64,000 nucleotides of DNA from Liolophura sinensis (taxonomy: Eukaryota; Mollusca; Polyplacophora; Chitonida; Chitonidae), in NCBI RefSeq assembly GCF_032854445.1, contig NC_088299.1, forward strand, positions 16,611,608 through 16,675,607, in the 5' to 3' direction. The stretch's first letter is position 1, and the number at the start of each line of letters is the position of its first letter. The position numbers were made by a program, and so were the translations under genes. Below are positions 1 to 64,000 of this stretch, piece after piece. The notes under the pieces are model-generated. The model did no database searches and was not told where the DNA came from. It saw nothing but the letters and a program-made list of their open reading frames with translations.

Positions 1-256
1 TCCCATTGAGCGAGCCGACATGGTGACTGTTAGTCAAGCTACCCATAGGTCAGTACAGTAACTGCCGCAATGTCGTCGCTCTCATATGGTTTTACCTAAC
101 AACAACTGCCACTCGTGGCTTCCTGTAACTTCCTCTTAACTTTGCCAAGCAGTATTTTTTTCTTGCAAATCACATAACTTTGCCAACCACTCTGTTTGCT
201 ATCTTCAGTTATCGGTGTTAACATGTCTACCTTTGTGTCTGTCATCTGTTCCACAG

Positions 257-397
257 GAAGTTTCCGGTTTCGCGAGTACCACAAAAGACAGTTTGGGTCG
301 TGAAGCCCCGATGTCCGGTCAGCTAACCCTCACCTACCCCTACAACCCCTTCAACAAGATCAATGGGGACCAAGAGTACGCGGCGCTACCATCCTAG
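257..397 (+). CDS. Terminal coding exon of an unidentified gene
   Basis: A pyrimidine-containing tract ending in CACAG (ending at 256) is followed by an open frame that closes at the TAG at 395-397. In this frame the exon adds 46 residues. The C-terminus is hydrophilic with a small aromatic cluster (LTLTYPYNPFNKINGDQEY) and ends AALPS. An ATTAAA at 446-451 could be its poly(A) signal, 49 bases after the stop. The rest of the gene lies to the left of the window. I do not recognise the protein. The tail looks like a cytoplasmic or disordered C-terminus, but that is only an impression. The exon call rests on the splice acceptor, the local rise in GC and codon-like composition, and the nearby poly(A) variant. 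A chance ORF cannot be excluded. Confidence 0.5.
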   Translation, partial: EVSGFASTTKDSLGREAPMSGQLTLTYPYNPFNKINGDQEYAALPS

Positions 398-445
398 CTT
401 TATACCGTCATAAGGTTACCAAAATGTCTCCACTGGTGAACCATT

Positions 446-451
446 ATTAAA
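446..451 (+). terminator. Possible ATTAAA poly(A) signal of the upstream gene
   Basis: This is the common AATAAA variant ATTAAA, 49 bases after the stop codon of the exon at 257-397. Confidence 0.3.
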
Positions 452-3040
452 ACAAATATTTATATGCATGAAAATTTCTCCAATATTTTTTATTTCCAAA
501 TATTATACTTTGTAGGAACCGTACAACAAGCAACTGCATGTCAAAAGATAAATGATATTGCGAAATACATCTCACAAAGGCATTTGTTATTTTACTGTCA
601 ACGAATTCACTGAGTGCGGATTGCTCTTTACGTAATTTCACTCATATGGCTGTATTTGAGTTGAACTTATGGCGCCAGTTTATGACCGGATTATGCATCA
701 GTAAATGCCTGGGCCACCTTACGTCTCGTGCAAAATGCGACAGTTCAGTGAGTAAGAGAGTAAATCCTCTCCAGAGGATTTCATGTAAAACTACATGAGA
801 AAAGCAAAATCGACCACTTGTTGTCATCAAGGCTCAAAGAACAATGGAAGGAGTGGAATCGTAGAAAAATTGTCTTCCGTAAATGGCGCTGAACCAACGT
901 CTCGTATGGACAAGGGATTGAAACTTTAACAGATCGGCCGGGGCTATTGCTCCCCTGATGGATTGGAACCTGACACCTTATTAGGGTTAATGGTTAGGTT
1001 CCTTTCAACGTTCTATCAGTCATCATAACCCTGATCAGAGGTGCAGGAAGCAAAAAAAAAAATGGGGGCCAGTATCCCGACCAATGAAGCGAGAGTACAG
1101 GGACCGCCATTCCCGGAAGCGCTTGAACCTATATAGTCGTACACGCGTTTGAACGTGTTTTAGGCGAAAAAATACCCATCCGCAGGGTTGTGCTGAAGAA
1201 GGCCTATATTGCACATTTTGGGTACAAATTTAGTTTTCTGGTCGATTACGTATTTTACATGGATATACTTACTTTCCGTTGAAATGCTGATGCGCGCTTA
1301 GTGAGTTGTGAAATATTTTCTCTCATAGCGCATGCAGATTGACTGAGCAATGTTTATTATACATTGACCACAGTAATCAGACCTGAAGGCAGCGAGGTGG
1401 AGAGATGGTGGGGTCGTACATAGGCAAGTGTAACGAGTGAGTGAGTGAGCGCTTGGAGTTCAACGTCGTTCTTGACTAGCGGAACGACTATCCCAGTCAT
1501 CTATAACAGGCGAGGGTCCAGGGGCCGCCGAGGCCCCGGAAGCTCCGAGATTCCAAACGTCCGGAGGCATTTTCAAAATGCCTTTTCGACCAATACAAAT
1601 ACGAACAGATGTACGGAACCTTTTATCTTGAAAACGGAGAAAAATTGGTGTGCTAAGATGGAGATCATCTGAACGGGGAGCTGGAAGCATCCACAAAATC
1701 AAAAAAAGGGAATTCCTGTCCAGTATTATGATAAAGACACAGGTAAACGCGATGTTTATATTCTTACGTTCTTTGTGAGAGAAAACATGCAGGCATGGTT
1801 TCATAAAAACATTAGCATCGTTGGTAAGTTAATCTCCTTGGTCAAAATACCCCATATAGAGTTCTGCTGGGTGCTGGAGGATTAGAGGCCTTCGGGAGGA
1901 TTTAAGTTTTCACTCCGTTTGAATGCTGAGTTGCATTGCCCAATTTCGCAAATTACAAAATTTCTGATACCATGACGACATGAACGCTTTTCTCCAAGGT
2001 TAAGATATTTGACCAATGATGTTACAGTGCGTTAATCTGTTTGAACAAATTAAAAGAAATGTTTCAACTCCCGATTTAACACAGTGAAGAAAGCAGGTGA
2101 ACATTCATTGTGGTGTATGTTTTTTTTTTTTTTAAATGGTTGTGTCGAAAGTGCGGCGGCACACCCCCCTTCCGTTCCCTGCTTCCCTACGCCATGTAAG
2201 CAAGAAAGTGACAATCTTGAGATGAACCCAGAATGCAAGTAGTTTCAGATTATAATTGTCGACTTCTGAATCAATTACCGGCAGATTTCCTCTCACAACA
2301 GGTAGCGCAGCGGTGAACAAGGACCTCCACATCATAAACCTTTTGTCTGGCGACGTGAAGCACTCGACATACTACCGTTTGGAGACGTGAACAGTTGCAA
2401 TCAAAGCTCAACCGAGATACATATTTTGTTATTGACAACTTATATTCTAGCATGGTACACGATTTGAATACTGATTTCACTCAGCCGCCTAGAACATACC
2501 TTGGGTCTTTTCAACCTCATTGAAAACTCGTCTCTTTGAATGACTGCATCCTATTGCAGTACTTTATATACTGTCTTACTGCCTTGGTGTTTTGTGTTAC
2601 ATGTTGTTTTGGAAATTCCCCTTGCGATTTTTGATCTGGAACGTCCGTATTGGTTGACAGCTGCTATACGAATGTCTGTTTCAACTCTCCCCAGTGAAAT
2701 CCAAGTATATCCATGCTTTGAAGTTTGACCAACTAACTTTTAAGGAGCGCTCAAATGTGAAAAACAAGGTGCACTCTGCTCTGATCTGTGACCAACCAAG
2801 TTGCTTTCAACTCTAATCAACCAAAGCGCATTCAAGAGCTACCATGCAGCGAAGGTGCATTCAGGAGCTACTAACCCAGGTGAACTGAATAGTGTCACAA
2901 ATGCCATTTTCACTCTCATCCAATCAGCAATGAATGTGGCTACACTGAAGTACCATTCCAGGAACCTCTGTGTAAACAATCAAACAGATGGAAAACAATA
3001 CAAAGTAAAACAGCAGTGAAGAGTTTTGAACATTCTCTAA
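452..3040. other. Intergenic region, no gene seen
   Basis: Only short open frames without splice-site support or recognisable protein motifs are present. A short piece of a SINE tail lies at about 1433-1475. The downstream boundary is the probable poly(A) signal of the prefoldin gene on the other strand. Confidence 0.5.
1433..1475 (-). repeat. SINE 3'-tail fragment (same family as 55221-55575)
   Basis: GAGTGAGTGAGTGAG followed by GCTTGGAGTTCAACGTCGTT reads, on the reverse strand, like the terminal segment of the tRNA-derived SINE at 55221-55575, whose tail contains 'aagtatgatgttaaacccc'. Only the tail is preserved here. Confidence 0.45.
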
Positions 3041-3046
3041 TTTATT
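3041..3046 (-). terminator. PFDN4: Probable poly(A) signal of the prefoldin 4 gene
   Basis: TTTATT on the + strand is AATAAA on the - strand. It lies about 220 bases downstream of the prefoldin stop codon at 3267-3269. Confidence 0.5.
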
Positions 3047-3266
3047 AATGATGTGAGAGTTGTCCGGTAAGACAACTACAGGGTAATATGAGTTACAGGT
3101 CCGTGCAGAGTAAAAGCAGCACCTCATTAGAGCTGATACGAGTTCTCAAACTTGTACTATTCCAGTGATTTCCTGCGATACATGTACTCTATCCTCAAGT
3201 TGGGTATCAGGTTCACCCAAGTGACCAAATCCAGTCTCATTTCTGGTCAGGTAACAGGCTTCTGCT

Positions 3267-3468
3267 CTACTCTTCCTCAGCTTCTAGATTGATGTTATTG
3301 CCAAACTTAGCGTACAGCTGAACTTTGAGTTCAGACAGAATTTGTTTATGTCCATCACAGTGTTTCTCTATGGCCTCAATGTCCTTCTGTGTGTTCACTT
3401 TGGCCGCATCCAACATGTTGGAGGTCTCGTCCGGACTCAAGCTTACAAACACCTCACCTATCTGGTAT
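3267..3468 (-). CDS. PFDN4: PFDN4 coding exon 4 (terminal)
   Basis: It starts ATACCAGATAGG, which completes IPYQIG when joined to exon 3, and ends NLEAEEE-stop. It carries the C-terminal helix with the family signature LKVQLYAKFG. Confidence 0.95.
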
Positions 3469-6400
3469 GTGACTGAAGTTAAGGGTTTATCCTGACAGAA
3501 AGGTTAGAGTGATTGATTGATTGACTGATGACTAAAGCTGTACACAAGCATATTTCAGTTACATGAAGATGGTCAGTACCATTGATTGGCAACTAACTGA
3601 GAATAAATCTCTCCCACATGGGATGGAGATTTTCAAATGCTGAATGTTGATGTCATATTGCTGGAAGGCAAATGATCCATAAAGATCATGTACATCATGT
3701 AAGACAACCTACATAGCCTACATGCCAGCAAAGGAGCAGTGAAGATTATATTTCTTAAGGCTGTCCCACTGAAGGAAGACAAGCCCCATGGGATTAATCT
3801 AAGTGAAAAACAGAACTACACAGCACATGTATGGACAAGGTACAACAGTTTCAACTATATTCCAATCAGTTCATTGTACAGGAATTAACCTGTGCAAAAA
3901 TTTTAGTACATGCACTACCTAAATCCAACCAGATTGATATTAATCACTAACGATTATTTTGAAGATCTGTCGAGAAAATCATGCTATAAGAATCCATACT
4001 TTCATTTCAAACAGGTTCCAACCAACATATAAAGAATGCAACAGTCTTTACAGCTATGAAAAAGGATATGGTATTGTATTCTCATCTTCTAACAGCAGTA
4101 ATTCGTCAGATGCATCTTCCAAGTTTTGCAAATCTTTCTGAAAAAAAAAACAAACAAAACAAATAATTCTATATACTGTATAACTGTCTATATACCTGAT
4201 TGTTAGTTTATGCATTTATGCATCCACTGACCAGTATAAACAGGAATGTAGACATGAACAGAACTCTCACCATGGCCAGTGTGTCCAGAGCTAGGGTTCA
4301 CACGAACAGTACTCTCACAATGGTCAGTGTGTCCAGAGCTAGTGTCCACATGAACAGTAGTCTCGCCAGTGTGTCCAGAGCTAGTGTCCACATGAACAGT
4401 ACTCTCGCAAGGCCAGAGTGTCCAGAGCTAGGGTTCACTCGAACAGTACTCTCACCATGGCCAATGTGTCCAGAGCTAGTGTCCACATGAACAGTACTCT
4501 CGCCAGGCCAGTGTATCCAGATGAACAGTAATCTTGCCTGGCCAGTGTGTCCAGAGCTAGGGTTCACACGAAGAGTACTCTCACCATGGCCAGTGTGTCC
4601 AGAGCTAGTGTCCACATGAACAGTTCTCTTGCCAGGCAAATGTGTGTAATTTTGTCCAAAATTAAAGACAAACATATATGAACAATGCTAAAAAAGGTGT
4701 TAACATTGGTATCAAAGAAGAAAACTCATCTTCTTGAATAAAAATTTTTAAAGTTTCTAAAAAAGATAGAATCTGACTTCAAAGTATGATAGCCCTGGAA
4801 GGCTGGCCATTTGTGTCTTGTGCTTGCCCAACATCGCCATGGGTCTGTGCTGTTTTGATTCCATAAAGAAGCTGCTTTTTCCACATGAAGGGTGCTTTCT
4901 TATTTTAAAATGACCTCAAGCATCATTACGATCTGAGTCATCCATGAAATTCTAAGTGGTTAGCTTAATGGCTGAAATCATGGTCCCAGCCTTGTATCAG
5001 GTCCCCATGGCCCTAAGTATAGAGCCATAAGTATGAAGGTTAAGTGTATTCAACTACATGTAGAAACAAACCATAATGCAGGAGAAGAAAAAAAAAAAAA
5101 GACTACCTTTTCAGCAAAAATTACTTTCAAAACTACTGAATATTCTTAGCTACTCTTCTTAGGCTCACTACTTTTTATTGGCTCATCATTACTGGTATCA
5201 CATCATTTAATTTTGTCAATACAAATCTCCTACCTTTTTCGCAGTGAGTTCATCCTTCAGGTCTTGAAGCTTAGCATTGTGTCGTGCAAACTTGTTGATC
5301 TTCTCTTGGTCTTCAAACGTCACTTGCATATCATTATCCTACAAGTCATTCAGACAGAGACATTAACGTCAAGCAGACACACATAACTGTAAATAGTTCT
5401 TACAACATAAGTGACTCAGCAAGGAAGGAACAACAACATGGATCAAGCTAAGTTTCATGTTTTATTTCACGGCTCAGTGTAGCTAAAGGCAAGCAAAGGG
5501 TAGTAGCTCTTCCTCGACTTTTCAGGTCCTCTCATTTCTGACCTGAAAACAAGCATCACCAATTACGCTTTTTAACTCCCTAAATCACAACGGTAGAGTC
5601 CTATTCTGTGCATGTACCACAAAAATGATAGACCTCGTGATCCAGCATTTCCTGCAGTTTGAAACATTTTCTGCAAATCGAAATTGCGAGACCATGCAAA
5701 TCACAGTTATTCTGAATGAGCAACTAATTTGGGTCAGTTTTGAAAGACACAGCAGGCAGAATTTGCTGACAAGGGAGGTAACTGCTGTCAACTGCTAAAT
5801 CTGACTTGGGATGACAGCGTTTCACTATCGAGGAAGAAATAAATCTGTCACCTGTTAGTTGTTACGCTGAAGTAAAAATTAATTTCACATTTTTAAAGTC
5901 TGAATAAAAGATAAGGATTACAAACATTTAAAGAGGCTTACTATTTCAGATGTACTGGACATGTCAGGCATACATTTGTATACATGCCACTGATTCACCT
6001 AAATTAATGCTCAACTTAAAAACCTCTCTTTCCGTTCATCTGAACTCAAGAATCAGCTTTGTCCTTGTAAGTAACTTACTGCTCAGACTATATTTCTTTC
6101 TGTTTTTCAGTGACATTGTTTATAACAACATTTACCGAAGTATCTTCAGAACTTTTGACTTAAGGCTTCAAGGATTAAATAATAACTTATAATAATTATA
6201 ATTAGTCATATTCATAACAAGGTAAACAATTAATCGGAAACTCCTTATAGATACCATATTAGTAAAAAATTTCATTTTCCTCATAATATTTATAAATGAT
6301 TATGTATTCATCAAAAACTAGAAAATTATTACATTATTTATTGAACGTTTTTCTGCCACATCATGTCACAGAGTTGTCAATGTCCCATGTTGTTTCCCTC

Positions 6401-7003
6401 TTCAAAAAGTCGGGTGAACAGATATAAAATGTGTAAACCTTACTTACTGTACAGTAAGAGGCAGTTGTAATGACTGGGGTGACTCTACTGTTAGTCAATG
6501 AGCTCCTTCTCAAATGTTCATTGTAAAAAACTGACTTTTCAATGAATTGACGTCACTTTACCACATGACACCACCATCAAATTTAAAATTCCTTTTCCTA
6601 CTTTTTGTAGCCTTCTAAAATGCGTCCGAAAAATGGGCCACAGCCAGGTGTTAAATCGTGGCACTGGAGGACAAACTGACTCTCCATATCAGCAAAGTAG
6701 ACTTCTTATCCTGTCTAGAGGTGAGAAACTATCAACATGAGTTCAAAAAAATGGTAACTGGATAATCATTTTAAAATGCTTGCCGGTCGCTATTCAGTGG
6801 TCTAGGAATGGACCAATTTTCGCCATCATGTTTCCTTAGTTACACTTGCATTCAAAAGAGGAATTCCAAAATCATTTGTCCATGAAGTTGTATTGATTTT
6901 TTTTAAACGGACATAGTGCTTTACTCTTACTAATGATTCCTTGCTGTGCAGACAGCGGCTCATTTGAAGTAATACTCACGCTGTTTTTCAAGGTAGCAGC
7001 CAT
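3267..7003 (-). CDS. PFDN4: Prefoldin subunit 4, complete, four exons
   Basis: Coding exons on the - strand are 7003-6980, 5338-5234, 4137-4070 and 3468-3267: 399 nt, 132 residues, against 134 in the human protein. Prefoldin 4 is a beta-type subunit of the cytosolic hexameric prefoldin complex, which delivers unfolded actin and tubulin to the chaperonin CCT. The product reads MAATLKNS, then a helix containing VTFEDQEKINKFARHN, then DLQNLEDASDELLLLEDENT, the conserved IPYQIGEVFVSLSPDET turn, and the C-terminal helix ending LKVQLYAKFGNNINLEAEEE. This matches the family end to end, with two coiled-coil helices around a beta-hairpin region. The ATG at 7001-7003 gives the family's typical MAAT start. 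Introns 1 and 2 are GT-AG (donors GTGAGT and GTAGGA). Intron 3 has AT-AC ends and a U12-type donor. The gene is head-to-head with the TMX3-like gene. Confidence 0.95.
3469..4069 (-). other. PFDN4: U12-type AT-AC intron (PFDN4 intron 3)
   Basis: On the - strand the intron begins ATATCCTTTTT (4069 downwards), identical to the U12 donor consensus. It ends TTCAGTCAC at 3469. A branch-site motif CCTTAAC lies at 3484-3478 with the predicted branch A at 3479, 10 nt from the splice. Only this junction restores the conserved IPYQIG in frame, and no GT donor in exon 3 does so. Length is 601 nt. Confidence 0.88.
4070..4137 (-). CDS. PFDN4: PFDN4 coding exon 3
   Basis: It is 68 nt long, starting after a poly-pyrimidine TTTTTTCAG acceptor with KDLQNLEDASDELLLL. 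It ends within the conserved IPY motif (ATA CC), directly before ATATCCTTTTT, a U12 donor. Reading on in frame past this point meets a TAG within five codons, so the exon must end at or before here. Confidence 0.93.
4138..5233 (-). other. PFDN4: PFDN4 intron 2
   Basis: This is a GT-AG intron holding a 48-bp minisatellite at 4240-4640 and an A-run at about 5090-5100. Nothing else is recognised. Confidence 0.75.
4240..4640. repeat. 48-bp minisatellite in PFDN4 intron 2
   Basis: There are about eight imperfect copies of a unit containing 'ccagtgtgtccagagctag' followed by 'ttcacacgaacagtactctc'. The 48-bp unit is a multiple of three, which opens reading frames on both strands (4200-4490 and 4298-4675). 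These are not genes. Confidence 0.9.
5234..5338 (-). CDS. PFDN4: PFDN4 coding exon 2
   Basis: It has 35 codons, phase 0 to phase 0, between a TTGTAG acceptor and a GTAGGA donor. It encodes the N-terminal helix with VTFEDQEKINKFARHN. Confidence 0.95.
5339..6979 (-). other. PFDN4: PFDN4 intron 1
   Basis: The donor is GTGAGT and the acceptor TTGTAG. It contains a very AT-rich stretch at about 6110-6340. No repeat family or gene is recognised. Confidence 0.75.
6980..7003 (-). CDS. PFDN4: PFDN4 coding exon 1
   Basis: It encodes MAATLKNS and ends phase 0 at a strong GTGAGT donor. It is too short for an ORF scan and was found by matching the family N-terminus. Confidence 0.85.
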
Positions 7004-7316
7004 TTTGACAGCACAACTTCGTTTTGTCTCGTTTTTACCATACCATTTGCCAATAGAGGTGAGTTATAGAATAGTCTGGCGTGGAGAGAAATTTGGACGA
7101 ACTTTCTTGATTTTGTAAGAAACAAAATAATAGCAAAATTATGTTTTAATGGTGAAAATACAACAATGTTCTAGGGCCATGGTTGAGTCGGCGGGTATTT
7201 GGTATGAATTATCTAGAGCATAATGCTTCCAGTCCCAGCCGTTGTCAGTAATTGTTAGTTTTCAGCGCGACTACTAATCTAGCTTGACTCGTACCTTTCC
7301 CGTGGCACTCACAACA
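7004..7316. promoter_or_regulatory. Shared divergent promoter interval PFDN4 / TMX3
   Basis: 313 bp separate the two start codons, which point away from each other. Both 5' UTRs and at least the core promoters must lie here, unless a further upstream non-coding exon exists. I see no convincing TATA box for either gene, as expected for housekeeping genes. The extent is inferred from the start codons only. Confidence 0.6.
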
Positions 7317-7356
7317 ATGGCGGCCTTCTTCAAGCTTCTTTGCGCAGTGGTAGCAG
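7317..7356 (+). CDS. TMX3: TMX3 exon 1 (start, signal peptide)
   Basis: ATG in ACAACAATGGCG context, followed by GCCTTCTTCAAGCTTC. It encodes MAAFFKLLCAVVA and ends phase 1 at GTAAAC. The hydrophobic run continues in exon 2, completing a signal peptide. Confidence 0.9.
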
Positions 7357-10300
7357 GTAAACAGCCATGCACGTCGTCTTCTTGTCGCCTATTTCATATT
7401 GCCTAGGTGCATTAGGTCCTTCAGTAACATAACTTTCTGTTTTTGTTGCAGCATTGTTAGGAGGAGTCCGCTGTTATGTGATAGAGCTGGATGACAGGTA
7501 ACTTGCTACTGATGGGGAATGATGGGTTGCCATGGAAATATAGGCCTCGTTACGGTTATTTTTTTTTTTTTGTCACAGGGCGTGACTGTATCAGCGGGCA
7601 CATTGTGATGAGGAGTATTGTTCACTCAGATGAGTTATTTTCTACAGTAACCATACATCACACTAACATATTTTATTTTACGGGTTGAAGAGCAGTTTAT
7701 AATTTATTCCAGTGCTTTGCTCTGAAGGATGCCTGCAAACTCCTTTTCTTGCGCTGACATCATCCTACTAAGCAATGGTTTAGGCTGATTGTCTTTGTGC
7801 AAATAAAAGATATTGAATTTAGCCCTGGATAATTACGCTGGCAGGGGATCGCATAGTCATGGATTGCTCCCATTCAGCTGAAAAAGGAACCATGGTAAAA
7901 TGTCGGAAAGCAGTTGATTATTAACCTTCCCGGCGTGTCTATTCACTCCTTTACAATGCTTAATTTAATTTAGTAAAATCCCGAGCTGTCGATGATCCCA
8001 AGGTGAATATCCATCCATATTTAAGCAACCTCAAACTCTCCGCTGATTCTAAGTTGCCAAAATGGCAGCTATTTCCCGAGTGTCGCGATTGCAAACAGTG
8101 GGCAGGTGTGTCCCAAGAACTAGGATGGTGTATGTGATGGGCGAGGGGAGAAGTTGAATTTGCCAAGCCAGTACAAGAAGCAGAAGTTGAAGTTAATCAA
8201 GGCTAACCACAGTTCATACCTTTGGTCAATTATTCATTACAGTGCAGGATATATGGCAAATGGGAAGAATCAAACACCATGGACATTTCTTCAGGGAAAC
8301 TAAAAAACTTTAACTTGTCTGAGTGGCATTTAGAAGTTGGGATGAAAGTACACTGAACAAGGCATTCTTATGGATATACAACTTCTTGGTTTATTAACAC
8401 AAAGAAGTTGTATATCCATAAGAATGCCTTGTTCAGTGTACAAAACTTTATCATGGATGTTTAAAGTCACACACGTCTTAATGCTATGATATAAAATTTT
8501 CTTATATATAACACTTTATTTCAACTGTATAACCAATTGTCAGACTTGCACATAATTAGATGTTACCTGATTGTAAAGCAGCCAGTAAGCCATTGTGATC
8601 TCGTCAGCGGGTAGGTAATTTGCACATAACTATGGACACAAGACATATTTATTACCATGGTGAACAAGGTCTTGTTGCATGATTTATGAAGTGATATACA
8701 TGTAACAGGTTTTGCTGGGATTCCAGGACTTTTATTTATTTATTTATTTATTTGATTGGTGTTTTACGGCGTACTCAAGAATATTTCACTTATACGACGG
8801 CGGCCAGCATTATGGTGGGTGGAAACCGGGCACAGCCCGGGGGAAACCCACGACCATCCGCAGGTTGCTGGTAGACCTTCCCACTTATGGCCGGAGAGGA
8901 AGCCAGCATGAGCTGGACTTGAACTCACAACGACCGCATCGGTGAGAGGCTCCTGGGTCATTATGCTGCACTAGCGCCCTAACCGACTGAGCCATGGAGG
9001 CCCCCAGGACTTTTAAAAAACATGCAGTCTTTGTACTGATGTCTTGTCTTGACATAAAGATAGGATGTTATGTCTGTGTCGTAAACATGGTGTTTCAGTG
9101 AGACCAGTCTGTTATTAGACTTGCTATGACCAAAGATATAATAAAGGTGTTAAAGCGCAAGGAAAATAAAATAACATGTATAAGCCAAATAATTCCCACA
9201 TGTTTCTGTTACAATGCTTAGTTCTTTGTTATCAAATCTACAAGTACATGTATTGAAAAGTAGCATTTTATTTGTGTTTATAGATTTCTCCAGGTGAAGA
9301 ATCATGGAATGTGGCTGGTGGAGGTAATGTGAATCAGCTCTTTTTTGTTGCAAGGATCATACATAAATGTATTTATTTATTTTTTAATTGATTGGGAGTT
9401 TTATGCAGTACTCAAGAATATCTCTCTTTTTTGATGGCGACCAACATTTTAGTGTTAGGAAAGCGGGCAAAGCTCGTGGAAAAGCCACGACCATCCATAG
9501 GTTGCAGGTTGACCTGCACACATACAATTGGAAAGGAAGCCAGCATGAGCTGGACTTTAACTTATGGCAGTTGTATTGCTGAGAGGCTCTTGGATCATTG
9601 TTCCACACTAAAATGCTCATACATGTATAAATTATTTAATAAATCTAATATCATCAATTACGCCAGCTGATTTACAATACAGGTAAATTTTAATGTGTAA
9701 CGGTGTGTACCAGTAAAATGTTTTTATCTGTTTGTATTTCTAACTCCAGTTTTATGCTCCATGGTGTGGACACTGCAAAAAACTAGAGCCAATCTACCAC
9801 CAGGTGGCACAGACTCTGCGCTCCTCAGATATACAGGTTGCCAAAATTGACTGTACACGATATTCCTCTGTGGCAAGTGAATTCAGTGTCAGAGGTTTCC
9901 CTACAATAAAATTGTAAGTAGCTAGATGGGATGAAATGTTTTATGTTTGGTACACACTAGAAAGACAAGAAAAAGGCTGTGATAATGCCTTTCAGAGATG
10001 TATGTACAGATGTTAAGACCCCCCCCCCCCCCCCTCCAAAGCATACAAAGCGTTGAGATACAGTGATCAGGGTGTCTGTGAGCACTACCTTGTCACTGTG
10101 TGTTTTCCTACAGTTTTGACCTGTTTTTCATGACACTATGTAGGTGTGACATAGATTAAGTAAGGATGTGTATGTACAGTTTCCATCATCTAGTAAACAA
10201 GTCTTACATGTACTTAATTAGTTTAAGCCCATAATGCATAGTGCGTGCAGGCGATAACATTGTTATGGCTTCAGTATGTGAAGTATAGTCCCTATGGAAT

Positions 10301-13300
10301 TCACCATCTCCTGATGGCCCTTGTTTTATATCAACCACTAACGACAATGAGAACAGCAAAATTTCCACAGATCATATGTTTGAGGGTTAATTTTGAAGTT
10401 CATTTTTATGATGGTACTAAAGTAAAATATACTTTATCATAATAAAGGTCATGCATGTGTTTTTAGGTACAGTGTGTGATGAAGAATATTGGCATGTGAA
10501 TTACATGTGCAAGTAATCCTTATGTATTATGTCTTCATATCTTACATCTTTGTATGAACTTGACTTGTCCCACTGAGTTTATCATTTCAGGCTTCTAGAA
10601 ATAGCACAGTGTACATCCAGATCCTTCTTTTGTATATGTATATTTTGATTCGTCGGTTAGTTTGAGGGGTTTTCTTCACACTTTGACTACTTTGATCCAC
10701 CCATAAAGCTTACTACTGCCTTTGTCATGTAATTGAAATATTGTTTGGTTCCAGTGTAAACCCAAATTGAAGAAATAGAGGATATTGCAGATTTCTATAT
10801 GTCATTTCCACTTATCTCCCCCTATACAGTATTAATGGAGAAAACGTCTACACTCACAGAGGAGAACGGTCAAAGGAAGACATCGTTGAATTTGCTGTCA
10901 GGGCCAAAGGGTGAGATTCATGAGCAGTACACTGATAAAATGATGCCCATTTGTGTACCATACTCGCTGGGTATGCTGACATGATGTTAAGAGTTAAGGT
11001 TAGGTGTCATATACAGAGATAGGTGAAGTATGCATAATCGGGTATGGTCCCCCAGCGGTGTATTCCATGGGTGGATCTGAACCAAACTGGTCACCAGAGG
11101 ACATGTTGTCATATCATAATGCTTTGCTAGTCATAATCAGGTCGAGTGAGTTTCGGTACTAGGACGAAGGCCACCAACTCCCAGCAACGTCAGACATTGT
11201 GGCTGCAGTCATGCCACTAGTGGCTGGTGGAACGACTTCCTTAACGGCCACTGCCTCATCAGAGGCTGCTCCGGAGCGAATTGAATGTTGGTCTTGTTCA
11301 TTAAACATATCACTGTTCATAGTATAAACCATTGAAAATGCATCAAATTTCTAGATAACATTAGTGTAACCAAGACATAAAGTACCAAACATAACTAATC
11401 TATCAGTATTGCTTTACTTCCTGTAGTACAGCTTTACATAGGAGTACTGCAAGTATCTACAAAGATTACTGGAGTTTCATCTACAGATTTTATTTGATTC
11501 AGGGAAATAGCTTTTGTAGGGAAAGTTAGGTATTTGAACACCATTCTGTAACATGTTTTTGCTATGGTAGAAACACAGAGCAAAATGCACTATATTTAAA
11601 ATCCACTGAAAGATCTATAGCTTTTCTGGGATCAAGGGAAATAACCCTTGTAGACAAGGGAATGGCAGCTTTGTGAACACTGCTCTACAACATCATTTTG
11701 CTGTTTTAGAGAAACAGATCAAATTGTACTATATGTACATTTCTAACATTCCACGTCTGACATTTGAAAGAAAATTATACAAGTGTACCCTATTCCATTA
11801 ATCTTTGGGATACATCCAGCTTCCTGTAAATACTGTGGTTATATGATTGGTTAAAGTAAAGATGCAGTCCTCCAATCAGCTTGTGTACATGTATCTATTC
11901 CTCTTTGGGATACACCCAACTTCCTGTAAATACTGTGGTTATATGATTGGTTAAAGTAAAGATGCAGTCCTCCAATCAGCTTGTGTACATGTATGATTTA
12001 GTACATAAATTTAACAGAGCCTCAACTGGCCAATAGAGCTAACATGAGGCAGAGCTGACCTCAAGGTCTTGGCAAATGATGTGAAGGACCCTCCATCAGT
12101 TGAAAAATATTGCTTCATAATTAGAGATATAAGTAGAAGCAAAAGCCAAAATTATATGTTTTGTTGTTTTTTTTGTGTTTTTTTTTGACTGACTGACATG
12201 CAGATTGCAGTTAAGTGCTTGGACTTACCAGTGATGTCCAGTGCCTGGTCCAAACACACTTCTTTTTATTCATTGAAAAAAATCGAAGCAAGTAATAGTC
12301 ACTGTTTAAGATATGCTGTAGTGACATCAGTTTGTGGTAAGACATTGGTTTTATATGGAAGTTGAATGATTTTTAACATTGGCATCATTTTTGCACTGGC
12401 ATGTCACTCTGTTGTGTCATTCACATGACTCGTAAACTGTGTATTACATGTATTGTTAGGGGTAGGTTCCAAGGGTGTTTCGACTGATGCTTGCTATTAC
12501 TGAGGCAGACTGTCCCTTTGTCATGATTTTGATCGGGACCGTGACTGGTCTCTCATGGCTCAGCTCATTTTGTCACACTCAAAACGTGTCTAATATGGTC
12601 TGTTACAGAAATATTTGGGGACAGTAAGCATCTAACTTTGCGTCTGTGACTGTATGCGCAACCAAATTTTGTTGGAAGACCATGTCTTTCACTAATGAAG
12701 TGTGCATACCTGTACGTCACACATGGGAATTGCCAAAAGTAACCTGCCAAAGGGTGGTGTTTTACCCTGGGTAACCTCCTTTGCCCATAAAACTTACTGC
12801 CATGGTATGAGCGAAGCATACTTGAGTATGACTTTAAATAACTAAATAAATTTTACTGTAAATTACTAAATAGACAAATAAAACATGGTAGGCTGTGGTG
12901 TAAGTTGGCTTTTGTGTGGGAAGGCAGTACATCTACATGTATAAATAAAACCGTTAGCAGTAAAACATCTTTGTAAGGAGAATATTTTTCAAAGTTGTCT
13001 TTTATAGGCGTGATAAACTGGCTTGTTTCAGGCCAGCTGTGAGAAAACTGAGTAGTATTGGGAAATTTAATGAAGCCAGGGGAGAGCACTCTGATGGGAG
13101 TTTTTTCCTTTATGTTGGGGATGAGGATCCAGAGGCAGATCTCTATGTAAGTACAGATTTACTAAATGTGAACAATGCAGGTGATCAAGACTTGCATGGA
13201 ATTTTTCACCAACTTGTTAAAACAAACTCTGGTAAACAAAGGTGATTTACCTGGGGAAAAATCCTGTGAAGTTATATGTGATTTTAAACTGTAAATCAAA

Positions 13301-16300
13301 TATGCATGTAATTCCACATAACTTAGAACAGAAGGGTGATTAGAGCAAAGTGTCATGGATTTATTAAGTGGGTAACACTTGTTGGAACTAGATACATTAT
13401 TATTATGGTTTATGTGTAGGCCTTGGTGACTGTCTTGAAAAATGTCAAGACAATTGAACTTCAGACATTGTTAAACATCTACCGTAAATGACCATAAATT
13501 TTGTCCATGACTAACTGATTTTGAGAGTTCTGTCGATTTTAGAAAGGTTTTTTGAGGTTTGTTGGGAACTTGGGATGATATTCTACTGGAAAATTGTAAG
13601 TTTCAGCACCAAAAGTAATATTTTGTTACATTTATTTGTTTCTAGAAATGCATTTAATGTGGGTGAAATTTAGGGTACTTGCCAGCTGCTGTTCTTTGTT
13701 GTTTTATTGCAAGGCAGCATATTTTTCATTTCTGCAGTAAATTGTTGTGGCTCCCTTTGCTAGATGGCACATTTTTTGTTTGAGTATGTCTGCCATAAAT
13801 ATAAGTGTTTGGCTGTTTTTATGTTACAGTGTTTGAAGACCTTATGTCACCAATGGTATCAGTTTCCAGCAAATGTCTTCGGTTAACAGTTTAGTGAGAC
13901 AGTTTAACAAGATTCAGTGTTGATAGTTCGCTGTCAGGAAACTCTTTGGAAATTTTCCAGCAAATAAACAATTCACTAAACAAAATTGAGAAGAAAAATT
14001 TAATTGGTGATATGGTAGGTTTGCAAAATCAGATGTCTTTGATTCATTCTTGTGAGAAACATTGTTGGCAGTTTGCCTGAAAGGCTTGAGGAAAAAGCCA
14101 AAGAAACAGTAGCTATGAGCAGCATTACACACGTGTTAGAAAGTGAAAATGAGCTTAAAGTAAAGAATTTTGGCAGTAACAGATATTTTACTGTGCTGAC
14201 ATGACACTTAAGTGTTGTTACGCTGTGCTGACATGGCACTTGTTACAGTTTGCTGATATGACACTTTAGTGCTGTTACACTGTCCTGACATGGCTCTTTA
14301 ATGTTGTTACACTGACATACGCGTGTTATACGTTACATGTGCAGTACAAGTTGTTTGCCATCTGATTGACAAATGGGATTTCAATGTGAAAAGTTCCGTG
14401 ATGTAAAACATGTAGATTTCCATGGTGAAACGACCACATCAGTTTTATTCCCGCTGCTGTTAATATCATAACCTTAAATACCATAGATCACATGCTGAAA
14501 CTTGGTGATCAAGTTGTGACAGTCAGCTCTGGTGGTTGGTTAATTTGCTGCAACTGTTAATCCTTTGACCTTTATCTAACTGCCTTCAATGGTGTATAAT
14601 TCTGAACAATGGCATTAAACACCAAACAAATAAATAAAATAGAATTCAGTTAAAAATGTCAGACTGGTTTTTCTGAGGCACACATTCCTCCAATTTTTCA
14701 TGTTCTCATAGAGTATGCGCTCTCTGTGAAATTACAAATTTTCAGAAGCACAGAGAATTAGAAAACCGGATAAACACCTTTATATTGTTGATTTACTTAA
14801 AAGTATGTGTATAAGTGTAATGTAAAAGATGGTATGTCTAAATGTGTGGTTCACTCTGTATAAATTATTTTCTTTGCAGGTTAAATACTGTGACTTGGCT
14901 GAAAAGTACATTGTGTCTGCATATTTTTACAATGGGACAGATAAAATACTTCCAAAGGTATGTGTCTCTCAAAACTGTTTTTTTTTAATTTTAACATATA
15001 TGCTCAAATATACCTGCAGATGGTCGTGGGTTTCCTTGGCTTTTTCCCTATTTCCTCCCACCATAAGGTTGGCCGCCGTTGTAATGTGAAATATTCTTGA
15101 GTATTGCGTAAAATACCGATCAAATAAATAAGTCAAATAAGTGTATGCTCAAATCAATGTTAAAAGGAGATGGAAACTTCCATAATAAAAAATTAATAAT
15201 TAGTAATGTGTATGAATTCACACGAAGCAGTGGTATTAAAAGTTCCACATACACACACATATTCTAAAGGTTTACCATCCAAATAATATAGCGTTTAAAA
15301 CATGACATTAGAGCCAAAGAAAGTGTTGGAGACAGACCATACTTCATCATTGTTTGTACATTCACATGCTGTCAGGTTTAATGTTGATGATGAATTGCTG
15401 TGAGAGTGAGAGTTAATTGTGTTTGCTAACCCCATGACCCCCATGACCCCCAAGTCACATGACATAATAACCATATCCTGATGGTCTAGTGTGACCTTTA
15501 TAGCAGGAACTGTTCACAGTTGACTGATTACAGTATAGCACACTTAATTGCACAAGTACAAGGTTAATAGTTCTTTGAGACTAGATTCTTTGAAAGGGGA
15601 ATATAAAAGGACTGGTAGCTGTAGTTAGACATGATTGTATGAAGAAGGCAGTTAAGGAGCTATTAACTCTATTTAGAGAACATCTTACAAAAAAGGGCAA
15701 TAAAGGGTTACATGGAACTATTAACTACTTGTACTTGGGAATTGATGTTATAAAGAGGGCAATAGAAAAGGGTTAATAGTAGTTACAGACTAAATTATAT
15801 GAAGAGGGTAATAAATGAGTTAGTAGCCGTTGGAGACAAAGCTACACAAGCAGAACACCAAAGGGTTTGTAGATGTTTGAAACTAGATTATATCAGATGA
15901 CAAGAAAAGATTAGTAGATGTTTGAGATGAAAGCTAACACAAAGAGGGCAGTAAATGGTTAGTAGGTGTTTGAAACTAAATTGTGTGAGATGGTGATCAA
16001 AGATTATTGTATGATAGACAACGACAATAAATGCTGTTTTAGACAAAAATTTTGAGACAGCTGTGTGAAGAGAACAATAAAGGGTTGGTTAGTAAGTGTT
16101 TGTGACTAAATGAAAGATTAATTGATTATTCAAATAGTTGCTGTTTGAGAAAAAGTTGTTTGAGGAGGGCAACAAAGGGTTACTAGTATCTGGTGTTTGG
16201 GCTTCGGCTAAACTACAGTATGTGAGGTTGACAGCAAAGTAGAAGCATCAGAGGCTGAATGGTGTGAAGATACAATAAAGGTATCACATCATTGTGAAAC

Positions 16301-19300
16301 ATTAGCACAATCCCTTGTATTTGTTTTTGTATTAAAAACTTACTTACACTGACATTGAACATCAAAGCCAGCATTTGTTCAATACCTCAGGTTCCATTTC
16401 ATTGCTTTAAAAAAAAAAAAGAATCCCAAATGCTGTTTGTGACAGAATTCTCCAGTTGCCTGTAATTGATGCACTTTGATGTAATGAAGGTCAAGACCCT
16501 GTTTGATCTAACAGAGTGTTTTACACGAGAGTTGTATGAAAGGATAGATGACTAAGTTTCACAGTTAATAGATATGCAACTGCTAAAGTAAATAAAATAC
16601 TCCTTGTGATTTTACCTCTTAACATGTTCCTTGTGTTAAACCGTATCTGATGCGGTGCTTTGGTAAAACCTGTTGTGATGTCTCCTAGATTAAGCCTGTG
16701 CCTCCCCTCTTCTGTCCTTGAAGCATCCACAATTGACTGATTGTTGTTACATTGTTGTTACATTGTGGTATGTCCTGAGGATAATGGATGGTGTCTCGTC
16801 TGTTGTACAGCTGAATGTCACAGGTCAACGTTTCATTAATCAGACTACTCCAGGTTGACAAACCAATTAAACAACGCATTACTGGCAAAAACAGGGCTTT
16901 CTTGGTTTCTCCCTAAGGTTATATTACTCTTTATTATGTGTAAAATCCTCTGATGTGCTCTAAATATCTGTGATATAAATGGAATTACTTTGAAGACATA
17001 CATATACATGTAATGACAAAAAAACATTTGCATTTTAATTAATATTTAATGGTGTACATGTGTATTTTGCAAACACCTACTGCAGTATCTGGTTGACTTG
17101 TTTCCTCTTCATGCTAAGGTGTTTAAAAGTTAAATAAGATATGTGGGTCCATGAAATTTTTCATTCACTGATATAATTACAGTGTACACTTCAAATTACT
17201 CTTATGATTAGTTATAATTATTGTTGTTAAGCCAACGTTACTGTAGCAAGAGTTTGTTACATGTCTTCTTGTTCACTCCAATGCTTTGAACCAGTGCCAG
17301 GTTTTATGATCAGGCATAGAGTGATAGGGATTTGTGAGATACAGCACTTTATTTTGTGTTGTTGATGTATAACACAGAATTATTGGTGGATCACTTTCAC
17401 TGTCTGAAATAATTGGTTTAATGGAATGGAACTTACACCTTAATCTACCTCAAAAGCGAAAGACTTGGATTCAGATCCAGTTGTCCTGAAGACCTTGAAA
17501 TAGACAATATGGGTTACTGTTTTGGTGTTGCTTGCGATTTACCCCTAGAGGCAAAGGAAAATACTAGTTGTCCAGTTTTGTATATTGTGACTTGGCAGGA
17601 TGTTCTGTCACAAGCCGCGCACATGGCATTTCATTGATGCAGCACAATGCATGTCGGGGACTGGCATTCTGTGAGGATACACTCTACTGGTATGACACCA
17701 ATGATGTTGAGCCAACACTGAACCCTGTGGATACAAACAATTAATTGCTTTCTCAGAAAGTTGGCATAAACATGTATGTTTATGTTTTCTGCATTGTAGA
17801 CAATTAAACTGGTGAATTATCCAACCATACTTGTCTTTAAAGATGGGGAACATTTTGAATACGAAGGTAAGAAAGGTCTTTGTCTTGTGTTGATGTTAGT
17901 TTGAGAGATGTGTTGTCCTAGCTTGGCACATCATCATGTGTAGAGAGACTGTCCTTGCTGCAGCTTGACATGAAAAGGTGGCAGTTTAAGTCCCGGCCTT
18001 GGGCACAGGCTTTGTAGATTCACCCACTCTCATTGATGATGGAGTCTTAAGTCAGAAATAATCAGGGAATGGTTATTGCGGGACGGCTTGCACAGCCTAA
18101 ATACATATATGTTTGTTGAAGACCACTTCTTCCACCAGTAAATTAAAGGAGAAGAAAACTTAAAAACATGATACTATAGGCTGAAAAGATCACATTATTT
18201 TATATCTGGTGCTGCCTGTTGCATAATTTTGCGATTTTTCCTCGTCATACCCATAAAGCCTGAAATCGGTTGAGTCCATGGCGTCATCCTTCTTTAACAC
18301 CCTGTAATTTATGCTGAGGGTGTGTTGCCTCTCAGCCAATGAGAGTCGCTAAAACTGCTGGTTTCCTAGTGTAAACTCGGAACCTACATCCAGCATTCTG
18401 GTTTCCTGATCGTCAAACAGAAAACAAACTCTACTGTTCGCTACCTTCTGGGAAGAAGGGTTCTACCGGAAATGTATAAACTGCACTTCGGCGGTTTCCG
18501 ACGGCCAATCTCCTCCTAACACAGAAGACTTCAGGACTAGTTCTTCAGCAAAATGGAGTCGCCCACAGCGGATTTTGGCGCTGACTTTTATTTATAATTT
18601 ATCAACTTGAGGTACATATAAGAATTTTTTTTATGGCATGCACCTGGGAGGAAATGCATACTCTTTTCAATGGTATTTGATTGATATTTAAATTTTCTTC
18701 TCCTTTAACAAGTAATTAAGGCTAGTGCTTATCCCAGGCGCCCCAGTTTCCTCTAACCATAAAAGTGATTGCAACTGTATAACTGAAAACTTGTTAAGCA
18801 TGGTGTCACACGTAGGCCTAAGCAACCATTAATGCTGTAAATGAAAGTATGTACTTTTCTCACGTGCAGTTTAATGTTCTCATTTAGTGTACACATACAT
18901 CTATTGTACACATTTCTGTTATTGTGAACATTTTCCATGTTTTATATCTAATTGTGTTTTGTCCATTAATACTTGTGAGTTTTCACAACCTTGTCATATT
19001 TGCAAGTGGTGTCACTAATTTTATTGACTGTTTAATGTACTTAACATTTTGAACATTTTGAGATTTGATTTTGTCAGCCCCAGACGGGATGGCCACAAAG
19101 TCATCTGTTGAGGACTGGATTCTCAGCGAGAAGCTGACGGCTTTCCCATTGGTCACAGGAGGCAGCTTGAATGAAATTGCTGACATTAAAAAATTCATCG
19201 TTATTCTAGTCATTGATGAAGCTAACAAAGAAAGGAAATCTGAAAACGAAAGGTAAGTTTTCATGAAGTGTGTTGTCCGAAGCTAGTATATTAGGTGTGT

Positions 19301-22300
19301 CACATAATATTCTGGTGATTGGCCTATTCAGTGTGTAAATAACCACTTCACAGTGTTATGTACACATGTTGCACATTCTTGTGGAAGTCCAGATGTCTGA
19401 CACATGGACTTCTGGGTGTCAGGTCCAAATGACATTCTGGGTGTCTGAACCAATGGTAATCTGGGGCGTCTGGACCAGTGATAATCTGAGGCGTCTGGAC
19501 CAGTAATTATCTGGGGTGTCTGGACCAATGATAATTTGGGGTATCTGGAAAAATGATAACACGGTGTATCTGGACCAGTGATAATCTTGGGTATCTGGAC
19601 CAATGCTAATCTGGGGTATCTGGACCAGTGATAATCTGGGGTGTCTAGACCAATGATAATATGGTATCTGGACCAATGATAATCTGGGGTGTCTGAACCT
19701 AATGACATTCTGGGTGTCAAACAATGACATTCTGGGTGTCTGGACCAACGATTAATGGGTATTAGGACCAAACCATAAAGTGGGTGTTTGGAGCAAATGG
19801 CATTCTGGGTGTTTGGACCAAATGACATCCTGGGTGTCTGGACCAGTGATAATCTGGGGTGTCTGGACCAGTGATAATCTGGGGTGTCTGGACCTCATGA
19901 CATTCTGGGGTGTCTGGACCTCATGACATTCTGGACGTCTGAACCAAGGATTAACTGGGGTATTAGGACCAAATGATAATCTGGGTGTTTGGAGCAAATG
20001 ATAATCTAGGTGTCTGGCTCAGACGATAATCTAGGTGTCTGGCCCAAACAGTATTCCGGGATGTCTGGCCCAAACAGTATTCCGGGATGTCTGGCCCAAA
20101 CAGTATTCCGGGATGTCTGGCCCAAACAGTATTCCGGGATGTCTGGCCCAAACAGTATTTCGGGATGTCTGGCCCAAACAGTATTCCGGGATGTCTGGCC
20201 CAAACAGTATTCCGGGATGCCTATTCCGGGATGTCTGGCCCAAACAGTATTCTGGGATGTCTGTCCCAAACAGTATTTTGGGATGTCTGGCCTAAACAGT
20301 ATTCTGTGATATCTGGCTCAAACAGTATTCTGGGTGTCTGGACCAATTGGTAATCTAGGGTGGCTGTACCAAATGATAATCTGAGTGTCTTGTACACATG
20401 ACATTCTGAGTGTCTGACCCAAACGGTAATCCAGGATATCTGGCTCACACGGTATTCTGGGATGTCTGGCCCACGTATTGTTTTGGGATGTCTGGCCCAC
20501 GCCATAATCTGGGATGTCTGACCCAAACTGTAATCTTGGATGTTTGGCCGAAATGATGCTCTGAGATGTGTAGCACAAAATACTGTTTATGTCCTACTAT
20601 ACGGAACTCCTTAATGTGACAACACGATAGATGTTCTATTTGTTTGGCTCACACATTTTGTGGGTGTCCTGTCTTCAAAGTGATACATGCATCATGTACG
20701 TCTGTCTCCAGCCAATTTTTAAAATCATTTTAATTTTCATCATCCTGAACATGCGGAAATTTGTAAGATAATTTTCAGCTTTAGAACAAGGGAAGTTTTT
20801 TGAAATCCGAACAGTTGAAAAAATTAATACAGTTACAATAAAATGATATTACAGTACAGCCTGGTCACAGTATGTTACAGACACTGTAAAATAGTGCATT
20901 TCCCAGCCTCTTGGTTGCATTTCACAGTCTCTTGGTTGCCTTTCACAGTCTCTTGGTTGCCTTTCACAGTCTCTTGTTTGCCTTTCACAGTTTCTTGGTT
21001 GCCTTTCACAGTTTCACAGTTTCTTGGTTGCCTTTCACAGTCTCGTGGTTGCCTTTCACAGCTTCTTGGTTGCCTTTCACGGTTTCTTGGTTGCCTTTCA
21101 CAGCCTCTTGGTTGCCTTTCACAGTTTCTTGGTTGCCTATTGTGAAAACCCGGCGGTGTTTTAGCAAAGTAGGGCTACTTTTTGTCTGGAAGGTGTAATG
21201 ATTAATGGACTGTTGATCATGTTGATAAATTGTTTTGGCAGAGGTCAGGCTAATATTTTTAACTCTGCGCCATGATTGAGGACTTAGTGTGTAGTTCACA
21301 TTCTGAACTAGAGAAGATATGTTAAATCACTTGTACAGGCTGATGATAGCTTCCCTTTCCATGCCTTGTACATTCAATTACTCACCAGGTGAAGCACTCC
21401 CTTTCAACCATCTTTGTAACCACATATAGCGTATACTCAGCACATGTGCAGGGCATTTATAAATTGTGTATTTATGTGATTCTTCTTTATTGGCGGGTTT
21501 AAAAATTTTTCACTTACGGAATTGTGTTCAGTTTTATGTGTAGAGGACACCCAGGCATGTGTGTACCTAGACTCTCTTTGCTTTTGAAGGTCAGTCTGAA
21601 AATTCTGTGGAGCACACTTTATCACAGATACTCAGTTAATTGTATCATAGAAGGTCAACAACCTTCTGATTTACACATGTACATAGTTCCCATAAACCTT
21701 GATAAGGTGAAATGGGTTTATTTTCTTTTCTTCATATTACCCTGTTTTCAGTCACAGAATGGCTAAAATACTACCAATATGGAATTAAAACCTAGTCATA
21801 CATCACCCTCTTTTTTTCTATTGACATATCTGATATCTCCTGAAATGCCATCAAATAAGTACGGTGGTTTTGCTGCTAGTTTCATTGCCTGAATTCTAGG
21901 ACATGGGCTGTTGGAATGTGGGCCAAGGCCCTCCTTTTTTTTCACAGCTGCACAAGTAACTTTAATGTGATAATGATAGATTTAGTTTCATGTCTAATCT
22001 AATAAATCGTTTTACTTCAAGGCCACAGTAATGCCAGTGCCTGTGTCTGATGTAAGGGTCCTGGGGGAGAGGGTGCCAGTTGATAGGGTAGAATCCCCAA
22101 GTCTGTGTGTACTGGTATATGACATGTAGCTGAAGTGACAGGTTCTATGTACTCACAACCCCAGTCTCTAGGGGTGGGGTACGAGGCTCAGCCTTCACTT
22201 GCCGCTGTTTTTTTTTTCCCTGGTTGTGTATACATAATTTTTCCCTGTTATAGGTTGGTTGAGGGTAAAATTGTGAAATAGCTGTAGTGTAGGCATTAAG

Positions 22301-25300
22301 ATTAGGAAGTATGCCATAATTGTTGAATATTTCAGGCATTAGCGTGGTAATATGTGCACAGTAACATGGGTATTCAAGTGAATATGTTTTTGAAAAATTT
22401 CAGATGTCCTCACCGTCATCTCCCCAACCCCTTTGAGAATGTGAAAACTCAACATTCCTTAGACTTACAAGCTTATTTTGTTCTAATAAAGACAAATAAA
22501 CAAAATTCTTAAAAAAAAAAAAAAAACAAATTTGTTCAAATAAAGACTTACAAATTCCTTGGTCTGCCCCAGATGTACAGTTAAAGCTCTTGTCATTTTA
22601 ATGCTAAAGATAATGAGGTTAGGATTGATTATAGTGGTTTATTGCATGATGAGCTTACCTGTATGAAAGGTTTACAATTACATCTAGTGAAGTTACCTTG
22701 ATGTGGCGCACATAAAGTCAGGTTTTTATTGACTATAAATTTTAGAGGCTTAAAAGAACAGTTGGGTTAATACTCTATTAAAAGTGAAAAGTAAAAAATT
22801 AACTGGCTGGTTGTTACCTGTAGAAGATATTGTGACGTTCACCTTAGGAGAAATCTTAGGGGATAACTTTGTCAACTTGACAGTTACTACCCTGCTCTAA
22901 TCTATCAGGAAGCCTGATAGATGTGAGAGCTAATTTTACCCTGCCCTCTTCCACCGGTACCTTACTGACCTCAGCTATACCGTCGGCTAACCTTATTTAT
23001 GGCTTTATGTCATTGGTAAATTGGTTTAAAATGATAGCTTTTTGTGTTCTTCACTACATTTACAGATTTAGAATCTGTTAACTCTTCTGAAGCTGTTTCA
23101 TGTTTTGGATACTTTTACAGTTATTATAGTAAAGTTTGGGTTTCCTTTACCTCATATTTTCCACGCCTTGATTCTCTCTCCTAAAGCCTTCCACCCCACT
23201 CCCTCCACCTGGGATGAATTCCAATGAGGGTTAATCATAGTATGTTTTGAGTCCTGAAGGTTAGGCTATTTTCTGTGTGAATTCCACCTTAGAAGTGATG
23301 TCGTTGAATTGTCGGGGCGTGGACGTCAGGACGTCTGGGAAGCCAATGATGTCAAATCTGCAGGCCACATGTATGTGCACCCTTGACATGGATTTAGTGG
23401 TAAAAGTGGGTTCCAGTGTCACAGTGTTCACCGTTTGTAGGAATGTCGCCAGGTCGGGGCGTGGCCTTCATCTGCCACAGTTGCCTCACCCCCTCCCCAT
23501 CGTCACATTTACAGGCTTCCTACCGTCACCTCTCCTACCTGAGCGTGACATTTTGATCTGGAAAATGCTTCAGACGATCCGAGCAGGATATGTTCTGCAG
23601 GCCTGTTTGTTCTGTGTACTTTTAAAGGTAGCTGTATGTCAACAGGCGATGTGTGAGGAAGAGAGATAGTCTCCACAGTGTTGTTGGTGGTCTGAAAGTG
23701 AAATGCTATTTTCCAGGTACATGCATGAGGTTTGTTGACGCATACAATATTGCCATATTTTTGACATTTATAGTTTAGGTCAAACATAGGCACAGGTGTA
23801 TTACATGTATACTGGTACACTCATGACCTGAGGAATGTCAGTAGGTACAAACACACTGATTGTGCTACACTCATATGTTACTTGAAAAATGGAAAAGACA
23901 GCAACATTATCACTCATTCTGAAGAACAAAGGAAGTTACAGATGGTGTAGGAACATTATCACTTGTAAATGTTCCTATCTTATACACATAGTTTGAAGAA
24001 GAAAAAATGTTACTGGTGGTACAGGGAGATGATCACTGGTGCACTCACACTTTGAGGATTAAGGGAAGTTGCTTATTGTACACATTTTTACTGGTATACA
24101 CAACCTGAAGAATAAGGGAAGTTACTGATGGCACAGAGACATTATCTCTGGTACAGGAACATAATAACTGGTACAGGGACATTGTCACTTGTATATACAC
24201 AACCTGAAGAATAAGAGAAATTACAGATGGTACAGGGACATTATCTCTGGTACAGGAACATAATCTCCGGTACAGGGACATAATCACTTGTATACACACA
24301 ACCTGAAGAATAAGAGAAATTACAGATGGTACAGGGACATTATCTCTGGTACAGGAACATAATCAGTGGTACAGGGACATAATCACTTGTATACACACAA
24401 CCTGAATAAGAGAAATTACAGATGGTACAGGGACATTATCACTGGTACAGGGACATAGTCACTGTTACTGATGGTACAGAGACATTATCTCTGGTACAGG
24501 AACATAATCAGTGGTACAGGGACATAATCACTTGTATACACACAACCTGAATAAGAGAAATTACAGATGGTACAGGGACATTATCACTGGTACAGGGACA
24601 TAGTCACTGTTACTGATGGTACAGAGACATTATCTCTGGTACAGGAACATAATCAGTGGTACAGGGACATTGTAACTTGTATACTCACAACCTGAAGAAT
24701 AAGAGAAATTACAGATGGTACAGGGACATTATCACTGGTACAGGGACATAGTCACTGTTACTGATGGTACAGAGACATTATCTGTGGTACAGGAACATAA
24801 TAACTGGTACAGGGACATTGTCACTTGTATACACACAACCTGAAGAATAAGGGATGTTACTGATGGCACAGAGACATTATCTCTGGTACAGGAACATAAT
24901 CTCTGGTACAGGGACATTGTCACTTGTATACACACAACCTGTAGTATAAGGGAAATTACAGATGGTACAGGGACATTGTCACTGGTATGCACACAGCCTG
25001 AAGAATGAGGGATGTTACTGATGGTACAGAGACATTATCAGTTGTATAGGGACATAATTACTGGTACAGGGAAATAATTACATGTACAGGGACAGGGACA
25101 TAATTACTTGTACAGGGACATAACTACTGGTACAGGGACATAATTACTGGTACAGGGACATAATCACTGGTACAGGGACATTATCACTGGTATGCACACA
25201 TCCTGCAGAGTAAGGGACGTTACTGATGGTACAGGAACATTACTGATGGTACAGGGACATTATCACTGGTACAGAGACATTATCACTGGTTTGCACACAA

Positions 25301-28300
25301 CTTGAAGAATAAGGGACGTTACTGATGTTACAGAGACATTATCACTGGTACGGGAACATAATCACTGGTACACGGACATTTATCACTGGTATGCAAACAA
25401 CTTGAAGAATAAGGGACATTAATGATGGTACAGAGACATTATCACTGGTACAGGAACATAATCACTGGTACAGGACATTATCACTGGTACAGGGACATTA
25501 TCACTGGTACAGGGACATTATCACTGGTACAGAAACATAATCACTGGTACAGAGACATTATCACTGGTTTGCACACAACCTGAAGAATGAGGGATGTTAC
25601 TGATGGTTCAGAGACAATATCAGTGGTACAGGAACATAATCACTGGTACAGGGACATTATCACTAGTATGCACACACCCTGAAAAATAAGGGACATTACT
25701 GATGGTACAGAGACATTATCACTGGTTTGCACACACCCTGAAAAATAAGGGACATTACTGATGGTACAGGGACATTATCACTGGTACAGGAACATAATCA
25801 CTGGTACAGGGACATAATCACTGGTATGCACACACCCTGAAAAATAAGGGACATTACTGATGGTACAGGGACATTATCACTGGTACAGGGACATAGTCAC
25901 TGTTACTGATGGTACAGGGACAATATCACTGGTACAGGAACATAATCACTGGTACAGGGACATAATCACTGGTATGCACACAACCTGAAGAATAAGGGAT
26001 ATTACTGATGGTACAGGGACAATATCAGTGGTGCATGTGTTTTCAGAAATTGCCTTGTGTGATGTATAGAGTGGGTGCATCAGCACTGTGAGTGTTTTCA
26101 CAATCAAGTGTCATCTGTATTAAAGATGAATGGGTTTGGCCTGGATGTCTTGCAGAAGTTGATGAATTCTGTCTTCCCAGATCTGGCAAGCACATCATGC
26201 CAGTATGTTTATAACATGTGGTGTTAAATAAACAGTAAAAGATGTGGATTTAGGAACACAACACTTCACAAACATAACAACATTTTCTTTTTATTTCTGC
26301 TCAATTCTTCAGCTCCACTTAAATCATTGTTGGCAGTGTTGAACAACAAATGAGGCAGTGTTTGTACAGGGTAGTGTTCCCAAACAATGAATTATCCAAT
26401 GTTCTTAAACCTCTCAACATACAGTAACCATTTGTTTCCCAGTATTGGAGCAGTTTTCTGGGTTACCTGTCATTAAGTTCCAAGGGTACTAAGCATGTCA
26501 CTTACAAACCATGATATTCAAGAGTTATCACAGGCATAACAACTGAGTTCAGCCTCAATACAAAGTGTGGACAAGAGCAAAGACTTATAGAAATTGACAG
26601 TTTTAGTTGAAAGAGACAGAGCATTTCAAGAAGGTTGTGTCGATCACAGGAAAAACAACTAGTCAATTATTAAAGCATTAATACAATCTTGACGAAAACC
26701 AAGGCTTGTAGAAAGTGACGTACAGTTTTAATTGACAGAGACAGAACTTCTTAACAACATTATGTCAATAACAGGAAAAAGCAACTGAGTTCAGCAGTTA
26801 AATATAAGGTCTTGACAAAAAAAAAGAGTTATAGAAATTGAATTTTTTTAATATGTACATTTAGGCAGAACATCCTATAAAACATTTTCTCAATTGAGAC
26901 AGATAGAACGTGGGATCCTTGTGTTACCAACAGCATAAATTTCATAAAGAACTATATATGACTCATTTTACAGATATACTTAGTTGGTTTACATCAAGGT
27001 TCTGACAGAGCATTGGCTATTTTACATATAACTACTTATAATTGTATTTGTTGGGTGATAAATGTACATAGCCTACTACTGTGAATGCAACAGAACAAAC
27101 CATTGCACTTACACATTGCTAGACACAATTAAAGTTGGTTTCTTCAATGGATATTGAGTATTTGGGTCTTAAAGGCACATAATATGGAGTAGATTTTTGT
27201 TGCATATTTAGTGTTTCAACAAATCTTACTACCTACATGTGGTAGTAACAATGGAGGAACATGAATGGCTATGGTTAATCCTGACTCAATACAGGTGAGG
27301 CTGGCTGCTCGTGGCTGAGGAGGCCTGTCTGGCTAGCACTAGGAACCATGTGCTGATGTAGCGTGCCAGCTTCTCCAGGGCTCCTTTACATTGAACACCA
27401 CTCTCAATGCTCCCTCAGGAAACAAAGGACAGTTTATGTAATCTGGTGTTAAGTAGAAATACATGTGATAGAAATTCTCACATGGCGTCACACCCACTGC
27501 TGGGCTTCAGAGTCTCCAGACACTACTGGCAGCTAGAATGGCGAGCATTTGATTTGCAACTGGAATATAACAGGGGAATAACAGGGATGTTTGGGGCTGA
27601 AGTCAGCAGTTAAAGGGACAGAGACTGTAAGAGAGAGACCAGAGTTTTAATGCTATCTCAGCTGCTGCAGACTTCAGAAATGTAGTATGTGCAAAATATG
27701 AACTAAGGGTGCAGTGTTTGAATTCAGTATGACTGCATATAAAGTAAACATGTACTGGATTCAAGTTTTCTTTTGCGTATCAGATGTCCATGAGTTTGGT
27801 TCAATCTAGAAATCCCCCATGTCCCTGTGTTTTGATCTCCATTGATCTGGCAGTATAAACTGGATATCACAGAAACATATAAGACATAATAGACAATGCA
27901 AACATACAGACAGAAATTTGCCAGACATTTCAGCATGTGCATCTTTGAGGTATACAGTGCTTTGTAATCTTCCAGCCTAAGTTATAAAGGAACAGTTAAT
28001 AAATCCCAGCAATATCTGCTGGCATTCAGTGGAAAGGTTTAGCTGTAATTGTACTGCTTGATTGGGCTATATGTGTATAGGGTAGAATGATCAACAAAAA
28101 ACTCCAGCAGAATTAAGCTGACAAGGTCAAATATAGCTAGTATGTGTGCATTTGTTTGTTGTCAGTAAGCACCATCATTATTACTTTTGTTCTCTGTCTA
28201 TCTTGGTACCACATTACTGTGTCTATCTGGGTACCACATTACTCTGTCTATCTGGGTACCACATTACTCTGTCTATCCTGGTACCACATTATTCTGTCTA

Positions 28301-31300
28301 TCTGCATACCGCATTACTCTGTCTATCTGGGTACCACATTACTCTGTCTATCCTGGTACCACATTATTCTGTCTATCTGGGTACCACATTACTCTGTCTA
28401 TCCTGGTACCACATTATTCTGTCTATCTGGGTACCACATTAGTCTGTCTGTCTGGGTACTACATTACTCTGACTGGGCACATGTTGTCATTAAGCACCAT
28501 CATTATTACTTTTGTTCTCTGTCTCTCTTGGTACCACATTACTCTGAGGTGGGGGGGGGTGCACTTTTAATAAAGAGCTGGTATATGGGCAGATATACGT
28601 ATACTATAAAATACCTCCTCTCAAGTACAGTATAAATGCAGGACTTTCTTCTGGACAAATGCTGTCACATATTTCCTTCCACTTACAGTCAGGCATGGTT
28701 AAATATTGGTATGATATGTAATTTGACAAGGTGATAATTTGCTGCACATTGACAATCAAGCCTCATAAGATGGCAATACATAGCTGTGAAGAGCTCTGGA
28801 AGAATTATATGTAAATGTTGTGCTTAGTGGCTGGCTTTATAGAATGTTGCAGACAGTTTGTACAAAACTTTTGAAGTAGAGTAGGACAGTTAAAATGTAG
28901 AGGACATTTACTTTGATCTTTAATGTTTGTAACAATTATTTAGGATGTTATTTATGTTGTTTTTTCTTGGAAGAACACTGTGCATTTAGATGACACTTTT
29001 TATGCCAATTTCCTGAAATACACTGCAGGAATTTAAAGGAGCATTGCTAGTGATGTGTCTCTAGGATTTTATTTTCTCATTGTTTCTGTGATTGTTTTCC
29101 TATTTGTTGTTTCTGTGATTGTTTTCTCATTGTTTCAGGATTGTTTTAAGGTATCACGCTTTTGATGGAATTATCGTTGATATTCATGTGTCAACATAGT
29201 CCACCCTAAGACCACAAGGGTGGTGTGGTAAATGATCTTAAAGATCCTGCTCGTTTAAGGCTTTACTGAAGTCCCACCAGCAATTAGCGTCTTCGTCTTT
29301 GGGACAGAACTTTCACCAGATGAGGGCCGTATTTTCATTTCGACCCTTCTTAGCTGCTCATGTTTCCAGTCATTCCAGGAGATCCCGCGATAGCGCACAT
29401 CAGATTTGTTGTAGTATGGTCCATTAAGAATGGCAAACCAGCAGTTCTTGTACCACCATCCCCCTTCCCACTCGCGTGCGCAGTGATACCCCTTCCATTC
29501 ATCATTATCATGGTCTGACGTACTGAAATACATCCCATCATGCTTTTGGAAGCTGTCTGCGGCACTGCCTTCATATCCGTTGACATGTACAGCATACTGA
29601 TCTCGTTCTCCGTCAATCTTAAAATTGTTGTATTTGGCATAGACCCTGTTGCCTTCAAAGTCCCACAGATCAAACCTTAGCTCATACTTGTCCTGGTTCG
29701 TCAGCAAAAACACATTGTCATTGCCGAGCCAGTATTCTGATACAACATTCCCAAAGCCATTTTTGTAGTCAGTCCATCCCCTGTTGAAGTCTACGGATCC
29801 ATCAAACCTCTTCTGCACCACCAGCCAGCCGCCAGGAGGTGTGTCCATGTCGCACCATACAGGGATCGGGCAGGACGCGTATGTAGGGGTCACATAGTAC
29901 ACGCCGCTGTTTGTGTGGCCACGATCAAATATGGCCTTGCAATCTGAAAATATATAAGGAAAAAGATTTCTTGTATAAGTTAAGTGCCTTGAAAAACAAA
30001 CAAACTACATTTTGAATCTGGTTTCCTAACCCTTGATTAATATCATTCTATAATCTTTGCACCAGTTCAACCACATTTCCAAAGTCATTTATCTTTATGT
30101 TCCTCCCATTACAAAGATGGTGTCACCGGTATTTCCCATCTGGAAACTTCTACGGGTTACCCAAACTATGCTCCTGGAATAGTGGTGATGTATCTGTCAT
30201 ACCTATCACAGAAGATCCCCATGATGCTTAGAAAAAACAACAGTACAGCCATTAAAGTGGTTGCACACAACTGCACAGATAAGAGTACTGCTTATCTTTG
30301 CTCCATGTGGCAAAACCACAACTGTACATTATAAGTATAAAGTACTTAAAGTAAACCTCTCGAGGACTTAATGTTCCCATAATCATGTCTTGTAAATATA
30401 TTTTCCTGATCAGCATATTTATTAGTATGTTATGTGTGTGTATGTGTGCTTGTGTATAGAGCTAGACTCTGACATGAATTCACTAACTAATTTCCTGTAC
30501 TCATCAAAATTTTCACATGATGGAGCAACTTTAGCTTGATTTATGCATTTCAGTCTGTTTGATTTTGGAAACAAAACTACACTGGTTAGGTTGGCCAACT
30601 TGAGGGCTTTACACTGTCTTGGGAATGTGCTTGAATAAACAGCTTGCAAATATGAGAAAATGTTGAAGAATTACAGTATATGAAAGTAACATTATTTGCT
30701 TTCCTTCCCATATTATAAGCCTTCTTTTATATACATGTATACAGAAAATGGGTTTCTATTTTTAAAAAGTCAATTAACTTAAAAAAGCCTACATTGAAAA
30801 ATTTTGAGGCACACTTTTGTAGTTTCAATATGAATTTGACGTCAGCATAGCTCAGCACGTACATCTTGGTGTCCAGTTTTTATCAGGAATGGCACGCATG
30901 AGCTGTATGTTCCTACTCTACTTTGTGGCAAGTGGTATTTAAGCACTGAAGATGCCATTTTTCTGCAGTAACATGTACAGCGTCTGAAAATCTCATTTCT
31001 TTTTTTTGGAAAGAGAATTTTTTGTTGCACATGAACTTCAGATTGTATATATATATATATATATATAGCTATTTATATTCTGCAACTGTGACATATCAGA
31101 AATGTACTCTTATCTGTGTCTTGACTGCCACAATCTGTCAGTGCCTAATTATCTGTGTCGCATGTACTTTTCCCCTGAACACCTTTAGCTGACTAACCAG
31201 ATAACCTCAGATTTGATTGCTCAAACTACAATACATTATAAATACTAGTACAGCGCAACCACTGTTTGTCTACATGTTTGGTGTATTGCTGTAATATGTT

Positions 31301-34300
31301 TTACAAGATTCTTAGGCTATATTAATAGTTTTACAGAATTCATGGAAACTCCTGTGAAACTGACATTCGTCAGCCGACAGCCCTCAACCAATAAGGCTGT
31401 TCCAGATCAATAATCACAAGGCCAATTCCCAAAATGACATGTAACACAAACGACCAAGGAGCTGAGAATGTATATAAAGTAGGAAAATAGGACAGAATGG
31501 TGCAGAGAGAAGCAGTCAAGAGTTTTCAGTGACTTTAGAAAGACACAAGATATGTTCCTGACGACTGAGTGAAATCAGTATTCAAATCGTGTAAGTTGTC
31601 GATGTAAAAGTATGTATCCCAGTTGCACTTTGATTGCAGCTGTTCGTATAACCAATTAACGTGGCAATCTAATACCACATGAGGAGTGCAGAATTCCTAG
31701 GTTGACCTATGTCCCCATGGTTGTTACATTCACTGACTTCTGGAGTTCTGACCAGACGTCCAGTCCAGATTCCACATTTTAAACCCCTCTTTGTGTCTCT
31801 CTGTAAATAAGTCACAAACTCTTCCACGAGTATGGTGTCACCAGTGAAGTAGGTGAATCAGACCTCTGAGTACATTCAAGACACTGAGATACTAGGGATG
31901 ACTGATGTAATACCAGCTACCAACTATTGGTCAGTTCTCCAAATCCTGATCAACAAGGATCCAATCTCCAAATGTCTGCCCTTATGAATGACCTCTCCCA
32001 CCAAAGACATAAATAAGAAACAATTGATCTATATGACAACTGCCAGTGCAATCTAATTGATGATTAGTGACTAGGCAAGGCACAAAATGTCAGTCTCTCT
32101 ATCAGTATTAAATGTTTGGTACAACCACCACTTAGGAAACCCAGAGTGAACCAGTCCAGATGATAAATGACCAGAAAGCTAAACACACCAGTGGAGCATT
32201 TCACAAAGCACACATAATGTTAGGACTGCACACAAAGAAAATTGGAATTGAATTTCCAGGAGTGATCAAACAAATACTTTTCTCCACAGTCGACACAAGA
32301 AATTGATGTTTTAGGGTGGATATAACAGCAGACTTCCAGACAGAACAGCCCAGTAGGATTTTTCACTTTGAGGATTGAACATCAGTTACCCTATATCTTC
32401 TAAAATTTTGGACACCTAATTGCACTAAACATATCTGTCCAAAATGTTAGGCGGTAAAGTTCAGAAATTGTTGAAAATAGACCCTAATGTTTAATTTGAT
32501 TGATCTGCTTCCTCCATTATCACTCCATTGTACACTATCTATTACAACTTTACTTGGCTTATAGCCAATGGGTATTATAGAACATTTGCATATAAATACT
32601 TTGTCGTGTCCATTCCACAGTACATAAACCAAATGGAAACTGTGCTATAATGCTTGGCATCACCCGTGTGTACCGTAGTTGTGTTTTCATGCGAACGCCG
32701 CAATGCAGATATGCACACTTCATGAATTTCGGGGTTTGTTATATTAGCTAATGACTGCCCTGGTAACGTTTCTTTCCTGCATTAGTGTTCCACCCATAAA
32801 CAAGCAACTTTTAATTTTAGTTTTTTAAGTAACCAAAAGGTTTATAATTGAACCCAAATGGCTGTTCAAGAAAAACAAGCAGCAAGTGGAAGAACTGAAA
32901 GCTATAGGCATAAATGACCAAATACAGATGGAACTTATAGTCTTAAGAATCTCCATCTGCGGCGGAATTGAAAACAGAGTGGATTCTCTGAAATTAGGAC
33001 ATGCTTCTGCTTCTCAGAGGATTGTGAAATAGTCTGAAATTAAGACATCTTTCTGTTTCTCAGAGGATTGTGAAACAAATTTGAAATTGAGACATGTTTC
33101 TGTTTCTCAGAGGATTGTGAAACAAATTTGAAATTAAGATATGGTTGTGTTTCTTGAGGTTTTGTGAAGCAAATTTGAAATGAAGACATGCTTCTGTTTC
33201 TTTACAGGCTTGTGGGGAATTATTTGTTAGGATAGTTTGGCCTCTAGAATTAGCTACATTAAGACCATATGTTACCAGTTGAAGCCTTCACTGGCTACAT
33301 TCCATAAGTCTTTTCCCAGATTGTCTTAATTAATATCAAAATCTACTTTGTTACACGGTTGCATGTTTATTTATCCACTTGCCAGATGGGTTTTCTTCAG
33401 ACATTAATATTGTTGCCTGAAGGTTAGCCTGTTCTGGCCTGGTAATGAATAAGTGTCTAAATTTGATCAGGGCTTGGATAAGAGACAGTATCTACTCTAA
33501 TTCTTCAATTTTTTTCAAACATTGAATCAGAATCTTTAGACATTATTCTGTGTTGTCTGATAAAATTATACTTTTTGTCAAGTCCTGAAACTGGCTAATC
33601 CAACTAATATAGTTTTGTCTCCAAATCAAATTAAGGATGTGCCAAAATTCCACTGAATCTTCCACTTTCATCATGTTCATATGTGACAAAGTTAAGGACT
33701 TTTTGTCAAGTCCTGAAACTGGCTAATCCAACTAATGTAGTTTTGTCTCCAAATCAAATTAAGGATATGCCAAAATTCCACTGAATCTTCCACTTTCATC
33801 ATGTTCATATGTGACAAAGTTAAGGACTTTTTGTCAAGCCCTGAAACTGGCTAATCCAACTAATGTAGTTTTGTCTCCAAATCAAATTAAGGATGTGCCA
33901 AAATTCCACTGAATCTTCCACTTTCATCATGTTCATTTGTGACAAGGTTAAGGAATTAGAGTTAGCCTGGTTTAACACCAAACTTCACAGGTTCAGTAAA
34001 TTGTCAAATGTTTTTGTCCCTAAGAAAACACTACTTAATTATAGCATTTATTTTTCTTAAGCAAATACAAATTTTTGAGCAAAGAAACTTGAAAGTTTCA
34101 TGAAACAGTGTCCAGAGTAGATTTGTGATATTTGAAAACTACGTGAACATACTTCCACATGCTAGCAGATGTGGTTGTAGCTTGTAGCTAAGCATCACTG
34201 ACATTTTGGAGACTTGTATTCATGTATTCCTCTTTGTATGAAGTTATTTTTGACAAAACACATCAAGAAATATGGATTCTGTGTGAATGACAAGAAAAGT

Positions 34301-37300
34301 CTACTTAATTCTTTGATTGTTAATGTAGGTGCATTTGTAAATTAGGAATGGACAGACTGCCCTAAGGTCTGCTAACAGTTAATACACAGGCTTGAAATAA
34401 TGCGGTGTGTAAGTGTGTACATCACATGTATTAAAGTTCATCATTAACTGGCCAAAGGTTTGTGGTTTTCCCCATAGCACTCCGTTTTCTCCACCCATAA
34501 AACTGACCACCATCCACTAAGTGAAAAAAAAAAAACCTTGGGTATGACATTGAACAGTGGATCCACACACTAGCAAAGATATATGTAGACTGTTTATTGG
34601 TTAATCCTGACATGTGATGGTGTATGAATGATGAGTTGAGGTTGGTACTTCATATGAGTTTTGTACGCTTCATTACCCAAGTCTTGTCATTCTCACTGAC
34701 TTCCTTATAAGCATGATGAGCTTCTCTCGTCATTGCTGTAGTTTTAATGACATGTTTTTCTGTTCGCTGTCAAAAGTCAGGCTATATTTATGTGTAACTC
34801 AGCAGAGGTTATTGTTAAGTTTCTGACTTCTGAGTAATGTTTACCCACCAGGCTTTTGCATCATGTTAGGTAGTTGATATAAGCTGTTTGAATTGACAGA
34901 ATAGATGCTTGCTCTTGCCACTCACTAGAAGGAGGCAGGTCAATATTGTTTGTATATTTATATCCTGGAATGTCATCATGTCTTGCTAATCATTGTTGTG
35001 TAAATAAGCATTTGTCAGCCTGCTTATGTAGTTATTGGCTGCGTGGGTTGGAGGAATCGGTGAGCTGGAGACTTAGCAACTAAGGCTAGGTTGTGTACTG
35101 CAGACAGACAGACCTGCATTAGGCAGACAGGTGGCAGTAAAGGCTGATGCCAGATATGTCAGTAGGACTAGGTCAGATTATAGCTGCTTCAGCAAGCCTG
35201 TAGCATCAATATCTGCAGGCTCAGCAGTGTACAGTAGTGTACATCAGGATGCCTTAATTTTAATAGTGGATGACCCATCTATTACCAGAACTAATAAAAT
35301 ATGTTGGCATCATTCAGAATGTACTCAGGTTTATTCAGTGTTCTTTTTTTTTCTTTTCTCTCTCACATATACATGTATTGTTATATGTGGCTGGATTGTA
35401 TTTGGCTGTATTACTAACAGTATAGAATTGTCTGCTATTCTCCAGGTATACATGCTTTTATAGGCATCAAAAGTGAAGTCTAAATGTGTGAATGCACAAC
35501 TTTCATGATGGTGCCCTAAGGAACTGGAGATCATACACATACCACAAAACTCTTGTTTTGTTTGTAACTGTTGCCTTCAAATTTGCCTGTAGACTTGCTG
35601 GTTACTTTGTACATACACTTGTGTTCCCTGAAAGTCACTGGCATTATCCATTCAGTGTTAGATTACTATTATTTTTTTTTTATGAAATTTGTTCATACTC
35701 TGATATGTAACACAAGCACAGATTTGGAATAGCTGATGCATCCTGGTAAGTGTTTGTGTCATCTAGCTCTCATTATGCCCCCGCTTGCTAGGTGAATGGC
35801 TAAGATTATTGGATACAGGTACATACAGGGTGCCCAAAATTAGACGGATTAAATGACTTAGAGTGTCTCTGTCAGGTGTCAGATCAATAGGTAGGTGTTG
35901 CCTTCAAATATCTTGTTAAAATCAAATATATCTGTGATGTGGATTTCTATGATTCCTACGCAGCTATGTATCTAATTGAGTACAGCCTGTTAAGAGCCTA
36001 ATCATAAAGGAGTAACCTGCAGATGAGTATGCTTTTTAATACTGGTATGACTAGTAAGTGTATATATATCAGGCCCTGTCAGTGACATGTGAAAGACCCT
36101 AGTTTGTTGGTTGGATATCCTGGTGTTCTAGCTACCTTATTTTTGGCCTGTAAGGCAAATAAGCAGTTTGTTAACACTTTTGATTTATTTTCGGTATAGC
36201 TTTCCGCATGCCCATGAAAATAGCACCCCCACATTTCATGGCCATCATAAATATAAGTAGGCCTAACGAGTGACACCTGCAGAGGTAGAGGCGTACATTT
36301 CTGGTACATTTCATCCACAGCTGGGCTTAACTAGCCAGTTTTGTTGATGCATGAGCTGTATCGGGATGAATATATCTACAAAAATCCCTGTTTGAGTTTA
36401 TTCCGGGCATATAACAGGACTCAATCAGAATACACACATGTATTAAACTGCATGTTGCAGGGCAGGTGCGTGTTGCTGGGCAGGCACTAAACCAGAGCCA
36501 GCGTGAGTTATGGCAGCTTCATAAGGACTAGTTTATGGCTAATATGCCAACACCTGCTGCATTCCAGTCATCGGTGCGCCATGGAGGAAATCGGTTCAAG
36601 CTCAACTGTTTTGTTAAAATTGCCAGCATAGGGATTTGGTTGGATTGACCAGTTTCAGGGCTTCACAAAAAGTATAATTTTATCAATCAGCACGGAATAA
36701 GGCTTTGAGAACATGCTTGAATAGACACCTTGCAAACATGTGAAAAGGTTGATTAAATTTATAATCCTTGTACCATGACTCAGTATTTTGGCTTTTATAT
36801 GGCCATTATTGAGAGATAATTCATAATCAGTACTTATCTAGTTATGTTTTCTCTAATTATCTCTTGCCTCCAAGAAAAAAGAATAATAAGCAAATGAGAA
36901 ATAAAAAAAAAAATAAAAAGATGGAAATGTGTTGTGTAGCTTGTGTCACATACAAAACTATAAAATAAAACCTTTCCAGAACAGATAACATTCCTCTAAA
37001 ATTCCAGAACATACACTCTGTCTGTGGTTGAATTTATTGGGGAGTTGGGGTAATTTCAACAGGTTTTGCTTGTAGATGATGTTTGTAGCACTGCACACTT
37101 TTCATTTTTGATGTGTAGGAATTTCTCTTTTAGCAACCCTACTGGATTTTGAAGTGCTAAGAAGAGATGTGTATCTGTGCTGTTCCAACGAAATGTAAAA
37201 CTGTAAAGAAACTACTTTTTGTAAAGTATTAATTTGCTGCACCACTGTTAAATGCAACTGAAACTTACTCCATGGATGCCATGTTCATGCACAAGCCCAG

Positions 37301-40300
37301 TTTATAGAAAAAGAAAAAAAAAACAGTTTCATTTTGTGAAGAGAAGCTATACTGTTGAACATTAAGAACAGATGAAGGCAGGTGTGCTGTCTGTGATCTG
37401 AAGGTAAACTGGACTACCCTGTTTCCTATCATTTTTGGGACACCTGGACTGCTCATTTTAGTCAATATGTGATTTTAGCAGAAATATTGAGATTCTTTTT
37501 TGTCATATTGTTTGATCATGTTTGACCATCTAATGAACAGCATACTGATATTTTTACTTTTCCAAAAGGCTCGTAAAGAAATGTAATATTCTACTTTCAT
37601 CATATCTGTTCCAAATTTTAGAAGAAATAGGGTAAAGAATTTCCACTACAAATGTAATGTCTACACTTTCCTGTCTCTGCATATCTTAATTTCCAGAGCG
37701 CCTACCTCTATTTTGTTACATGTATGATTAAAATTAATTGCATTAGAAATGTCTGGGATGTGTTGCTGTTTATTGGTTATGTAGTATTGTATTGATATCA
37801 TTCGGCTTCCAGTATGCATACATCCAGTATGTACAAGATTCCAGTCACCGTATAAGGCAATGCTGCGAAGCCGGCATTTGAGAGAACACATGCGGTGTGT
37901 CATGAGTGTGTAATAAGACTTTCTTGGAGCGTGTCCCGAGGTTACACTTGTCTAAAGCATTATTGCTTTTTTAAAGTCCTCAGACAGGCTGTATTAATCA
38001 TTAGCAGAATGGCAAGGACCACTGTTAACATCAACAGTTGGCAGCAAATACTTCAGGATATAAGCAATTAAGACTCATTACCAATTCTAACCAGACAGAA
38101 GAGTCTCTGGCAAAGTTTCTCCTTCAGTGATGTATTCTTGGAATAGCTCTTGCATGCAAGCTTGTCTGCAAAGTCAGGATTTCCACAAAGCTATAAATTT
38201 TGTCACTTTGCATCATAGGTACAGTGTTCTTGTCAAGCTGTTACACACAGTGGTGATACAGTGTGATTTCTGTTACACTCATTTCTCTCTGTGGAGTTGT
38301 AATTTGCACCTACAGCATGCAGATGATCAGGTCTGACAAACAAGAACAAGTGCATGTTTTCCCTAAATTTTTAAGAATGGCAAACAGCTAGACAGGAACA
38401 CAATTCTCCTTATCTTGAAAGAGGAAGGTGAAACTTTTATATATGGGATATAGATGGAATTGCATCTAGTAACTGTGTTTACATCCACTTTATGCAGAAA
38501 TACCTATTACCCTTACATGTTACTAGTGTCTGATCTCATAGTTGCCCTCACTGCATCAGAGAGCTATCTATTAGTTCGAAAAATTTTCTTTTTTGCATTT
38601 ATGGGGTGTTGCCAACTTTTCAGTTATCTGCAACACCTGCAGCAATATATTTTTGCTGACTTTGGCTTTGAAATTGTGCATTGAAAACACAGAGTATGTT
38701 ATCTTGTCAAATCAGCGTGAAGCAATAAATTGCAGGCGACAAGTTTAGGAGTATTATATGTAACATTAGGTACTCTTTCATTCCACTAGCAGTTTGCTGT
38801 CCAGGCAGTGTTTCCACGTCAGCTGAGACTCTACAGAAATAAGCTAGGTGATGAAGAGTCAGGTGCCCAGTCACCTGGAAATGTTATTGGGGGTAGAACC
38901 TTAAATAGAAAGTAGCTCTGCATGGTTAATATAGCCTTTGATGTTTAAGAAATGGTGTACATGGTGTTTGACAGGATAAAGAATTTTCCATAAAATCATT
39001 GTCTAATATTGTTTAGCTGAAAGACAGAATTTAGAAATGTTTAGTTCTTCTTTTGTTCCATTCAATAAGAGGGTGGAATTGGGGAAAGCTTATTTTAGAT
39101 AGATTTGCTGTTCCCAAGTGCGGTCTGAGGTATCATTTTATTTTTAAATGGCACAGGCAGCTCAGTGAGTTGATCCGATTCAGTCTGTGATTTGGCTGTT
39201 AATAGAGTGTTGTCCAGTGATAATAGTTTGGGCATCTTAAACTTGCAGTTACATGTAAATAATTTACATTTGTCTAGTCTTACATTTTCTGTGAACTTTC
39301 TGTAGATCACTTGCCCTTCACCAATCCAACAAATGTCACAAGTGTAAAAGTTGGCCAGTTACATGTAGTATAACTTTGCAAAAGGATGGTATTTGTTGAT
39401 GGCAGCAGTTATATATGAAGTGAAAATTCATGGTTTTACATGTATGCAAATTTTAGAGACTTAAATTGTTGAATTCATAAAGCAGCCTCTGTGCTGAGGT
39501 GGTTTGTATGCCAGCGCAGCGTGATGACGCAGGAGCCTCTCACCAGTGCGGTCACTGTGAGTTCAAGTCAAGCTCATGCTGGCTTCCTCTCTGGTCGTAC
39601 GTGGGCAAATCTGCCAGCAACCTGCGAATGGTCAGGTTTCGCCAGGTTATCCCCCATCATAATGCTTACCACCAGCATATAAGTGAAATATTCTTGAGTA
39701 CGTAAAACACCAGTCAAATATCTAAATGAATTAACAAATATCATGTTAACTTCTAGTATTATGGCCATCTTGAGAGGTTGGGAAGAACCGTTTGTCCCAC
39801 ATATTGTATGTGGGGGATTGTCTGGACATGGCTATTGTCTGTTGGGGGCAGGGACCAAGGGTTCAGATGCCCGGCCACTTCAGATACAGTATATAAGTGT
39901 TTATTTTGGTTCTGTCTGGCAGGGTACAAACACTCTTGGAACTGTACAGGTTGGCAGTAAAACACCTCTTGTGTGGGGAACAGTTATGCAAAAGTCAAGA
40001 TGATAAGCCCTCTTCAGCAGTCAGTATGTGTGTGCCTTAGGTAATGCTTGTTATGATTAGCACTTGAGTTGCTTCAAAACTGCGTCTGGTAAAACAGCTG
40101 TTCAATGGGGAAGGGAAGGGTGAGCTTGTCCCTCAGCACTTCATCTTGGGTGTTTGCTTTATGTTTTTTCACTGCCAAACATTTTGAGAGCCTAGACACT
40201 TTACATAATAGATACTGCCATCTTGTAAGCCAACTTAACAGACTATAGAGTCGACAAGCAGGGGATTTATGGACCTTCTCATGTTCCACATGTTTCGTAT

Positions 40301-43300
40301 GTAGAGGGAAAACTGAAGAAAAGCAAGCTTGTAAATCTTCATTGTGCTGTTTGAGCAGTTTTGTTCCTGCTAAGTAAAACCCTGTGCTGCTTTAAGAACT
40401 TAAGATTCAGTTTTAATTGGAAAGGTATGCTGAGTTTTGTTGTAAGGACACAGACAGTGAGTTTTGTTGTAAGGACACAGACAGTGAGTTTTGTTGTAAG
40501 GATATAGACAGTGAGTTTTGTTGTAAGCACACTTACAGTGAGTTTTGTTGTAAGGACACAGACTGAGTTTTGTTGTAAGGGCACAGACAGTGAGTTTTGT
40601 TGTAAGGACACAGACAGTGAGTTTTGTTGTAAGGACATGGACAGTGAGTTTTGTTGTAAGGACACGGACAGTGAGTTTTGTTGTAAGGACACGGACAGTG
40701 AGTTTTGTTGTAAGGACACAGACAGTGAGTTTTGTTGTGAGGACACAGACAGTGAGTTTTGTTGTAAGGACATACACAGTGAGTTTTGTTGTAAGGACAC
40801 AGACAGTGAGTTTTGTTGTAAGGACACAGACAGTGAGTTTTGTTGTAAGGACACGGACAGTGAGTTTTGTTGTAAGGACACGGACAGTGAGTTTTGTTGT
40901 AAGGACACAGACAGTGAGTTTTATTGTGAGGACACAGACAGTGAGTTTTGTTGTAAGGACACAGACAGTGAGTTTTATTGTGAGGACACAGACAGTGAGT
41001 TTTGTTGTAAGGACATACACAGTGAGTTTTGTTGTAAGGACACAGACAGTGAGTTTTGTTGTAAGGACACAGACAGTGAGTTTTGTTGTAAGGACACAGT
41101 GAGTTTTGTTGTAAAGACACAGACAGTGAGTTTTGTTGTAAGGACACAGTGAGTTTTGTTGTAAGGACACATACAGTGCACATATTAGTTTGAATGGCAT
41201 TGAATGTCGACTTTTTGATACATTCAAGTACTTACAAGCTATGTTAATGAGCAAAGTAGACTGCAGTTCTGGGGGAAAATACTTTAGGAGAGTTTTGCTC
41301 CTAAGATTTAAGTTTTGATTACACAAGGGTCTACATGATGTATCCAGGAGCAGTTGTTAGAAGACAGTTTTATGATGGCTGGTGATGTAGCTTAATATGT
41401 GTCAGGGAACCAGGCATCCATGTAGGCCATCACATAACGGTAATTGTTCTGCACTCTGAGGGCATGTCTGAATGTAGCTGGTGATGCAAAAGCCTGTGTG
41501 TGTGTGTGTGCATATACCCTAAATCGCCTAAATTTCCTCCACAGAAGTGCATTTTAGAGGCAAATAAATGTCACAAAATATTATTTTTGGCACTGACAAT
41601 TTTCCAGTAGGGTATCATCCCATGTTTTAAGCAAACCTCAAAGCGCCTTCCTAAAACCAGTAAAACTGTCAGAATCAGCAATGGACAAGCCAGTGATGTC
41701 TTACACATACAAGATTGTCCACATACTTAAGGTAATAAGTACAGAGTTGAGTTCATGTGTACCAAACATAGCAGTCCTCCCACCACATTCCCCTGTGCAC
41801 ATGTGTCCATTAAGAAATCCCTGTGACAGTGTAAGAATGACTGCTTGGGTCAAACAGATGCTTATCAGTACATAGTCAGCATAGTTCTGCTCACTACCAG
41901 GAAGTGGAGGAAAAAGTGGGAATCCAAATTTAACCCCCAAAATAAACGTGGGGAATGTTGTACCTGTAGAGTGGTTATAATTGATGTTACCTGTTAGCTA
42001 CTCTGTGCCGTGACCATTCTAGTAAAACCCCCCAGGCATGCTGTTACCTCGTACAGCATGCTGATTGATATCTGAGAGAACACAAACTCTGACAAGGTGT
42101 TACTCAGGTCAATGGTTTGTGTGTACATATACACACAGGCCCCTGTCTCTAGAAATATGAGTATTTGATAACTTATACAAAAACAGACAAGGTTTACAGA
42201 ATTTCAAAAGATGGGAAACAGACAAGGTTTTTTATTGACATGAATTACAGGGATAAAAATTTCAAAAGATGAGTTACAGATGGATGATTTGGCAATGATG
42301 TGAAAACAAAATGAACCAAGGACCAAGGGTTCCTGGCTGGCCTATTCACCTAAAGTGTTCTCTCTACAGCTAATGTGCCATGTGGCCACTGCCTCAGGCT
42401 CAAATCCAGCACTTGCTGCTTTTGGTGTGATGGATAAGCCAGACAGTGTATCAGGTGAGCTAGTACCTTAGGCCTAGACACAGTCCATTTTCTTCCGCTC
42501 TGATTTTAATCCTGACCACGACTGTACATGTATATAAAACACCCAAAACTTCTGGAATATGGCATGAATCAAGTAACACTAATGAATAAGTAAAAGTTGT
42601 GAAAGGGTGATGAGTGAAATGTTACCAGCCAGATGGTCCCAATAAACAATACTGAAGTGCTGAGAATGACACATAATTACAAATGTCTTAAGTCCGTTTT
42701 TCCACTAATTGATCACACAGCTCTGTGGTATTTGTAAGTTCAGCTTTATGTTAAGAGAGTATGGTCTTGTCAGTAGCTCAAGTTGTCTAGAGCTTAATAT
42801 GGTAAATGACAACTTCAAAATCTTTTTCATAAAGTTACAGAAGATGAATTTATTCACTGCATGGGAAAAGCAAAGTGATTAATTTAAGACCTCGACCTGT
42901 GAATCTTTAGATTCCTGGAAATGCTATGACTGGGTACAAACTACTAAATCTATGTTGGTACACCAATAAGCTTAGTGTAGATACTCCGAAAAAACTGAGC
43001 AGTCAAATATTTGATCTTTCAATATTCTGACCAAATTTTATTTGTCATCTTCAGTATACACACAAAAGAACTGAAATGTCGCAGTTTTGACGTTTCAACA
43101 TTTCGAGACAATTTTATTTGTCATCTTCAGGACGTGTAGACAAATATTGAAACATCAGATATGCGATGTCTTAGTTTCTTTGGAGTATCTATGCTTTTGC
43201 ATTGTTTTAAAAGACTACAACCGTCTGATAATGTCATCAAGCATCGATCTGTGATCGTGGTAGGTTAATGCCCAAGGTAGTCTGTAAAACATTCCACATT

Positions 43301-46300
43301 CTTTATTGTAAGAAGTAAAGGTAATTAAGTGAAGTGTGGGCGTAAAAGAGAACATACAGTATGTATATGTGCAAAACACCAGCTGTTTCAAGATACGCAT
43401 TTGTTCTTGCGTAGACTGTCATAGTTCTTTTGTGCGAAGGTTTTTTTTGGGGTAATGTTTGAGTGAGCAGTTAAGAATTATAAAAAATTAAAACAGGGTA
43501 GATTGTTTGAGACATATGGAGATGTCATTGTGTGTTAGCTCTTGATGTGAGCTGACTGTGTTAGCCGAGAAAATTGTAACTGTTGTAGGGCATCATGACT
43601 GAACAGTCTTTTGGTGGAGCTCTGGGCTTGTAGCCTTGTTCATGTACAAAATCAGAATTAAACTAGGTTGTGGCAGAGATTTCTCAGTTACATGCATGCA
43701 TGTACCTTGTCACATGCCACTCTGAAAAACTCACAGACATTTATGAGGTCATGTGTCTCTTTAAAAGTTGAAAAGTTTACAGCTAAGTTCTCTGGATGAA
43801 CTTTCGAGGTGTACATGTATGTACATATTGCCTTGGCAACCAAGTTTGTGCACTGTGAAGGTCCACATTTGTTGAATACATTTGAAATGTTTCTCATGTT
43901 AATTAAGGTGTGTTTTAAGTTCCATCAGACAAAGCTATAGATAAGGCAATGGTTTCCTCCATGTACTCTGGTTTCCTTCACCAGCTGATTGTCTGGGTAA
44001 ATGTACAAGTAAAAAAATCAGGAGTTAAGATGACATTAAACTCCAGTCAAAGAAATAAATCTTACCATAAGTACTTTGGGGTGTTTTACATGCTGTTTGC
44101 CATGTATGTTCTTCACGTTATGACTTTTACTTGAAATGTAATGTATGGTTGTATGTAATGATGCACACACTGTTTTGGTTTGAGTGACTGTATACCTATG
44201 TCGTGTGGATTACCCCTCAGGTTGAGGTGATCCCTTCCCCCCACTCCCCCCTCCCCCCACACACATGCCCTCCACCCTCACCTTGTGTGTGGTGGGTAGC
44301 CGTTTTTATGGCAGGCCCTGATGTAAGCCATTTACCAGCATCTCTGGCAAATGGATACCATATAGACCTCTTGTCAGTGTATATGAGCCAGTGTGTGATG
44401 CTGTCAGATAACATCAGGATTACATCTAACCTTATGACCCAGGGGTCTGCTGTTAATTAAATCATCTGCTACTGTGGTGGAGGTTGAATCATTTACTTAC
44501 ACTGTGCACACATATAAACTGTAATAATAGTGGAAACATCAATGTACTTAAAAGTGAATCTTAAGGATATTCCCATGTACATTTAGTTTTATTATGAACA
44601 AACATGTCTGGAACTTTGTGTCTGCCAACATGGGGTGTTTGGAAACAATTTGGAGAAAGTTTTGGAAAACATATTAGTATGCCTAGAGGAGTGTGCTTTT
44701 TTAGGTTTGGTGTTATTATAAGTACGGCAAGGTATTGAGAGAGGAGTTCAGCTGGATTGTAAACTGTTAAAATAGTCTAGCCTAATATTAATATGTGTGT
44801 CCAGTAAAACGTTTTGGCAAGCCTTGACTAAGAATGAATATGGAGACCTTTTGTCAGCTTGGCAGTACTAGGTAACTGTATATATCATTTATAATGATAC
44901 AAGTATGCTAATTACATATCTGATCAAATGCACACCGTGTACTATATGTACGTGTATCAACCACATTTCCATACTACATGTATAGGCATAGGTCTGCTAA
45001 TTGATTTACACAAGAAATAATTTAGGTTCAAGGTTAAAAGTTAAGGCTAAGTTTGAGAGAGAAAAAAAGATGGGTGGTTGAACTGAGTGGAAGAACCTTG
45101 AATGAAGCTCTGGAATGAACACTTGAAATGTTACATATACTATTATGTCAACATGAACTGAAATTTCTTCATTCCACATTGACTATAATGAAAACCAGCA
45201 GGGAAAGTGAGGAAACATACCTCATAATCTTTTGTTTGTAATTATTTATTATATTTAATGTCATATATTTAATTTGAGACTGACATGTGCTTCATGGGCC
45301 AGGTGTATGGTACAGACATATTTTTCCATCCTTAACTTAATATTTAACTGGGAACAACCCTTTTATAATTTCCTGAAAAGTACAGAATTCTGTTTATGCA
45401 TGTTGCATATTGGAAATAAATATGTTAGTGTGACGTCAGGCCTAATGCTGTCAATGCAGTGTGGTTCCCCCCAAAATCACCTTTACACAATTCATAACAT
45501 ATTCACAATAAGTGAAAACAAATCTATATACATGTACATATTTTTAGTCCAGCTCATGCTGGTTTCCTCTTCCGCCGTACTTCTGCCAGAAACCTGTTGA
45601 TGGTTTTGGGTGTCCCTCTACCATAATGCTTGCTGTCGTCATATGCTGGTGAAACATTCTTGAGTATGGTGCAAAGCACCAGTCAAATAAATATATAAAT
45701 AAACATGTTTTTAGCACCATAATATTTTAAGTAGTAGTGGTTTCAAATGGGATTTCTAATGCCAGAGAGATTTGAATCATCTAACTGTTTTGCGCTCTTT
45801 GCCTTTTCTTTGGAATGAGTCATTTGTTCCAAGGAAGCCAGACATAAATCTGCAATTATTTGTACACATGTACCTGATGTGTGTTTCACTGGGTAGAGGT
45901 GTTGTTGTGGTTGAGAGATGGAAGGAAGTGTGTAATACATTTGTTATGTGCTGGTGTGGTGTGTTCTGAGTTAGCTGCCATTGGGGACTCTAACTGTGTC
46001 CCTATACATGTGTGCTGTTTTATCTGCTAACCATTACCTCATCCCTGCTATTGCCTTTTAAAGTTAAGCAAACCATATGTGACAATTTACATGTAAACGT
46101 CTGCACATCAAACTTCAAAGCTGTACAAGTCTTTTTGTTTTCATTCCTCTGTCAGTATGAATTTGCATTATCTTCTTCTCTGTGACATTAAAGTATGTAT
46201 AAAGTTTAGAGCAGGGCCTAATGTAATTATTGAGGAATGCACAGACGTGTGGACAATTGGCGGCAAGGTTTGGCTCATTTGGAGGGCGGGTGCAGAATTG

Positions 46301-49300
46301 TATATTTGCTTGTTAATATGTGAAAACTGTTTCTTTCCATCCGGTTTCCTCCCACCTTAAAGCTGACTGTCGTCGTATAAGTGAAATATTCTTGAGTACT
46401 ATGTAAAACACCAGTGAAATAAAATAAATAATTAAATGTGAAAACTATTTCTCTTCTCATGTCAAATAGATATGCAGTCATGAAGAATGGTGAAATAAAT
46501 TTGAAAACCTTGATAAATTATCAAAGTAATTGAACGCTGAATAAAAAGACGCACACAAAGATACTGTTCAGAACTCTTCCCTCTTGGGTGTAAAAACAGA
46601 GAAGTGCATTTTGTTAAGTAATGATCAGGGTAAGGAGGTTTTCCTTGGTGGGGAGCATACATGTGGGTGTTATCTGCTGGTGCCCTCATACTGAGTTACC
46701 TTACCACCATCTCACTTTCACTTCTTGTGGGTTCTTGTCATCAGTTTGAATTGTAGGAATTGTTTTGTGGGATCTATGATAACGAATTAGACAAAGGGTC
46801 GATCAGGAGGTACATGTCAGGGGTTGTCTGCTCAGGTGGGAGGATTTCCTGATGGTTCTGTCTACTTTCCTCCACGCGTCAACCTAACAATTTTCACACT
46901 CGAGGAATATGATGGATGAGCTTTATTTGATTCACTAAAGCAGTCTGATCTAGGTACATGTTTGAACAGTTCATGGTAATAAGAAAAGTGGGGAAGTGTA
47001 CATGTGCTGTGGCAAAGTAATGGTCATGATATTTGTATGATGCTACATACAGCTTTTCTTACAGTGATGTTTTTTGATCTCAATCTTAAAGTTATCATAG
47101 TAAACACATGGTAATGATGCTACATACAGTTTTTCTTACAGTGATGTTTTTTGATCTCAATCTTAAAGTTATCACAGTAAACACATGGTAATGATGCTAC
47201 ATACAGCTTTTCTTACAGTGATGTTTTTTGATCTCAATCTTAAAGTTATCATAGTAAACACATGGTAATGATGCTACATACAGTTTTTCTATAGGTTTTT
47301 GTATAGGTGTATGTAAAATGTAGCTTATCATTTGGACACAAACAAACCACAAAACCTGCACAATCAAATTTTCTCTAAATGCCATAGCTTATTCCCTTTA
47401 ACCTGACCATCAGTAAAGTCACAAAAATTGTTACATTTTTTAAACTTGGGTCTTTTTGACAGGGACTACCAAGGATTTCACAATATTCTGAAAATATACT
47501 GATAGTTTGACATTTTCCTTACAGTGTCACATAAGACAACTAATTACAAGGATATCTATATATTCAAATATTTATTTTAAAAATTTAAATTTAGGAGCCT
47601 GGTGACAACAGTTTTTGCAAAAATTGAAAATTGACTCACGGAGAGGAACTATGTTAGGGAGAAACTGACCTAATCCGTGATAATCAAGCCTGCTGACAGG
47701 TTGTGGAGTGGGGGGGAGGGGGGGGGGGAATGTTTGTTCAAGCAGATCCAGGAACAGCTGCCTGAGCATTTCCCTGGGTGACATTCAGGAATGGATAGCT
47801 TATACCTACTTGTAGCTCTCTAGCTGGCTTATGTACTCCCCCATTAGCAGACCTTTCAGCATTCTTTCATAACATAACCCTATGTTGACTTGTCACCACC
47901 TGATTGAGCTATTGCCACAAACAGTTGCGTTTCACTTAGAGCAAAGAAAAAAACAGACCTTTTATTGTGCGCATATCGAATTCCTGAGCAATGTGGAGTT
48001 TATGGATTACATGTGTGAGCAATGAACTATTAAACTTTCCTTAAATAATCTAGACACTGCTATCACAAGTCCTGTGTCCACAGTATTTGGAGTCTATGTG
48101 CTTATAATTGCTTGGATCAGTAGACACAGCAGATTTTTAAGTTCTTCTTAGCCCAACCAACAACATGCGTAGAGCCTGATTTATATCGCATCATGTGTCT
48201 TGGTCAGTTTGGCAGGAAATACTTTAGGTTAGCTCTCTACACACAAAGTTGTATTATAAAGGAACAATGACCCCTTATGCTTTCTTCTTTTTAGAATTTT
48301 GATTGATTATTGTTGTAAGACAGTTGCATGTACATATGAACTAGAAGTCTGACTTTTACCAAGACTGTGTAAGATTATGACTTTGGCTGTCCTTGTTTTG
48401 TTAACCAGTTCTTTCTGTACCACTTTTTCCTGGTGTATATATGCAGATTTGTAGGGAAATGTAGTTAAATGTAGCTCCTGGGGATCTGATAAATTGATAT
48501 GAATTCATGTGAATTCAGATATTATGTACTCGACTGGTTTATTTACCTTGCAACCACTATGCAGTTGACAAACAGTGAACTCATTCATTGGAGATTTTGT
48601 TTTAAATATCAATCTGCAATTAAATAAAAACATGTATGTATTCTCTGGTATGTCTGGTTCCTCGAGGATCATTTGTAATTCTCATTTAGGTCATCACTCA
48701 TGAATATACATACATTGAAGATTTTGCATTGTCTCTTAATTTGAGAATGGGCTCTTTACAGTCTACCCTACAGTTATTGAAAGTGGACGTATTTAAATCT
48801 TCTGTGCATAGCGTGCTGTTATCAGCAGATTAATATGTGACTGTTCATTGTGTTTGTGCGGTTGGCCGTGGTTCCTACAGAATTGTATATGTAAATCTGT
48901 GTAAGTGCTGAGTTGTATTGTTTAGCTACCTGGACAAAGTGACTGTCTGGCTAGGTCATCCCACAGTGGGTTATCCTAACCTTATGTATGCAGCTAAGCA
49001 CACTGGTCCTAAATCAATGGTCAGCTGTACACTTTACTCACCTGTCTCCCATTGTATGACTCTAGGATGCTAGTAAGGTATATTTATTTATTTTGATTTA
49101 TGATGGTGGTTTATGTGTGCATGCGTGAAACCAAAGTAAACCTCCAACCTTTGCCAGGTACCTGATTAACCTCCTGTTGGCAGATAAGGTATAGGATACG
49201 TGATAAAAGGGGCAGATGAGTTTGCAGCGGTTATTTGATGCCATTGTGGAAATGTAAATGTTGTGTTACGAAGTTTTGTGCTTTAGCAACACCTTTACCA

Positions 49301-52300
49301 TGCATAAGCAGTTTTTGTCGTGTTTTTGTTGCGAGACTTAAGGAAAAAACTACAGGCTTATTAAAAAGCAGTTTAGTGAACTAAGGAAGTTTTATGAAAC
49401 AGCACCCAGGTGACCAATTTGAGCGTTTCCTCAAGTCCTTAAGTGAGGGTTTGACCAGACAGACCACATCTTGTTAGCTAGAGTGTTGTTGGTCAGCACA
49501 TATAGTTGTGTATACAGTTGCTATAGATCCAGTGACTGTGATTACCCTAATGTCTGTCAGCTAGCAGATTTTATATTTCTTATATCAGATGTGATTTTAT
49601 GGTCTGCTAATCTGCTTCCTTGGGACATTATGGGATAAATTTGTATAGACATTGTGGCCTTGTTGGCCTGCATGGCCTTAGGGCATACTTATATCTCAAA
49701 CTGGCCACGTGAACTTTCTGGTGCACTGTGCATGGATCTGTATATTTTGTGCAGTGGAAGATCACAATTTTTCTATTAACTTGTGGATGTTGCGGAAGTG
49801 GTGTGTTGAAGAAAAGTACTGATTTTCAGTCAAATTTTCAGTGAGGTACACCTGTATAAATTACTGCTTGGATGAAAAGGAAGAGGACATAATTGTATTT
49901 TGTATCTTTTAGATTATCAGGAATATCAAAGATATTACCAAAAGTTTATGTTTAGGAAGCTTTGTAGTAGCAACCATAAAAAACTGTGGATGAATATTTG
50001 AGTGGTCCAGACATGCTGTATACCTTGTAAGTTTTCACAAAAGGAAACTCAGTTATAACTAAGACCTACTCCTTTTGGCATGTATTAGTGTGTACATATG
50101 TCTCTACATTGTGGATGTCATTTTAGCTCTGTACACTTTAGTGAAGCATTAGGTGTGTGTGTACCTACTAGATGCAGAACTTGTAGCTGATACATACATG
50201 CATGTGTACATGATGCGTACATGCAGTCGTAGAGGTGCGCTCAGGTTCACATGAGGTGGATGTGTGAGAGTGCAGAGCTTGTCTGTTAGCTAGTGGGTCA
50301 CTCTAGTCTTATTGTCAAATGGCTGTCAGATGCTGCAGTGCAAAAACCCATATGTGTGTAAATATTTTGGCCTTTAATATCATATTATATAGGAGGCATA
50401 TGAAGAAGGTTTCATTATCAAACAACAAATTATAGGTGTAAGTCATAAGTATGGCTTGTGAAAATCATGCCTTGCTCTGCTTGATGGTCTTGGGACTTGA
50501 ACTTTGAGTAGTGATGGGGTAATCTGGATCAGGTCAGCTTCATGAGGGTGAGTGGGGGGTAGCTATAGAGTGGTGGAATCCTTTTGCTGACCATATCACA
50601 GAGCTAATGTGGCAGAACTAATGATACTTGCTGAGGACATCAAATCCTTCCCCTACCCCCACAGGCTGTTATAAGCCATCTGTGGTGCCAGACAAGTGCA
50701 ATTTTTCTCACTCCGTGGTGTCTCTGCATTTAAGCTGTGTTAGATCTCAGTGAAGCAATTCAGCATTCCATCATGAATATTGGTATAGGATTTCATGAAC
50801 AACCATGCAAGTACCAGGATCTCCTTCTACAGTAACTAACAAGTCCTTTGATTTCAAAAAGTAGCAATAACGCTGTAGAATAAATTTGTACCTAAATTTA
50901 TTTGTTTATTTATTTGATTGGTGCTTAAAGCCGTACTCAAGAATGTTTCAATTGCCATGAGAGGAATTGGACTCTGGGAAACCCACAACCATCCACAGGC
51001 TACTGACAGATCTTCTCACATTCTGGCCTTGCTTCCACATGTAAATTTTATTTGTTTGAATTTATTTGATCAAGGGAGTTCAGGGTTTTATACAAATCTT
51101 CAAAATGTTTGAAAATCTCGGAAATCTTACAGTCTTGAATATGAAATTGTTTACTGCAATAACACAAATGTTCATATGAAGACTGTTAGATAGTGCTGTG
51201 ATGGTACATTTTTGTCACAGCAAATTTATCATTTGATTTAACAATTCTTCTGTTTGTGAAGGTCTTATGCTGTTTGTTTAATACTTCATTCGTCAAATTA
51301 ACCTATTTGAAAAGTAATAAACTGGTGAAAAAATTTACCGGAAACCCAATAATATTTGCATGACTGATAGGAATTGAAAGAAGTTTGTCATTTGGGATGT
51401 GGCTGGGTGAGAGTAGTGGTCTGGCTGCCTGTTGTACTCTGGCATTTCCCATCCTACAGATAATGACTGGCTATGAGAGTTATGTGAAATAGTTACAGCT
51501 GAGGCTCTCCTCAAGTGCTGATTGGACAACATTCCCACCTAATCCCTGTTAGTGTGTACAGAGGAAATAGCTAGGGTGGCCTGTCTGACCCCGGAGTCTG
51601 GGCTAAAACCCTTGTCATCAACACTAAACCTTTATGACATATCTGCCAATTTGTCTATTGGGGATGTTCATCCAACATGTCAGGAGGATAGTGAAACTAT
51701 TTGACCTCATAAGGTCATCTGGGGTTAAAATACAGCCACCTGGCCACAAGGCTGATGTGGTCACAGCGAGTGTAATGTTTGCTCAGGTTGAGTGATACAT
51801 CAAGGCTGTCACTGCCTGCATGTTAAATGTCTAGGTGAAAACTCACGCAGGTAGGAATTGCAGTAAGAGCACATAATCTGTTTGTTGAAGCTTGCTGCTT
51901 GAGACAGTTTATAGCCCTGAACGGTAGCTCTGAGAGCTAAAAGGTCATTGTAAGGATTGGAAGAGCAGTGAGGATAATTCCTTACAGATCCCAGACGCAG
52001 AGCCAACTGACGATGATGTGCAAAGATAAAAGCATTCTCGTCGGCGGGCCCCTTAGCTTATCGGCAGTTTGACCTCCAGTATACCTATACCCCTCTCTGT
52101 CAACACAAGGGCTGTGTCTGTCTGACAGTCAGGCAAAAAAACCACCTACAATTATCTGATTATATATAGAACTGCGGTAATGGCACATCTGATAACACCC
52201 GATAGCATTACGCGCTTCATTGTAACAGTGTGGAAGCAATGACGTCATGTTTGGGTCACCTCTGCTCTTTAGGGGGCATCTCAGGACTCCAGCACTTGAC

Positions 52301-55300
52301 ACTGTGTATATGTGCCTCAGGGTTAGTAAAACCATTAGCGGTGACATTGCATGTGTTTCTTAGGGGATGTACATCTTTATGTGCTACATCACTTTCATCC
52401 ATGTGTACATTGTAAAAAAAAAAAAAAAAAAACTTTCAAGGTAAGACTGTAAGGTAAATGTGTTAAGATCTTACCTGCAAACCTGGCCTTGTCATCAGTG
52501 ACACCACACGAGCGCACCTTGGAAACTGCCTGTACTTCCACTTCCTTGGACTCCAGGTTAGAGTTCTCATTGGGAACTTTCTTCTCCAGGACGTAATTGA
52601 CTTCGGCCACATCGATCATGACATTGGAAAGTTTATGGTCCAGGTCTCGGTTGATCTCCCTCTGCCTTTGTAGCTTCTGTTCCATAAACATCAGAGTCCT
52701 GAACAGATTCGTGAAATTTTTTTTGTACTCCAACATCAGGTCCTCAGCTTTTTGCAGGTAGATTTCGTGCCTTGTGAGTGTCGTGTTCAGCTCTCTGTTC
52801 TTGACGATCTCATCAAACAGTTTGACCTCCACGGTGTGCATCTTGTTAACAAGATCTCTGATATTGACCTGAGAGCTCGCCTCATCCGCTACCAGCTTGT
52901 CCGAGACTTTGGGTAAGCGAGGACGGCTGTAGGTTTTGTGTCTCCGATGCCTCGGCCGAAAAAGGGCGGGGCATTTGGCGGAATCGGAGACTTCATGCAC
53001 GACAACTGTGTAGGAGCATTGTTTTCCCTGAACAGTGGCCTCGCGGGCCAGACAGGTGGGGTTGATAGTGGCTAGAAGGATGACGAGGACTAGAGAGAGG
53101 GCCAGGGGTAGCCTGAGCCAGAGAGCCTTGTCCCGGGGTCGCAGCAGCTCCATGCTGGTGGAGAGTAGGCTGTGGAGAGATCGAGTCAGGAAGCAGGACA
53201 GGTATGGGGGCTGCCTAGACTACAGTCTTCCGACTCACACACACAGAGCCACACACTATTGATGCTGCCTCCTCAGATATATACCTTAGCTCACTGTCAT
53301 TTCTCTCCAGCTCTCACTTGTCTTCTTGTAAGCTATTATAGACCAGTCCAGCAGATATAATAGTACCCTCCTTCCTAACCATTTATAGCTACATGTATAC
53401 AGCCGCCTCCTTAACTGATCAGCCCTGCTACAGCTCACAGCTCCTCTTTGCCCACACACTGACGTTCAACTCTTCAAAACTTCACCATTTTAACATAACT
53501 TTCCGTCATTTTTTTTAACCTCATGAAAATGTTGGGGGTTTTCTCATTTTTTTTTTTGCCTGCTCCAGACTTCCAGTGTTTCTTAGTGTTACCGTCTTCA
53601 GGGCAAGATTGACTGTTGACATGGGGAATGCAGCGAGGGGAAAGTATGGCATTTAAATTTAGCCAGCAGTAACTGTCAGCGTCCCAAGAAACCAATTATG
53701 AACTGGTATGGTGTCATCCTACCATCCCTCTTGTCATAATTCATACGCATCCTTCACTGCTCAGTTTGCCAAATCAAATCCATAGCTTTTCTTTAAATAA
53801 TTTAGAAACATAATGAGCTGTAGAAAAAAGAAAAAAAAAACACACACACACACGCGCGCACAGAAGTCCGTAATAAATCACTGTGCCTCCTCTGTCAGAT
53901 TAAAGAATCATGGACCTGTGTGGCTGTAGTTAGTAGACTGTGGCTGGGCATAGCCAGGGGCTTGTGCTGGGGACAGGTCGAGGGGCGGGTCAGGTGGGGC
54001 AGTGTTACCTGTCTGCAGGACAGACGACCCTGTCTCAACCACCTTACATCTGAGCTAGCTTCTCCTACAGACTTCTCATGCATGAACAGGCTGACTGTCT
54101 TCAAGACACATAAACTGCTGTGTGTATAAAGCCTACCTACGTCTCTACCACAGCTGATCAGACTTCAGTATGAGCTGTATAAACATGTGATGTGTGAGGG
54201 GCATTCTGTTGGGAGGGGGGATGATGGGTCAGGAATTGGGGGGGGGGGGGTGGGGGTGGAGAATTGGCGACAAAATTCCACACACACTAACTCAGGATTA
54301 TGCTAACATTATTCACGCCGAGCTGTATACAGAAAGTTAGAGCACATACGTCAGATTTTTACTGCGTTCGTTCCCCGTGTGACTGGTAGGAGAGGTGATT
54401 TGTCTGTGTATAAGGGTACAGACATCACTACAACTGTATATGTAGCCGCAGACATGTGGCTACAAGCTTAGCCATGGCCATGTGGACTCATTTCAGTAAT
54501 GTCTCCTGTTTTCCGCTTTCTGTATGCTGTGTTTGCCACTTTTCTCCTCCTTTTCCTCTGTACGACCACAACTACTCTGATGTCCTCTCTTATGTTCACT
54601 TACCACACGTACACACACACGTGTTTGCCATACTTCAGCACTGTAGACATTGGCCCGGCATGCCGATCAGGCATCCATCCAAGCCACATCTCCTCACACC
54701 ATAACAAATTAGATGACACAGGACCTTGCACAACTGTTAGCAGGTTGTTCAGATATGAGACCAGAGGGTTATAGGGAAGGCTGGATAAAATCATAGTATT
54801 ATGTAACTCCAGTGTTAAGTGTGTTTAGGAATCTGGACTTGGCGACACTTGTCTTGACTGTTGAAAAACACATCTGTATACATTCGACTTTAGTTCATAG
54901 GTTGCTTGATTTTTCAGAGAAATTATTCTAAGCCATGTGTACAGTTTTGATTGTCATGTGACATTGTTATAGACATGTGTACAGTATTATTAACACACAT
55001 TTGAGTGCTTAACAAATTTAACAATTGCTTCATGTTTGTCAGCTTTAATCATTTTATGATTTTATTAAGTAAAACAAAAATCTACAAGACATCAAAGAAA
55101 TCATATTTACCTGTTAATGATGAAAATACAAACTGGCAATGTGCATTAAAAGGTCCAAACTATGAAAACTACAACTAATTGAAACTGTGAATAATTCCTA
55201 ACTTATAAAACATATGTAACCACTTCTTTGGCCCAATGGTTAGAGCGTTCGTCCACCTCGAAGTCGAGAGACCTGGGATCAAACCCGGATTGAGTCATAC

Positions 55301-58300
55301 CAAAGACTACAAAAATGGTACATGTATTTGTTGCTGCCTGGCTTGGCTTTTCGCACTGAGAGGTTAGGGCAAGGAACAGAACTGGTTGGCATGATATCAG
55401 TATATTGTGACTGGGAGGGGTGCCCTATCAGGTTCTTCACCATGATATTTTATGGGCGGCAGCTTGGACTCTCCTTGCCACAAGAAGACACGGTATATGT
55501 AGACACACCTAATGACTCCTCTTTGTCATATGACTGAAAACTTGTTAAGTATGATGTTAAACCCCAAGCATACGTACATACATATCACACATCTGATAAT
55601 GCTACAGGCAGTGTTCTGAGGGCTCTTTATTCAGCAGGCCAAACAGTCCCTGCATTCTCTCCCATTTGAAAGCACTCAGTACACAAATTAAGCAGAGCAA
55701 ATCTCACTGCAGAAAAAAGGCCAAAAGAAAAAAAAAAGGAACAACAAAAAACAACACAGTGATTTACAGGACAGATGTATATTTAAAACAGTGGTTTAAA
55801 ACTAATTGTTTCTTTGGAATTAGCAACAACTACAAAAATTAACCATGAATCAGGAGTAGAAGAAAACATCTAATTCTTCAACCTTCCTACAACCTTCTCT
55901 TCAGTCTCTTCAAGCCTCTTCAATCATCATTTTGAAACATTCTGAGAGAATTAAATGTGGGTTGTAGAGAAATAATTTTCCCAGTTTTTGAAGCTTGCAT
56001 CTTTAATGAAACAAACAAATCATTTCTAACGTCATTTTCATTTGTATGAATGTATGAATAAATTCATCTGAAAAAAGATCTTAAGTGGTGAAAACATGAA
56101 GATTTACAGTATGTTTATCATGTTTATGGCCTGCAGTATTGATCAGCAGTTGTCCTTCTGATTTGTCTGTGACCACTTGTCGTGTAGATGGTGGAAGGTG
56201 TGTATTACCTATTTAATATTTCATAAAAAAAGTTCACTAAATTCAGGTTATCAGTTGGTTGAAGAAATAGAAGAGATCTTGGAGAAAACCAAAATACTTT
56301 GTCAGGTACCTGCGTCCATTGGATCAGACCAGGCAGCCTGAGTTGGCTTGCAGTTTGCCTCGTTTTTGTGCCGAAAGCTGGTTCAGTCACAATTAATATA
56401 CCAGCTGTCTCAGCCTCTACATACAACCATAAGACATTTTTGGGGCAAGTTTTTAGTGTGCATGGCACAACACACAAATCAAAAAATAAATAAATCGTAT
56501 GATTTTATACATTTTGTTTCAAAAATAAGTCTACAAGTACATATGTAGGTATAAGTTAACGTTTTAATGGTGTATATGAGTAGATCATTTTGGCACTTTA
56601 TGGAATTTGAAAAACTTGGCGACATGAGCATGACACTGATAGATGGTGCCAACCTGTTAATCTTATGTCTATGATATTTTCTTGCATACGTAATATTTTT
56701 ACTGCTCATGCACTTTTAAATCTGAACATTTTACACAACCTCAGTCAAGAAGACAGATACTATATTAAATTTTACATAAGCTGGTGTGCTGTTATCTGTG
56801 AATACCATAAGCTTAGTATTCTTATAACTTGTGGAATCTGTTATTGTCGAACATTTATATGCTTTTTGCACATGACGTTCCTCACATAATTGTCTAACTG
56901 TGGTTACTAACTTAATTTTGTTGCAAGGCCGGAATTTTCATTTTATTTTCACATCAGTTCATGTCCATCATGGTCAAGTAACTTTAAGTGTACCTCTAGC
57001 CTAAGTGGCTGTTCAGCTGTCACAAATTGGCTTAATTAGTCCAGATTAGAAATTAGAGCCTCTTAGTCAATTAATCACTTGGTTATAGGGTAGAAGTCTA
57101 TGTGAGAGCCCAGTGTCTCCCAACATCTGCTTATTTAGGTTTGTGTTAATAGCTTCCATTAGGATGAGGCGGAGGTAACAGTGAAGGTCCCATTGTTAGA
57201 CCATGGTTAAAACAATAATGTAATGTGTCTGTTGAAGTCCCTGATATCTCTTGTAAAGGTTTGGTTGTCTAGCTGGTCAGGGTTATAGCCAGTGTCCCTC
57301 ACAACTCCTCATTCTCACGCAAGCCCTGACAGTGTATATAGTAGTCTGTGGTTCTAGACATAGACGCTTGACTAGAGTTCACCTGAATTAGGTGTGGTCT
57401 GAGGGTGATACTTATCTCAGCTGGATTCCTCCAACCTTCTACCCTCCAATTCTGCCCCCATCCCCTCCTTTTCCCATCGGGTTTGGTGTGTTTGTGTATA
57501 GACACCCTAACCTATTGTATACATTTTAATACTGTCATGTAAAGTCTTTGAGAAGAGGCATGTCAGAGGTGACAGTGCCTTTTTCAAAATTGCTGCCCCA
57601 TTAATATTGCAATCTTGTTCTGCCATTGTCACATGTATGACCGTTATGTACATGTGCAAAATGTGCCTCATAGAGGCAAATAAAGGTGTGAAAATATCAT
57701 TATTGGTGGGGAAATTTACAATTGTTCAAGTAGGATGTCACCCTACCTTCTAAATAAACCTTGGACAGCTTTTTAATATCAGTACAACTGTGAATCGGGC
57801 TGAATGAGTGGCTTATCCAGGGATGGAATGGTAGGTTGAAGACAGTATATAAAAGGTGATAACTTGTGGGTATGTATATATCTACCAAAGGATAAACTCT
57901 TTTGGTTTTAATCATTCTCTTCTACATATCTAGTCAACTTCTCTAAACTCAGAAGCACCTTAATCACAGTTAAAGACCTCTATGTTATTACATTTTTTAC
58001 TCTGCCATATGACTGACAGATTGTCCAGCTTTCTCTGTCCTGTCTGAGCCTTATGAAAAGAAGTCCAGGTCGTTAGCTTGAGGACATGTCTACCTGCTAA
58101 TGCTTGATTTCAGATTTAATGAGCCAGTGACAGACGTTTGTCTGCTCTTTGTGCTGTATGGAAACTAGCTGTCATTCATAGACACAGCAGCTCCTAGACA
58201 CTGACTGACAACCCCTCCCCGCTCCCCCCAAAAACACACACAAAGATGGATGTGAACTATTTGGACAAGGCTTATACCCATTTGTCAGAGTTATTTCCAT

Positions 58301-59385
58301 GCACATCACTAGAAGAGGCACTTAAATGTATGCTTCCAAAGACCACAGAAAGGAAAAGGTGAATGTGGCCCAGCTCATTTATGTGAAGTGTGGAATAGGT
58401 GAATGTGGCCCAGTTCATTTATGTGAAGTGTGGAATAGGTAAATGTGACCCAGTTCATTTATGTGAAGTGTGGAAAAAGTGAATGTGACCCAGCTCATTT
58501 ATGTGAAGTGTGGAAAAGGTGAATGTGACCCAACTCATTTATGTGAAGAGTTGAAAAAGTGAAAGTGACCCAACTCATTTATGTGAAGAGTGGAAAAGGT
58601 GAAAGTGACCCAGCACATTTATGTTAAGTTTGAAAAAGGGAAATGTGACTCAGCTCAGGTATATGGAGTGTGGAAAAGGTGAAAGTGACCCAGCTCATTT
58701 ATGTGAAGTGTGGAATAGGTGAATGTGGCCCAGTTCATTTATGTGAAGTGTGGAAAAAGTGAATGTGACCCAGCTCATTTATGTGAAGTGTGGAAAAGGT
58801 GAATGTGACCCAACTCATTTATGTGAAGAGTGGAAAAGGTGAAAGTGACCCAACTCATTTATGTGAAGAGTGGAAAAGGTGAAAGTGACCCAGCACATTT
58901 ATGTTAAGTTTGAAAAAGGGAAATGTGACTCAGCTCAGGTATATGGAGTGTGGAAAAGGTGAAAGTGACCCAGCTCATTTATGTGAAGTGTGGAATAGGT
59001 GAAAGTGACCCAGCACATTTATGTTAAGTTTGAAAAAGGGAAATGTGACTCAGCTCAGGTGTATGGAGTGTGGAAAAGGCGGAAGTGACCCAGCTCATTT
59101 ATGTGTAGTGTGGAAAAGGTGAATGTGACCCAGCACATTTATGTTAAGTTTGAAAAAGGGAAATGTGACTCAGCTCAGGTGTATGGAGTGTGGAAAAGGT
59201 GAAAGTGACCCAGCTCATTTATGTGAAGTGTGGAAAGTTAAATGTGACCCAGTGCATTTATGTGGGAAAGTTGAGGAAGTAGTAGTGTGTGAATATGTAT
59301 CTATAAATATGGGATAAATATGGCTTATTACAGTATCACATGCTTCAGCTAAAATAAGGAACATTAATTTGAATCTGAATCTGAA

Positions 59386-59432
<47 letters not shown>

Positions 59433-61911
59433 GAATTTAGTTTGACTGAAAGAATTGTGCCAATTATTGTCTGATTGTGATAAAAGTTTGTGTGCAGGTC
59501 CATCTCTTAAATTTGTGAAAATCAAGTTTGAAAGCCAGCCCAATCTGTGCTTAAATCTCGTATATTATTGAGTTCTGTGATTCTGCTTGGTTGTTGGTTC
59601 TGTGAGTGCTTAAGTGCTTCAAATATTTTCCCAGTTTGGTAAAAATTTGTGTACAGATTTGATTTGTGACCAAGTTTGTGGGGTATGTAATCTCTGTTTT
59701 CCTTTTCATTATGCATGTCAAGCGCTACATGTACATCAGGTTGACTACTGTATTATTGGTGACTAATTTGCAGATCTGTTAATTTTTATATCATCAAGTG
59801 AAAATTAAGTGTTGAAGATGTATAGACTGGTTCCTATGAAGAAGAGCAAATATTACTTTATACATTGTCATGCATGCAGATGACTTTAATCAGAGATACA
59901 TGAGCTCCAGAGACGCTGCCAAATTGCAACGTTGTTGAAGGAAGCTTTTAACCAGACTGTATAATTGGTTTTTTTTGGTTCACCGCAGTGCTGCTGCTGT
60001 TTTTATAGTGTGGTTTTCGGGTCACGCCTGTAGACAGAGTTGCTTGCTGGGAATGCACGGGCTTGTGGTATATTGTCTGAGGGCGAGATGCCAACGATAG
60101 GCTTACTGCTGTTCTCGGCTACGTACCAGATAATCAGTCTGATTGTCATCTAACAACTGATGCATCATACTTCACATTGCAAGCATCACTGATAAAGGCA
60201 TTGTTACATTTGATTTGCACCTCCTGTCAGTTATGTATTTGCCCGACTGTTTGTCTTTGTCTACAGCCGCCCTGTGTGACTGGCATCTTGTATGTTCACT
60301 CACATGCCTCTGTGTTGTCTGTCCATTACATACCATCTCAGCGGCTTCGTGGCATGCCTCTTTAGTATATACTGTACCTATACCTTTTGTTCAGATTCAC
60401 GCTAAATGCTATTTTTACGTGTATTAGCTTGTATTTTGTTTAAATGTTGTTGATATACATGCATACATTTGCCGTATGCAATGCGCAGTAGGCTTGATCT
60501 GTACTCCGTATGTACAGTGTTTGTTACTCTTTACAGCGAAGCACATCTTAGACAGATATGTTCTTCTGTACAATATAAATTACTGGTGATAAAAGTAAAT
60601 AAATTCAAATCAAGCCATTAGTTTATGACGATAAACACGCATTATGGTCATGCGTGTGTATCACTAAAGAGCTGTAGAAAAACCTACTTTTCTATTCATT
60701 TTGCATGTAATAATTGCATATATTGGTTTATACATTGCGCATGTAGCTGTACAATGAACATCACACATTTGCGATGGCAGCAGAAGAGGAAACTTTTGTT
60801 TCTTTCTTCATGGAAACTTATTTTTTTCAAGGAAAAAAGCTGACTAATGTATTCTCAGATAAGGCTTGTTACAGACCCCGGATGGCTAGATTTTTTAAGG
60901 GTTTCTTGTGGGGAATCATAGATAGTGATCTGAGCTACCTGGGAGGTTTGTCATCAAAGCATAGGCCACATCTCTGCGGGAGGATGAATTACAGCCTGTC
61001 AGCTAAAGAGACTAAAGTCAGAACAAAAGCTAGAGATCAAAAGTTAAGATTAGATGTACGTATGATGGAGAGAGACGCAATCTGCCCTGGCAAGAATCTC
61101 CTAAAACAATGAACAGAGATGTCTTCACAAATACTGGTACAACAACACTTGTGCAGGTATATTCACCTCAGGGTCCAAAGAGTATGATGCTAAGTCAGAG
61201 CAAACATTTGTCTAATGTTCTTATGCATGTATGTGTCTTCACACTGAAACCCAATTACTTCATTATTGTCCATTTTCTAAGGCACATGATTCTTATAGGT
61301 GATATGGTGACATACAGTAGAAAACCAGGCCTTGGCTCACAGAGGGTTTGTTACCACTAAAGGTTTGGGATCAGAGTTGATTGTCTGTGTTGATTGGCCG
61401 GTAACACAACACGTTTGAATTCAGCATTGCTGGTTTGGGTGCAGCCTTAAGTTTGAAGGAATCTCAGGTAGCTTCCATGGTTGTTGGTTTTCTGCCTAAT
61501 TCCTGAAAGCCATAAACACGTACATATAACCATGGTAGCTAGTACACATAAAAGAGAAATTAAGGCTTGTCTGCAGCAGGGACATGCTGCTTTAAACCCT
61601 TATACAAAGCTAATTCTTAAATGCTGAACATTACAGTCATTTGAGAGCCCTTTTCCATGTCATCACCATCATTGACTTTTTGAACACGGATATAATTAGA
61701 TGTGCAAAAGTTGTAAATAAAAGTTAATATGTGTTGTGGTAATTTTTAACATTTCAGGACTTTTTCCTTCTATTCTGTCTCCGAGTTGGTCTTCTGTTTA
61801 CCTGATAAGATTTAGATTACTGATTGAAATGTTTACAAGAGTCTTTTGTCTTTGTAGAGTGAAGTCTATGGGTGAAGTTTTGGCCAAACAACATAGAGAA
61901 CAGTTACACAG
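7317..61911 (+). CDS. TMX3: TMX3-like thioredoxin-related ER transmembrane protein, 5' part (10 exons)
   Basis: Exons are 7317-7356, 7452-7497, 9284-9323, 9750-9913, 10830-10910, 13032-13146, 14880-14957, 17800-17866, 19078-19252 and 61858-61911. All phases agree, giving about 286 residues. The family is PDI-like oxidoreductases of the ER membrane that form or rearrange disulfides. A signal peptide (MAAFFKLLCAVVAALLGG) precedes a thioredoxin domain with [11 protein letters not shown] (active-site cysteines C48 and C51) and the cis-proline motif RGFPTIKF (P93). A redox-inactive thioredoxin-like domain follows, with IVSAYFY, NYPTILVFKDGEHFEYE and SSVEDWI. Exon 10 (RVKSMGEVLAKQHREQLHR) aligns with vertebrate TMX3 after the IDE motif. 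The remaining lumenal domain, membrane span and C-terminal retrieval signal lie beyond the right edge. Intron 9 is 42,605 bp and contains another gene on the opposite strand. Confidence 0.92.
7452..7497 (+). CDS. TMX3: TMX3 exon 2
   Basis: It encodes LLGGVRCYVIELDD and ends phase 2 at GTAACT. It covers the end of the signal peptide and the first strand of the thioredoxin domain. Confidence 0.9.
8348..8441. repeat. Perfect 40-bp inverted repeat (hairpin)
   Basis: Arm 8348-8387 (starting GTACACTGAACAAGGC) is exactly the reverse complement of arm 8402-8441. The spacer is 14 nt (8388-8401). It lies in TMX3 intron 2, so the transcript would fold into a 40-bp duplex without mismatches. Confidence 0.97.
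8734..9003 (-). mobile_element. Full-length tRNA-derived SINE (family A) with target-site duplication
   Basis: On the - strand the element starts GGGGCCTCCATGGCTCAGTC. It has a pol III A box (TGGCTCAGTCGG) and B box (GAGTTCAAGTCC), and ends in a tail reading TTCTTGAGTACGCCGTAAAA then CACCAATCAAATAAATAAAT. The 11-bp direct repeat CCAGGACTTTT at 8723-8733 and 9004-9014 is a target-site duplication from retrotransposition. Confidence 0.92.
9284..9323 (+). CDS. TMX3: TMX3 exon 3
   Basis: This is a 40-nt exon between TTTATAG and GTAATG. It encodes RFLQVKNHGMWLVE, matching the strand just before the active site. Confidence 0.9.
9370..9612 (-). mobile_element. Degraded family A SINE
   Basis: It has the same order of segments as 8734-9003: (TTTA)n tail, 'gtactcaagaatat', 'ccacgaccatcc', 'gaaagccagcatgagctgga', 'gagaggctcttgg'. 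There are many substitutions. It lies in TMX3 intron 3. Confidence 0.85.
9750..9913 (+). CDS. TMX3: TMX3 exon 4 (CGHC active site)
   Basis: It encodes [20 protein letters not shown] through KIDCTRYSSVASEF to the cis-proline motif RGFPTIKF. The acceptor is CTCCAG and the donor GTAAGT. Confidence 0.97.
9914..10829 (+). other. TMX3: TMX3 intron 4
   Basis: It contains a C-homopolymer at about 10020-10034. No gene or repeat family is recognised otherwise. Confidence 0.7.
10830..10910 (+). CDS. TMX3: TMX3 exon 5
   Basis: It encodes INGENVYTHRGERSKEDIVE, completing the first thioredoxin domain. The junction with exon 4 splits the F97 codon (TT|T). Confidence 0.95.
11783..11995. repeat. 100-bp tandem duplication
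   Basis: Two nearly identical copies with a 100-bp period contain 'cttcctgtaaatactgtggt' and 'cctccaatcagcttgtgtac'. The repeated ATTGGTT and CCAATCA boxes make CCAAT-type elements in both orientations. Confidence 0.92.
12760..12850 (+). mobile_element. Divergent family A SINE tail
   Basis: 'cctcctttgcccataaaact' and 'catacttgagtatgact' followed by an (A/T)AAATAAAT tail follow the order of the family A SINE 3' end. Confidence 0.5.
13032..13146 (+). CDS. TMX3: TMX3 exon 6
   Basis: It encodes PAVRKLSSIGKFNEARGE and GSFFLYVGDEDPEADLY, the first strand of the second thioredoxin-like domain. The donor is GTAAGT. Confidence 0.93.
13500..13685. repeat. Dispersed repeat family R2, copy 1
   Basis: It contains 'tctactggaaaattgtaagt' and 'ttacatttatttgtttctag'. 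The same order of blocks occurs inverted at 41515-41685 and, partly, at 57645-57790. Confidence 0.75.
14190..14320. repeat. Degenerate ~36-bp tandem array
   Basis: There are about four copies of a unit built on 'gctgacatgacacttaagtg' plus 'ttgttac', with point changes and a short deletion. Confidence 0.75.
14575..14640 (+). mobile_element. Possible SINE tail
   Basis: 'ggcattaaacaccaaacaaa' followed by TAAATAAAAT resembles the family A terminal sequence. No head is visible. Confidence 0.4.
14880..14957 (+). CDS. TMX3: TMX3 exon 7
   Basis: It has 26 codons, phase 0 to 0, encoding VKYCDLAEKYIVSAYFYNGT. The acceptor is TTTGCAG and the donor GTATGT. Confidence 0.93.
15011..15133 (+). mobile_element. 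5'-truncated family A SINE
   Basis: It starts in the middle of the element ('cagatggtcgtgggtttcct') and runs to 'attcttgagtattgcgtaaa' and a CAAATAAATAAG tail. Confidence 0.85.
15560..16290. repeat. Degenerate 47-bp minisatellite
   Basis: The anchors 'ggttagtaggtgtttgaaac' and 'gaagagggcaataaa' recur every 45-48 bp from about 15560 to 16290 with heavy divergence. This suggests an old array. Confidence 0.7.
17800..17866 (+). CDS. TMX3: TMX3 exon 8
   Basis: It encodes TIKLVNYPTILVFKDGEHFE and ends phase 1 at GTAAGA. The NYPT motif holds a cis-proline-like position, and no CXXC is present in this domain. Confidence 0.95.
18147..18704. mobile_element. 558-bp non-autonomous DNA transposon (TTAA flanks)
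   Basis: Terminal inverted repeats AGGAGAAGAAAACTTA (left) and TAAATTTTCTTCTCCT (right) match at 15 of 16 positions. TTAA lies on both sides (18143-18146 and 18705-18708). TTAA duplication is typical of piggyBac-type transposases. A TA duplication with a slightly longer repeat is the alternative reading. No transposase ORF is present. It lies in TMX3 intron 8. Confidence 0.75.
18715..18815 (+). mobile_element. Family B SINE tail fragment
   Basis: 'actgaaaacttgttaagcat' with preceding 'cccagtttcctctaaccata' matches the 3' end of the SINE at 55221-55575. Confidence 0.55.
19078..19252 (+). CDS. TMX3: TMX3 exon 9
   Basis: It starts APDGMATKSSVEDWI and continues through FPLVTGGSLNEIADIKKF and IVILVIDEANKERKSE, ending phase 2 (AG) at GTAAGT. 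The next exon of the gene is 42.6 kb away. Confidence 0.95.
19388..20575. repeat. 25/26-bp minisatellite, about 1.2 kb
   Basis: There are about 45 copies. The left part uses a ~25-bp unit 'tctggaccagtgataatctg' plus 'gggtg'. A homogeneous block at about 20035-20340 uses a 26-bp unit 'gatgtctggcccaaacagta' plus 'ttccgg'. The period is not a multiple of three, so all three frames read the same repeat. The many ORFs here are artefacts. Confidence 0.95.
20902..21140. repeat. 21-bp minisatellite
   Basis: There are about eleven copies of 'ttggttgcctttcacagtct' plus one base. The unit is a multiple of three, which keeps frames open on both strands. Confidence 0.95.
21141..23812. other. Intronic, no gene seen
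   Basis: It contains an A-run at 22511-22525 and short spurious open frames (for example 23277-23669). No splice-supported coding sequence or repeat family is recognised. Confidence 0.5.
23813..26035. repeat. 20-bp minisatellite with higher-order structure, about 2.2 kb
   Basis: The basic unit is 'ggtacagggacataatcact'. Every few units a ~39-bp spacer appears ('tgtatacacacaacctgaag' then 'aataagagaaattacagat'), making composite units. One composite is repeated almost exactly with a 146-bp period (starts 24384 and 24530). In the right half the spacer changes to 'tatgcacacaccctgaaaaa'. Confidence 0.95.
26036..28158. other. Intronic, no gene seen
   Basis: This is AT-rich sequence with short spurious open frames. 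Nothing is assigned. Confidence 0.45.
28186..28480. repeat. 25-bp minisatellite flanked by duplicated 55-bp segments
   Basis: There are about eleven copies of 'tctgtctatctgggtaccac' plus 'attac'. The segment with 'aagcaccatcattattactt' stands at both ends (about 28159-28215 and 28483-28540). Three frames translate the same 25-residue period, so the 163-, 98- and 127-codon ORFs here are artefacts. Confidence 0.93.
29068..29073 (-). terminator. Probable poly(A) signal of the nested gene
   Basis: AATAAA on the - strand, about 180 bases after the stop codon at 29255-29257. Confidence 0.5.
29255..29943 (-). CDS. Nested gene coding exon 2 (complete fibrinogen-related domain)
   Basis: The acceptor is TATTTTCAG at 29944. 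The whole fibrinogen-related domain (about 210 residues) plus a short tail SSGESSVPKTKTLIAGGTS is in one exon, which ends at a stop at 29255-29257. The calcium-site aspartates and two cysteine pairs are intact. Confidence 0.95.
29255..53153 (-). CDS. Angiopoietin-like secreted protein with fibrinogen-related domain (nested gene)
   Basis: The two coding exons, 53153-52475 and 29943-29255, join in frame (G|AT) to give 455 residues. The N-terminus (residues about 9-35, WLRLPLALSLVLVILLATI) is a signal peptide or signal anchor. CSYTVVVHEVSDSAKC at about 46-61 resembles the CSYT...C segment of vertebrate angiopoietins and ANGPTLs. Residues about 95-205 are heptad-rich and likely coiled coil, with NTT and NFT glycosylation sequons. 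The fibrinogen-related domain starts at D227 with DCKAIFDRGHTNSGVYYVTP. It has GGWLVVQKRFDGSVDFNRGW, EYWLGN, the calcium-site motif FSTSDHDNDEW (D370, D372), a C381-C394 pair and ends VEMKIRP. Such proteins are extracellular and often oligomerise through the coiled coil. In invertebrates they serve as lectin-like recognition or signalling molecules, and the ligand here is unknown. The gene lies antisense within TMX3 intron 9. I cannot exclude small extra exons in the 22.5-kb intron. Confidence 0.88.
30530..30670 (+). repeat. Dispersed repeat family R1, copy 1
   Basis: 'tggttaggttggccaacttg' and 'gtgcttgaataaacagcttg' correspond block by block to 36600-36760. The first half corresponds to the inverted tandem copies at 33571-33953. 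Confidence 0.7.
31046..31068. repeat. (TA)n microsatellite
   Basis: There are about eleven uninterrupted TA dinucleotides. Confidence 0.95.
31069..32980. other. Intronic, nothing recognised
   Basis: There are no splice-supported open frames or repeat families that I can identify. Confidence 0.4.
32985..33210. repeat. ~47-bp minisatellite
   Basis: There are four to five copies of a unit with 'ctcagaggattgtgaaacaa' and 'tttgaaattaagacatgttt'. Confidence 0.9.
33571..33953 (-). repeat. Three tandem 128-bp copies of family R1
   Basis: Starts at 33571, 33699 and 33827 give an exact 128-bp period. The copies share 'ctttttgtcaagtcctgaaa' and 'cttccactttcatcatgttc' with very few differences. On the - strand the unit matches the dispersed R1 copies at 30530 and 36600. 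Confidence 0.95.
33954..36590. other. Intronic, nothing assigned
   Basis: A possible old SINE remnant lies at about 34440-34530 ('ccacccataaaactgaccac'). Other open frames lack support. Confidence 0.4.
36600..36760 (+). repeat. Dispersed repeat family R1, copy 3
   Basis: 'tggttggattgaccagtttc' 'agggcttcacaaaaag' and 'catgcttgaatagacacctt' match the R1 copies at 30530 (same strand) and 33571 (opposite strand). Confidence 0.75.
36761..39480. other. Intronic, nothing recognised
   Basis: This is AT-rich sequence with short A-runs (about 36900-36910 and 37310-37325) and no supported coding sequence. Confidence 0.4.
39484..39730 (+). mobile_element. Family A SINE, nearly full length, diverged
   Basis: It shows 'cgtgatgacgcaggagcctc', the B box 'gagttcaagtcaagc', 'ctcatgctggcttcctctct' and the tail 'attcttgagtacgtaaaaca' in the same order as 8734-9003. 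The A box is degraded. Confidence 0.88.
40433..41178. repeat. 27-bp minisatellite, about 28 copies
   Basis: The unit is 'gacagtgagttttgttgtaa' plus 'ggacaca'. It is a multiple of three with no stop in several frames, so it produces ORFs of 213, 170, 189, 216 and 308 codons on both strands. Variant units (for example with 'catacacag' or 'ttattgtgag') recur at regular spacing, showing block duplications. Confidence 0.97.
41515..41685. repeat. Dispersed repeat family R2, copy 2 (inverted relative to copy 1)
   Basis: The reverse complement carries 'ctactggaaaattgtcagtg' and 'gtgacatttatttgcctcta', matching 13500-13685. It also shows the flanking 'gattctgacagttttactgg' counterpart. A (TG)n tract is adjacent at about 41499-41511. 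Confidence 0.78.
41686..42977. other. Intronic, nothing assigned
   Basis: An AG...GT-bounded 85-nt open stretch at 42370-42454 was considered and rejected as an exon. Confidence 0.4.
42980..43189. mobile_element. 210-bp MITE with TA target duplication
   Basis: The left end GATACTCCGAAAAAACTGAG is an inverted repeat of the right end CTTAGTTTCTTTGGAGTATC (17 of 20 positions). TA flanks both ends (42978-42979 and 43190-43191), as in Tc1/mariner-type insertions. Inside are two direct copies of a ~45-bp block ending 'attttatttgtcatcttcag'. Confidence 0.75.
43192..45547. other. Intronic, nothing recognised
   Basis: There is a C-rich stretch at 44230-44280. No supported coding sequence was found. 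Confidence 0.4.
45548..45704 (+). mobile_element. 5'-truncated family A SINE
   Basis: It runs from 'gtccagctcatgctggtttc' to 'attcttgagtatggtgcaaa' and a TCAAATAAATATATAAAT tail. Confidence 0.85.
46338..46434 (+). mobile_element. Family A SINE tail
   Basis: 'ggtttcctcccaccttaaag' and 'gtcgtataagtgaaatattc' followed by an AAATAAAATAAAT tail. The head is missing. Confidence 0.82.
47041..47294. repeat. 77-bp tandem repeat, 3.3 copies
   Basis: Exact starts of 'tgctacatacag' at 47041, 47118, 47195 and 47272 give a 77-bp period. Copies are almost identical, so the expansion is recent. Confidence 0.96.
47295..50897. other. Intronic, nothing recognised
   Basis: There is a G-run at 47708-47728. No supported coding sequence or repeat family was found. 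Confidence 0.4.
50898..51030 (-). mobile_element. Diverged family A SINE fragment
   Basis: On the + strand '(A)TTTATTTGTTTATTTATTT' then 'tgattggtgcttaaagccgt' 'actcaagaatgtttca' and 'cccacaaccatccacag' match the reverse complement of the element, with an internal deletion. Confidence 0.8.
52475..53153 (-). CDS. Nested gene coding exon 1 (signal, CSYT motif, coiled coil)
   Basis: It has 226 codons plus one base, from ATG (53151-53153) to the donor GTAAGATC. This exon is notably richer in GC than its surroundings. The open frame runs on past the donor into a poly-A/T tract, which is intronic. Confidence 0.85.
53278..53283 (-). promoter_or_regulatory. TATA-like box of the nested gene
   Basis: The - strand reads GGTATATATC about 125 bases before the ATG. 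A start site about 30 bases downstream would leave a 5' UTR of roughly 90 nt. This supports independent transcription of the nested gene. Confidence 0.4.
53839..53861. repeat. CA/CG-type simple repeat
   Basis: ACACACACACACACACACGC runs into CGCGCAC, preceded by an A-rich tract. Confidence 0.9.
53862..55220. other. Intronic (upstream of the nested gene), nothing recognised
   Basis: There is a G-run at 54238-54255. The open frames here have no splice or motif support. Distal regulatory DNA of the nested gene could lie here, but nothing visible shows it. Confidence 0.4.
55221..55575 (+). mobile_element. tRNA-derived SINE (family B), full length
   Basis: The head has a pol III A box (TGGCCCAATGGTTAGAGCG) and B box (GGGATCAAACCCG) with tRNA-like spacing. 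A ~280-bp body follows and a tail 'gaaaacttgttaagtatgat' 'gttaaaccccaagcatac' ends in ACATACAT. The tail recurs at 1433-1475 and 18715-18815. The tRNA-like head alone is not a functional tRNA gene. Confidence 0.82.
55576..57640. other. Intronic, nothing recognised
   Basis: No gene or repeat family was identified. Confidence 0.4.
57645..57790. repeat. Dispersed repeat family R2, copy 3
   Basis: 'catagaggcaaataaaggtg' 'atcattattggtgggg' and 'agtaggatgtcaccctacct' follow the block order of 41515-41685 in the same orientation, at lower similarity. Confidence 0.6.
58345..59262. repeat. 40-bp minisatellite, about 23 copies
   Basis: The unit is 'gaatgtgacccagctcattt' plus 'atgtgaagtgtggaaaaggt'. 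A multi-unit block containing 'gaaatgtgactcagctcagg' recurs several times (about 58639, 58919, 59039, 59159), showing higher-order duplication. Confidence 0.97.
59386..59434. repeat. (TCTG)n microsatellite
   Basis: There are about twelve uninterrupted TCTG units, preceded by three GAATCT hexamers. Confidence 0.96.
59435..61857. other. Right end of TMX3 intron 9, nothing assigned
   Basis: An open frame of 112 codons at 60774-61112 has no recognisable motif. The acceptor of exon 10 ends the stretch. Confidence 0.4.
61858..61911 (+). CDS. TMX3: TMX3 exon 10
   Basis: This 54-nt exon between TTTGTAG and GTAAGA encodes RVKSMGEVLAKQHREQLHR when joined to exon 9 (AG|A). The match to the vertebrate TMX3 segment after IDE, and the exact phase fit, make it the true continuation despite the huge intron. 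Confidence 0.88.
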
Positions 61912-62663
61912 GTAAGATTTAGAATTCAGGAATCAAATGTCATCTACTACCGGGCTACATCTTGATTGGTGTTAAACACCTTGCTCAAGAATTTTTACCC
62001 TACATTCGTTTGCGGACTAGAGATAGTGTATTCAGATGAACCTAGTTGAACCTGATGGCCCCTGTCCTCATCAAAGGTAAAAAAAAAAAGATATGTGTGT
62101 CCTATGTGTTAATATTTTACTATCCTAGCATTATTTATGGCACTCCACTTCAGTGTGTGTAAAAATAATGTCTCTATATCCTGACGAGGCCAGGGCACGC
62201 TGATTATGTAATTGGCACTTGTATATAAGTTAACATAAATCTCAGATATAACAGTGTCCTTGAGTCTTTAATAGACTTTCTGCAGCAGACAACCAGTGGT
62301 CTGTCATGTAATAACCATTTGTCTTAATATGCAGAGGTAAAAAAGTTAAATGTTTTATGTGTTTACAACATCTGATGTCATGGTGTGTTTGAAAATGTTT
62401 TGTGAAAAACGTCTGATTAAGTTCATGTGTGCTGTTATTGAGAATGAGGCAGAATGACAAAAAGCATGTTAATAAAGAAATCAGCCGAAAATTGCTCATG
62501 TCAACTCTTCATAACATATTTTTATGCGTTGTCTTAAACAGCATTAAGACAGGGGGTTCAGAGTAATTACCTTGTAAATACCTCGTTACCTTTCTTTTTG
62601 CCAGATTAATACATGTACATGTATGTGGGTGGTTGAATAACCTGGGAGATAAATTTTGTTACC
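61912..62663 (+). other. TMX3: Start of TMX3 intron 10
   Basis: The donor is GTAAGA. A short inverted SINE-like piece lies at about 61962-62002 ('cttgattggtgttaaacacc', 'ttgctcaagaattttt'). Confidence 0.6.
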
Positions 62664-64000
62664 GGTCATGCCAGTCATCTTTTCTCTATGGTATTGTTGC
62701 AGCATGCCGGTCATCTTTTCTCCATGATATTGTTGCAGCATACTAGTCATCTTTTCTCCATGATATTGTTGCAGCATGTCGGTCATGTTTTCTCCATGAT
62801 ATTGTTGCAGCATACCGGTCATCTTTTCTCCATGATATTGTTGCAGCATGCCGGTCATCTTTTCTCCATGATATTGTTGCAGCATGTCGGTCATGTTTTC
62901 TCCATGATATTGTTGCAGCATACCGGTCATCTTTTCTCCATGATATTGTTGCAGCATACCGGTCATCTTTTCTCCATGATATTGTTGCAGCATGCCGGTC
63001 ATCTTTTCTCCATGATATTGTTGCAGTATACCCGTCATCTTTTCTCCATGATATTGTTGCTGCATGCCAGTCATCTTTTCTCCATGATATTGTTGCAGCA
63101 TACCGGTCATCTCTTCTCCATGATATTGTTGCAGCATACCGGTCATCTTTTCTCCATGATATTGTTGCAGCGTACTGGTCATCTTTTCTCCATGATATTG
63201 TTGCAGCATGCCGGTCATCTTTTCTCCATGATATTGTTGCAGTATACCCGTCATCTTTTCTCCATGATATTGTTGCTGCATGCCAGTCATCTTTTCTCCA
63301 TGATATTGTTGCAGCATGCTGGTCATCTTTTCTCCATGATATTGTTGCAGCATACTAGTCATCTTTTCTCCATGATATCTTTGCAGCGTACCAGTCATCT
63401 TTTCTCCATGATATTGTTGCAGCATGCTGGTCATCTTTTCTCCATGATATTGTTGCAGCATACTAGTCATCTTTTCTCCATGATATCTTTGCAGCGTACC
63501 AGTCATCTTTTCTCCATGATATTGTTGCAGCATGCTGGTCATCTTTTCTCCATGATATTGTTGCAGCATACTAGTCATCTTTTCTCCATGATATCTTTGC
63601 AGCGTACCAGTCATCTTTTCTCCATGATATTGTTGCAGCATACTAGTCATCTTTTCTCCATGATATCTTTGCAGCGTACCAGTCATCTTTTCTCCATGAT
63701 ATTGTTGCAGCATACTAGTCATCTTTTCTCCATGATATCTTTGCAGCGTACCAGTCATCTTTTCTCCATGATATTGTTGCAGCGTACCAGTCATCTTTTC
63801 TCCATGATATTGTTGCTGCATGCCGGTCATCTTTTCTCCATGATATTGTTGCATCATGCTGGTCATCTCTTCTCCATGATATTGTTGCTGCATACCAGTC
63901 ATCTTTTCTCCATGATATCTTTGCAGCGTACCGGTCATCTTTTCTCCATGATATTGTTGCAGCATACTAGTCATCTTTTCTCCATGATATCTTTGCAGCA
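62664..64000. repeat. 36-bp minisatellite, about 37 copies, running off the window
   Basis: The unit is 'atcttttctccatgatattg' plus 'ttgcagcatgccggtc'. The unit is a multiple of three, so frames stay open on both strands (a 12-residue MTGMLQQYHGEK repeat on the - strand). From about 63340 variants alternate ('gatatctttgcagcgtacca' with 'attgttgcagcatactag'), giving 72- and 108-bp higher-order units. It lies in TMX3 intron 10. Confidence 0.97.

Follow-up and report, generated by a model that had tools for sequence, protein, structure and literature searches.

PFDN4, as modeled on the minus strand of a 64-kb window (the whole stretch of DNA analyzed here), carries a third intron that begins with AT and ends with AC. 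Is this an intron of the minor (U12-type) spliceosome, or can the conserved protein be reached by another junction? An earlier note on this DNA had proposed that the junction restoring the IPYQIG motif has AT and AC ends, that the donor matches the U12 consensus, that CCTTAAC lies 10 nt before the acceptor, and that read-through meets a stop at once; coordinates and motifs proved exact on all four points. Judged from its sequence, intron 3 is very probably a U12-type AT-AC intron, and no other reading was found that would use known splice signals and still give the conserved protein. We infer actual splicing from what can be read in the DNA directly, namely, the junction, the signals around it, the lack of a canonical alternative giving the protein, the snRNA genes, and their complementarity to the intron.

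The PFDN4 gene model and its third intron

The model comprises four exons and 133 codons including the stop (Table 1). Its frame is open throughout all four exons, and the protein reads MAATLKNSDNDMQVTFEDQ...ENTIPYQIGEVF...NINLEAEEE, then stop. Without exon 1, this protein aligned with the solved prefoldin subunit 4 of 7wu7, which we take to be the human subunit (121/124 residues; E = 8.9e-40), with one single-residue gap two residues ahead of PYQIG, and it matched Pfam Prefoldin_2 (E = 1.2e-22). Exon 1 is predicted from a script search of positions 5381-14000 for short exons combining an ATG with a GT donor; among the five candidates, this one was picked because its start resembles that of human PFDN4, presumably MAAT.

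Table 1. Features of the PFDN4 model, with positions in the window
Feature	Position	Strand	Remarks
Exon 1	6980..7003	-	MAATLKNS, then GTGAGT; script search; inferred
Intron 1	5339..6979	-	GT-AG, 1641 nt, major type; hinges on predicted exon 1
Exon 2	5234..5338	-	Alignment to prefoldin subunit 4; recovered again by genome search
Intron 2	4138..5233	-	GTAGG...TTTTTTTTTTCAG, 1096 nt, GT-AG, major type, pyrimidine tract
Exon 3	4070..4137	-	3' end ...AATACAATACC
Intron 3	3469..4069	-	Probable U12-type AT-AC, 601 nt, phase 2; last intron within coding region
U12-type 5' splice site	4061..4069	-	ATATCCTTT, then TT; fits RTATCCTT
In-frame TAG on intron 3 retention	4054..4056	-	Read-through gives IPYPFS, then stop
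U12-type branch-point motif	3478..3484	-	CCTTAAC; presumed branch A at 3479
Intron 3 3' splice site	3469..3470	-	AC
Exon 4, coding part	3267..3468	-	Alignment to prefoldin subunit 4; stop TAG included
Possible polyadenylation signal	3041..3046	-	First AATAAA past the stop

The U12-type 5' splice site consensus is RTATCCTT, and the U12-type branch consensus resembles TTCCTTRAY and lies near the 3' end of the intron. Intron 3 starts with ATATCCTTTTT (longer stretch, ATATCCTTTTTC) and ends with CCTTAAC-TTCAGTC-AC (longer stretch, AAACCCTTAACTTCAGTCAC), the presumed branch A being 10 nt from the last intron base. One point against the assignment is that the two bases upstream of CCTTAAC are AC where the consensus has TT. 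By eye, the pyrimidine tract before the terminal AC is absent (...CCCTTAACTTCAGTCAC), in contrast to intron 2, whose 3' end is a long T run followed by CAG. Joining 4070 to 3468 gives ...ENTIPYQIGEVF... and restores the conserved protein. The earlier note had further called AT-AC introns a small minority even among U12 introns. A minority they are, but not an exotic one, because roughly one in four human minor introns is of this type (24% in PMC8280824 and ~26% in PMC10639083).

A search of the genome with PFDN4 returned three matches, each an exon of the window gene; a second gene copy was rejected on this result, and no processed copy displaying the spliced form was found in this search. Exon 4 was also scanned against prokaryote and viral contigs, with stray eukaryote contigs as the target; 60 and 6 stretches fitted a pattern, and none was confirmed as a PFDN4 relative.

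Alternative junctions and chance matches

Which other junctions could join exon 3 to exon 4? In a scripted enumeration, the donor could lie anywhere from exon 3 through position 3501, and the acceptor had to follow by 40 nt or more and fall no later than the end of exon 4. With any dinucleotides allowed, 6112 donor-acceptor pairs hold the frame open to the normal PFDN4 stop codon. The exact protein came from only seven junctions, all slides of a single one (CA-CA, AT-AC, TA-CA, AT-AT, TC-TA, CC-AC, and CT-CC), with identical mRNA in five and synonymous mRNA in two. None of the seven is GT-AG or GC-AG, which bears out the claim that no GT donor gives the conserved protein. Since the junction slides over seven positions, the AT-AC register is chosen by the signals and not by the protein alone: it is the only one of the seven that combines termini known for minor introns with a U12 donor in register. 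If an annotation pipeline were restricted to GT-AG and GC-AG introns, its PFDN4 prediction would either stop at IPYPFS or lack conserved residues.

Splicing of the native transcript at a canonical GT-AG or GC-AG junction, with a variant subunit as the product, is very improbable, as is the coexistence of both forms. Twenty in-frame canonical junctions are possible in principle, and impairment of the minor spliceosome can shift human minor-intron genes to alternative major sites (PMC8034651, PMC8280824). However, every one of the 20 costs the protein at least 8 residues by replacement or deletion, whereas splicing at AT-AC recovers the conserved sequence in full; canonical splicing of intron 3 was rejected on the grounds that all 20 damage this region. 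A minor side form from a canonical junction may nonetheless accompany the AT-AC form. We give equally little credence to an intron that is AT-AC in sequence and removed by the major spliceosome (U2-type AT-AC). Such introns have precedent, with 85 "major AT-AC introns or related subtypes" in print (PMC8280824), but the donor and the branch motif of PFDN4 intron 3 are both U12-like, the pyrimidine tract is missing, and the genome holds minor snRNAs. Least credible of all is an assembly error or a non-functional copy with the true gene elsewhere: gaps and withheld stretches in the genome sequence could hide a second PFDN4, for which no positive support was found, but the genome search recovered the window copy only, split into exons as expected and with an open frame through all four.

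Could the signals of the proposed U12-type intron have arisen by chance? The donor alone is unremarkable, as ATATCCTTT was found once in the 64-kb window against 0.79 expected. Over 313,414 positions, counted on the two strands of the window and of the ten loci L012-L021 (L018 and L021 overlap by 301 bases), it occurs twice, both times as an intron donor (PFDN4 and IPO5). The branch motif was found at 123 of 38,016 AC/AG sites. Treated as independent, donor and branch motif would come together at the junction fixed by the protein with a probability of ~1.4e-7, a rough figure that is inflated because true introns are included in the counts; chance was rejected at this junction on the strength of that figure. 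The pattern of branch motif plus AC is commoner than expected in the window (14 versus 5.88, with 14 reached in 1 of 100 shuffles), so the branch motif alone is weak evidence. The excess is due in part to a 128-bp tandem repeat at 33570-33954; on the minus strand, each of its three copies contains CCTTAAC-(TTTG or CTTG)-TCAC, which mimics a U12 branch site followed by an AC end.

Minor-spliceosome components and other predicted minor introns

An AT-AC intron had been taken to imply a working minor spliceosome, with a genome search for U11, U12, U4atac, and U6atac proposed as the check. All four snRNAs were matched above the Rfam cut-offs outside the window (U12, 132.1 bits; U6atac, 100; U11, 94.2; U4atac, 86.5), and the implication is further upheld by minor-spliceosome proteins and additional predicted minor introns, as described below. 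There are two matches for U11, one for U4atac, and two for U6atac; for U12, three matches score 127 to 132 bits, one lies just above the cut-off (54), and one just below it (52.2). Five snRNA loci that were rescanned with all of Rfam kept their names. Four of the U12-like matches, two strong and two near the cut-off, fall within 18 kb (G000:C1:65318678-65336263) and are perhaps a small family with decayed copies.

In the usual model, U11 and then U6atac pair with the U12-type donor, and U12 pairs with the branch motif and bulges out the branch A. For PFDN4, U11 and later U6atac would pair with TCCTTTT of the donor, U12 would pair with CCTTAAC with the A at 3479 bulged out, and the minor spliceosome, with CENATAC favoring AT-AN introns, would join 4070 to 3468 to yield the IPYQIG segment. 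In runs without controls, the 5' end of U11 (AAAAGGG) formed 7 pairs with TCCTTTT, one of them G-U, and U6atac AGAAAGGA formed 8 pairs with TCCTTTTT, again with one G-U. Likewise without controls, TAAGG of U12 formed 5 consecutive pairs with CCTTA, with one more past the bulged branch A by eye, and the U4atac-U6atac duplex reached -34.6 kcal/mol.

Protein components were also searched for. The CHHC zinc finger zf-U11-48K gave four close matches on contig C3 (L017, G000:C3:3160500-3170000), which we left uncounted because the model also rings in 1 of 14 prokaryote controls and the finger is present in other proteins as well; the gene is either SNRNP48 or another CHHC protein. Weaker evidence comes from Ubiquitin_4, which we take to be a domain of SNRNP25, with one partial match (39/89 positions and one internal TAA). 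PDCD7 gave two matches (E = 1.5e-6 and 6.7e-4). CCDC84 gave four exon matches within 7 kb of each other (E = 5.5e-18); its product is CENATAC, an AT-AN-specific factor that reportedly promotes minor introns of this subtype (PMC8280824).

Six gene regions outside the window (loci L012 to L021) were then considered, and in three of them we predict a minor intron built like that of PFDN4: IPO5 (AT-AC), VPS35, and VBP1/PFDN3 (both GT-AG). The six are a non-random sample, because VPS35 and IPO5 were picked as human minor-intron genes named in papers. Removal of the intron restores a protein that aligns with the solved Importin-5, VPS35, and prefoldin subunit 3, respectively. The IPO5 intron (ATATCCTTTTG...CCTTAACCTTTGTCAC; L021) shares with PFDN4 intron 3 its first ten donor letters (ATATCCTTTT), a CCTTAAC nine bases before the exon, a GTCAC end, and a next exon that starts with AT; it differs in phase (1 versus 2) and length (643 versus 601 nt). 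Intron 21 of human IPO5 is U12-type AT-AC (PMC8280824), and the intron seen here may sit at the same position. The introns of VPS35 (GTATCCTTTAC...CACCTTGACACGCCCGCCCTCCAG; the acceptor is the best of five in frame by protein fit) and VBP1/PFDN3 (GTATCCTTTTT...CCCTTGACCGCTTGCCCAG; 1090 nt; L013, G000:C1:55150500-55158500, minus strand) likewise have U12 anatomy, with the donor GTATCCTTT and a branch motif near the end, but unlike PFDN4 intron 3 they have GT-AG termini and the branch motif CCTTGAC.

No clear minor intron was seen in the URI1-like, UXT-like, and CHHC regions in a scan without worked-out gene structures; it would miss CCTTGAC branch sites, because only CCTTAA(C/T) was allowed as the branch motif. 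A search with PF02996 aimed at PFDN5 gave three hits, one of them VBP1 (confirmed by alignment) and the other two URI1/UXT-like and, by their sequence, presumably URI1 and UXT; PFDN5 of this genome was not found by this single domain search. Human PFDN5 is treated as a minor-intron gene (PMC8034651, PMC10853781) and is named in a primer table (PMC12332006). Like PFDN4 as read here, it encodes a prefoldin subunit and has a minor intron, but the subunit is a different one. The predicted minor introns of IPO5, VPS35, and VBP1 fit a minor machinery in general use, and relative enrichment of minor introns has been described for molluscs and arachnids (PMC10639083). One genome is documented here with minor snRNAs, proteins of the minor spliceosome, and four minor introns by prediction.

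None of the papers listed by our text searches describes PFDN4 as a gene with a minor intron; PFDN4 may well already be present in supplementary tables or intron databases, which lay outside the scope of these searches. Where papers contain both PFDN4 and U12, the two terms occur without connection (as variance symbols and a gene locus, or in two expression tables). A text search for VBP1 with "minor intron" likewise found no paper. It is well supported that PFDN4 intron 3 is an ordinary minor intron of a well-known kind, for which these searches found no PFDN4 report.

Possible retention of intron 3 and the prefoldin pathway

It had also been suggested that slow splicing may control PFDN4 output. 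Slow removal of intron 3 is plausible, since in human cells the basal retention of AT-AN introns is relatively high (PMC8280824), and control of output by slow splicing would be consistent with this and no more. If the intron were retained, the codon CCA would be followed by Y-P-F-S and a stop, and the second half of the subunit would be lost; the PFDN4 level might be affected. By the usual rule, a stop with no later exon junction is left unflagged for decay by that route. Intron 3 is the final one in the coding sequence. A copy that keeps it would have no later junction, barring an intron in the 3' UTR, and would therefore escape decay by that route.

Minor introns are predicted in at least two prefoldin genes of this genome, AT-AC in PFDN4 and GT-AG in PFDN3/VBP1. 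TCP1 is a chaperonin gene. In humans, minor introns of TCP1 and PFDN5 are in print. Since prefoldin and chaperonin genes carry minor introns, it is conceivable, if improbable, that minor-spliceosome activity, chiefly U6atac and CENATAC, sets a common level for the whole prefoldin-CCT folding pathway. Under such coordinate control, retention of the last PFDN4 intron would yield a truncated subunit, with no exon junction farther on to trigger decay, and protein folding capacity would be open to adjustment through minor splicing.

Several repeats were noted in the window. A minisatellite with a 48-bp unit (4252-4637) lies within the second intron of PFDN4; it starts 115 nt upstream of exon 3. Long tandem arrays are located at 24098-26032 (units of ~20 to 158 bp), 40431-41178 (27 bp), 58352-59264 (40 bp), and 62667-64000 (36 bp), the last extending to the window end.
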